A stretch of 64,000 nucleotides of DNA from Malania oleifera (Eukaryota > Streptophyta > Magnoliopsida > Santalales > Ximeniaceae), in NCBI RefSeq assembly GCF_029873635.1, contig NC_080422.1:7099764-7163763 (forward strand), written 5' to 3'. A program made the translations under genes and the position numbers. The notes below the pieces were generated by a model, which saw nothing but the letters and a program-made list of their open reading frames with translations, was not told the DNA's origin and did no database searches. This document shows positions 1-64,000 of this stretch, in pieces; positions within the stretch are counted from its first letter, which is position 1; every line of letters begins with the position of its first letter.

Positions 1-14
1 AACAAAAAACTAAG

Positions 15-218
15 CTAAGAGGGCCAATCAATCCTGCTGAACATCAAAGAGGCTGTACTAACAGAACATCCAAAGGCAAACACCCACAATGATGCCACAA
101 AAACAACCCTATCCAAAATAAGATCCATAGATGAAGCACAATCATGAAAAATCCAATCATTCCTCTCCAAACAAATAGCACAAACAGCGGCAAAGACAGT
201 CTGCAAACAAACCTTCAC
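15..218 (-). mobile_element. LINE C-terminal remnant
   Basis: The minus-strand reading has the look of the tail found after reverse transcriptase in plant LINEs: a CLERNDWIF motif (family pattern W-LERN-RIF), then a spaced VASLWVFAFG block. It resembles the second remnant at 652-1397, but the two do not look like copies of one insertion. No poly(A) tail or target duplication can be set because the window edge is next to it. It could also be a piece of an unrelated RNase H-like protein. Confidence 0.4.
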
Positions 219-240
219 CTTCTTCTGTTTACCAGATCCA

Positions 241-650
241 ACAAGCCAACCAACAGGAAATAAAACATTTGGACAAAAATAATTTTATCAAAATAAGAAC
301 ATTTCATACTTCGCTAATTTTAGTTGTTTTGATTTTCCATCTCTTTTTAATAGATAAAAGCAAGAAAACAATTAACTATGCCTTTGGCACATTGATTCAT
401 CTCCTGGACCCCACATGAGAGGCCAGTGTTAGAATCCCCAAAAAGGAGTTTGTTGGGGAGGAGAGGTTTTAATGGTAGAGAATTGTAGTTTGGATCCATT
501 TCTTTTATAAAGCAAATGAAGAATATTATTCATAGATTAAGAGTTTGCAACCAGGAGAATAAGACATATCCTTAGAAAAAGCTGGAAAAAATCCAACCAA
601 AAACAGAGACAAAAACTAAAAAGAATGAATGAAACCAATACAATCTAAGA
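241..650. other. Spacer, nothing recognised
   Basis: AT-rich sequence between two LINE remnants on the same strand. I see no coding, RNA or repeat structure. Confidence 0.5.
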
Positions 651-651
651 A

Positions 652-1397
652 TCAAGCAAATACTGCTAGTCGCACTGAATATCTGAAAAACTCAAACCCC
701 CTAAAATTCTCATGACCCACACACCAAAGAGAAGCTAGATAATGTATCTTCTCCCAAACCAGAAAATACAATGACTTATTCCCTGAAAAACTACATTCAT
801 CATGCTCCATCCACAGCCCCCAAAATATTGCAAAGAAGGCACATTTGCAGATCGTTGCCCTTTCCTTTTCCTTTTCTGCCAAAACCAACAAAAGAAACTG
901 CCAGAAGTCCCACCATCTTTGAACTCACCCAAATTGTCCAAACAAACCAAATGATTTATTCCATACCCTCCAAGCATAATCACAATGTATAAATGTGAAG
1001 CAGATTATGTATAGTTAAAATAAAGTATACAAACATCTGGGGAGAAAGCCTTCAAAGGCCTCCTAATCTGCAGCAAGTTATTGTCATTAATTCTATCAAG
1101 CGCAACCAACCAATTAAAAGCCTTCACTTCATAAGGGACTTTGGCCTTCCAAATGGATTTACAGAGTGGAAAATAAGAATTAGATCTAATTAAAAATTCA
1201 CTAAAATAATTGCAAGGATCCGAAGACCGAGACTGATGATCCACCTCTAAAGAAAAATGACAGTTATTCAACAAGACCATAAAAGAAGATGACCATATCT
1301 CTATCAATTTTTGTTCTAGGGAGCGGAAAAAAATAAAAAACAAAACATAAAACAAAAAAAGCAAGAAAACACTAAAAAGGCCAATGAAGCAAGACAC
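652..1397 (-). mobile_element. LINE 3' part with zinc-binding RT tail
   Basis: On the minus strand the region from about 1250 to 1020 reads IWKAKVPYEVKAFNWLVALD followed by an RIN...LLQ-RRP-KA-SP run. This is the signature of the zinc-binding domain (zf-RVT) after reverse transcriptase in plant non-LTR retrotransposons. Further along the minus strand (891-652) a CAFFAIFWGLWMEHDE block matches the end of the same protein type. The frame is not continuous between the parts, so it is a dead LINE fragment. The 5' part with endonuclease and reverse transcriptase is not seen. Confidence 0.55.
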
Positions 1398-2456
1398 ATG
1401 AACAGGTAATGCACACAGAAAACAAGAACCACAAAATATGAGTCTACTAAGTCAATGAAGGCCTCTCTTACAGCTCAGACCTAGCCCCCCGACAAAAAAA
1501 TAATTAAAATAAACAAATATCCTTCTACATATTTCTTCAATCGATACTATTCCCTTCAAATGTGTGCCAGTCTCACTACAACCACAGAGTCCATGTGCTG
1601 ATATGCAGGATACTATCCCAAACAAGTCACTTTTTGCCCTATCTCCTCTCTCTCTATACACTGAACTCATAATCTTGATGCACACTTACACCCCCGTCAT
1701 TCCCATGAAGGACTAAAAGAAGAATACAGAAGTAATTGATCATCTCTATTTCATAGTTACAATAGACTAATTTATCAAAACCTGCCCAATTATTTAAAGA
1801 TAAAATCAAGGAGGACGACCACAAGGGTTTTCTGAGTTTCAAATACTTCAACAAGGGAACTCAGTCTTTCCAAATGTAGTGAAGAACATTATAATAATGA
1901 AAAACTCCATATGGCAGCCCCTGCTGGTGCATTTATGAACAATTTTTTCAACTCCTCATCGGATAGAACAAAATAACAAATTCTTTCAATGCCCAGTCAG
2001 CACTTTTCATAAAAAAGGATCTTTCCTCTTCTATTAATGCAATCCCCACATTAGCCTCCAAATTACTTGGTAGTTTGTACAAATATGGAAATCAACGAGA
2101 AAGCAAAGAGTTGCCAATCCTTTCATCTTAGTAAGAAGGAGATGATATCAACTCTACCTCCACCAAAACTTTACATGCTGCACACACTCTTCCCGACCTT
2201 TGCTAATACACTCCCAAGATGATAAACACGAGACATTCTCAAATGACAATATTCATCCGCTTCTAACCACCACAGGCAATCACCTTCATGTGTAATATTT
2301 TTCTAACATAGACAACCACATTCATTCACCTAGGAGAGCTTTTTTGAATCCACAAAAGAATCAATGCCCAAACCTCCTTTTTGGAATGGTGAAGGAATTG
2401 TAAACGATCTTAAAGGGGTACTTTGAACTTCTACTCCCCATATTTTTAATCACGAT
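1398..2456. other. Spacer, nothing recognised
   Basis: No exon of the neighbouring E2 gene, no RNA gene and no repeat structure was found on either strand. It may be part of the long second intron of the E2 gene if that gene continues beyond the left edge. Confidence 0.4.
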
Positions 2457-2474
2457 ATTCCATTCAAATGAGCA

Positions 2475-2672
2475 GAAAGGAAGCTTAGGCGCAACGGTAA
2501 GATTGTCATCGTGTGACTTGGAGGTCACGGGTTCAAGATGTGGAAACAGCCTCTTGCAAAAATGCAAGGTAAGGCTACGTACTATAGACCCATTGTGGTA
2601 GCCCCTTCCCCAAACCCCACATATGTAGGAGCTTTGTGCACCAAGCTCCCCCCCTCCCCCCTTTTTTTTTTA
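2475..2672 (+). mobile_element. Au-type SINE with target duplication
   Basis: A tRNA-derived SINE. The head has a pol III A-box-like stretch (GGCGCAACGGTAAG) and a B box (GGTCACGGGTTCAAGA). The body carries the Au family block CAGCCTCTTGCAAAAATGCA, and the 3' end is a pyrimidine run finishing in poly(T). It is flanked by an exact 18-bp direct repeat, at 2457-2474 and 2673-2690, the target-site duplication left by insertion. The intact duplication suggests a fairly young copy. Confidence 0.92.
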
Positions 2673-3019
2673 ATTCCATTCAAATGAGCATAAATTTTCC
2701 TTAGGATGCTTAGTAGACTTCCTAATATTATTGAGATGAAATTCTCAAGAAAAAGAACAAACTTTGAACATGCAGGGCAAAGCAATCCGATTTTGGTGTT
2801 AGAACAAATGAGACATGGCCCATGAGGCATCGGCTCATTACAACATGAAGCTGAGTAAAAGCAATTCAAAGTTGAATCCAATTTCATTTTAATTGCTAGT
2901 AATGAAAAAATAAGCTACATTCCCACTAATAGCATTGTTCACCTTCTGAACAACCTAAGAATGGTAAACCTAAGTTAGTTATGGTATAATTTATATGCTC
3001 TTCCTAACATGTCCCAAGC

Positions 3020-3930
3020 ATGTTTGCTAAAATCGCGATCCCAACCATATCAGATCGTAGGATCATACGATAATCCTACTTCACCAAAGCGATCCTCATC
3101 AAAGTTGAATCACATATTGGTAGGATCAATAAGATTTGGATTGGATTGTGGTAGGATTGTATGACCAATCCATACATTATATTTAGAATTTTTTACCAAA
3201 TTTCTTGCACATAGCTTGATGTCTATCTTGTATAACTTGCACGAGGAATGGACAACTTTGGAAGTGATTTAATATTAATAAATTTATGGAGTAAAAATTT
3301 GTCTTTAGATCGTTACTCATTAAGTGGTTAAAACTTCAAACGTCAATATCTAGGTTGAGGATATACATACATATATACATATATATGTTTTCCAATGCAC
3401 TAATGCATTTGATGATAATAATGACAATGGTGACTATGGTATTATTAATGATGGGCTTGAGGAAGTCTTCCAGGATGATCTTGGCCACACTAATGAACCA
3501 AATAATGGCTTGAATGTTAAGACAAACATTAATGAGCTAGCTTAATATTTTGGCCACATATATTTATATTTAAATATTTCATTGACTACTGAGTAGTTGT
3601 TTAATTTGTGTTAAAAATTAGATTTTTTTCCCCTTTGTTCTGCAAGTATTTAATCTTTTTTCATTAGTAGATGGTTTGATTTGAGAATCAATAATTTGAA
3701 CATGTGATCTCATTGTTACATGAAGGCTCTACCTCTACCATATAAGCTCCTAGTCATTTTCCTAGTCTTGCAAACTAACTAGATAATTCTTCAGGTTTAT
3801 GGCATTTAAATCTATGAAAATAACATGTAAAATGCATTTTTTATATCTATTCTATATCAATAGGATAATCTTACAATCCCTGATTCAATCCTGCTAACCC
3901 TTCTGGCCATCACATGCAGGATCCCAACTT
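3020..3930 (+). mobile_element. Possible hAT-like DNA transposon remnant
   Basis: The segment is bounded by loosely inverted stretches rich in GATCCCAAC/GTTGGGATC. Around 3405-3545 on the plus strand it has an open acidic tail (repeated D, N and E residues, ending in NELA then a stop) of the kind found at the C-terminus of some hAT transposases. No transposase core or clear target duplication can be seen. Low confidence: it may be ordinary intron or spacer DNA. Confidence 0.25.
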
Positions 3931-4197
3931 TAACAACCACAGCCCCACAATCCCACTCTTTTCACAAAATTAACATTATCAAATATCAACAGATATTTCT
4001 ACTATTATTATCAAGTAATATGCCTTAATCTCAGGTACAACTGAAAATTTTACATTCAATTTCAAGTCCCACCAAGATTATGATGCTTCTATTCTCTTCA
4101 CTAAAAAAGTACAATAAACTATTCACTAAAAGCAAGAATAGATACTTAGGATCAATAAGCAATTAAGTTAACATGAGAAATATATCAATTCATCCTA

Positions 4198-5731
<1,534 letters not shown>

Positions 5732-5945
5732 CGCGAAATGAAATCCCTAGGTTTCCAAAATCCAAACCCTAGATCAGCCGCAGATTCACACACGCAGAGA
5801 GAGAGAGAGAGAGAGAGAATACCTGAGAGCGAGACCCTCCTCCTCTGGTTAGCGTTTGTAAAGAGGGAGAAATTTGCAGAAATTTGGAAGATGAATATAT
5901 AATCGAAGCTCTCTGAGTCTCTCTCCCCGTCGCTCACAGGACGAC
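5732..5945 (-). promoter_or_regulatory. E2 gene 5' leader with GA/CT tract
   Basis: The sequence upstream of the E2 ATG carries a (GA)n tract (5796-5818, read as CT on the mRNA strand) next to a good donor site, CTCTCAG/GTATTC, at 5824-5821. Several CTAG acceptors lie closer to the ATG. A short 5'UTR intron, common in this gene class, is therefore plausible but not proven. The transcription start is probably near 5900-5950. Confidence 0.45.
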
Positions 5946-5949
5946 GTCC

Positions 5950-7570
5950 GGGGTCTACTATATTGCGACTCGCGATATGATTGGTCCATCTTGCTGCGGA
6001 CCCCATGTTTATTATTTATTTTTTATTTTATTTTCCATGGACGCGTTTTTACCGGCTGACAGGATGATGTTCTCTTCCGCCTCGATCAGCGGGACCTGGT
6101 CCCCAGGTCGTCCGGTGCGCCAGCTTCCATGTGATTATTCTCCCTCACAACCTATTTTCATTTTCATTAATTTTGCTAAATTATGTTAAAAAATATTTAT
6201 CAATTATTTTATTATTTTTAAATTTTTTTAAAAAGGTAAAAATTTGTTAACCGTTTAATTACCTAAACGAAAAGCAGCTTAAGAATAATTTATAAGCACT
6301 AATTAATCCTATTTGTCAATTCAAATTTGAGTGAATGTTTTCTTTTTTTAAAAAGTTAATTACATAATGAGGTTATTTATTTTTTATAACATTCCAAACC
6401 TCATATCTTATTATTTTGAATTTTAAATTTAGAAGTTCCATATTTAAAAGTGAAAAGTTAAGAACTAAAGTTTAATTAAATTAAAACTTATTAACTAATA
6501 TACGAGTGGTATATTAACTATTTGTCGAAACAAAAAGTTGAAATTTGAATTATATAATTATAAATTTTATCCAAATTAATCCACACGAATCAAATTCAAA
6601 CCCTAGAATTGATACTTTTAATATAGTCTTATATTGGGTTTAGGATCATGAATTTTGGGTATTGAATTTAGGTCAATATAATCTTGTATTACATTTCATC
6701 TAAATCCATGCAAATTCAAATTTAAGACCTTTCTCAAATATATAATTAGTGCTTTTTGTTGCAGATGGATATAGAATTTCAAACATTCTATGTTTGGAGA
6801 GCTTTTAAATTTGGAGTTGTATTGGATATAGATAAGATGTAATATTAAATTATTTTAAAAGTTTTTAAAATTCATCCAAATCCAAATCTAAGATCCGAAA
6901 TCTATACTCTCAAACACAACGTAAGAGATTATTTAAAGTCGGCTCTTCATTAAGGCTATTGAGCTACTTGCCTTGAGGCTCCCAAATTTTTTTTAATATA
7001 ATAATATTAACATTATTTATGAAATTCACGTATTTGGTGGGTGGAGTGCACATGCAATGTAGTTAAAATTATTTGATATATCTAGAAAAATTAATTTTAA
7101 ATAAAAAAAATAAATAAAATATTAAAAATCTCTAATTAAATCATTCGCTTAGGAGCCCATATTGTGAAAAGCCGCTCCTGGGATTATCTCAGTCCTTTTA
7201 AAAATAAAGGGAGGAATTATTTCAACAACCATTTCACAAAAAAAATTTAAGTTGTAATTGGCGTAATGATATATGTAGGTAAGTGTTTGACACTTCTTTT
7301 GGGCAAACAAAACCAAACAGACACAGAAAAAAAACCAAAAAAAAAAAACAGAGAGAGAGAGAGAACAAACCAAGAGAACAACAGCCTTTAGAAATAAAAC
7401 AAAAGGAAAGGAAGCAAAGCTATAGAACAACATTCCCCTCCCATGTTTGCTCTGCAAGCTCCCTGAGCAAGATTGTGAGCCATTCTATTAGCAAGATTAC
7501 ACAAGATTTACATGCTTATTGAGAGAAATATTTTAATAGTTTGAGTGTTGAGATATTTATGTTTAATATT
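5950..7570. other. AT-rich spacer
   Basis: Long AT-rich intergenic DNA with a (GA)n tract near 7350-7363. Around 6690-6930 there are loosely complementary stretches (ACATTCTATGTTTGGAGAGC versus a later CTATACTCTCAAACACAACG) that look like a decayed MITE. No gene is supported. Confidence 0.4.
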
Positions 7571-8350
7571 TTAAGTTTAATTTCTATGTTCAATATGAAT
7601 TAAAGGCTTTACGAAAGAAAAGGAAAGAAAAGTTAGAAGTAAATCCATTTTTTATTGTATTTTTTTTTCTATATTAAATATTATTAAAAAATAAAAATTA
7701 TTTTAATATGATAAAAAAAATTAGGTGTTAATGGTGTATGTAAATTTTGTAGCAAGTGGGTTTATTTGTTTGTTTACTGGTTGCATTTTGTTTAAGAAAT
7801 GCATTAAAGAGGCTCTAATTAGAAAAAAAAAATCATCAAAACAAAGGCTAAGCAAGTGGAAATATGTAATTCATGGATATTTTCATTGGACCTAATTGAA
7901 TTAAATATTGCAGATATTTTGAAAGGCTCGTTAAGAGTATGCTTTTTTCACTTCAAATCTAGGATGGTGCCTCAAATAGGAGTCATATTGTTCATCATAG
8001 GACCGTGATTTTTAGGGACTAACATGACGACTAAATAGAGTAGGACACAGATGAGACGCACACAAAGGTGACACTCTCTCTACTTGCCGCATTAGTCTGT
8101 GCATATTAAGGGTGGATGATGAGCAACAATTTCTTTCAACCTATGTTGTTGATCTCAAGTTCAAACTCTAAAGTATGATGAGATCGAGTAACAAAGGTGC
8201 AACTAAAGCCAAACCAAACCTAATTCCAAAGCTTTTGAAGCGCCTGAGTTGTCCTTAAGTGTGGACCTTAGTTATCTTGGTGATCCCTATTGGGCCTAGT
8301 GTGATTTTCCCCCAAAGTAGTAGCCCCTTCTCTTAAGCCTATTTTAATAA
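7570..8350 (+). repeat. Left copy of an old direct duplication
   Basis: This segment matches 9490-10230 in the same order and orientation, offset by about 1.9 kb. Shared landmarks include GAGGCTCTAATTAGAAAAA versus GAGGCTTTAGTTAGAAAAA, TGTAATTCATGGATATT versus TGTAATTCATGGAGATT, and a later block around TTCAAGTTCAAACT / GAAGCGCC. The copies are strongly diverged, so the duplication is old or represents two members of one repeat family. Confidence 0.55.
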
Positions 8351-8671
8351 GAGTCTCTTCGACATATTTTGTCTTTATTATGGTATGCTAGCCTAAAATA
8401 ACTTAACTTGCTCCTCCTTCAACACATAGTACCTTTATTATGATTAAGAGAAAAACTTAGTGGATGTCACATACGATTTACAACATACAAATCTCATTGT
8501 GTTGTGTTTGAATGTGTTTCATACAGACTTATTTACAAAAGAATATGTACGTCATTTACACAAAATGTTCATAAAAATATGTCCCTCTAGCATGAAAAAG
8601 TGTTAACATGGTTCAATAATAGGTCTTATATTCAAATTCTAGTAGTGGTTGGAAGGGTTATGAAATGGCAG

Positions 8672-8987
8672 ATGGACTATCTTGTTGAGCTGTAATGGAA
8701 ACGAAGCCTCAATAAGCTATATAGAGACAACCTTGATGAGCTATAGAGAGCCAGCTTTGATGAGCTGTAGATTGTCAGCTTTGATGTGTTGTAGTGTTGA
8801 TGCTAATCCCAGACAATCACACCACAAGCAAAAATAAACAAGCAAAATGAACATCAAGAATTAATAAGGTTCAGTCCAAACTGACATACGTCTACAAAGC
8901 ACACCAATCTTCACTAAAAATAGGGAGAAAATACAAGAGGAGGAGGAGGCAACTGCACTCCACTCAACTCAACTCACTCTTTCTCGC

Positions 8988-9031
<44 letters not shown>

Positions 9032-9396
9032 CAACTCAATTACACTCACACTATATTTCACGCACACACATCTCTATTTATATAGATGGATGGGGATGGA
9101 TATAAATCTCTCTCTCTCTCTTTCTTTCTCTCACCGTAAACTCAATTACACTCACACTATATTTCACGCACACACATCTCTATTTATATAGATGGATGGG
9201 GATGGATATAAATGAAAGATGGTAATGAGGTTCAATAAGGTGATTCAATAAGATGAGCTAAGATTAGCACCGATACTACAACACATCAAAATTGGCATTC
9301 TACTGCTCATCAAAGCTGGCTCTCTACAGCTCATCAAGGTTGTCTCTCTACAACTCATCAAGGCTCCGTTTTCATTACAGCTCAACATATCTTGCA
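8672..9396. repeat. Long inverted repeat (about 145-bp arms)
   Basis: The arm at 8672-8812 is nearly the reverse complement of 9252-9396. Each arm contains four degenerate units of about 30 bp built on GATGAGCTGTAGAGAGCCAG. The central 440 bp holds a (CT)n tract (about 8990-9028) and a tandem duplication. The whole can fold into a long hairpin. It could be a foldback element or two inverted pieces of a retroelement LTR; I cannot decide which. Confidence 0.65.
9034..9213. repeat. Two-copy tandem duplication, 106-bp offset
   Basis: A block starting ACTCAATTACACTCACAC at 9034 recurs essentially identically at 9140, each copy ending in GGGGATGGATATAAAT. A CT-rich stretch separates the two. The near identity points to a recent event or strand slippage at the neighbouring (CT)n tract. 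Confidence 0.85.
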
Positions 9397-9489
9397 TTGT
9401 GTAGCCTAAGCCTAGTATAAATACCTAATCGACCAAGAATTAGTGCCATTTTGTTGATTAATTGGTTGCATCTAATCAAATAAAATGTT

Positions 9490-10230
9490 AAAATCAAGCG
9501 AAGGCTTAACTTTGAGATTCTATTTGGATTAAGGATTATATTTGACACAAAATAAAAATTAGAAGAAAATATATTTTTAGTGTAACTTTCTCCATATCAA
9601 ATATCATTAAAAATAAAAATTTACTCTAATACAACTAATTAAGAAAAATCAAATGTTAGCTATACATAAATTTGTAATCATTGGATTTATTTCATTACAT
9701 GGTTGCTTTTTCTGCAATAAATATATTGGAGAGGCTTTAGTTAGAAAAAGTCTAACAAAAAAAGGCTAAACAAGGTGGAATCATGTAATTCATGGAGATT
9801 CTCACTAACCAAATTGAATATTGATGGATGGTCAAAGAGAAGTTCAAAGAATCAGAGTTGCACATATTTTGAGAGATCCATCAAGAGCATGTATAGTTGG
9901 CTTTTCACTAAAGCCAAGAATATATATGATTTTTACCAAGGAGTTGTGCAACCCTGAGCAGAGTAGCAATTTTTTAAAAATAAATATGTTAAAATTTTCA
10001 AGTTCAAACTTTAAAATGTAATGAGATTAACTAACAACAATGCAGCTGAAGCAATATTAAACCTAAACACAAGCTTTCGAGGCGCCCAAGTCGGCCAAGT
10101 CATCCCTAGGTGTGGTTTAAGTGTAGGGTTAGTTAGCTTTGGGTGATGCCTAGTAGGCTTTGAGCAATTTCCCCAAGCAAATGCCCTTTCTTGCATAAGG
10201 TACTTGGAGAGACTCCAATAATCAAACCTA
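9490..10230 (+). mobile_element. Right copy of duplication, with RNase H-like debris
   Basis: Direct copy of 7570-8350. On the plus strand 9805-9960 carries pieces resembling the RNase H domain of plant LINE-type elements: KLNIDGWSK in one frame, then ILRDPSRACIVGFSLKP and TKEL in another (family pattern LN-DG-SKGNPG ... ILRD--G--I-GFS ... E). The frame shift between the pieces means this is a dead fragment. The left copy has only hints of the same motifs. Confidence 0.45.
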
Positions 10231-10243
10231 ACCTCCATCAAAA

Positions 10244-10244
10244 T

Positions 10245-10282
<38 letters not shown>
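10244..10282. repeat. (GA)n microsatellite
   Basis: An uninterrupted GA run between the spacer and the 3' end of the receptor kinase gene. Confidence 0.9.
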
Positions 10283-10284
<2 letters not shown>

Positions 10285-10517
10285 GGTAGAAGGCCAAATT
10301 TGGCCACAAAAATGCTTGTAGCGAGCATCAACAATCATGGACATGCCAATTCATAACCTGACCAGACTGCCTTACTAAGATCAGGCTGATATAACTTTAT
10401 CCCAGAATTTTGTTTATCCACGGGAAAAATTACAATATTTCAAGATGAAATGAAATGAAATGAAAGTTACCCCTAACATATGACAGGAAAAGAAACAAAG
10501 ATAAATGTTTCACTTTC

Positions 10518-11725
10518 CTAGAGTTCTGGTGGTGTTGAACCTTCAGATTTCGCTTCAGAAGGTCTGTTTTCCCTATCCATCTGCCTTACATTTTCTACCA
10601 TTTTCACAACATCTGCCATTTTGGGTCTCTGGTCAGGCATCCTCACCACACATGCTAGTGCAATCTGCAACATCTCCACCATCTCTTCCTCTATGTTCGG
10701 GTACCTCATCAGCTCTACATCAAACACCTCCGCTGTCCACTCCTCCCGAACCACGGAATGAACCCACCGAACCAAGTGTATAACTTCATCCCCGTTTGTG
10801 GTATGAACTGGGGACTTCCCAGTAAGGAGCTCCAGCAAAACCACGCCAAAGCTGTAGACATCAGAAGCCTGTGATGTTTTCCGGGTGTCTGTCACTTCTG
10901 GGGCTCGGTACCCAGCAGCCCGGGAGATGGGTAGGGCCAGTGGGCTCATTATTGGTGTCAGACCAAGATCCGAAACGCACCCATAATGTTTTGAATTGAG
11001 GAATATGTTTGATGATTTTATGTTTCCATGAACAAATTTACCCCCATTCTCTGCATGGGTACGAGCAATGCCTCTAGCTGCACCGATGGCTATTCTCATT
11101 CTGGCATCCCAATCTAAAGGGACCCTATTTTCTCTTCTACCTGCAGAATAAGAAAAAACAAAAACAAAAAAAAGGATTAGAGATTGCTATAGCCCTGTAG
11201 TAAATCATAAAAATAGTCCTAGAAAATTATGTTCGTCACTGACGAAAGATTACGCAAATGAAATAAGAAAACAATGGCACAAGGTTCAATGTTTCTTAAT
11301 TAAGATGAGGTACGCATTCTCCAGCATTGAGCCCACCAAAAATAATATTATAGACGTTCAGATATGTCAACTATCTGCAGAACCCATGTATAATTTTTTA
11401 AAATATAGTAATCTACTATCTATTGGGGTAAATACAAAAATAAGAACATTTCTACATTTTGCAACTTTGAAAGGGGATGAAAATAGAAAAGTTGAACTTA
11501 AAGGAAGATCAAAACTAGTTCCTCGGTTATTCTGGGTTTCAGTAGAGTCAAAGCTTGAGTTTCTAACCATGGCTGAGATTCAGACATGGATTAGCAAATT
11601 AGTGTTAGGACCCTGTGAGCATCCAGAAGAAAGTGATATCAAGAAATTTACGTGGTTCGGTTAAGAACGACCTACGTCCACGGAGCACACACCAACTATT
11701 CAATAACTCGCTGGAAAAATGTTAC

Positions 11726-11762
<37 letters not shown>

Positions 11763-14700
11763 TCCTTTCTTCCTCTCAGCTCTCTCTGCATTGCTATGCT
11801 ATTCTGAGCTATTGTCTTTATAATATCTTCCACAGCCTCTTTATATAGGCTTGGATTTTAAATGATAATCAATACAATTTAATCACAAATTGGAAGTTAA
11901 AAGAATAGATTAAATGGAGAATAAATTTCACGCGTTTTCTGATTCAGCAACAACGCGTCTCCAACTGTGTTTCTGGCTCCATCTCTAACAATCTCCCACT
12001 TGGAGACAGAGACACCTCTTCAACCAGAGTATCATGAATAAATGATGTGCTCATAACATGTGTCTTCAAGCATGAAGACCAACTGAAGTTGAATACAACT
12101 TCAGCTTCTCCGTAGTCGCCACCTTCTTGTCTGTTCGATTTCTGCGGACTAATCTGATGACTGTTATCTTCACAACTGGTGTAAAAATACCGGTACAGTC
12201 AATCCCTTTCTTCTGCTCGAAGTCTTTGACTACCAACCGAGGCTTGTACCTTCTGGAGCCGTCATGCTCCTCTTCGATTCTGTACACCCACTTGTTGTGA
12301 AGGCCTTTGGACAACTTCCACGTTCTGTTGGAGGTGAGAGACTTCATCTCATCCTTCATCGCAAGCTCCCACTTGCTCATATCTGCCACCTGACATGTTT
12401 CATCATTGCATTCGGGCTCTCCTCCATCTGTAGGAAGTAAGTAGTTAATATACCTTCTGTTTGGTATATGTGACCGAGTAGCTCTCCTAAGCTCCGGAAC
12501 TGGAGTAGGAGATGGTGGTGCGACGATCTACTCCATTGGTTCCTCCACCTGAGGATTCTCAATATTCTGTTGATGTGTCCCAACACATTCATGGGTGTTT
12601 ATCTGGAAACTAACCCTCTTCTGTTTCCTGACTATACAATCCTCACACATGTCAACCTGCACTGGCTGTAGACCACTCAATTTTTCCTTTGAGTGCATCA
12701 CCCTAAGTCCGTTCTCGCTCATGTGACCAAGTCGTTGGTGACAGATGTTGCTGTCGTCATTTCCTGCAGCAACTGAAATAGACATTGAGGCATTGGAGGT
12801 TAGAAAAAGTGTTCCGCTTTTCTTACCTCGCACAATCGTTAGTACACCCTTTGAGACTTTCCATTCATCGCCAATGAATTTCGTCGTGTATCCCTCATCT
12901 GCCAGCTGACCAACTAAGATCAGATTCTTTCTTAGGTCTGGAATATACCTGACATCCTTCAGTTTCCATACTGACCCGTTTATACTGATCTTCACAACTC
13001 CCTTGCCGGTTACGTCGCAAGGTTGATCGTTGCCAAGGTACACCTTACCAAAATTACCTGATGTGTACTCCTCTAGGCAATCTTTGCAGCATGTGGTACG
13101 AAATGAGACTCCGGAGTCTAAGACCCAAGACTCCTGCTTGATCTTCGAAGAGCAGATCAACATCTCATCATTTTCAGAAGCAATATTTGCTTCTGTCTTT
13201 GCCCTCGTCTCGAATTTTTTCTTCTGACTCCTGCACTGGTTCCTGTAATGACCAGTCTTTCCACAGTTCTAGTACTCAATAACTTTAGTGCTCTGGGAAC
13301 CTGTGTCCTGAGTACCTTTGGGATTTCCGAATTAAGACCGCCTAAGCCTAGATCTACCGCGAGTTTGATCGTCCATGCCTGTTTCCTCTGCCTCAATTCT
13401 CCATGTTCAAGGCTAAACTCGAATTGGAGTTATGGTTCGGCTGCATTCTTATTTCCTCAGTCAAAATCATACTGATGACCTTATCGTATACAAGTTTTGA
13501 TTTTCCTGCGGAGCTACTGATGGCAGTGACGACACCATTCCAATTTTCAGGCAACTGACTGAGAATCAGTAAAACCCGAATCTCATTATCAAACGTTATC
13601 CCGACTGAGACGAGTTGATCAGACAACTCATTGAAATTATTCAGATGCCTGCTGAAACTCTCACCTGCAGACATATTCATCATAAATAGTCTTTTCATGA
13701 GATGTACCTTATTTGCCGCTGAAGGCTGCTCGTACATATTTGAGAGCGCATCCATCAGAGACTTTGTGAATGTTATATGCTTGATATTGAACGCCACAGA
13801 TTTCAACAACGTCATTCTGATGGCTCCGAGGGCTTTTCGATCAAACAACTCCCACTCGTCCTCGTTCATGAATGTTGGCTTACCCGTCAACGGTAAGTGT
13901 AATTCCTTCCCAAACAAATAGTCTTCTATCTGCATCTTCCAGAAACCGAAATTGTTCCCATTGAACATTTCGATTTTTGAGCTTTTTTCATTCGACATAT
14001 CAATTTGCTAATCTAGAGATGGAATTAGCTCAAATGGATAGCACAGATGGATCCGAAATGATCAAAAACCCTAGAAATGGTTCGAGTCGCTCGAAAAACA
14101 GACCCAAAACGACTCCGAAAAGTTCAGTCAAACCTGGTCAAACTACTGACGTGGTAGCGGGGTCTACCTGCTGATGTGGCAGTGGGGTCCGCCTGCCGAT
14201 GTGGCGCTGACGTGGTAGTGGGACCCACTTGATGAAGTGGTAGTGGCCTATTGACATGGCGCCTCTGCCATATAGCACTCCTGCTGGTGCGTGCGCGGTA
14301 TGCGCGCTGACGTGGCGCTGACGACAGACCCGGGTCAGGAACCGGATCTCGGGTTCACCCGGATTTGAGTCACTTGCAGAGTCGGGTCAGGTTCTCTTCG
14401 AGTCGGGTCGAGGCAGAACGGGCAAAGATGACGCGTGCGGTGCGTGCAGCGCGTGAGGAGATGTTCGCCGGTGCGTGAAGAGGCGTCTTGCTCCAGCAAG
14501 GTGCGTGCGGGCGCGTGCGGGCTTTTCTGAACTCCGTTCGAGCTCCGGTGGGCACCCTTCTCTTCGTCTGGGCGAGAAGAATACGATGGTGGCCTCAAAA
14601 CATAGTTTTGATCTACTGGACAGAGCTCTGAATTTCGGGATCACTTCCGATTTGGATTTTCTGCTCCAACCGGGCTCTGATACCACTTGTTAGGACCCTA

Positions 14701-17700
14701 TAAGCATCCATAAGAAAGTGACACTAAGAAATTTACGTGATTCGGTCAAGAACGACCTACGTCCACGAAGCACACACCAACTATCCAATAACTCGCCGGA
14801 AAAATATTACAATTTTCTCCCTCTCTCTCTTCCTCCCTTCTTCCTCTCAGCTCTCTCTGCACTCTCTGTGCTCTCTCTGCACTGCTGTGCTATTTTGAGC
14901 TATTGTCTTTATAATATCTTCCACAGCCTCTTTATATAGGCTTGGATTTTGAATGATAATCAATACAATTTAATCACAAATTGGAAGTTAAAAGAATAGA
15001 TTAAATGGAGAATAAATTCCACACGTTTTCTGACTCAGTAACAATGCGTCTCCAGTTGTGTTTCTGGCTCCATCTCTAACAATTAGTACATACCAACTGA
15101 GTCCCATGGCTTAAATGTGGGTCAGCTTGGAAATTCCAAAGAATTAAATAATAATAATTTTAAGTTGCTAGGAAGAAAGTCAACTAGGGAGTAATTCATA
15201 AGGAGAAATGATTTAAAATTGATGGTAAAAACAAACTCACCACATAATGTGCACATGGGACATCACTCCACCCCAACCAAATTCTGAGAATTGGACATGT
15301 GAGGCTTCCTTATTTAATCATCAATTCTTTCACAGAATTCAGCAATTTTTTCCAACCTCATTTTAAATTCCTAATGTGGGAAGATTGTCAATTACCACCC
15401 TTCCTGGGAAATAAGTCCTATCCGAGTGAACTCTTGAATGCAGTTTAGCCGTGTTCAAAGATGATAAATTAGAACACCCGCGCAAACACAACAAATTATA
15501 TTATAGTCTAAAACGATGAGAGGCAAGCAATATATCACATGCTAGGACTGGTAAGATGGCTTCAAGTGCCATGCATTTTCTTTTTTAATATAAGAATGCT
15601 GAAGCTGCTCATTCAAAAGGCTTATTATAATTTATAAGGCACAGTGGATCATATCAGTTGATAAAGATACTAACTTGGCAGCATACCCAACAGGATTTAT
15701 GTTCAAACTTAAAAAATCTAATATTTATGCACTAAAACCCCACACAAACAAAAGCAAAACAAACAAATTTTGAGTCTGCTCTTAATTGTTAGATCATCCA
15801 TGAATCACACCTACCACTACCTTTAACATCCTGAGTCAAAACAACTGAGCTATCTGTTACTTTTGACAACTAAGAAACGCAAGAATCCAACTGCCAACAA
15901 CATGACTTAAGTGTATGCTCAGAAAAGTTTCTTCCATGCTTTGAATGAAACAACAGGGCGTAAGACACTCTATGGGTTCCCACTACTTTCTATATCACAT
16001 CCCAGAATAACCTTCCTACTGCCAACAACATGACTTAAGTGTATGCTCAGAAAAGTTTCTCCATGCTTTGAATGAACCAACAGGGCATAAGACACTCTAT
16101 GGGTTTCCACTACTTCTATATCACATCCCAGAATAACCTTCCGGTTAGGAGGATGAAAGAGAATGTTACAAAGGTCTCTGGCTTTTGCACTCAAAACCAA
16201 TAACTGCACTTAAATTGCTTGATATAAGATTCTTCCACAGTTATATTTTATTTCAGATGTCAAAAAGAAATTTAAGAATAAATTCACAAGGGAAAAAGTG
16301 GAATGCGTCGTACCAGATCCATAATGATTCAATGAGACATAACTTTCATTTCCGAAATGGTCAACATGTATTATGTCAGGCAAGGCCAAGATGTACTGAT
16401 TGCCTCAGCCATCATCCATTGATGGATAAAACCCATTTCAAACAAAAAGGGAAGGTATGCTCCTTTGGGTTTCTCTAACATGTTCAAAATAACATTTATC
16501 GCCTGCTGTAAATGACTCTACATACCATAACAAATAAACTGTGTCCTAAATTTCCTTTTCTGGACATTTTTTTCTAGGTTCAGCAGAGTCGAACGGTATA
16601 CATAGGAAAGATAGAAAAGATGGCCTGTAAAAAAGTTTCACTGTTTGTACATAATGGTTTGCATCACAACTTCCTAACGTAGTGTTTGGGAATACAAATT
16701 TGGGACTGTGAACTTGAAATTGTTTGATTTTGGACATATTCAAGTACCAAATTACAAAGTTGTATGAAGTTTGACCCAGATCAACACAATTTCCAATTTA
16801 TGATCCAAAATTCATGTTCCCAAATGCAACATAAATGAAAATCACAGCTAGCAGAAGCTTGTTTTCAAGGTTATTAGAATTAATAAAAAAAAAAAAACTA
16901 AGTTGTAAATGGCAAAGAATACAAAGTAACATACCATGTAGTAATGCAGAAATACTCCCCTGACAATAATAATCGCACACCATTAGCTTCTCATCCTTGG
17001 AATGGTAATACGCCCGTAGCTCAACCACATTCTCATGCTTAATTCTTCCAACTATCTCCATCTGTTGCTCAAACTCCCGCTTCCCAACACCTACATCCTT
17101 CAATCTCTTTACCACCACCATGATTGCATCCTCTAGGATTGCCTTATAAGCAGTACCGAATGTCCCCTTTCCCAGTACCTCTGCAGATGCTCTCAACAAA
17201 TCCTCCAAATCAAATGCATAATTACAACCCTCAAAGAAAACCAACCTGTTATTCGCATCGTGACTCTCAGAAACTCCTTTCTCTGGTGACATTTCTCCCT
17301 TCTGCAACTTCCCCGAAAACACATTTTCACCTTTTCTCTTTGAACAGCAAACAAGCAGCAGAAAAGCAAATCCCACAAGCCCCAGAACACAACCAGCTAT
17401 TATAATTCCCAGCAGGGCCGTCTCGCCAAGCTTTCCGCTGTTCCGGGTTTTTGAATACGTTTGGGGAGGGGATGGAAGAGCAAAAGGAAAGCCAGGAGGC
17501 GAACTCACTGCGGTAACATTGTTACCAGCAAAGACTGAAAGAGGGAATCTCTGTAGAGATTTGGGCACAATGCCTGTGAGATTATTGTCAGATAGATTCA
17601 ACTGCTGCAAAGTGGGTAAATTGAAATCAGGGATTTCACCAGAAAGTGAATTGTTTGCGAGATCCAAACCTGTAAGATGACTCAAATTTGAGATTGATAG

Positions 17701-18168
17701 AGGGATACTCCCATTGAAGGCATTGTGAGATAAATTGACGATAGTGAGATTCTTCCAAACAGAAAAATCCGGCAAAGGCCCGGAAAAATTGTTGTACTGA
17801 AGATACAGAGAGGATAAGTTTCTAAGATTGGCAAAATCTGAGGGGAAAGGCCCTTTTATTCCATTGGATCTGAGACTCAAGATCTGCAGTGCTGAGAGGC
17901 GACTAAGCGTGTTAAGTGGAATTTGCCCCTGGAATCCAACACCGGGCAATCGAACGGCGGTGACCCGAGACCCGTCGTCACTGCAAGTAACTCCGGTCCA
18001 GTTTTTACACATGGGTGAACTTCGCTCCCAATTGAGAGAATGCAAGTGAGGCACATGGTTCACGAAGTCTAGCAATGCTTGTTTATCCCCAAAAGGGTCA
18101 GATTCTCCTGGCGAGAAAATCGTTCCCAGGAATAAAATCAAAGAGAAAATTAATAATATAGCTTCCAT
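10518..18168 (-). CDS. LRR receptor-like pseudokinase (LRR-III, At4g23740-like)
   Basis: A complete two-exon gene. Exon 1 (16935-18168) gives residues 1-411, and exon 2 (10518-11140) gives residues 413-618 and the stop. A Gly codon is split across the junction (CAT G/GTATG and TGCAG/GT). Order: signal peptide (1-22), LRR N-terminal cap with C-NWTGVTC, about six LRRs (70-215), transmembrane helix (251-275), juxtamembrane region, kinase-like domain (about 320-600). The ATP-anchoring lysine is present (VVVKRL, K354). The catalytic loop reads HGNIKSSN (N451 where active kinases have Asp) and the DFG motif is DLG (469-471). Both changes are normal for this subfamily, annotated as 'probable inactive receptor kinase'. 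It should sit in the plasma membrane and signal by binding partners rather than by phosphorylation; its ligand is unknown. The 5794-bp intron holds a Copia element and a tandem duplication. Confidence 0.93.
11603..11990 (-). repeat. Copia 3' LTR
   Basis: 388-bp LTR with a (CT)n tract (about 11730-11758). It pairs with 14688-15081. The purine-rich tract AAGTGGGAGAT (minus strand) lies directly next to it at 11991 onward. Confidence 0.93.
14674..14685 (-). other. Copia primer-binding site
   Basis: On the minus strand this reads TGGTATCAGAGC, the perfect complement of the 3' end of plant initiator tRNA-Met (GCTCTGATA plus CCA). That tRNA is encoded at 55033-55104 in this same window. Confidence 0.93.
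14688..15081 (-). repeat. Copia 5' LTR
   Basis: 394-bp partner of 11603-11990, ending at the ATTAG target duplication. Confidence 0.93.
15891..16146. repeat. Tandem duplication (128-bp unit) in kinase intron
   Basis: A block beginning CTGCCAACAACATGACTTAA at 15891 recurs at 16019 with a handful of differences, both copies ending in CCCAGAATAACCTTCC. It is a local duplication in the receptor kinase intron, to the right of the Copia element. No function is evident. Confidence 0.85.
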
Positions 18169-18840
18169 TTCCCCTACTTTCGAGTTAAAATATCTAACAA
18201 TTTAAGCCAGAGCCCGAGCTGCTTCGCAGAATTTGCTCCCGCGCATTGAGCGAAGAAGAAGCTTTAAAAAACCTGTAAAAAAAACAAAGACGGAAAAAGA
18301 AAACAAAAGAGAAATAAGATCAAATACCAAGATTTTTGTCGTTAAAGTAAGGGGCGTTTCTGAAAACAGGGCATGGAAAATGGAGGTCGCAGGGTTTGAA
18401 TTTGGCAATTTGGTCAAAAGGGTGTTTTTTTAAAGTGAATTTCACCAGGAATCGAGCTTTCTTTTTGTTCTTTGTTCCTTAACTTTTTTCTGGGTCCATG
18501 CCAAAATCGAGAATGTCAGAGGAATTAAACAACACACTCAGCGGAAACCTGAAGAGCTACAGCTCACAGTTTCATACCTCCAAAAATTTCAAAAAAACGG
18601 AAAACAGATCTGACCAAGACAATGTCCTTCTCTTCAACCCACTTCTACTTCGCACTACTAACTTGGAGTTCAGATGAAGAAAACAGAAAACCTTAAATTA
18701 TGTTCCTTGAAGAAAAATTTCTACAATCGTACTGATAATGATGGTTTCTCGGCACTAATGCAGCATCCAATGAAAACGAACCATAATGCTCACACAAAAA
18801 GTGTGGAAAAGCAAACACAGCTATGATTTTTCCAGAATGT

Positions 18841-18871
<31 letters not shown>

Positions 18872-19170
18872 GAGAGCTGTACCGTCACTTCAAGCAACAG
18901 TATCCAAATCTTCAAAAAACAGAGCATTTGAAGCAGAAACACCACTCCTCGCCACGCCATTGAAGTCCTGAAGAAGCTTAGTAGGGTTTTCAGTTCACGG
19001 AGCTTTAACGGTTCTCTTCTCTGCACTGTAACCACAGATAAGAGGGAAGGCGAGAGAGAGAGAGAGAGAGAGAGAGAGACGTGGGCATCGTGGGTGAGGC
19101 ACGAGCGCGTGACACGTGGGACAATTTTTATTAATTTGCCCCCCCGAAAAGGAAATAATTTCACATCGTT
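18169..19170 (-). promoter_or_regulatory. Receptor kinase 5' leader and promoter region
   Basis: Upstream of the kinase ATG lie two GA tracts (about 18842-18868 and 19052-19078, read as CT on the gene strand), typical of plant 5' leaders, within pyrimidine-rich DNA with possible donor sites. Open frames through the CT tracts are composition artefacts. I cannot place the transcription start or prove a leader intron. Confidence 0.35.
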
Positions 19171-19574
19171 CTATTCCGTCGTATCCCCGCAAAGCGGGCA
19201 CGGGCCCGCTTCCTAAGTGACTTGGCATGCAACAGCCGTCCGATTACGAATAGCAGTAACTAACATTTGCCTGTTCCTGGGTGGCCCGCCTGCCGTTGGA
19301 TGAGAGTATGGGCTGTGGGGCCCACTGGAAGATGATTCTGTGATACTGTGCAGTGCAGGCGCTTTACTTGACCAGCGTTGACCGCGGGAGTCATCAAGAC
19401 CATGATGCTTATAGATCAAGGATAATGATGAAATACTTGATCTTTTTTTTTTTTTTTTTGTGATTTCCCTTGGTCATAATTAATGCTTTTTCCATTATTA
19501 AAAGGGCTTCACAAAAAGAAAAAATTATAAAAAGGTTGCAATCACTTAATTAAGCTGAGTTAAGTCCCTTCAAG

Positions 19575-20061
19575 TAGGGGTGAGCAAATGATTAGTTCGG
19601 TCAAATTCGATTAATTAACCGAATTAATCGAAATTTTCGGTTAATAATTTTTAATAACCGAACAAAGGAAGCTCACCGAACCGAACCCAACCGAATTACC
19701 TTTTCGGGTAATTCAGTTAACCGAATTTAACCGAAATAATTTGAAATTAATTATTAAAAATATAATATAATTATAACTTTTTTACTAATTCGAACTTAAT
19801 TAAGCATCTCATCTATTAATTTTATTAATAAAAAATATATTTTGGTATTATACTATAAGAGTAGAATCACTAGAATCATTAATTATCAATTCGGTTAATT
19901 CGATTAATCGAATTGATAATTCATATTAATCGAATCGATAACCGATTAATCGAAAATTGATAAAATTGTAACCGAACCAAACCGACCCTATTTCTTGACC
20001 GAACCGAACCGACCGAAATTGGTCGGTTAATTCGGGTTTCCCCGAATTATGCTCACCCCTA
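19575..20061. mobile_element. hAT-type MITE
   Basis: A 487-bp non-autonomous DNA transposon. The ends are inverted (TAGGGGTGAGCA at the left, its reverse complement at the right) and flanked by an 8-bp target duplication with one mismatch, CCTTCAAG (19567-19574) and CCTTCAAA (20062-20069), the length typical of hAT. The interior is full of CCGAA/TTCGG and ATTAATCGA words in both orientations, so the whole element can fold back. No coding capacity. A mobilising transposase must be elsewhere. Confidence 0.9.
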
Positions 20062-20395
20062 CCTTCAAAACATGTTTGATAAAAACACATGTGATGTAGG
20101 ATGGGGCAAGGTAACCGAGTCCTACGGTTTCAACCCTCAATCGACACACATGAGAAACACTTTAAAATTAGAATTGAATCAACCAAACATTAATCAAACA
20201 AATCATGTTTTATCACACGGGTCCAAGGATTTTGAAAAGATCTATAGTTTAATTCGAAATTCAATCCCAAGTGGTTCTTTCACAAAAGAATCAAGTGATG
20301 TTCATGAAAAGGTTATTCAATCATTCACGAAAATAAGTTTATGTTATCACAATCATATTGCACAATTGACAAGCAAATATATGTTAAAATGTTGA

Positions 20396-21560
20396 GAATT
20401 TAAGTTATGTGGAACTTCAGTCGCCTGGGGAGGAAAGGTCAGTTGCTTGGGGTCACAAAATCAGAGTTTTGGCTAGCAGAACAAGATCAGTCGACTAGGC
20501 TTTGTGGGTTAGTCGTCTGACTAAATGTTTGTGGGATACCGAGAATTAAAATGGGTTCAGTCGACTAGGCTTTCGAGGTCAGTCAACAGAGCAGTGGGGA
20601 ATGGAGATAAAAATGGAATTTTTAAGGGTTTTGGGAAAGAGAGGCTTATGGGGACTTAAACAAGGATGTCAAACAAAGTTGGGAATGGATTATGATGAAT
20701 AGTACCGTGTGGAATAATCGGATATCTTACTGATGATCAACGAACTCGAATCAAACCAAGAAATATTTCAAGATCGTGATGAACCGGTGTGGGTGTTGTT
20801 GTTGTTGTCGAATACGAACAGTGTGGGGATATGAGATGGTGAAGAAATGATGGATAGATGTGTTGGTCTCACACCAACTAATCTCCGAGAAGAACGTCGT
20901 AGCATCTCGACACTCAATCTCAAGATCAGAACAAAGGTCTGAGCTTTCAAAGGAAAATTTTTATTCAATCAATAATAATACTTGGCTAAAAACTGTCTTC
21001 CAGTGTTTACAATAGTAATATATATAGGGAAAATAAATACCTAATACCTAACAATAAATGACTTAAACGTCCCCATAGAGGCATGGGAGACAACTCTCTT
21101 AATGTTCACAAACTAATATAAATCTCGCACAAATTAAGTACTTAACAACTCATAATGTAATTAATTAAATATAAATAAAGTTAAAAGGGAGGCCCAAGCT
21201 ATGTGGGGCCTAGAGTAGCTGTGTGGAGCCCAATAGGGTCTTGAGCTCAGAATTGCAAAATCACAACTTGGGGCTTCTTTATTCTGAAAAGTCTCCAAGT
21301 ATATCCATAAGGTCTTCAAGTGTCTCCATAAGTTCCTGCAATGGTTGTCAAGCATTGTGGACATCCGGGAGTTGTCCATGTGTCACCATGCATGTCGGCG
21401 AACGAAACATAGTCACCATGTCGGTGAAGAATGTAGATATCTAAAGGTTGTCCACGTGTCAGAATATCTGCAAAAGAAAGGGATAACGCATGCCAATCCC
21501 CATCAACATGCCTTCAATAAAATATATATATATATATATATATATTTATAACATATTTTA
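20396..21560. mobile_element. Probable LTR-derived block, unclassified
   Basis: The region 20400-20600 carries the spaced word AGTCGACTAGGCTT and degenerate forms, a pattern also seen in Copia LTR-like blocks elsewhere in the window. Later parts (20850-21060, 21180-21480) look like leader-type retroelement DNA. No matched pair of LTRs or coding part could be found. It ends in a (TA)n tract (21521-21544). Confidence 0.3.
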
Positions 21561-23009
21561 AATATTTTTAATGTATTATATTAGTCAAAATGATCAAGTA
21601 CTTGAATTAGTGTTTACAGATATCCATTGGTATTAGTTAAATGCTCATTAATATAAATAAATATCATTTAAAAAAAGTGTGTTTATAAATATGATTTTAC
21701 AATCTTGGTATTATTAAATTATTTTTAAAATTAGGTGCAATCGTATAAAGACAGGAAGCATATGAAAAGGCATTGTAATTGTTTTATTTTTAATTTTGAG
21801 AGGAATGATAATTGTATTGTTTCTAATTATACATTGATAGTGGCAACAAATAAGAGTAATAGTCATGTCCAATTAATGAAAGAAAAAAAAAAGTTAGCAT
21901 TAAACAAGATTTAAAGTCATTTTTTGTATTTTTAACAAATAATAATTTAAGAGGCTAATAGCAATAGAAGATTGATTTTATACTCATGTAGTACCTTAAT
22001 TCTGATTTTAATAATGAAAAAAATATATATATTGATGTCTCATTAATTAATTTTTGGGCAAAAGATACAGACCTTTGTTGAAATTTCAAAAGTTTTAAAA
22101 TCTCCCCTAGGGTTTGTCAAAAAGATGTTAATCTCTCCTTATATTTTATAAAAAGACAAGTTTTTTTAAGGGAAGTTTGTATACTTTTAGAAAATCGCAA
22201 GGGAGATTTTTGACATTTTTAAAACATCATGAGAGATATCCGTATTTTTGTTAAACATTAAGGGAGGTGAGTGTCTGTTGTACTTTATTTTTTAAATTAA
22301 CATGCTATACAAATTAGAAGGGAGTGTGTGCAATTTGCATGTATGATTTTTAAGAATTAAAAGAAGAGGAAAAAAATTAATTGAATAGGAAATATCATCA
22401 ATAGTGATGCTTAAAATGTAATTATATATTAATAATTTAAAAAATGATTATGTTGGAAAATAGTTCTACTTTAAGACAAGTTTTTGAATGCAATTATAAT
22501 TCTGTTAACAATGCCTTTTAAAAAGAAACAAGAAGGATAATAATGTTATTTATTTGTATTTGTATTGATAGGTATATTTCATTCACTTTCTCGAAATTTT
22601 TTACTATGATTATATTAAGAAATTTATAAGAAAAAGTATAGTTCTTTTTAAACAAATACTTCTTATTTTAATAATTCAAATTATGTTAGAAAGTTCAAAA
22701 ATAAATTCATTTGAACTTGAATTTTGAGTTTCACAGTTTATCATTAGAAAGTCAAAGTTTGAATCATAAAAATAAATAAAAATAAAATGAATGATATATT
22801 ATAATTTGACTGTCGTTTTTAAATTTTCAAACTTGAATATCAAATTTCACAGTTCATCATTAGAAAGTCAAAGTTTGAATCTTCACAAGAGAAAATTAAA
22901 AAAATTAAAATTAATGATATATTATAACTTAACTATTGTTTTCAAATATTTGTCAAAAATTATGATCATTATTAATAAATTAAATTATTTGAAACCTTTT
23001 AAGTGCATA

Positions 23010-23050
<41 letters not shown>

Positions 23051-23171
23051 TTGAAGAGAAATTTTTAAAGGAAAAAAAAAAAAGAGGCTAAGGAAAAGGT
23101 TAATGGGTGCTCAACTCATGTCTCCTTCAATGCTTTTCAACAACTCACTATTCCTACAAAGTGATTCATAC

Positions 23172-23208
<37 letters not shown>

Positions 23209-23319
23209 ATTTTTAAAGGAAAAAAAAAAAAGAGGCTAAGGAAAAGGTTAATGGGTGCTCAACTCATGTCTCCTTCAATGCTTTTCAACAACTCACTATT
23301 CCTACAAAGTGATTCATAC

Positions 23320-23350
<31 letters not shown>

Positions 23351-24110
23351 CATATATATATATGTGACAGTTAGAAATTTAAATTAAGTGAGGCTGTACC
23401 AATCAGGGGCCCAGATTATTACATAGCCCCCTTTTGTATTGGCCATTGCTTTCTTGGAAGCATCCAATCATCAAACATTTTTAAGTGCTATATATATATA
23501 TCAGTGCAATTTATGTTATTTTCAGTTGTGTGGACAAAAATAAGAAGAGCCTTGTATGGTTGTTTATAGTTATAGGTAGTTATTGTTGTCACGAGTGATT
23601 ATTGATAAAATTTATATTCATTGAATTACTCATAAAGTGTAAATTTTAATTTATTGTTAATAGAAACTTTTAAAAATAGATAATTTAAAAAAAATAATAA
23701 TAGACAGATAATTTAGATTTAAAAGTGTTATGTCTTCCTTTAATTAATAATGTGTGTGGCTCCTATTTGATTTTTTTTTTAATTTTAATCATATTAGAAT
23801 ACTTTTTTAATTTTAAATGGTATTTGATATAGAAAGAAAATATAGTGAAAAATGAATTTTCTTCTTATTTTCCTTTCATTTCCTTTCCTTTTCCAAGTGA
23901 AATCCTTAATCCAAATTGACCATTAGTGATTAGTGATGATTCAGAGGATTCTTTGAATTGTAGAAAAAGGATTTATTTTGGGGGGGGGGGGGAATACTTA
24001 TCTTAGATTATAGGATTAGAAAAAAATTGAAAAAATAAAAAACTTGGGATGTTATTGTCACATAGTTCAAGTTTAATACATATAAAATATTGCCCAAATC
24101 CCAAATCAAA
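21561..24110. other. AT-rich spacer with microsatellites
   Basis: Very AT-rich. It contains a local duplication around 22720-22930 (CATTAGAAAGTCAAAGTTTG occurs twice), a (GA)n tract (23013-23046), the 148-bp tandem duplication, and a G homopolymer (about 23981-23992). No gene is supported. Confidence 0.5.
23063..23358. repeat. Near-identical 148-bp tandem duplication
   Basis: Units at 23063-23210 and 23211-23358 share the same order: a poly(A) run, GGGTGCTCAACTCATGTCTC, then a TA-rich tail. They differ mainly in TA count. This is a very recent duplication, or an assembly effect. Confidence 0.9.
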
Positions 24111-24115
24111 CATAG

Positions 24116-24618
24116 TGTTGTGCAAATTAATGTGCACGGGAACCAAACCCGAATCTGTAATGCAGCAAGTAACGATGAATGATACAGAAATACAATCACA
24201 CACGGATAATAAGGAAAACAAATAAACAATGACACAATAATTAACGTGGTTTGACAATGTGCCTACGTCTACAAGAGCAAGCGGCGGCTGAAATTCACTA
24301 TCTATCAAAACCAGGGTTACAACATCGTATATATGTTAACCTTACATGTACTAAGGGATTAGGAAGTTCCCCAAATACCCCTGTATCAATTCCTGGAGGA
24401 TTTGCCTCCGAATCTCCAACCTATTGATTTTACCAATTCAAAATTCAAAAGCAGTGCCAAACAAAACCATCGACGATTCTTTTTGTGAACCTAAATCGTC
24501 GATGTAACTATTGATAAAACCGTTGACAGTTTCTTCCTGCAGCCCAACCTCCTTATTTTTCCTCAACATACTTTCTCTATATATGTGTGCCACTAAATAT
24601 GAATCCCATACTACAACA
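24116..24618 (-). repeat. Copia 3' LTR
   Basis: 503-bp LTR. Its start (minus strand, 24618) is preceded by the purine tract AAAGTGGAGAT. A remnant of the matching 5' LTR is at 46374-46429. It contains GTCGATGG/GTCGA-type words near 24460-24540. Confidence 0.88.
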
Positions 24619-25614
24619 ATCTCCACTTTGGCGAATATTCACCCCTTAGGAGAAAAATGAAAACATAACCCACAGCTCCACTTGGGACAATAGGTTGGGA
24701 CGCCTCCCATCTAGCAACTGAAGACATTAATCAAGTCCATGCAATGCTTGAACTTGTTCGTACTTATAGGCTTTGTCAACATGTTTGTTCTATTATCTAA
24801 AGTATGAACTTTCTCAAGCAGTAGTTCACTAAAAGAGACCAATTCCCTGATCCTGTGAAACCTCACATTTATGTGCTTGGTCCTCACATATTACACCTGG
24901 TTCTTTGTCAAATAAATGACACTTGGACTATCACAATGCAACTGAACTCTATCTTACTAAATATCTAACTTCTTGACCAATCCTAAAAGCCATAATGCTT
25001 CCTTGGCAGCCTCAGCCACTACCATATACTCTGATTCAGCTGTAGATAGTGCAACTAGAGGCTGAATCATGGACCTTCAACAAATAGGCCCTCCCACAAG
25101 GGTGAATACATACCCTGTGGTAGACCTTTTGTCATCTAAGTTCCCTGCATAGTCTGCATCAACATATCCAACCACTGAAGGATCATCCTATTGTCTGCTA
25201 AACATAATGTCGTAGTTCGTAGTACCCCTCAAGTATATGAAAATCTACTTGACTGCATCCCAATGTTGTTGACTCGGATTTAAAAGAAACTTGCTAACCA
25301 CACTGACAGCTTGTGCCAGATCCATTCTTGTACAAACCATAGCATATATCAAACACGCCACTGCACCGGCATATGATACCTTTGACATGTAATGAACGTC
25401 GTCATCTATCTTCAGGCACTGAGTTGTAGACAATTTAAAGTGATTTACTAACGATGTACTTACAGGTTTTGCATTATCCATGCTAGATCTCTCCAACACC
25501 CTCTCAACATAGTTACGCTGAGATAACTATTATCTTCTAGACGCTCTATCCTTGTGAATCTCCATCCTAAGAATATTCTTGGCCACACCCAATGCTTTCA
25601 TGTCAATTTTTTTT

Positions 25615-25626
25615 TGTAGAGACCCG

Positions 25627-25666
<40 letters not shown>

Positions 25667-26065
25667 GAAAAATGGAAAACCGGTTTGGTGTAGGACCAAG
25701 TTGTCAACGGTTTTGAAATTAGCAGGGCTTAGTAAAGGTAAAACGGTAAAAATCGGTTTAGTTAAAAACAAAACCGTCAACGATTTTGTCTAGGGCAGTA
25801 GCTTATAAATAGGTTTTTAACTTTTTTTTTTTAGGAAAATTATAACTCTCTCTCTAGCCTGCGCATACCCTCTATCTCTCTCTCTCTCTCTCTTCAATTT
25901 CTCCCCCAAATTTCAACCAAATCGATGATCAGACACCATTTCAGGATCCTAGCTTCGATACTTAGTGATTTAACTGGAGCAAATTGTGGTTTGGGGATCC
26001 TAGGCACCATTCCAGATATAAGGTAAAGGGAATAGATTATGTCAGTTATTTTCAAAAAAATTAAC
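25615..26065 (+). repeat. Left gypsy LTR part
   Basis: It begins TGTAGAGACCCGG followed by an (AAT)n array of about 12 units, then matches 42123-42640 in order, including the TATA-like GCTTATAAATAGG and GGGGATCCTAGGCACCA. Confidence 0.88.
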
Positions 26066-26115
26066 TTGATAAGAATGGTGTGTGCCCAAGAGGGGGGGTG
26101 AATTGGGTATTTAAA
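26064..26115 (-). repeat. Scrap of a Copia LTR end
   Basis: The string GAGGGGGGGTGAATTGGGT matches, on the opposite strand, the terminal part of the solo LTR at 38893-40851. It is a short orphan piece between the gypsy LTR and the BAHD fragment. Confidence 0.5.
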
Positions 26116-26165
26116 ATTTTTTTCCTAGGTTGACTTCAAATTACAATCAGTATAGTACAATGCAG

Positions 26166-28808
26166 GTCACAAGATTGATGTGCGGTGGATTTATTTTTGC
26201 AATTCGCTTCAATCACACAATATGTGATGGACCTGGGTTGGTCCAGTTCTTACACGATTGGGGAAATGGCATGAGGTGGAGACGTCCAATCCCTTTGTGT
26301 AATGACTCAAAGAATAATGGTATTTAAATAATAAAGAGGGAGGGAAATGGAAACAGAAACAAAAGGAAGCAGCAGACTTCGTCGACGAACGCGATGGGAG
26401 TAATAACTAAGGAATTTAATCAAGGACTAGGCGACGAATACAGGGGATTTATTGACGAGAATAACATAGGGTCTCATTGACGAGGGTATGTTTCGTCGAT
26501 GAGAAAATACTGAGAGGATATTTGGGCGACTTTGAATTTCGTCGATGAAGGGTAGAGTTCGTCAACAAATTGTCTCTTGACCTCATCAACGAAGTGACGT
26601 GACTCGTTGACGAGGGCTAGTGAATAAAAAGGTCAAACTTCATTTTTTTGGCAGAATTTTGACGCTCAACCCTCTCTCTCTCCTCCTTACGGTTCCTCCC
26701 TCTTCTCCCTTCTATTTCGGCCTTGTTAGTCGCCAAATCATCGATCTGAGGCCATCACGATACTCTTGGGGAAGTTCTCTTCAAATCTGTCAAAGCGGAT
26801 CGTTAGTGGAAGCAAGTTGAAATTCATCCCTGAGTTAAGGTAAAGCTTTTTATTTGAAATTTGGTCTTTCCACAGTTGAAGGAAATGACGTACTCGAATA
26901 AATACTGAAGTTTAGTTATGAGAATTATCATTTTCAGGGTACTGCTTAAGGTTTACTATGGGTGTAAGACCAGTATTATAGAGGGGCTTTTCAGTTGCCA
27001 GGTAAGGGGATAAATTAAAGCAGTTATTTTTCATTGAAATTACTATTATTTAATAGTAGAATAATTTTTAAAAAGCATGTGATTATATATGTGAGTATAC
27101 TTGAGAAAATGTGAGTTTGGGAAAATACTGCAATTGTACCAGAAATGTGATTTCAGAACGAAATATACGGTTTCATTCAATTCGTGTGGCGTGAATATTC
27201 TTTTATATATATTGTACCACGTTAAGTTAGATTTACAAAATAAAGCATGTTTACAAATATTTTCAGGAATAACATGATAAACACAGTAAATTATGATTAC
27301 AGAATATATGATATGTTCGACGCAAGATCGTAATTGATGGTTGGCGCAAGGCGGCAATTACTCATGTTATTCGACGCAAGGTCACATCTATTCATGTTTT
27401 TGGCGTGAGGCCGTAATTATTATGTTAATGTAGGATTCATAAAATGTTATTATTTGATTTACGATAAACGGTGTATGTTTATGTACTATATGTTATCAGA
27501 ATCCGTATATTAGTTTAGTTCAGCTTAAGGAGCACGGTACCGTACCTTATAGATCAAATATCTATATTTAGATTGGTACTAACCACCCCACGAAGGGGTG
27601 GGAGATGGATAGTCGATATGAATTTCAGTGTAGAGTTATAGACGTCCACCTAGTAGTACGGACTAGGGTGTGGCGGGCCCATCGTACTTACAAACATTTT
27701 TGACTCGATAGTGGTCAGCCAACCATTGTCAGGTCCCGCCTTCGGGCTGCACAACCCGTCATGGGGGGTAATACATGACATCAACTAGCTATACATCCTA
27801 GGTAGTTTTCAGTATTATAGATTATATCAGATATTATATAATTAGTATGATTACTTGGAAGTATGAAATTATATGTTTATCTAACCATATTACGATATAT
27901 GTTTTATGGTATGAGAAATGTACGGTATATGTATTACAACATTAAATATTCATGTTGTCACACAGCTGATTTTAATTTATCTACCCTTATTGAGAGGTGT
28001 CTCACCCTAAGTTTAAATTATTTCAGGAAACCCGGAGAGACCGAAGGGTCAGGGCCGCCGCTGAGTGAGTTGAGCTTCCCTACTAAAAGGGTAAGTTTGA
28101 TCTAGGATTAGGAGATTTTTATTGTAAGATCCTAGGTTTATTTTGATGTTTTGGAGATTGTATATAAATACAGTATCTTTGGGAATATAATAGACTCTGG
28201 TATTATGTAATTTATGGTTGATGAATGTGATTTACATTTACTACTGCCTAGATTCCACTGTGTATGACAGATGTCCTCGCTACCCACGGGTTCGAGTTAA
28301 CTATTTTATTATGTTCTATTATATGATTAGTTAAGCAGGTAGTTACACTCTGCCTATGTACCAATGAGATTTCTTCAATGCTCACGACCTACTGCACGTG
28401 ACTTGCATGCACTATGAATACAAGGAGGCCTACACAGGCCCACCAACAAACACGGGCTCTAATAAGATGGCCCAAAGGCCCTTCTTTTTTGGTCCAAAAC
28501 ATATCCAAGCCCTTAAGGACCAACTCCCACCCCACCTCCAAAGCTCAACCACATTCAAGGTGTTGACTGCCTGTCTTTGGAAGTGTCGCACATCAGCGCT
28601 CGCGCTTCGCCCCGATGAGACCATTCGCATTTCGTTCACCATCAATGCATGTGGCAAGCATGTGGTGCCTCTACCTAGTGGGTTCTACGGCAATGCATTC
28701 GTGTACCCAACTCAAGTTTCCAAGGCCCAATTGTTGTGTGAAGGTTCTTTGGGCTTTGCAGCGGAGATGGTTAAAAAGGTCAAGGCCCAGATTAGAATTA
28801 ATCTTTAA
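26166..28808 (+). pseudogene. BAHD acyltransferase exon 2 fragment, split by a solo LTR
   Basis: BAHD enzymes move acyl groups from CoA thioesters to alcohols or amines in plant secondary metabolism. The part at 26166-26297 reads [20 protein letters not shown] then DGPG, which holds the catalytic HxxxD motif (HTICD). Just before it, a TGCAG acceptor sits where the family's intron ends, so this is a genomic, not a processed, copy. After the LTR insertion and its target duplication, 28353-28808 continues with NAHDLLHVTCMHYEYKE, RPFFFGPK and FKVLTACLWKCRT. It resembles the benzyl-alcohol/HSR201 type. There is an in-frame TGA at 28365-28367. The reading ends at VKKVKAQ, so the last roughly 110 residues, including DFGWG, are absent, and exon 1 is absent. 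It is a dead gene fragment. Confidence 0.88.
26298..28347 (+). mobile_element. Solo LTR (gypsy, family 2) in BAHD exon
   Basis: 2050-bp solo LTR starting TGTAATGACTC and ending GGTAGTTACA. It is flanked by CTTTG (26293-26297) and CTCTG (28348-28352), a target duplication with one mismatch. It is homologous to the reversed copies at 29045-31092 and 34355-36372. It contains many TCGTCGACGA-like words (about 26378-26610) and a short tandem array near 27310-27425. No internal region is present, as expected after LTR-LTR recombination. Confidence 0.88.
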
Positions 28809-29044
28809 CTTAATCTAACTAGAAACTTGTTTAGAGCTTGATCAATTTGTCTAAAATTATTTAACTTGAACTCATATTGACAACAAGTTCTTAAAACAAG
28901 TTTAATTCAATTAAAATCAAACAATAATGAGTATATGGGCGTCCAAGGGCCGTCTAGTTAAGAAATCTCTAAGGTTACATTTTGTTTGCAAAATGCCCAT
29001 TTTCTGGAATATATTAGTTATAGTAAGTTAGTTACAATTAGTTA

Positions 29045-30368
29045 TGTAATGACCTGCTTAATTTCCATATATTTTTTTTTTACAAAATCAATATAATAAA
29101 TCCAGCAAATCATAATCAACCTGAACCCATGGGTATCAAGGATACGTTAGAAACACAATACGGAAGCCTAAGCAGCAGGAAACATAAAATCATAAACATC
29201 TCGTAATATCATACACATAATACTATTCATCTCAATACCAGAGTTATTACATCTATTGTAATTATAAATACACATTCCAAAAGAGTTCTAGGGTCACTTC
29301 TCACAAAACCCATTCGATCATAACAAAATACTTACCCTTCCGAAAGGGCAGGTCAGCTATATCTCTCTTAGCGGAGCTTTATCCGCTCTCCTATCAGCGG
29401 CTCTTGAAATGTTCATATAATAAGGGGTGAGACACCTCTCAGTCAAGGAAATAAACTAATACTAGTGTGTGGCAACATGTGTTTATCCGTATTATACATA
29501 AAACATACATAGACAAGTATAGTAACTGTTGTATGATATTTGGGAAAGCATATATTATCATAGCATGACAGAACATATTGCATTATCATAAACATTATTC
29601 ATCTCATATAATAATAATACGAAAACTACCCTGGTAGGTTAGCTGACTGTTGTCATGCATTAACCCCACATGACTGGGTTGTGTGGCTCGAAAGCGGGAC
29701 CTGACAATGGTTGGCTGATCACTGCTAAGTCAAAAGTACAGTTTGTAAGTTCGATGGGTCTGCCAGACCTGGTTCGTACACCAGGGGCGCTTACACTTCT
29801 TAAAATTACATCGACTATCTGTCCTCACGCTACTCCGTACAGTAGCGTTAACCAATATCATGATGATCATGAACACATAGCAGCGGTACCGTGCAATTTT
29901 CTAGCCTAGACCAAGCCAATCAGGTTCTAATAATATATAGCATATAATCAAACTGTGATACATGGATATTTCATACTAATATTTGCCAAATCAATATCAT
30001 CACATCATTTTACATGTATATATATATATATAATGAAAATCATTGGCCCGTACACTGGTATTTCATATTTTACCATAGCTCGGCCCGTATGCTAACAAAA
30101 CATATCCATAACTCGGCCTGTACGTCGTCAAAACATATCCATAACTGGTCTATATGCCGGTAAAACATATTCATAGCTTGGCCCGTATGTTGGTAAAACA
30201 TATATACAAATTCTTGGTCTGTACGTCGATTTTTCATTATAAAATTCATATCATTATCATATTCCCAGAAAATAGTAATTTATCATAAAATCTACTCATG
30301 CCACGCAAAATGGGTATTATATATATATCCAGAACATATCATCATTTTCAGCAGTATTTCCCAACATA

Positions 30369-30404
<36 letters not shown>

Positions 30405-31092
30405 TTACATATATTTTCCTGAAATCAAATGCTATACAATTTTACTTATAATTTTCATAAAACAACTAGCTTAATTTATCCCCTTACCTAATTCCTCAAA
30501 AAGCTCCTAAGACAAAGCAGTCCTGCACCCGTAGGGTTCCCCATTCAACACCTTGAAAGTGACATTCCCTAGAACTAAACTTCAGTATTTCTACGCGTGC
30601 TACTCTTTCTACAACTGTCGTAAAGTCAAAAATTGAGTAGAAAGCCTTACCCTTAATTTGGGATGAATTTTAAACCAGCTCCACCGACGATCAGCTTCAG
30701 AAGACTTGCAGAAAACTTCATCATGAGCGTTGTGATGGCTTCAGATCTTCGATTCGGTGAGAAACGAAGTCGAGATCGAAAATAGAAGGGGAGGGGAGCG
30801 TTTAGAGAGAGAAAATGAGATTCCTGAGCTGAAATTCTGTCAAAAATCTGGGTTTTAACTACTTATAGCCTCAGATTCGTTGACGAGACACGTTATCTCG
30901 TTGACGAGTCCTGTAAAGGGTTTGTCGACAAACCTGCACCCCTTGTTGATGAGTTTCAGACTACCACAAACCTTCTCTTGGCATCTTCTCGTCGACAAGA
31001 CGTGTCTTAGTCGACGAGACCCTCATGAACCTTTGTCGATGAAACCCCTGTGTTCGTCGATGAAACCCTGATTAATTTCTTGGGTCATTACA
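29045..31092 (-). mobile_element. Solo LTR (family 2), reverse
   Basis: 2048 bp with exact target duplication AGTTA (29040-29044 and 31093-31097). On the minus strand it starts TGTAATGACCCAAGAAATT. GTCGACGA-like words cluster at 30875-31075. Five diverged units with GGCCCGTATG...AAAACATAT lie at 30040-30235. Confidence 0.9.
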
Positions 31093-31097
31093 AGTTA

Positions 31098-31693
31098 TAC
31101 AAGGAATTATGTTATCAATATAGAGTAAAAGACAATGTGAAATATTTTATGAGTTCATAATAAGGAAATACTATTCTTAAATTTTATTATCGTGATGTCT
31201 ACTTCTTTCTTATTACATGGTGAATACAAAACTATGCCTCCGAACCAAACGAGTCATAACTTTCTTAGTTACATATTAAGGACCTAGGGTTCTAGTTTTA
31301 GAAGTTGTGATTTCTTAAGTACACCTTGGTATTTAAGTAAAATAGATCGGTAGACCTTTATTTGGGTGGATTACTCAAATACATGGAACACTCATATTAA
31401 AAACTTTAAAAACATACATAATGTTTAAGTTAACTATATATATATCACTTATATAATATAAAAAATAAAAATAATAAAAAATCAATTAATTTCATAAACA
31501 GTTGTTAGGCTTCATTAACTTGACTTGTCACACTATTTGGAATATGGCTCCAATTCAAATAAAGTCGAACCAAGTTAGCTTCAAATCACAATCACATGTT
31601 TAGAAGATGATCGATCATGCGTACGTACACCATGGACACCGGCGTGTATAGCCAGAAGCTAGGAATTCGCTTGAGTTGCATTATGCATATATG
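31098..31693. other. Spacer left of the Mutator-like element
   Basis: AT-rich DNA without recognised features. It contains the left 10-bp target duplication of the Mutator-like element just after this interval (31694-31703). Confidence 0.4.
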
Positions 31694-31703
31694 GATGGAG
31701 CAT

Positions 31704-32040
31704 GAGTTTTTTCCCAGTTTATCTTTAAAAAAATAAATAAATAAATAATACCCTATTCTGGGAAGTATTTTCCAAAATGACTTTGACGTAATCTCGCTTC
31801 TTGGTCCAGCGAGATTTGATTGGGAAAGTTAGACGCGTGGCAAATCTCTCTGGTTCATAAGATTTTCTTCGGAATACTAATGGGCTCATCCACCTATTGT
31901 TGGACGTGTGGCAAATCTCGCTGGCTCATCTAGTGAGATTCGCTTTGTAATACTAATGGGCTCATCCACCCGCCGTTGGACGCGTGACAAATCTCGCTAC
32001 TTGACCCATCTAGATTTGCTTCGTTCCTGAAACTGCCATT
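31704..32040 (+). repeat. Left terminal inverted repeat of MULE
   Basis: Matches the reverse complement of 40937-40852 joined to 38892-38665. It includes AAATCTCGCTACTTG-type words and their complements. Confidence 0.82.
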
Positions 32041-32779
32041 TCTCCTTCACTTTTGTGCGCAAACATAATAGAGAGCACAGACCTTACACATAGACGTTGT
32101 AGAGAGAAGGAGAGGCTTTGCAGGTGACTGTTACTGAGGCAGAAGGCAACAAAGACTTTGCAAGTAACTGTTGCTCGTCAAACGGGAGGCTACTAACTCA
32201 AGAAATACCTATATAGACAAAGGAGATGAGGTAAGTGGATTTTCACCGTTTGCTCTTGATAAAATTGAAATTTATTTATTTATTTTCTTGAAGAGTTTGT
32301 CAGTTGGATTGATACAAGTTTTAGTGTGAAAGTTTCATTTGGAAACCCCCAAATTTAAGGTTAGAGTTTTTCTTCATTTAATTTGTTATGTGTTATATGA
32401 AATCTACATTTTAGTATGCTTGTATGTATGTTGTATTGATGCCAAAATTCATATGTGAATGTGTAAATTTATTTCAATTTTCATGATCATATACTATTTT
32501 ATATTAGGATTTTTATTTACTTTCATGATTATTTGAGTATTTGATCAATTAATATGTAAATTTTTGAGATTATAGTTTTGATTTCATCTCACGTTTATTT
32601 GAATATATAAATCATGAATGTGTAAATTTATTTCAATTTTCATGATCATTGAATTTAGTTTTAATTTTGAAGTCATATGCATGGAATTGTTAATTTTTTA
32701 TGTTAGGATTTTTATTTAATTCATGATTATTTGAATGTGTAATAAATTAATGTTGAATAAAGTCATATATAGTTAATTG

Positions 32780-33480
32780 GTTTTTTTATGGGGCATGATT
32801 AACATGATAAATTATTTTAATAATATTATTTTAATATAAATTAACATGATAATCATATGTATAAATTATGAACAAGATTATTGTTAATCAAAGAATAGTA
32901 TTATTTTATTTTATTTAATAAAATTATTTAAATATTAATTAAAAGTAATAGTAAACATAATTATTAATTAAACTGTCAATTAAAAATTAACCAAATATTC
33001 TTTTATTATGCATTATAACCTATTAATTATTAATAAATTATAATTAAATTATGGAACGAATAAAAAAAACCATCTATAAATTTAAATTAACATTAAATAA
33101 ATCAAAAAATTAATTTAGTTATAGATACTATTTTTAACATAAATTAATGTGATAATCAAATGTTACAAATATATATTAATAATAAGATTATTGTTAATTA
33201 ATAAATAATATTATGTTATTTTAATTAATAGAAAATAATTAAATTTTCATTAAAAATTAAAATAATTAGCTTTTAAGTTTCTAATTATAAAAATATTATT
33301 ATTTTTATTCAAAATTTATTTAAAAATGGCTATATATTATTTTACTATGTATTATGACATATTAGTTATTATAGTAACATGTTGTAAATATGCTTTAATA
33401 ATAAGATTATTGTTAATTAAACAAAATAATCTTCTATTATTTTTTAATTAGAAAATATTTAAATATACATTAAACAACAG
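32780..33480. repeat. AT-rich degenerate repeats within MULE
   Basis: Units built on AATTAACATGATAATCATATG and AAGATTATTGTTAAT recur here several times and again at 48.4-49 and 52.5-53.3 kb. Confidence 0.6.
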
Positions 33481-33530
33481 TGGGAGGGTTTTTTAATAGT
33501 AAATATTTAATATGCTACATAATTTATATT

Positions 33531-34023
33531 CATAATCGGTTTTAATATCATAGTGGATACTTGTAACCTGACGTTGGAAGCCTAACCTCTGGTTTAACGA
33601 AGCTATGACCGTCCCTAGCGAAACCATTGCATAATCATTTGCATATTTTCATACTCATAATTGGTTTCAATATCATAGCGGATACCCGTAACCAAGCGTT
33701 GGAAGCCTAACCTTCGGTTTAACGAAGCTATGGCTGTCACTGGCGAAACCATTACATAATCATTCGCATATTTTCACACTCATTATCGGTTTCAATATCA
33801 TAGCGGATACCTATAACCTGGTGTTGGAAGTCTAACCTCTGGTTTGACGAAGCTATAGCCGTCACTGGCGAAACCATTGTATAATCATTTGCATATTTTC
33901 ATACTCATTATTGGTTTCAATATCATAGCGGATACCCGTAACCTAGCATTGGAAGCCTAACCTCTGGTTTAACAAAGCTATGGCCGTCACTGGAGAAACC
34001 ATTGTATAATCATTTCATATTTT
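33531..34023 (+). repeat. Minisatellite, 4 units of 125 bp
   Basis: Unit starts at 33531, 33656, 33781 and 33906 give an exact 125-bp period. Each unit opens with CAT(A/T)AT(T/C)GGTTT(C/T)AATATC and contains GCGAAACCATT-like ends; units differ by scattered substitutions. The equal spacing with point differences indicates amplification followed by slow decay. Confidence 0.95.
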
Positions 34024-34354
34024 CATAATTATATTCTGATTATATTCTTTCAATTTGATTTGTAAATCGGGTGACAATTTGATCTAAATGCCTCCTACGT
34101 GGTTGATACAGTGATGTGAATTGCATACTGGTAGATATTATAGGTTCTCACATGCTAAGACTGAATTATTACATTACTTGCAAACGTTTCAGGGACATAG
34201 TAAAAATGGAAAAATGTTCAAATTACAGACAGCATGCTGTCGAAATTTCGGTAGAACTTTTCCCAGAAAAGTAACCATATACTAAGATGAAAACAATTAA
34301 ATGCATGCAAAAATATTTTTGAAATGATGAGTAAAACATATAGGGAATATTTCA

Positions 34355-36372
34355 TAAAATGACCTGCTAATAAAATAAAAATTTTTTTTCCTAGTTTTAA
34401 ATCCAATCATTAACCTAAACAACGGAAAGCCAATTATATAAAATAAGTTCACACATAATACAATACCAGAGTGTCAAATCATCCCACAATATACAAACAT
34501 CACTGTTCTCTCGAAACTATCCTTACTAATACCAAGGGTTTACAAAACATGCGACCCAAAAAAAAAAATAATACTCACCCTCAAAAAGGGCAGTACAACA
34601 GCCCCTCTACCTGCGAGTCTGCTCCATTCGCGTAGTTGGTTCACCTGAAAAATAATTCAACATTGGAATGAGCCAACGCTCAGTAAGATGAAACATGCTA
34701 TTACTCGACTGTGGCTATTAAGCTATAGTTTGGTAAAAATAATCTGATTTAAGAATATTATAAATAATTGAATCCAAAAGTGTTGATATTACATAACATA
34801 TAATAAAACCATTAACTACATAAATGAACATGCCAATCTATATAAAATTACATTTCATATTAATACTACTATTTCTGAAAGCCTAATAGTACTCATAACA
34901 TCTAAGAAATTTCCCTAGATGGTTGTATGTCATGATTTAATCCCTCATGATAGGATTGTGCAGGACGAAGGGGAGACCTATCCTGGCTGGCCGACTAGGG
35001 TAAGTCAACGAAACTCCAACAGTCTGATCGAACCCCTCAATCCATATTTGATGGAGAGCCTGTCCCAACGTGGGCACAATCGACCTCATACCACTTACTG
35101 TCTAAGTAAAGTGGTTGCACTCTGAACTGAATATCTGTAGTTACAGTACCGTGTTCTGCTGTCTGATCCATCAGGGTCTGATACTATATAAGTAGCTGAT
35201 TTCTGTAATATACTGTTTTTACTATGGTTTCTAAAATAACCATAACCCCATAGAATTTATCTGAAATTCTAAATAAACTGACTGGAAATCTATTTTCTGT
35301 ATAACTGAACTGTTATCTAAATATTTGTTTATTGGGGCGTTATGGTACTGATACACGTGTTATTCTCTAATTACTGAAAATGCATACTTCTAAGTATACT
35401 GTACACTGAAAAAATTTGTCATTCTATAAACATGCAAATATCATGGTATTTTTGTTAGTAACTATAAACTTGGTATTCACAAATTCTATAGACATACTAC
35501 TGTTTCTGTTATCAACTTAAGCCACACAAATAAATATTAATATTACCAGGCTCTGAAAACTGCATATATAGTTTAAATAATAAGTTAATACAAGCATATA
35601 ATTTGCACTAAAATCGTATATGGTTGCCTAGCATAACATATTTTCCATTACCTAACTACTGAAAAGCCCCTATGGTATACTGGTCCAACACCTGCAGGGC
35701 TTCCTACTCAACGCCCCGAAAACAACATTCACCATAACAGAATATCATTATTTCTTTGTCTCCATCATTTTCTACAACTACTAGAAGGCCAAAAACTGAA
35801 TAAAAGGCTTTACCCTATTTCTGGGGAGAAATTCAACTTGATTCCACAGATGATTTGCCCTGGTAAACTTGGAGAGAACTTCGCCAGGAGCGTCGTGATG
35901 GCCTCAAATCATCGATTCGGCAACTAACGGGGCCGAAATCGAAGAGATAAGAGGGAAGGACCGTAGGAGAGAGAGAGAGAGAGAGAGAGAGGAATATTTT
36001 TGTTGATTTTTCTGCGATTAAACAAAGTTTAGGACTATTTATACTGTGGCCTTCGTCAACGAGCCACGTCATCTCGTTGAGGAATCTACTAGGAAATTCG
36101 TCGACGAGCTCTCCCCTTCGTCGAAGAAATTCAGAATCTCCCAAAACATTCTCTCGGTATCTTCTTGTCGACGAAACATGTCCTCGTCGATGAGACTCTT
36201 TTGTACCCTCGTCGACGAATCCCCTGTGTTCGTTGATGAGGCCATTAGAAAATTCCTTAGGTTTTTATATCCAAAATGCAATGTTATCCAAAGTCTGCTG
36301 CCTCCTTCTGTTCCTGTTTCCATTTCCATCCCTCTTTATTATTTAAATAACATTATTCTTTGGGTCATTACA
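34355..36372 (-). mobile_element. Solo LTR (family 2) inside MULE
   Basis: 2018 bp, flanked by exact TTTCA (34350-34354 and 36373-36377). On the minus strand it starts TGTAATGACCCAAAGAATAA, nearly as in the copy at 26298. GTCGACGA-like words occupy 36050-36240 and a (GA)n tract is near 35969-35991. Confidence 0.9.
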
Positions 36373-36559
36373 TTTCATGCTTATGAAAGTATAGGGAAGA
36401 TTGCACTAGTCATATGATAAAATCTGAATAATAGATAACTAGTGTAGTTGCTTTAAAAGGATGCTTATACTGTCTCGTATACTTAGTGAAATTAATTCTT
36501 GATTACTATAAGTAACACATAACACTAATACATATAATTTTGTTTTTCATAGGTCTTTT

Positions 36560-37217
36560 TTCTTTCCCGAGCGCCGATCTAAATGGTAGGAAGTTCAAGC
36601 AGTACTTCGATGATAGTATTGTTGTATATAAAGGGGATATTATAACCAGAGCAGATGGTGTTAGTTATAATACTCCTTCAGTTTGACCAATTTGAATTGG
36701 CCATAGGTGTAAATTAAATAAATTGTATACAAAGATATACAAATATTTGCATATTGATCTGCATATTGATCCAGATCAATATGCATTGCAGGTGATCGCA
36801 AGATACCCTTTGCGAGGGTTCAATAATACAGTCTTTTATAAGGCTATTCCCATATCTGATGATTATGGTCTGCGCATTGTGTTGGATGCATACTGCATAG
36901 GTCTGACATATTTAGCTGTGCAATTGTATGTCAAAACCATTTCTCAAATGGGTGTAACCGTAGCTAGGCAGCTAGAGGCACTTGCCGAGCATTTAGATGA
37001 AGTGGAAGAAGACACCCAACAAACACGTCATATCGATATGAGTGCAGAGGTTGGTTGTATGCCTACTGTGGATTTTAACGAATATTCAAGATCGTCGTTC
37101 GAGCCACTGACATACGAAACACTTGTTCCTGACACGTATCCACGAGGAGGTTGCGAAGAAGTCATGACAAACGCATTGGACGAGGGAATGAACATTATGA
37201 ACAATGCTAATCTGTAA
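36560..37217 (+). pseudogene. MuDR-like N-terminal reading frame
   Basis: An acceptor-like TTTTTCATAG precedes a reading with KQYFDDSIVVYKGDIITRAD then GVSYNTPS. After a frame break it continues as an open frame (36723-37217) with YKYLHIDLHIDPDQYALQVI, ARYPLRGFNNTVFYKAIPIS and DDYGL. This order matches the N-terminal domain before the transposase core in plant MuDR-like proteins. The reading has stops before 36720 and nothing resembling the core follows. The ATG at 36723 is internal to the domain, so this is a remnant. Confidence 0.6.
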
Positions 37218-37392
37218 GATGAAGACACGTATGAGCAGGAAACGGGTGAAGGGTTAAATGAGTTCCCCATTGATGTGAACCCACCCCCCCCCCCGTGAAA
37301 CGAATGACGCCACGTACGACGCCCAGTTCATGGACAAGCCTCCGATGTACGATAATATTGACGTAGATGCTGCAAATTTAACTCCGTTGTAG

Positions 37393-37560
37393 TTGTTTGA
37401 AATATGTTTTTCAGTCTTTTCAATGCAGTCACTGGAGGCAGCTTTGAAAACGGTACCAAATGATCGAAATGGGAAAATGTCCAAGGAGTTTCTGCGTGTA
37501 GCACTGGATAAGATTGGGCCTTCGCCTGGTTTACCACCACTAGATGAAATTGGGCCTTGA
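37393..37560 (+). pseudogene. Captured EF-hand host gene fragment
   Basis: The plus-strand frame from 37393 reads LFEICFSVFSM, then AALKTVPNDRNGKM, then SKEFLRVALDKIGPSPGLPP. This closely resembles the C-terminal EF-hand part of a plant calcium-binding family whose hallmark is SK-YLRVALD---PSAGLPP. It sits directly after the MuDR-like reading inside the MULE, as host exon pieces do in Pack-MULEs. It is about 55 residues, with no start codon of its own and a stop soon after. Identification is from memory of the family and needs a database check. Confidence 0.6.
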
Positions 37561-37619
37561 CTAACTATGTTGAGGCCCTCACAAAGTTGTTGATTGCTAT
37601 CACAAGTCATCACTCAATG

Positions 37620-38160
37620 TCTTGTAAGCTTCCATTGTAGAGGGGGCAGATGGAGACGATGAGGATGACCCTGAGGATGTGTGCAGTGCAGTTACTCAAC
37701 GTGTTGGAGAGGCAGGAAAAATAACCAAAAGTTACCCAAGTGTATGACTTTATGTTTCTAGATCTGCGAATCAATGGAAAGAAGACCTCTGCAATGGTGG
37801 AAATTAGGGCTACACATAACTTTGTCTCAAAACTAGAAACATAGAGACTCAACTTGAACTTGGACGACTTAGGACGTATAAAAGTGGTCAGTTCCACGGC
37901 TCAACGTACTCTAGAAGTAGCCAAGCAAGTGACTATGAAGCTTGGATAGTGAGTGGGACATGCAAATTTCATAGTGCCGATGGATGATTTCCAAGTGATA
38001 GTTGGAATGGTATTCTTAAGGTAGAGTAAGGTAGTATTGATGTTGTTTGCTAGTTCCTTTTGCCTGGTGGGGGGTTGTCTTGCATGGTGCAAGCTGTTAC
38101 AAAGAAAAGGGATGACGATAAGTTCCTCTTAACCATGCAAATAAATGGGCACTAGAATCT
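37620..38160 (+). mobile_element. Gypsy aspartic-protease region scrap
   Basis: The plus strand shows short stretches typical of the retroviral-type protease of plant Ty3/gypsy elements (FLDLRINGKKTSAMVE, ATHNFVS, then FIVPMDDFQVIVGM). It is an isolated fossil inside the Mutator-like element, either carried along or inserted. It is broken. Confidence 0.65.
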
Positions 38161-38664
38161 AAAACTAAAGATTTCAAAAAATTCTCAGATGAGGGTCATT
38201 TCTTGGATAATTTTGTAGATTTGTAGAATAGACAAAACTGTTAGACTCTATTTGCATCCAAGATTTTGTGGAAGGGAAGGAAGTCAGAAGAAATAAAAAA
38301 AGAAAACAAATTAGAATTATTAAGATTCTTAGTTAACAATTTCAATAATAATTATTTTTAATTAATATTTAAATATTTTCTACTCAATAAAATAATAGAA
38401 GATTTTCCTATTTAATTAAATATAATCTTGCTATTAGTGTATATCTATAATGTATGACTGTTATATTAATTTATGATAAAAATAATATTTTTAACTAAAT
38501 TACAAAAATGTAATTTATTCCATGTGAAAATTTAAATTAATAAATGATTCTTCCCTCCAATAATTTAATTAATCATTATTATAATAAATTCCCTCCAATA
38601 ATTTAATTAATCATTATTATAATAAATAAATAAATAAGGAGAACACAAAAAATTTCATATGCAC

Positions 38665-38892
38665 AGCAAATCTTGCTACTTGGTGCAGCGAGATTTAAGC
38701 AAATCTCACTGCACCAACTAGCGAGATTTAAATGGCAGCCCAATATGGTCTAGACGTGTGGCAAGCAAGTCTCGCTAGACCAAGTAGCGAGATTTGCCTA
38801 TGTTTATCTTGGACGTGACACATGGCAAATCTCGCTACTTGGTTCAGCGAGATTTGTTTAAATCTCACTCAACTAAGTAGCGAGATTACGTT
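38665..38892 (-). repeat. Right terminal inverted repeat of MULE (inner part)
   Basis: Array of AAATCTCGCT...AGCGAGATTT hairpins, mirror of the left end. It is continued by 40852-40937 beyond the solo LTR. Confidence 0.82.
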
Positions 38893-40851
38893 TGTAGGCT
38901 TTTTGAGTCCAATCTCTATTTTGATGCTAACAAACCACCAGTATCTTATATGTGCATTTAGTGTGTGAACATGTTTCCAATTCGACACGAACATAAGATA
39001 CCGATAGATGGATGCCAGAAGAACTTGAAGAGCGATATTATCTGGCATATTTCATAAGGACAGGAGAGCAAAGAAGAAGAAGAAAAAGACATTTGTTTCA
39101 ATTTGTTTATGCATTTTAATTTTTATTATTCTGGTATGTAATAATGCATGCATATGCATGAAACGATTTGAATGCTCAGACAGAACCGTAGACAGACCTT
39201 AGGGCTATCTTCGGTCGATTGATGCCATGTTTTTTGGGGTAAAATAAAAAAGTCTAGACCTTAGATTGACCCTAGGTCCCTGCACATAATTTTGCTAAAA
39301 ATCAAGAAAAAATCTCAAGTTTGAAAGGGCTTCGAATGATCAAATTGTGTGCGTTGAAAACACCTCGATCGACTGAATGGCTGACTGGTCAACAAGTTCG
39401 ACTTGGTTTGGGTGACCAAACCAAATTGAACTGAGTGTCCCCGGGCGACCGAATCCTTGAGCGATCACTTTTCACCTTCCTCGGGCGCCCAAACTTCATG
39501 TTCAAGTATGCCTCGGGCGACCGAAAGTTGAAGTTTGGCATACCGAACTTTAGACCGGGTGACCAAATCGCGGTTTTTTGAAATTGCCTTTGATTTAGCA
39601 AACCAATCCCATATTCAGGCACTCGAAGTTCAAAAATTATCTTTTTCTTTTGTGTCTGTTCGGGCAACCGAACATATAGCTCAGTCGACTGAAACTCTCG
39701 GGTTGCCAATTTTTTACTAGGGTAATTAAGGTTAAAACTCAATTAAAATATTTCCAAAATTACCAATAGGTCCCCAACAGTCATAATTTTTAGAAAAACT
39801 ATAACCCCTTCATTTGTCAAAATCAATAACTTTGATTAGCCATTTTTTCTTTCTAATTTTATCCTAATCAAAGTTCCCCCAAAAACATTCTTATTGCAAA
39901 AACTCTTTCATTGGGGCAAATCTTTTACTCTCTGAATCTCTCTTTATTATTCTTAAGAAAATCTTTTCAAAGAGAGCATATATTTTATTTGGGCTTTTAC
40001 TTGCTTTGATTTGCACATAGATCTTCAAATGCATATATTTTGTTTTGTGCAAAGTTTTTGAAACTATAACCCTAGGTTCTCCTATGTCTTATTGAAACTA
40101 TTTTTGGAGAAATATTTGATTTAGGGTTTAAATCTTTGAAGTCTTCATCATACATATTATGTTCAAAAATTGGAAAAATATTTTGAGAAACACACTCTTA
40201 CTCTTTTAAGCATACATTTCATATCATATTAGAGTGTTTGCATTTAAGCCTAAATGTGTACATTTTGCTTGTATTTAGAAGCATAGTATTATGTACGAAA
40301 ATGGTTTTTATTGTAATGGTTGGGTTCAGCCTGGAATTGAACTGGGAAGTCTCAACTTGTAAGTGAGACTGGTTCAATTCCGCCCGAAAATTGAACTGGA
40401 GAGTCTCAGCCCCATATGTGAGACTAGTTTGGCTCAGCCTAGTAATTGAACTGAGGTTTTTCTCACTCCATAAGGAGAGAATGTAAAAGGCTTCTGCTCT
40501 GGGTTAGTGTAATCCTTGGGGGTATGCCCAAGGCGGGAATGTAGGCTGTTTTGGCCGAACCTTAATAACAAATCTTGTGTCTCTCTCCCTGTCTCATTTA
40601 AATTACTGCACTTTAAATTCAGTATGTGTATGCCTATTTATTTACTGTTATATTTAGTTGCATGCACACATTTACTTTGAATGAGATATACATGTATGCA
40701 TGAACCAAATAACTTAATTTTTTTATATACACACGTTTAATATTGAATGAGATATGATATGTGGTGAATTGAGGATACACTTAAATTAGTCGAAAAGTTT
40801 TTAAAACCCAATTCACCCCCCCCCCCTCTTAGGATCACACTAATTCCAACA
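38893..40851 (+). mobile_element. Solo Copia LTR (SIRE/Maximus-like) inside MULE end
   Basis: 1959 bp starting TGTAGGCTTTTTGAG and ending in a C-run followed by GATCACACTAATTCCAACA. The flanks ACGTT (38888-38892) and ATGTC (40852-40856) are best explained as a 5-bp duplication of ACGTC with one transition in each copy, because the left inverted repeat shows the uninterrupted GACGT. GGGCGACCGAA-like words recur at 39390-39700. Confidence 0.78.
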
Positions 40852-40947
40852 ATGTCAGAGTTACTCCAGAAATTATTTTCCCAAAAAAGGTATTATTTAA
40901 TATATTTAAAAAAAAAAGATAAACTGAGAAAAAACTCGATGGAGCAT

Positions 40948-41430
40948 ATATAGTTAACACCATGGCCATCCCTTTCTTAATTGTTCAGGAGTTGTATCTG
41001 AAAAATCTCTCCGGAAGAAATAGTTCAGCCTATATATGTCTATATTTAGGAGATTTCCATACAAAGGCTAGTGAATTCTATTTATACCTATTTTTTGATA
41101 GCAGATTGAACTCCTTTTTTTCCTTTTTACTCTTTAAATAAATTACTTTGGCTGTTGTTACATAGAATTATTGTATTTTAAATAAGAAATTCGCAAAAGA
41201 CTTGCCTCCAATATGATTGTGTATGCTATATGACTGCCCTCATCCATTTTATTTTTGGCTCTTGGTCCCAGCAAAATATTATTTGCCTACAAATAAAAGA
41301 ACATTAATTGGATGACCGTTTGATTGGAGTCTATAATTTAAATTTGAAAGTAAAAAAGAATAATTCCCAATCATTTGGTCAATAAAATTGTAACATGAGT
41401 AAGAATATATAATGGACTTGTTCTTGTCCC
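40948..41430. other. Spacer between MULE and gypsy integrase end
   Basis: AT-rich, no recognised feature. Confidence 0.4.
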
Positions 41431-41434
41431 TAAT

Positions 41435-41765
41435 AGGGCTAAGCCCTAGGTATATTGTGCCATTCAAAATATTGGAAAGAATTGGTCTAGTTGCCTATAG
41501 GTTAGCGTTACCCCCGGCACTATTAAGGATTCATGATGTATTTCACATGTCAATGTTGAAAAAGTACGCCCCAGATCCTTCACACGTGATTAGTTATGAA
41601 TCTTTATAAATCAAAGATACTTTATCCTATGATGAAGTGCCAGTTCAGATCTTAGACTGGAAGAAACATGAACTATGTACTAAAAAGATCCCATTGGTGA
41701 AAGTACTCTGGCGTAATCATGCAGTTGAGGAAGTTTCATGGGAATTAGAGGAAGAAATACACTAG
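41435..41765 (+). mobile_element. Gypsy integrase C-terminus / chromodomain part
   Basis: Part of the gypsy fossil. [36 protein letters not shown] and later VLWRNHAVEEVSWELE are diagnostic of chromovirus (Tekay/Del-like) elements. It is broken. Confidence 0.85.
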
Positions 41766-42122
41766 AGATACCCACACTTATTCAGTTACGCCTAGCACGA
41801 GGTAGGTAAGTATTTTGGTTGTATGATTAAGACTTGTTTAGGATAAGTTGTTTAGTTTAAATCTCTATGTATGTGGTATTTAATTTTAAATGGTTTTGGG
41901 AGAACTTTTGTTTGACTATTTGTAATCTCCCAAAGCCCGTATATGTAACCACGGTATTCTTCCGCCATAAGTGAGGATAATTAATAAAATTAGGATGGGG
42001 TAGCTATATGGGTGGCTGTCAGCTCTTTTACAGTGCGAGGTTACCATTTAATAGAATTCCATAGATGGAAAGAGTGCTACTTAGCAAATTTCGAAGACAA
42101 AATTTATATAAGGAGGGGAGGA

Positions 42123-42133
42123 TGTAAAGACTC

Positions 42134-42213
<80 letters not shown>

Positions 42214-43938
42214 GAAAAATGAGAAACTGGTTTGGTGCAGGACCAAACCTTCGACGGTTTGGTAAGCTTAGAGAAAATCGTCGACGGTTTTGAAATTACT
42301 AGGGCTTAGTAAAGGTAAAATGGTAAAAATCGGTTTGGTTAAAAACCAAATCATGAAACCATCGATGGTTTTGTCTGGGGTAGTAGCTTATAAATAGGTT
42401 TTCATCTCTTTTTTTTTGGAAAATCATAACTCTCTCTGCGCTGTGAATACCCTCTCTCTCTTTCTTCAATTTCTCCCTCAAATTTCAGCTAAATCGACAA
42501 TTAGATGCCATTTCGGGATCCTAGATTCGATCCTTAGCGGTTTAACTGGAGCAGATTCATGGTTTGGGGATCCTAGGCACCACTCCAGAGATAAGGTAAG
42601 GGGAATAGATTATGTCAGTTATTTTCAGAAAATTTAACCGATTAAATTGTAGTATTTGATTACAAGAATAATACATATAATTTTCTGAGTATTCAGACAT
42701 ATGGAAATAGAAATTTTGAAATTATTATTATATGTATGTTTTGGGAAAGACCGAGTATTTGAGTTTCAGAAAAACCCTAGAGATGATTATACCATTATTT
42801 TCAGCAGATGAATATAGTTATCCCAGGCAGATTATTATGTTATGAATTATCACTCAAATTGTGTGGCATGAGTAATGAATATGTTACAGAATAAATAAAC
42901 CTGTTAAAATATTTTATGAAAATATACAGCAAAGTATAGTTTTACACAGAATTATGATATGATAGATTTTTATAGAGTTATGAAATAACAGTTCATACAA
43001 CTTTATGCCGAATTTAGTTCAGATGACTTTATGCCGAATTCCGTTTAGATGACTTAATACCGAATTCAATTCAAACGACTTATGCCGAGATATGAAATGA
43101 CAGTTTTATACATAAATATGACCTGTCAGATTTTATACAGACTTATGAAAATGCGATCCAGTTATAATTTTCTTAGATATAAACAGTATTATATGATATA
43201 AGAACCTTGATGCACCAATTATATTCAGAGCAAAGTATCGTTGCTAGTCAGATCAGTCAGTATCACCATACTACTCAGATAGAGTGTTGGTGTATGGATA
43301 GTCGATTGTGCCCAGAGAAGAGTACTGTACCCCTCCTGGTAGTCCGGATTAGGTTGGGTAGGCCAATCGTACTTACAGATGCGTTATGTTTGGCTTAGCG
43401 TGGTAGGCCAACCATTGCTAAGTCCCACCTACGGGCCACACAACATGATCATGTGGGGTTATTACATGATATTATATGATTGTCCATTCAGGGGAAAATT
43501 CTTTTATGTATAGATATAACATATGATTTACATATATAGAGAAACTTACTACGATGTAGTATGCTTATGTTGAAAAGTATGTATTTTCCAAACATATATA
43601 TACGAGTACAAATTTACATGATATATCAGTTAAAGTTAACCATTTATAGGATATGTTTATGATACACTAAAACTCATGTTGCCACACACTGGCGATAATC
43701 TATTCCGTCTTACTGAGAAGTTTCTCACTCCTATAATTCTAACATTTCATAAAATCTAGGGAGCCGAGTTTAGGGAGCTCCGGGGTAGAACTATTTATTT
43801 TTGGTTTGAAGTTAGTGCTGGTGAGACTCTAATGTGTACATGTTTTATGTTATGTGTGTCTGGGATGTATTCAGGATTTTTTGGGATTTATGTATGTAAT
43901 TATGGTGACATTAGAACTCGGGTATTGTATTTGGGGTT

Positions 43939-43978
<40 letters not shown>

Positions 43979-44118
43979 TGCTTTTGCCATGTTGTTTAAT
44001 ATGAGATATGGACAGGTGTCCCAGTACTCCACTTTGGGTATGGGTCGGTATAGTTATGGTTTCAAAGATATACGTAGGTAGATAGCACTCTGAGCCCCAC
44101 CGGATTCGGGGCGCTACA
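42123..44118 (+). repeat. Right gypsy LTR
   Basis: 1996-bp LTR starting TGTAAAGACTCG and ending GGGGCGCTACA. It has an (AAT)n array of about 25 units (42135-42211), GTCGACGG-like words (42245-42370), a TATA-like CTTATAAATAGG, a small array with ATGCCGAATT (43000-43090) and a (TA)n tract (43946-43975). Confidence 0.9.
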
Positions 44119-46373
44119 TTTTTGGCTCAACAAAGTTTTCAACTTGTTGACCTTAGTTATACTTTTTGTAGCAATCAACATGTCATCCACATAAAGTAAT
44201 AGAAAAATAAATGAACCATCATCAACGTTCTTCACATAAACACAACAATCATACTTACATCTCCTATAGCCAATCTAGATCATGTAGGAGTCAAACCGCT
44301 TGTATCACTACCTCGGAGACTACTTTAGTCCGTAAAGTGACTTCCTCAGTTTTCATACCCAATATTCCTATCCAGGTTGACTGAAACCTTCTGGTTGTTC
44401 CATGTAAATCAGCTCCTCTAAATCACGAAAAACGTTGTTTTTATGTCTATTTGCTCCAAATGCATATTGAAATGCGCTACCAATCCTAACACTACCCTGA
44501 TGGACATGTTTTGACCACAGAGGAGAAGATCTCATCATAATCAATCCCTTTCCTCTGTGAGCAACCCTTTGCTACTAACCGAACCTTTAACTTTTCTCCT
44601 TCTTTTTCTGATACCGCTTCTTTCTTTCTATATGCCCATTTGCAACCTATCGCTCTCTTCCCCTTTGAAAGCTTCACTAACTCCCATGTCTAGTTCTTAT
44701 GTAAAGACTCCATCTCTTCCACCATAATAGCCATCCATATACTTTTCTCTTGACTGTGCACCGCCTCTTGAAAAGTAGTAGGATACCCGCTACTAGTCAT
44801 GAGTGCATAAAAAATCATATCATCAAATCCATACCTAGGAGGTGGCCTGATAGTGCATCTAGGCCTGTCTATAGCTATACTGTGATGCTACTGGTGGTCT
44901 CCTGAGTTAGGACTCCCTACATTTTGAATATTTTCATCTCTGCCATAAGTCTCTAACTCCAACTACACTACATGCTCATTGTTGCTGCAGTTTTCTGCCA
45001 TATGTATCTCTTCTTCTTCTTGAGTACGTTGCATCTTCTCACTATAAACATGTACATAGGTTGTACGTCCAAACACTCTCAAACCAGAGTAGTCTACCGC
45101 ATTGCCTGTCTACACCTCCTCTGCAAATTTCTCATCTAGTGGTGCCTTTGATGATCTGTTAATCATGAAACACGCCCTATTTTTTGCATCTGCCCATAAG
45201 TTCTTTGCAAGCCCTGCATTGAACCTGAGACACCGAGCTCTTTCAACAATTGTTCTGCTCATCCTCTCCGCCACACCATTTTGTTGTAGTGTCTCGCGTA
45301 CTGTGAAATGTCTCCTAATGTCATGCTGCTCGCACAACTCCATGAACCTTGTATCTGTGTACTTAGTACCATTGTTAGACCTGAAGCATTTGATTTTCCT
45401 CGTCTGATTTTCCATTTCAGATTTCCACAATTTGAACTTGGCAAACGTATCTGACTTGTGCCGCATGAAATACACCTAGACCTTTGGTGAGTCATCATCA
45501 ATAAAAATCACGAAATACATATGTCCTCCTCGTGATACTACCCTTGCTGGCCCCCAAACATATGGATGAATGTAGTGAAGAATTCCCTTTATCTTGTGCA
45601 TGACTGTTATGAACTGCACCCTATTCTATTTCCCAAGCACACAATACCTATAGAAATTCATCTTGCATGTTTCGACACCCTTCAAAATATTTCTCTTATG
45701 AAACTCCATCATCTCACGCTCACCCATATGCCCTAATCACATATGCCACAAGACAGTACTATCTGATTCAGACTCTACAACTGTAGCTCCACCTACAATA
45801 GTGGTACCTAACAGTATATAGATATTCTTTGGTAATTTCTACCCTTTCATCATAGTTAGGACACCTTTACTCACCTTCATTATCCATCTTTTAGACTTGT
45901 AACTAAACCCATTACAATCTAAAGTGCCCAATAAAATAAGATTCGTCCTTAACTCCGGTATATGCCTAACATCACACAATGTTCTCACAACACCATCAAA
46001 CATTTTGATTATGATATTCCTTATTCTGACAATTTTGTATAAAACACAATTTCCTATTAGAATAAAACCAGAATTTACCAACCTGTAGGTGGTGAACCAC
46101 TTTTTGTTTGATGTCATGTGATAGGAACACGCCGAATCTAAGATCCAAGAATCTGTGAAAAGATTTGAACCAAACGATACAGAAAGCATATCCCCGTCAC
46201 CGCTCTCTTAGTATCCTTCTTCCACTACATTCGCAGATTTTGATGAACCCTCTTTATTTTTTTTCATTCTCTTTATTCCTATCTGGAAAATTTGGTTTTA
46301 TATGCCCTTTTTGCCTGCACTTAGAACACCGTACGTCCTTCCTCTTCCTGCAGCTTAGCTTGCTTGTTTTTTC

Positions 46374-46429
46374 TTAGCATGCTTTCTCTGCATATGTGTT
46401 CCACTTAATATGAGTGATATACTACAACA
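46374..46429 (-). repeat. Remnant of Copia 5' LTR
   Basis: It resembles the start of the LTR at 24116-24618 (GTGTTCCACTTAATATGAGT versus GTGTGCCACTAAATATGAAT on the plus strand) and abuts the CATAG duplication. Confidence 0.75.
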
Positions 46430-46434
46430 CATAG

Positions 46435-48420
46435 CAATAAAACCAAATAAAAATTAAGATTTTACTTCTACGACTTTAAAATTTATTTCTATAAGCAAAA
46501 AAAAAAAAAATCTATTAAATCAAACATGAGTATATTGGATGTCAAAATTACTCAAATACTTAAAACTCCAATATATAGCATATATTGAAGCTTCACACAA
46601 CAAAAAAAAAAAAAAAAAAATCTAAAACCTCAATTTTGATTTGGGAAGTTTATTAGCACATGTTTAGATGGGGAATATTGAAATTTGAAATTAGCTTATC
46701 ACCTTTGGGGAAATGATTGAACATAAATGGCCCTAGTGTGTGGTCACGTAGAATGCCTACTTCTGGACCTCTTCATCTCCTTTATTCATCATGTGCCCTG
46801 TTTGGTATAAATTAATGTTTGGTTTTTTTTGCCTGCAGGGTCTTTTGCAGATGAGGATATACACAGGTTTCTTGATAGGGTTCCTGTTAAGTGGCAAATT
46901 AAATTAAAAAGACCGATAAAAGAAATAAAAATAAAAATAAAAATTATCTACATCAAATAGTAGTGAAAATGAAAATTTATTCTAATATGATGCAAAATTA
47001 AAAAATTAAAATTAAAATTAAAATTCCTTATATGTAAAATTAAAATTTTGTTAATTGATTAGTTATACATTTTATTTTCTTTCTTATTTTTCTTGATAAC
47101 CAAAAAAAAGTGGATTTTATATGTTTTTCTTTTATTTCTCTTATATTTTCAGAGTTTCAAATAGGTTCTTAAGGAATAAATATATTTACTTTTCTTGATA
47201 ACCAAATAAGGAAAAAAGTGGATTTTATATGTTTTTCTTTTATTCCTCTTATATTTTTGGAGTTTCACACAAGTTTTTAAGGAATAAATAATTTTTATGG
47301 AGTTACATGCAAGTAATCTCATTTGTTTTTCAAATAAGTCATCAAAACCGACAAAAAAATATTTAAAATGGACCTAAAATTGTATAATATTAAAATTGAT
47401 AAATGAAAAACTCAAAATTTATGCTACCAAATATAACATAATGGCAATTGACCACCTTAGTCATCTTAAAGTTTCGTTCAACAACTTTAGTCAAATTAAT
47501 TAGATATTATTAACAATTTGAATAAAACATCAAAAGAATTGCATATTATTGGATCCAAAATATTTTGAAGTATTTAAATTATTTAAAACTTGAAAAAAAT
47601 ATGAAGAAAAAAGGGAGAAAGGATGAAAGAATTTTTTTTTTGGGCATTCAATTTTCAAAAAAAAAAAAAGAACAAAAAAAAAAAAGTGATACATAGTAAT
47701 AAATTAATGAAAGAAATCATATTTTATTCATCATTAAAATTTTAAAATTCAAATTACTTTAAGTTCGGAAATATCCTTCCGGAAAATCATGATATGCTTT
47801 TCGGGACCACCGTATTTTTATTTTTCTTGATATATGGATTTTATCAACACATAAAATAAACTATCGGAGTGGCATAACGAAAGCGTGGTGGGCTTATGCA
47901 GCACTCAATAAATGGCTGCTAAGATTATTCTTTCATTTTAGGGTTTTGAGTTGGTTTCATTTGTGGTGTCCCACACGTGTGGAATGTTCTCTAGGGATTT
48001 TAGGCAAATCCAAAGCTCCCAGGGGTCAATCTGGCTCCCCTGCAGGGCAGCAACCCCCACCCCCTCTGCTTCATCTCTTCTAGTGAGGACCCCCAACAGC
48101 CATCACCAAGCATGTGTGCATAAACATTAGTGATTGGACTTTTTAGCCACTTCCTCTTATTCTATATAGAGCTAGAGTGGATCAATTACCCCCCGTTTGG
48201 AAACCCTTTAAAAAAAAAAAATTATTTATAGCACTTATAGCATAAAATAAGTACTTTTACGGAAAAAAAAAAAAAAAAAAACGGCATTTAGCTTAGTAAT
48301 TGCAAAAAGTGCTTTTTGAGCATTGTTTAAGTGAATTTTGAGAAGTAATTTAAAACAACTTTTTCACCACTTATAAGTGAAACTGTTCGCGGAATCAATT
48401 TTGTAAGTATAAGAGAATTT
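46435..48420. other. AT-rich spacer
   Basis: Mostly structureless AT-rich DNA with poly(A)/poly(T) runs. It holds a two-copy tandem duplication (47091-47300, 102-bp offset, keyed by CTTGATAACCAAA) and a tRNA-like scrap at 47863-47900. No gene is supported. Confidence 0.5.
47863..47900 (+). pseudogene. Initiator tRNA-Met 5'-half scrap
   Basis: ATCGGAGTGGCATAACGAAA then GCGTGGTGGGCTTATG aligns with the first 36 or so bases of the intact tRNA at 55033, with mainly transition differences. It stops in the anticodon loop, so it is a truncated copy and not a gene. Confidence 0.55.
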
Positions 48421-48970
48421 AGTGGTTGTTTTATAATTTTAAAAATAGAGTAGAATATAATCATATATTATATTATTTTATTTAATAATATATTAATTAT
48501 TACTAAAACATAATTCATTTTTGGAACAAAGAAGAAGAATCATTTATTAATTTAAATAATATTAAAAATTAAAAATTTTGATTTAATTAGTAATATTATT
48601 TTAACATAAATTAATATTGTAATCATATGTTATAAATATAAATTAAGAATAAGATTATTGTTAATAAAAAAATAATAATATTATACTATTTTAACTTTAA
48701 AAAGTACTGAATATTAATTAAAAATAAAGGTTACTGTAATTATGAATTAAATTTTTAATTAAAAATTAATCATATATTATTTTCCCACGCATTATAACTA
48801 TTACTTATTAATAAAATATGATTGAATCCTAGAATGAAGAAAAAAAAACCATATAGAAATTTAGAAAGAACATTAAATAAACTAAAATTTTTAATTTAGT
48901 TATTAGTGATATTTTTAACATAAATTCATGTGATAATCATATGTTCTAATTGGAATTAATAACAAGATTT
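48420..48970. repeat. AT-rich repeat, left part
   Basis: Contains AAATTAATATTGTAATCATATG and AAGATTATTGTTAAT words shared with 32780-33480 and 52470-53340. It appears continuous with 52470 onward once the LTR-like block between is removed. Confidence 0.55.
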
Positions 48971-48974
48971 AGTT

Positions 48975-51023
48975 TGTTAGCCTTAGGGTTACATGTTCTT
49001 AATTGTCTTATTTTGATGATAACAACCCATTAGTGGTTCTAGGTGAACTTATCTTTACATAATAAGTCATGGTAAATATAAACACAAATGCAAAGATTAA
49101 GTAAATTCTTAATAGGTTAGACATCATAAAAAATGAGGATATTATTAGCCTTGGGGGCTACATAATCATGGTTTATATGTTTTGATGATATTAGCCTATA
49201 TGTTATTCTTAGTGCATTTCATTTTTGCAAATCATGTTTAGTATAGGTTCTAGTGACGAATACATGAAGTACTTAATCAAAGGCAAATATTAGACCCAAT
49301 AGAAGTTCGAATAAGAAAAATCAAATGGACACTCACTTGAAAAAGACTCAAGCACAACCAATGAAAGTTTAATTGTTAAATTATATGTAATAAGAGCTGT
49401 GTGAGGTAGGAACATTTTGTAACTCTTGCGGGTGTGTTTCTTGCATGATTTCTGAGTAATAGTTGAGCAAATGTGTGCATACTAGGACACATGAGTTTAT
49501 AGGATTTCACCTAAAGTCACAAACTCAATATTCATGGTTTTCAAAAATAACTTATAGAGTTTGTCAAAAGAATCTTAAACTCAAAGTTGTTCTTTAAAGG
49601 GACAAGTTTTAAACATTTTGGTTTTACAATCTTCTTCATACTTAGTCCCGGTTTTAACAAAACGAGTTTTATGTCTAAGAGCTTTGTCGTGACGTTCCCG
49701 AGCGCGAACTGGATAAGGTGGTTTTAAAAATATTTTCGTGGAAAACAATGGTGTGATGGAGTTGTCACAAACCTTTTAGTGTGGTTAGAACACTTGACTA
49801 CTATCCAATCAAGGATAGAATCGGTTTGCATTACCAAAACAGGAATCGGGAGTTCGGTTATGTGATGGGAAGGTTCTCGCATCCCTTACACACCCATTCT
49901 ACGAATGATACCTAATTAATTAGAAAATTTTCCTAAATTACACTTAATAGTTTTTATTTACTCCTTTAGAAAAATTACACAACACTAATGCAAATAATAA
50001 ACCATGTAAATATAATATAATTATTCCCTCATAACCGAGGTATGCGAAACTTTGAAAAGCTCATATCCTTTTGTTGCAATTATCGAGATCAAAAAATCGA
50101 GAAGATGTGTTACAAAATACACTCCCAAAATTTTGAAATTTGAAGGATTTTTCTAAGTATGAAAATACTATCTTGGAAGGTTTCTGAATTCATTTGGGGT
50201 AAAAAAGGAATCTCAAAAATGATTTTCAAGTCTCAAACTATTTTTCCTAATTTTTTTTTGTGATTTTTTCATATTTAGCCTAAATTTTCAAATAGATAAC
50301 GTTATATAAAAATGAATAAAAAAAATACTAGATAACTAGTTTAAACCGGTTAAGTGGGTCAAACGGTTCGTAGAGGAGTTAACGAGAGATTTAGGTTCAG
50401 GGTTGAACCTAACCTTGGGTTTGAGTCCCCGTATTCACAACTTTATACTCAATCTATCATATTTTAGAATGTAACCCAGGAAGGGAAAGTCTATAGTTTT
50501 ACCTCTCGTCTTCCTCTCCTTTGGTCTTCTTTTCCTATCAATAAGTCTACAAGGGTCAGTCTATAGCGTCCTTCCCGAGGTGGATCTTGAGCTCTGAATT
50601 GAGGCACTACGGAGTGCTTTCTTCAGATGGGATGACCCGACACTAGTAGGAGACGAGATCGGTCGACTACTTGATCTCCCGAGAGAATGGAACGTAGCCT
50701 CATCACTCACTCACAAAGAGAGAGTGAAACTTCACCAACCTAACAATATAAGACTTCAATATATTCAAAATTTTATCCTCCCTTGTGCTTACAATAAGAA
50801 GACTATTGATAGACTTACCTTGGGGCAAACATGGGAAACAAGACATAGGGAAATAATTATGAGGGGAACAAAACATGGGGTAAAAAATAATGAGAAAAAT
50901 ATACCATGGGGTGAATAATTATGAGGGGAACAAAGCATGGGGCAAACAATTATGAGGGGAATATAGCTTGAGGTGAATAATTATGAGGGAAACAAAGCAT
51001 GTTTGCATTTTACAAATTAAATA

Positions 51024-51057
<34 letters not shown>

Positions 51058-52467
51058 CAAATATACGTTAAGTGCGACCCAAGCCGTGTGGGGCCCATGA
51101 AGCCGTGAGGAGCCTAATGGAGATGTCTGGGGCCCACAAGCCATGTGGCCCCCCTAGGTTTAGAACTTGAACTCGCTTTGGTGAATTGGATCCCCGTTCT
51201 ATCAATCAAAATGATCTAGTAAAAATTTGGGTGTCTACCAGCTTCATGAAAGTCAAGCATATTTTCATAAAGGACATGAAAGCTTATAAGATATCGAAAC
51301 GAGCTTTCAAATATATTTCATAAACAAGATATCTTATATTTATGGTGAAACTCTTTTGAACAAGTATTTAACTTAATTGGACTTAATACATTTCATATAT
51401 TTTTGTCCAAGAATGTTTTAAGTGTTTAAAAGACTTTTTGGTTGGGTTTAAAACCAAAGTTATGCACCTATCAAATTTCCTGAATACCATTTGGTATTTG
51501 GGGCATAATTTTTAATAGAAGAGTCCAAAAAGCATGATCATGGTGTCCTTGAAAAACTAAGAAAAAATTTCACAACTTTTATGTTGATGACTTTTTCCGA
51601 TTCAGGGGTCTAGTTGACCAGAGTAGGGGACTAGTCGACTAGTGATAGCTAGTAACTAAAACATATCTTTCTGCCAGTACCTGGTCAACCAGTGCAGGGG
51701 ACTAGTCAACCAGTGGGGTGACTAGTCGACCAGTGAGGGTGGCTAGTCGACCAGTGGTCTCATGAACAGCGCAATAACGACTAGAAAACGACTAGTTCTC
51801 AAGCAAATCACATGGCATTTGCTCCAACGGCTAATTAACGTTCATATTGACCCTTTGGCTATAAATACAAGTTATTAGGCTTGTTTAGACATGTTTTGAG
51901 CATTATTGATCATATTGGTGAAAAAATATCATTTTACCCAAACCTAACACTTTGCATTTTAGTCATTCATTCACAAGTGCTCAATTCTCTCTTGCTTATT
52001 AATCTTGTGTGATTCAATCCTTGAGAGAATAGTGTGAGATTGATTGTATTTGATATTAGCTCAGTTGAGGAGCATTCTTTTGTATTTCCATCATCTTGTT
52101 AGGTTCTTTGTGAACCGTTCTTGTAAGATTCTTTGTGAACCGCTTGGAGAAGGCTCTTTGTGAGCACAGGAGGAATTTGTTCCTGAGTGTAAGACTTTTC
52201 CGCTGGTGAAGGAGATCGTATAGTGGAATCCTTGAGTTGGTATCAAGGCGTGAATGTAAGCTTAGTGCCGAACCACGTAAATATATAGGTGTCGATCTTC
52301 TTTCCCTATATTCTTTAATTTGTGTCTTGTGCATGATTTTATTTTATCTATTGTAATATAATTACTTGCAATCTTACTAAGAATTTTGTTTTGTAGAGAA
52401 AATCGAAATACATGAAAAGAGTTCATTCCCCCCCCCCCTTCCGACTCTATACTACCAGGTTGGGACA
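48975..52467 (+). mobile_element. Copia LTR-like block (SIRE/Maximus-like), compound
   Basis: It begins TGTTAGCCTTAGGG with TTTTGATGATAACAA nearby and ends in a C-run, CTTCCGACTCTATACTACC and GGTTGGGACA, the same plan as the solo LTR at 38893-40851. A second LTR-type start near 49145 and a distinct block at about 49620-51238 (ending GGGTGTCTACC, reminiscent of Tat/Athila-type LTR ends) suggest one insertion within another. It carries GACTAGTCGACCAGTG-like words (51610-51770) and a TATA-like GGCTATAAATACAAG. No coding parts. Boundaries and target duplication are uncertain. Confidence 0.5.
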
Positions 52468-52469
52468 TT

Positions 52470-53340
52470 TAACATGGTTAATTATAAATAATATTATACA
52501 ATTTTAATTAATATGTTTATAATTTAAAATTTAAAGGATAGTTCCATTAATTTTCTAATTAAAATTTAAATATTTTCTATTAACTTAAAAAAACATAATA
52601 TTATTATAATTTTACTGTGCAATTTATAACATATTAGTTATTATAATTCAAATCTAGATTGAACAAGAACTATTTTAAAATTAAAATTTCAAATTTAATT
52701 AATAATGTTATTTTATCATAATTTAATATGATAGTAATATGTTATAAATATAAATTAATAACAAGATTAATGAAGAAAAAGAACCATATATAAATTTAAA
52801 ATTAACATTAAATAAACTAAAATTTTAATTTAGTTATTAGTACTATTTTTAGCATAAATTAATATGTCAATTATATGTTATAAATGTATATTAATAACAA
52901 GATTTTTTTAATTATAAATAATATTATACTATTTTAGTTAATATGTTTATAATTTAAAATTTAAAGGATAGTTACATTAATTTTCTAGTTAAAATTTAAA
53001 TATTTTCTATTAACTAAAATAATATAATATTATTATAATTTTACTATGTAATTTATATCATATTAATTATTATAATTCAAATTTGGATTGAATAAGAACT
53101 ATTTTAATTAAAATTAAAATTAAATAAATTAATTAAAATTTTAAATTTAATTAATAATGTTATTTTAGCATAATTTAATTTGATAATAATAAATATACAT
53201 TAATTACAATATTATTATTAATTAAAAATAATAATCTTGTATTATTATTTTTATATAAAATACTTAAATTTTCATTATAAAGAGTAAAAATAATTATTAC
53301 TAAAAAATTAATAATATTTGTAATTTAGAATATGTTTAAA
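52470..53340. repeat. AT-rich tandem duplication (430-bp offset)
   Basis: ATTATAAATAATATTATAC at 52481 recurs at 52911 and the following roughly 280 bp match closely. Same family as 32780-33480 and 48420-48970. Confidence 0.75.
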
Positions 53341-53450
53341 AATAATCATATAGTACTCCATTATAAAAACAAGTATCCAAATACCATTTATTTTAAATTC
53401 AATCAAATACCAATTATAATTTTCAGCACTTTTCTAATTCAGCACTTATT

Positions 53451-53481
<31 letters not shown>

Positions 53482-54237
53482 TTTTTTAAAAACACATTTA
53501 CTCTACTTCTTATTCCTATACGTTCCCTTGGGTTCACATTCACTTTCAACCCTCATTTTAATTGCTATTATCCATATAGCATATATTAAAATTGAGTTTC
53601 ATTATTCTAAAGACGTGCTTAAAAGATTGTCATATACCTTCCTTATATTCATTAAATTGATCCGAACAAGTTTTGGGTCGGGTTTGGATTGGCCATGCAT
53701 GTTTAAACAAGCAAAGATTATTTTTTTTTCTTTATTTGATCAAATTGTTTAGTAGGTTTTGGATGAATTTGTGCTAGAGGGCAGGTGTGATCAGTAAGGA
53801 TTATTTTTCTTGATCGATTTCTATGAATTTCATTGACCTAAATTGATCCGGCACAAAGTTTGGAGACTTTTCAAGTGTTAAATTTAGATTTTACACTTTG
53901 GATTAATTTAAATTTTTGTATATTTAGACAAAACTCGATATGGATTTGGTTAAATTATAATACAAAATTACATCGGGTTTTAATTAAATTCATGCTAATA
54001 TAGGTTTAACACGTGAAATCTCTACTCGTAATTACAATCTTTTATGTGTCTTTTGAACTAAAATGCAATCTAAAAATGTTCTATGACCACAAATTAACTC
54101 CTTTTTTTTAGTAGATTATACAGAGTGCAGTCGATAATTAAGAGGGCTAGTTTAAAACCCTGTAATAATCATGGAGCACCTCATTAGGCTAATGAAAATT
54201 ATGTACGACCAATCCACAATATACCTTCCACTTTTTT
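53341..54237. other. AT-rich spacer
   Basis: Includes a (TA)n tract (53456-53480). Nothing else is recognised. Confidence 0.5.
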
Positions 54238-54250
54238 AACATTTACAAAT

Positions 54251-54464
54251 GCATGACGCAGTTGGGTTGACTCAAGTGGTAAGGGCGACTTTTGACTTTA
54301 ATAACCTCAAGGTCATGGATTCGATCTTTCTTGAGAGTTTATTCCAGTGAATTACCAGAAGTGCGTCAATGGGCAGACGACTTTCACCATCTTAGATTTG
54401 GTGCCACACCATTGTGTCCAAAGTGGCGCGATGGTGACTGGAGTCCACGAGTCATAAAAAAAAA
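54251..54464 (+). mobile_element. tRNA-derived SINE with 13-bp target duplication
   Basis: The head has an A-box-like GACTCAAGTGGTAAGGG and a B-box-like GGTCATGGATTCGATC. The body is unlike Au SINEs, and the 3' end is a poly(A) run. Exact duplication AACATTTACAAAT flanks it (54238-54250 and 54465-54477). Confidence 0.9.
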
Positions 54465-55032
54465 AACATTTACAAATTGATGAGATTTAAAAATTATGAA
54501 TTTATTTCAAGTGAAGAGGCTATCTATTATACCTTCTTTTCTTTTTTTTTTTTTTCATTTTTGAGTGTTTCACCGAAGTTGACACTTATTTTTTTAAAAT
54601 TAAAATCACCCCTCTACTTCATTCGAAAATTCCTTATTTTAAGTGATTGTCATGTATTTATTTTTTAAAATTATTTATATCGCCATAATTAATTAGAGTA
54701 AGAGATAGTTTCAATAATATTTTCTCTCCTCGTTATGTCTAAAATCTTTCCAACTTGAAAGAGTGAATTTTGAATTACAAATTTATATGAATTTAAAAAT
54801 AAATCAACACAATTTAATATTATTTTTTCTTTAAGTTAGCACAAGTCTAGAGTTAAAATCCGAGATTTATGTTTTCAAGCAAACAAGTATCGAGTGTGCA
54901 CCGTCGACCAATAAAATTTGTACGTATTTCGAGAGCACTTGAAACAACTGCGCCCTACACATACGGAGCATGCTGCCAACTTGCCACAACAAGAAGTATA
55001 AAATAAAATTAATTGCGAGAGGAAGACGTGCC

Positions 55033-55104
55033 ATCAGAGTGGCGCAGCGGAAGCGTGGTGGGCCCATAACCCACAGGTCCCAGGATCGAAACCTGGCTCT
55101 GATA
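55033..55104 (+). tRNA. Initiator tRNA-Met (CAT)
   Basis: 72 nt, no intron. The acceptor stem ATCAGAG pairs with CTCTGAT, the D-arm is GCGCAGCGGAAGCG, the anticodon arm is TGGGCCCATAACCCA with CAT at the centre, and the T-arm holds the eukaryotic initiator feature ATCGAAAC in place of TTCGAAT. The discriminator base is A. A run of five T's at 55120-55124 is the likely pol III terminator. It starts cytosolic translation and is also the primer tRNA for the Copia element at 11603-15081. Confidence 0.97.
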
Positions 55105-55659
55105 TGTAGAGTGGCTTCCTTTTTCACATTTCTATTTTTCTACTCTCCAAACGTTGCCTGTGGTTTAGCTTCTGAATATTTAAATGCTCGGAGACTTTTC
55201 CCAGTTGCTAACTTGCTATTTCCTAATTTTGCGGCATTATGCATTGACAGAATTTATTCGACTCTCAGAGAGAGAGGTCCAAGCAGAATAATGACTAATT
55301 CCCATTTGCAACTTGTACAAACATGCTTACAAGTATATATATATATATATTCACTCAACTCTTCATTTTTATGTTTGGAAGCAAACGTCCTAGCGCATTA
55401 TAACTCCAGCTTCCTGTGTTTAACATATTTTACCAAGTAATGGAGAGAGATTAAAACATTCATCCCCATTACCATTACAATGGCTTCATATTCTATGAAG
55501 TGAGTACGCTCTTATTCATTTCAACACTGCATATACAGTTACCATTGATTGAGCATTATTTGGTAACTAACACAAAAAACATCAAATGGGTATTATTAGT
55601 TTTTGCTTCATTTCACATGGAGCTTGCAAGTAGGTGTCAAGGTGATCAAATGATCATCA

Positions 55660-58188
55660 TCAAGTCGAGGGGATGACAGAGAGCTCCAGCCGACCCGTCC
55701 ACTCCTCGCCTGGCCTCAAGTTGATTGGTTTCTCAATTGCTGCCCCATCCACACACAGCATCTGTTTGTATTCCTCGTCCCCGAAATCAACCATGGATTT
55801 AGATTTCTTTTCCCATGGATTCCAGACAACTGTGAAAAAGCATCAAAGGCTAGTAAGGTTAAACAGATTGCAGATTTTACATTCTCAATTACAGAATTTC
55901 GAAGTTCTTTGTGGCCGGATGCCTTGTCCTCTAACCTCTGTTAAGCTTTTGTGGAGCCTAGTTGCGTTCAATCTGGATGATGATCCGACTTTTCTTTAAT
56001 GAGAGATTTCTATCCTCGCTCCATGGACTAAGCCTTAGGATAGAAATCTCTCATTAAAGAAGAGTCGGGTCATCATCCAGATTGAACGCAACCAGACTCC
56101 ACAAAAGGCCAACATATTCTCTCTATTTTGTTTTTCACAGGTTTCAGGAATTTGTTGTTAATTCCCAACGACCTCCTCTATGCTAAAAGGCATAGCCATA
56201 TTACTCTGAAGTCTAACTCAATTGGGCGTCTCAACTTCCATTCAAGTCAGGCATATGATTATCATAATCCATACTCAGAAAGTTACCGGTACTCTTGTTT
56301 CACAGTAGAAAGATACGAAGCTCGTGACAAAATATGCAATTGTTATGTTAAGAAAGAGAGGTGAATTTGCTCAATATAAACACTTCAATTATTCTAGTTG
56401 GATGCAGTTAATAATGTCAACCATGTGGCTTTTCAATACCAAAATGAAGAAAAGAAGCTTACCGACATCTGGAAGCCCGCCCTTCCTTATGAAAAAAGTT
56501 CGCTTCTTTTCGTGATCAAAAACTGCAATCATTTTTGGAGAACTAAGATAAACTCGATCGACCTGCAAATGAGAAAGAAACATGTAGGCATGTAGTCCGA
56601 TTAGTCTCTAATAACATTTCCAAGTCTAGGGCAACAAAAATTCTCTGAAGTGTTTAAGGTAATACATCACCTCAGATTCAAATGTTAGGGCATCTCCTTG
56701 TTCGGTGAAGCGCTCTTTCTGGAATAGATTGTCAAGATAGTCTAGAGTTTCCAGCCCCTCTACTCTTACTTCACTGTTAGACATGTTGTAGTCATTTAAA
56801 GTTCATATCACATTGGAAAAAAAGAGAAAAAAAAAAAAAATTTGCACTGCTTCATTAGAATTGTGGTGAATGGTTATGAGAATTCCAACAAGAACAACTG
56901 GAATAGGGGTAGAAAACTTCATACAATACCTGATATCAGGAACCGAGAAGTATGTACGATATGCAAATGAGAAACTAAATGGCTTGCCATTGATATTCCT
57001 AATGCGCGAAATTAAGTTGAGATTCCCCTCAGCGGCCAGAGACACCCTTAGTCGTAATTCAAAACTGAAAAGAAACATTTTTGCTCAAATAAGATATGCT
57101 CATTTGTATCAAGTTGCCCAATGAAGATTTGTTCAAAATTTTAAGTATGCATGGTCACATAACTATTGATGACTTCAGAAATGCCAAAAGAGTTTTGCTT
57201 GAGACCATACCTATGTGGCCAGACCTTAAGGTCTTCCTCAGATGGTTTGAGCAGCAAGTCAACATGGGCATTTCCATTGGAGTCCTTGGGATGCAGTGGT
57301 GGAGGATTCTCATCAATTATCCAAATCTTGTTCCTGGCGAACCCGTGTTGCTCTAAAGATCCACGGGTTCCGAACTTGAAATTTTGAAGCAATGGTTCTC
57401 AGTTAGATACAAATCAAATTCGCTACCAGACCTGAATATATCGATTAAGCTTTTAAATACCTGTGGAAAACAAATCGGTATTCCTCCGCGTACGGGTTTT
57501 GGTGGCTTGAAGATTGCCTGCAGTAAGTGACACCCAATAATACAAACAAAACTGGATTTCTTATTATATCAGCATTGTCATCCTGATCCAGACAATTATT
57601 CAAGCCTCGCTGAATTTTTCTTTTTCTTGATTTGGGCTTGTGTGGATTGAACAATAAGATATTGGAATAGTCAGAGAACAACTATATAAAGATGAATTTG
57701 AGAGTAAGAAAGAAAAAAAAAATGTATGTGCTTCAATTCAAGAGTTCTTCAACAAGTACTGGAAACCTATTAACGAAAAAGAGAGGAACTAAAAAGTGCA
57801 CCTTACTACTTGTGAATAACAATTCTTCTCCTCGGTCAGTTCGCCACGAGAGAACCTGTCCTCCATGCAAGCTAACCTGGATAAACACAGCATTTACAGA
57901 AATCATCAGGACACAATCAATACTCCTCTGAGCATTAAAACTAGAACTTCTGTTTGGCTCAGTATGTCTTATAACCAGAGTGACCGATCCAATACTTCAT
58001 TCTGGAAATAGTGCATTGATGAAAAAAAAAAAATGCTCAATCTTGCCAAGACAAGTACCAACAGCACAAAAAGGAAGGTGGAATAATTGGCATCTAACCC
58101 GAACCAAAGCCCCTCGAGGATTCCGAAGAATGACTTGATCGATTCCGTTCTTGTCCTTCAAAACTTCGATTGCTCCTCTCTGATCCAT
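55660..58188 (-). CDS. Putative glucose-6-phosphate 1-epimerase, eight exons
   Basis: Predicted to interconvert alpha- and beta-hexose-6-phosphate (aldose 1-epimerase superfamily, YMR099c type). Exons: 58099-58188, 57802-57876, 57461-57517, 57211-57374, 56930-57064, 56671-56773, 56463-56562, 55660-55829. All junctions are GT-AG, phases agree, and the product is 297 aa. Start: ATG 58188 (MDQRGAIEVLKDKNGIDQVI). Motifs: VSLHGGQVLSW, RGGIPICFPQFG, SLEQHGFARNK, ISRIRNINGKPFSFSFAY, VEGLETLDYLDNL, RFTEQGDALTFESE, VVWNPWEKKSKSM, MLCVDGAAIEKP. No targeting peptide, so probably cytosolic. Odd point: the family motif AYHTYF reads AYRTYF (residue about 160), replacing the histidine expected to act in catalysis. 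All other features look intact. The intron before the last exon contains a long hairpin. Confidence 0.95.
55946..56107. repeat. Near-perfect hairpin in epimerase intron 7
   Basis: Arms 55946-56016 and 56037-56107 (71 bp each) are inverted copies with about four substitutions over the inner 68 bp. The loop is 20 bp. Either strand's RNA would fold into a long, almost unbroken stem, as in young MIRNA genes or inverted-duplication small-RNA loci. No target duplication or TIR marks it as a MITE. Confidence 0.9.
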
Positions 58189-58420
58189 TTCAAAAACACA
58201 ACAGAGATATAAATAGGAAGAAACAAGAAAATTTCACACAACTCTCTCTCTCTCTCTCTCTCTCAACCCAGAAGAGGACTTAGAACAGACTCGATCCCAT
58301 AGCGAAAGAGAGCAATTGCTGAGAGGTAGATAAAGCTCCGCAGTCACAGCAGCAGCTGCAAGACACAACTTTTACACTATGACCTTTCCTTGACGACTGA
58401 CAAGGCAATAGTCTCGTGAG
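58189..58420 (-). promoter_or_regulatory. Epimerase 5' leader
   Basis: Upstream of ATG 58188 there is a (CT)n tract (58241-58263; GA on the mRNA strand), consistent with a plant 5' leader. The transcription start is not determined. Confidence 0.4.
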
Positions 58421-59369
58421 GGAAAACCAAAACCCCAACTACCAATTAACTACCATTTTCTCTTTTCACCAGTAAAAGTGCTAGAAGTGCAAAACCCCAT
58501 CAAGCTCACACATACGCAGAACAAAAATCTGAACTTCTTCAAATTTTCAGAGGCTCAAATTCAAAGATAAGACAATATCAGCATAAAAAAAAATGATACC
58601 CAGATGACCAAATTCTCCACAATCTCAGAAAACAACGCCAAATGGTTCAGAATGAAACCATGGATAGAGCCAGAGAGGTCCAATCAATGGTTCAAATGCA
58701 CTTTTCAAACCAAACATCATTTGGAATAGTCATGCCCAGAGGAAGATGAAGAAGAAAAATTGAAACCCAACACGAAAATCGCCAGAAATGTAAATTCGAA
58801 GGGTCAAAATAGCTTTTTAAACAAAATAAATAAATAAATAAACTAGTGTATGACAACGGAGGGTCAGATTTGGATAATTAAAGGATAATCCTAATATAAT
58901 TATATAAATACACACCACTTGCATTAAAAAAGAAGGAAAACAAAAAAGAGAGTCCAAGAAATCCTAATGAGACTCTGAAACAGTGAGATCCATTGGCCTG
59001 CAAGAGTCTGAAGGCGCCACTATTATTAGTTGCTTACCTGATTTAACGACCATAGAATAAAAATAAGAAATCTAGTTTTTACCACAAAAAGCTTTCCTAT
59101 TTTGACTTCAGGCTCAAAAATTTTTGCCCCGACACACTTAACCTGTAGCATGATCCTAAAATAATAAATATCTGTATATGTGCAGGTGTTATATATGTAT
59201 GCTTATGTGTTTTTTTATTATTATTACATATTCATTGTTTTTAAATGTATTTTTTCCTTTTTTTTATTTGTCAGAATACATATTAGGCCCTAAACATTTG
59301 ACTATATTAGTCCTCAAGATTTTAAATTTTGTAATTAAACACGTTTGCACTTTTATTTTTAGTCTTTTT
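58421..59369. other. Promoter-side spacer
   Basis: AT-rich DNA upstream of the epimerase gene. No other feature is recognised. Confidence 0.4.
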
Positions 59370-59902
59370 TATTAGTACCAGAGGAGTTCCCCAGTGAACT
59401 TGATACATATGGATGAACACTAATTTGACCCAAAAACTTAAATTTATTAATCATCCTATATTTAATTTTTCAATGTGAAACAAACTTACAAGTAGAATTC
59501 TCAACAATCTCTCTCTCATTTGTAAGTTTTAACCATTCCCCTTTAAATGGAAGCTATCCATCTACCAGCCCTCGATCACATACGGATTTGTTTACCAGAC
59601 CTAGGTGCTCCTTATTGGTCTCAGTCACACACTTGGTCCTTCATATTTTAGTATGTCAAGAGAATTTGCTTTACATCCCAACTTTATGATATCGTTTGCT
59701 CACCCAAAGTTACAAATCGTCGGCTCGGATACCACTTATTAGTGTCAAAGGTGTCCATGAATGGGGCTTCATATACATGATAAGCATAACTTAATCGAAA
59801 AATTTAAATCTATTGAGTCTTGGACACAACTATATATGCAAGCACCCCTCCTTCAATCTAATTTTTCAATGTGAGACAAATTCACAAGCAAAATTCTCAA
59901 CA
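59370..59902 (-). mobile_element. TRIM-like miniature LTR element
   Basis: Direct terminal repeats at 59370-59506 and 59737-59902. On the minus strand both start TGTTGAGAATT and share TTTGT(T/C)TCACATTGAAAAATTA, and both end near ACTAATA. Inside, a primer-site-like GTGGTATCCGAGCC (59721-59734) lies next to the right repeat and the purine tract AAATGAGAGAGAGA next to the left. At about 530 bp without coding capacity, it fits TRIMs. Flanks are T-rich, so the target duplication cannot be judged. The terminal repeats are well diverged, so it is old. Confidence 0.72.
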
Positions 59903-59949
59903 ATTTTGATTTCTCATTTTTAATTTTTTGTAATTTAGACCTTAACATT

Positions 59950-60649
59950 TATTGGGGAAATATTATATATGAACAATTCCCACAAGTAAATGAATGGAGT
60001 AATGCAAATGATAAATAAAAAATAAGACACAAGAAATTTAACGTGGTTCCCTCAAATGTTGAGGTATGTCCACGGGGCACGGCAGTCCAAATCCACTATC
60101 ACCAAATATGTTGTACAAAGTGAATACAAAAGGCATAAGCCTTACAAATATACAAGAGTGTATAAACAAATGTAACAAGATGGAAATGCCTCACCAAATA
60201 TTCTGAACAAAGCTCCCCAAAGAACCAACCAAAATAACACATCCAGTAAAATGCTAATATGTTGTAAATAAAAAATAGCCGGAGTCACATGAAGAAGAAG
60301 CAGCAACAGCTTGCTGCAGCGAAGAAGACGACCGGCACTGGTGCTAGCTACAGGCGTGGGGAAGCTACAGATGTGAGTGAAATAGAATGGAGAAAAAAAC
60401 TAACGATCTGCTGGCTGCTGTAAGTGTAAAAAACCAAATGGAGGAGTTGCTGTAGAAAAAAAAAAAAGAGAATGAAAAATGAAGAGACACCCCAGCTACT
60501 ACTGCGCATGACTCCTTTATTTGGAGTTCCAGAATAGGCTACTGCACATGGCTTTTGATATCGAGTTTCTAATATAGCATGCTCCAACAAAACATTAAAG
60601 AAAGGAGCCTTTTCAAGGCATTAGGCCCCACAAGGAGGGAAACCCAACA
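59950..60649 (-). repeat. Copia 3' LTR
   Basis: About 700 bp. It starts on the minus strand TGTTGGGTTTCCC next to the purine tract GGGAGGGGAAGATT. Its other end, near ATTTCCCCAATA, is set by similarity to the TG..CA rule and is less certain. Confidence 0.75.
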
Positions 60650-63600
60650 AATCTTCCCCTCCCAACTTATGGGGACAACTCCACCAATTCGGCCAAAACT
60701 CGACACTTCACATGCTTGTCTCTAGATAATGCTTTTGTCATCATATCCGAACTATTATCATCAGTGTGAATTTTGTCAAGCTACAATAATTTCTTATCCA
60801 ACACATCCCGAATCCAATGATATCTAATATCAATATGTTTTGACTTTAAATGGAAGATAGAATTCTTACTCAAATGAATTGCATTTTGGCTATCACAATA
60901 AAGAATATACCTTTCTTGTTCCATGCCCAACTCTTTCAAGAATCTCTTCAACCAAAGCAATTATTTGCAAGCTTCCGTAATGACAATAAACTCGGCTTCC
61001 GTAGTAGATAGAGCAACACATTTCTGTAATTTAAATTGTCATGCCACAGCTCCCCCTGCAAAAATCACCAAATAACCTGAAGTGGATTTTCTAGAATCAA
61101 CATCACCGGCCATGTCGACATCCGTGAATCCATGGAGCGTAGATTTACCATTTCCAAAGCACAAACACACCTTTGAAGAGCCTCTAAGGTATCAGAGAAT
61201 CCATTTTACTACTAACCAATGCTCCTTTCCTGGATTAGAGAGAAACCAACTAACAACTCCAACCACATAAGCTAAATCCAGTCTTGTGCAAACCATTGCA
61301 TACATTAAGGAACCAACGGCCGAAGCATAAGGAATTTTTTTCATCTCTTCCTTGTCTTTCTCACTTGTAGGACTTTGTTTTGTACTAAACTTGAAGTGAC
61401 TAGCAAGTGGGCAACCAACGGGTTTTGCTTTATCCATATTGAACTTTTCAAACACTTTTTTAATGTAACTTTCTTGAGACAACCAAATTTGCCCTTTTTC
61501 ACGATCACAAATAATTCTCATACCAAGAATTTGCTTTCCTGGTCCCAAGTCTTTCATAGCAAAAGACTTGCTCAACTCCAACTTCAACTTGTCAATCTTG
61601 GAGAAGCCCTATCCTACAATGAGCATATCATTAACATAAAGTAAGAGGATAATATAAGTATCATCCGAAATTTTTTTCACAAACACACAATCATCGGAAG
61701 AGGTTTTTGAGTAACCATGATTAGTCATGAAAGAATCAAATTTCTTGTACCATCTCCGTGGTGCTTGCTTCAACCCATACAAACTTTTCTTTAATTTGCA
61801 CACTAAATTCTCTTTCCTTTTTTGTTTGAAACCTTCTAGTTGTTCCATGTAAATTTCCTTTTCCAAGTCACCATGTAAGAAAACGGTTTTCACATCTAGT
61901 TGCTCAACTTATAAATTCAAGTATGCTGTCATGCCAAGAACAATCCGAATAGATGAAATCTTTACAATCAGTGAAAATATTTCATCAAAGTCAATTCCCT
62001 TTTTCTGACCAAAGCCTTTTACCACAAGCCTAGCCTTGTACCGAAGATTCTTTCCATCATTTTTCAGCCTAAACACCCATTTGTTTTTCAAGGCTTCTTT
62101 TCCAGAAGGATGTTTAACCAAATCATAAGTGTGATTGTCAACTATAGAATTCATTTCCTCTTACATAGCCTCCATCCATTCAACTTCGTTTTCATGGTTC
62201 ATGACTTCTTGATAGCTTCCGGGTTCCCTTTGATCCGTTAGAGTAACATAGTCACTTGATAAATATTTAGATGAAGGTCTTGGCTCTCTTGAAGACCTTC
62301 TCAATTGAGCTTGCTCTTTAACTTGTTGCTCCCCCTCATTTTCATCTTCAACATCACTAAAAATTTCATTATTTCCAACATCTTCAAGAGGTGGAAGAAC
62401 ATCTTCCATATTTTCATCATGTGCCAAAGGTGGAGAAGGTAAGTCTAAGTCAACAAAATCATTCCCATAAGATTGTGGTTGTTCAACCGTGTCAAAATCT
62501 TCAATTGTTTTATCTTCAAAAAATACAACATCTCAGCTTTTAACAATTTTCTTGTCAATCGGATCCCACAATCTGTATCCAAATTCATCATGCCCATAGC
62601 CAAGAAAAATACATTGCATTGTCTTGTCATCAAGTTTGGATCTTTCATTTTTTGGAATGTAAACAAATGCACGACAACCAAACACTTTCAAGTAATCGTA
62701 AATGACATCCTTACCTTTCCAAATTTTTTCAGGAACTTCACCAAGTAAAGGAGTTGAAGGAGACAAATTAATCAAGTCCACCACCGTCCTCATTGCTTCA
62801 CTCCAAAATGATTTTGGCAACTTCGAATGAGAGAGCATACATCTCATTCTCTCTAGTATAGTGCGGTTCATCCTTTTGGCAATACCATTTTGTTGAGGGG
62901 TTTTCTTGACGGTCTTTTGATGTCTAATTCTTTGGTTGTAACAATATGTATCAAATGGGCCAATGTACTCTCCACAATTATCCAAGCGCACACATTTCAC
63001 CTTCTTTCCAGTCTCCCTTTCAACTTTAACATGAAAATGCTTAAACACATCTATAACTTGATCTTTAGTCTTCAAAGTGTAAGCCCAAACTTTTCTTGAA
63101 CAATCATCAATAAAGGTAACAAAATAAAGTACACCACCATGAGATTTTTAACTTTTAAAGGACCACATATATATGAATGTATCAAATATAAAACATTAGA
63201 TTTTTCAGTAACAAATTTTGTACGAAAAGGAGCTCTATGTTGCTTACCGGCCAAACAATGAACACAAGCTTTAAGAGAGGTACCTTTCAACCTAGGTAGG
63301 AGCTTCTTTTTGAACAAAAACTACATTCTTTTTTCACTTATGTGCCCAAGCCGCTTATGCCACAAATCGGTGGAAGAGTGACTCTTAATTGCATTCATAA
63401 CACTATTACCAATTTTACCTTGCATTATATAAAGTGTACCAGTCTTCTTGCCTTTAGCCACCACCAAATTACCCTTTGTGAGCTTCCATTTTCCATCACC
63501 AAAATGGTTGTCAAACCCTTCATCATCAAGCTTTCTGGTAGATATCATATTTAGTCGAATATCGGGTATATGTCTCGCATCTTTGAGCACCAACTTGCAT

Positions 63601-64000
63601 CCTAAATTTGTTTCTAAATAAATATTTCTCATGCCAACAATTTTCAATAGACCTTCATTTCCCATCCGAACAACTCCATAATTTCTTTTGGAATAAGAAG
63701 TGAAGAAATCTCCTCGAGAAGTGACATGGAATAACACACCGGAATCAATAACCCAATCAGTCTCTTGACTTGTCAAATTAATGTAACTTTCATCACAAAC
63801 AACCATGAGATCACCATCAAATGCTACTGAAGTTGTGTCTTCATACTTTTTCTTGAAATTTTTCTCTTTGTTTTGCTCCTTGAATTTCAATTTTCTACAC
63901 TCCCGCTTCATATTCCCCTTTTTATGACAATCTTTTTCGAAACTGAGTTGGACCGGCCTCGTGATTTATCATTGTGATGAGAATATCTGCTTTTGCTTCT
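59950..64000 (-). mobile_element. Copia element running off the right edge
   Basis: A Ty1/Copia fossil on the minus strand. From left: 3' LTR (59950-60649), purine tract (from 60650), RNase H (about 60670-61190), reverse transcriptase (61192-62154, with LLYVNDMLIVG and KSLYGLKQAPRRWYKKF), integrase (62161-63317, with TPQQNGIAKRMNRTI and HRAPF), protease/pre-integrase (63321-63911, with WVIDSGVLFHVTS and DLWHKRLGHISE), and a gag zinc-knuckle near 63890-63940. Gag and the 5' LTR lie beyond the window. The coding region is read in several separate frames, so it is broken, though long open stretches suggest it is not very old. Confidence 0.93.

Follow-up and report, generated by a model that had tools for sequence, protein, structure and literature searches.

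A gypsy retrotransposon that had inserted into a Copia element on chromosome C6 of Malania oleifera was most probably broken and then repaired with a large deletion and with filler DNA templated on three chromosomes, other insertions preceding and following the repair. The window analysed here is a stretch of 64,000 nucleotides (C6:7099764-7163763), and the nest occupies its positions 24111..46434. All seven insertions (the Copia and gypsy elements, solo LTRs A to D and a MULE-like element) have the ends and target duplications that an earlier, sequence-only reading had assigned to them. In the genome searched (1.494 Gb in 510 contigs), six of the seven have an uninterrupted counterpart of their target, and each of these layers pairs a duplication with an uninterrupted host, as in nested LTR retrotransposons; no empty site was found for the outer Copia element. 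That reading, which described transposons nested five levels deep, is right in outline and partly confirmed.

The duplications were compared with random pairs of positions in 20001-50000, among which two 5-mers match exactly with a probability of 0.0018, with at most one mismatch 0.024 and with at most two 0.136; the probability of an exact 10-mer match is 4.4e-5. On this scale CATAG (Copia), AGTTA (solo LTR B), TTTCA (solo LTR C) and above all the GATGGAGCAT of the MULE-like element are meaningful, and CTTTG/CTCTG (solo LTR A) is moderate evidence. Of the other two, ACGTT/ATGTC (solo LTR D) is not significant on its own because the chance of a pair with at most two mismatches is 0.136, and TTTTT (gypsy) is weak since it lies inside a run of T. 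Both are backed by empty sites.

A gypsy remnant inside a Copia element

The outermost element, a Copia retrotransposon on the minus strand, extends over 24116-46429 and is flanked by CATAG at 24111..24115 and at 46430..46434. Its 3' part (24116..25614), identified by reading and by DNA match, contains the 3' LTR from 24116, RNase H and the end of reverse transcriptase (RT). The last five bases of this part are the TTTTT duplication of gypsy. The 5' part (44119..46429), identified from the sequence, its relatives and Pfam, contains the TTTTT duplication, RT, integrase, the end of gag and a 5' LTR that has been shortened to a remnant of about 87 bp and joined straight to gag. The pol domains are of the Copia type and, judged from minus-strand positions, integrase precedes RT, as in Ty1/Copia elements. 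Pfam matches were obtained for Pol_BBD (E 1.1e-23), rve (E 0.0021) and RVT_2 (E 2.8e-5), the latter two below the curated cut-offs, and the one left RT piece tested against Pfam gave no match. In comparison with all seven relatives fetched, about 140 bp are missing from the element at 45028/45034. A search with the right flank returned one further match only, of 30 bp, and an empty site for Copia was not found.

The gypsy element (25615-44118, plus strand) is a remnant consisting of 451 of the approximately 1996 bp of the left (5') LTR (25615..26065), about 0.7 kb of the 3' end of pol (41438..42122; PF24626, Tf2-1-like SH3, E 1.1e-19) and the right (3') LTR (42123..44118), the LTRs being defined from the sequence and by genome search. 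TTTTT flanks it on both sides, the left side having 8 T. The LTR pair, the 5 bp duplication and the gypsy-type pol end place this remnant, which lacks RT, among Ty3/gypsy elements. The top non-self match of the left LTR stub, among the best 40 of 2661 candidates, is its own right LTR (83%, 384 bits; the next match scores 326 bits), indicating that the two gypsy halves belong together. The empty site is provided by Copia relatives: in all seven that were fetched from the 40 non-self matches listed, the two Copia halves meet to within a few bases, and three of them (L046, L047 and L051) have TTTTT itself at this point. The halves therefore do rejoin, as had been proposed; that they do so in the middle of reverse transcriptase follows mainly from this contiguity of the DNA and from reading of the frames.

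Three patches from three chromosomes

Between the gypsy ends lie 15,372 bases (26066-41437), in which the sequence-only reading had seen a BAHD fragment, solo LTRs and a Mutator-like element. These components are present, yet the reading of this central layer as a simple nested set is wrong in kind: the layer is a patchwork of three unlinked sequences plus an LTR stub. Each patch has its counterpart at one locus on another chromosome (C5, C11 and C10, respectively), with an identity of 90-95% for the individual pieces. In view of these three donors we dropped the idea that a single contiguous BAHD locus had supplied the whole interval, and solo LTR B and the MULE-like element lie not inside the BAHD fragment but in the C11 and C10 patches. 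Without the later insertions the patches total about 1.9 kb, including 88 bp of patch 2 (31396-31483) that are missing from the C11 donor.

On their left the patches adjoin a stub of 94 bp, P0 (26067..26160, minus strand), which genome search identifies as the LTR end of a further element, E0, lying within the gypsy LTR. P0 begins at the LTR terminus, and its repeat is matched by 38 of the 39 non-self matches listed. Three of the six copies read (L038, L042 and L043) carry, just outside this terminus, a sequence that resembles a reversed tRNA-Met primer site.

Patch 1, on the plus strand, comprises the final 9 nt of a BAHD gene's intron together with the beginning of its exon 2 (26157..26297), followed on the far side of solo LTR A by more of exon 2, truncated before its 3' end (28348..28795). 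Both pieces were assigned by genome match and Pfam, the two matches to the BAHD acyltransferase family PF02458 having E values of 1.2e-8 and 1.4e-10. The patch is 90% and 92% identical to C5 on the two sides of solo LTR A, and its next four relatives reach 67-68%, against 92% for C5. The donor gene has two open exons, covering positions 2 to 141 and 133 to 432 of the 434 in PF02458, whereas the piece in the window is part of exon 2 with 9 intron bases, cut at both ends, split by solo LTR A and bearing a stop just before 28368; the copying thus went from C5 to C6. Because 9 nt of the donor intron were carried along, patch 1 does not derive from spliced mRNA.

Patches 2 and 3, also on the plus strand, were assigned by genome match. 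Patch 2 (28791..29045 and 31093..31579) is 90, 90 and 95% identical to C11 in three stretches. Around the site of solo LTR B it contains a dispersed repeat, with 34 of the matches listed at 79-89% and 38 at 69-82%, and C11 is consequently singled out only by matching patch 2 over its full length. Patch 3 (31600..31703, ending in GATGGAGCAT, and 40938..41406) is 91% identical to C10 on each side of the MULE-like element. For the C11 and C10 donors, the one nearby open frame tested in each case had no Pfam match above the curated cut-offs, so that C5 is the only donor shown to be a gene.

Joints and filler

P0 and patch 1 share ACAA at their joint, and there is a 5 bp overlap where patch 1 meets patch 2. 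Patches 2 and 3 are separated by a filler of 20 bases (31580..31599, plus strand), which repeat comparison relates to P0: positions 31579-31594 agree with 26134-26149 at 15 of 16 bases, the first of which is common to patch 2, and none of 3000 random 22-mers outside both places reaches this likeness, the word length of 16 having been picked after the match was seen. No source was found for the remaining five bases (31595-31599), and in the genome match 31 bp between patch 3 and gypsy (41407..41437, plus strand) likewise have no source. Some joints thus lack a clean overlap. The deletion, the copied insert, the short matches at two joints and the copied filler at a third are features of filler DNA in double-strand break repair. 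With the best 40 candidates scored for each joint, no non-self match crosses P0/patch 1 (0 of 39), patch 1/patch 2 (0 of 40), patch 2/patch 3 (0 of 41) or patch 3/gypsy (0 of 39), and among the matches listed the patches adjoin one another only at the C6 site.

The arrangement, in a repeat-rich region of which the assembly sequence alone was examined, could be a chimera of the assembly. We regard this as scarcely credible and dropped it: the window has no N, between the patches and their donors there is a difference of 6-9%, the patches bear later insertions that have duplications of their own, and the left LTR stub finds its best non-self match in the right LTR.

Insertions into the patchwork

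Three insertions landed in the patches, and the donors C5, C11 and C10 therefore serve as natural empty sites. Solo LTR A (26298..28347, plus strand) lies in patch 1 between CTTTG and CTCTG; the C5 donor is uninterrupted and reads CTCTG. Solo LTR B (29046..31092, minus strand) lies in patch 2 between two copies of AGTTA; the C11 donor is uninterrupted and reads GATTA, two differences from the AGTTA found twice in the window. Among the listed matches compared, the halves of the repeat flanking solo LTR B also adjoin at C1:80088167, C4:83220388 and C7:5277964. The third insertion (31704..40937), in patch 3, has inverted ends and GATGGAGCAT twice as its 10 bp duplication; the C10 donor has a single GATGGAGCAT. 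Inverted ends and a duplication of 9-11 bp are the features of a Mutator-like element. A MuDR-type transposase was not found, the single frame tested (36696-37214) having no Pfam match, and for this reason the element is named only "MULE-like"; it is possibly non-autonomous.

Two further solo LTRs lie inside the MULE-like element. Solo LTR C (34355..36372, minus strand) is flanked by TTTCA on both sides, and its site is contiguous in all seven MULE relatives fetched from the 40 non-self matches listed, which read TTGCA where the window has TTTCA. Solo LTR D (38893..40851, plus strand) lies inside the right terminal inverted repeat (TIR) between ACGTT and ATGTC. Its site is contiguous in one of the seven relatives (L062), the two sides not both being among the 12 best pieces of the other six, and in the element's own left TIR; none of 93 non-self matches runs past 38892, where the LTR of solo D starts. 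The left end of the element reads ACGTC, from which ACGTT and ATGTC each differ by one C-to-T change.

Helitrons and Pack-MULEs can carry several gene fragments together with their introns, and a capturing DNA transposon of either kind might have brought the three fragments into gypsy. The capture of genes by transposons in general is mentioned in passages of PMC3445842. We consider such a carrier highly improbable at this locus. The outer joints lie at the E0 LTR stub and inside gypsy pol, where edges read by eye display no Helitron-like or MULE-like ends. The resident MULE-like element was rejected as the carrier: it came later, since its 10 bp duplication lies inside patch 3 and donor C10 is its empty site.

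Divergence of the layers

The insertion order and the relative clock that had been read from the nest both hold, and the divergences fall in the same order. The Copia LTR pair has a K2P distance of 0.247 +/- 0.064 (88 sites; 0.247 without CpG), the gypsy LTR pair 0.156 +/- 0.023 (387 sites; 0.124 without CpG) and the patches against their donors 0.076 (1750 sites; 0.059 without CpG), these values leaving out the gypsy LTR start and a microsatellite, gapped sites and the patch edges. Patches and donors differ at 125 of 1750 sites, compared with 53 of 387 between the two gypsy LTRs (p 6e-5; p 4e-4 without CpG); with untrimmed patch edges the count is 134 of 1775 (p 2e-4 against gypsy). The difference between the Copia and gypsy pairs is not significant (p 0.13; p 0.03 without CpG). 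A divergence of 0.41 between the TIRs of the MULE-like element was excluded as a clock because the two ends may have differed from the start. Divergence agrees with nesting (Copia > gypsy > patches) as a relative order, without years. The patches could seem younger than they are, since a methylated LTR may evolve faster than donor DNA close to genes.

In maize Bs1, a retrotransposon, several unlinked gene fragments have been captured between the LTRs. By analogy, gypsy could have taken up the fragments during reverse transcription, through template switching on packaged RNA, and inserted as a ready chimera; patch 1 has the same sense as gypsy, and the patches are alike in divergence. This origin is nonetheless very unlikely. 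Normal reverse transcription would not yield a truncated left LTR attached to the stub of E0, divergence is lower between patches and donors than between the two gypsy LTRs, and among the matches listed there is no further copy with the joints. The intron bases also speak against it, although an unspliced transcript could have supplied them. The broken left LTR, the intron bases and the lower divergence led us to drop capture by gypsy as the origin of the BAHD piece.

The divergences also bear on whether the patches entered on separate occasions, each through its own repair or insertion event. Trimmed values fall from patch 1 to patch 3 (0.087, 0.075 and 0.066), but the difference is not significant (p 0.47). 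Untrimmed counts of 55/589, 45/640 and 34/546 make the patches less clearly alike (p 0.12, again not significant) because differences cluster beside solo LTR A, at about 28354-28365. Every patch, moreover, adjoins the next patch or a short filler, and we judge separate arrivals to be unlikely.

Proposed history

The locus is best explained by the following history, in which a broken gypsy element is repaired with filler from three chromosomes. Copia inserted first and gypsy then entered it, after which a third LTR element, E0, would have entered the gypsy left LTR. The chromosome would have broken within the E0/gypsy stretch, and during repair E0 would have been largely lost, together with what remained of the left LTR and almost the entire gypsy interior. 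The gap would have been filled with about 1.9 kb copied from C5, C11 and C10, at loci that are not linked, with 4-5 matching bases at two of the joins. Solo LTRs A and B and the MULE-like element later entered the patchwork, and solo LTRs C and D the MULE-like element. The composite with its donors, its overlaps and its empty sites, and the order of the layers, can be seen in the sequence; we infer that the initial lesion was a double-strand break, that repair synthesis switched templates (by SDSA or a microhomology-mediated route) and that the three patches arrived together in one event.

More tentatively, and with considerable doubt, we suggest that a single break in a nested retrotransposon may have been mended by copying one after another three loci, each on a different chromosome and at least one of them a gene, that nests may act as traps for datable multi-donor chimaeras of gene and other single-copy DNA, and that donor choice might record nearness within the nucleus.

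The locus displays a probable repair event of which the donors, most joints and the later insertions can be read, and three donor-copy pairs allow that event to be dated against the transposons. The locus is a warning, too, that the presence of a gene fragment within a retrotransposon does not prove capture by this element. A genome-wide search for LTR pairs enclosing single-copy DNA from several chromosomes would tell how frequent such repair is in plants.

Comparison with known systems

Nested LTR retrotransposons were reportedly described in maize by SanMiguel in 1996. That elements nest and that nests can serve as clocks is established (PMC2686159; PMC6911290, the latter covering 12 plant genomes). 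As in those nests, the C6 locus has elements within elements, whose order and age are read from nesting and LTR divergence; it differs in that one layer is filler from three chromosomes, whose donors double as empty sites.

Filler DNA is likewise established in plant break repair and often short and local, according to passages of PMC7156093 and PMC3445842, which also describe gene-bearing fragments copied as filler at transposon insertions and cite Wicker 2010 on filler and gap patching in double-strand break repair. A deletion, foreign copied DNA and short matches at the joints are common to these cases and to ours, which is set apart by three donors on three chromosomes, a length of about 1.9 kb and a position inside a nested retrotransposon. 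The maize filler cases quoted in PMC2686159 are far shorter, 1-131 bp, and copied from nearby. No title that we found concerns three-chromosome filler inside a nested retrotransposon; the search covered titles and passages, and we accordingly make no claim of novelty.

Like Bs1-type capture, the locus has several unlinked fragments between LTRs, of which the one from C5 comes from a demonstrated gene; unlike it, the locus keeps intron bases, has a broken left LTR and carries patches less diverged than the LTR pair. Set against these systems, the C6 nest is an unusually legible, well-resolved and relatively dated example of two known processes, nesting and filler DNA.

Changes within the layers of the nest

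The outer Copia element of the nest has suffered two losses. At 45028-45034 it lacks approximately 140 bp that are present in all seven of the related copies fetched from the same genome, and at 46343-46350 most of the 5' LTR, together with the leader, is gone, the remainder being joined directly to gag. In the BAHD patch, adjoining the solo LTR that it contains, differences from the donor gene are clustered at 28354-28372 at a density far above the patch average. In patch 2, 88 bp (31396-31483) are without counterpart in its C11 donor and were either inserted here or deleted there.

The interior of the Mutator-like element (MULE) contains tandem repeats of 125 bp at 33523-34014, the copy number of which seems to differ among its relatives. 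AT-rich sequence of the MULE (32796-33454) is found again beyond the Copia on its downstream side, at 48.5 kb (48545-48973) and at 52.5 kb (52478-53267). No further copy of the MULE end was detected in the window with up to three mismatches allowed.

Elements outside the nest

A 126 bp inverted repeat at 8683-9387 encloses a 106 bp tandem repeat between its arms. Reading of open frames revealed a further degenerate Copia-like element on the minus strand at 61192-63965.

The stretch 10518-18201 holds a gene for a receptor-like kinase that has leucine-rich repeats. Its N-terminal part (16801-18201) and the remaining kinase domain (10521-11186) match adjoining parts of the profile, and between them lies another Copia, with gag at 13396-14007 flanked by repeats (11603-11992 and 14688-15083) that are probably its LTRs. 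This Copia apparently resides in an intron of the kinase gene.
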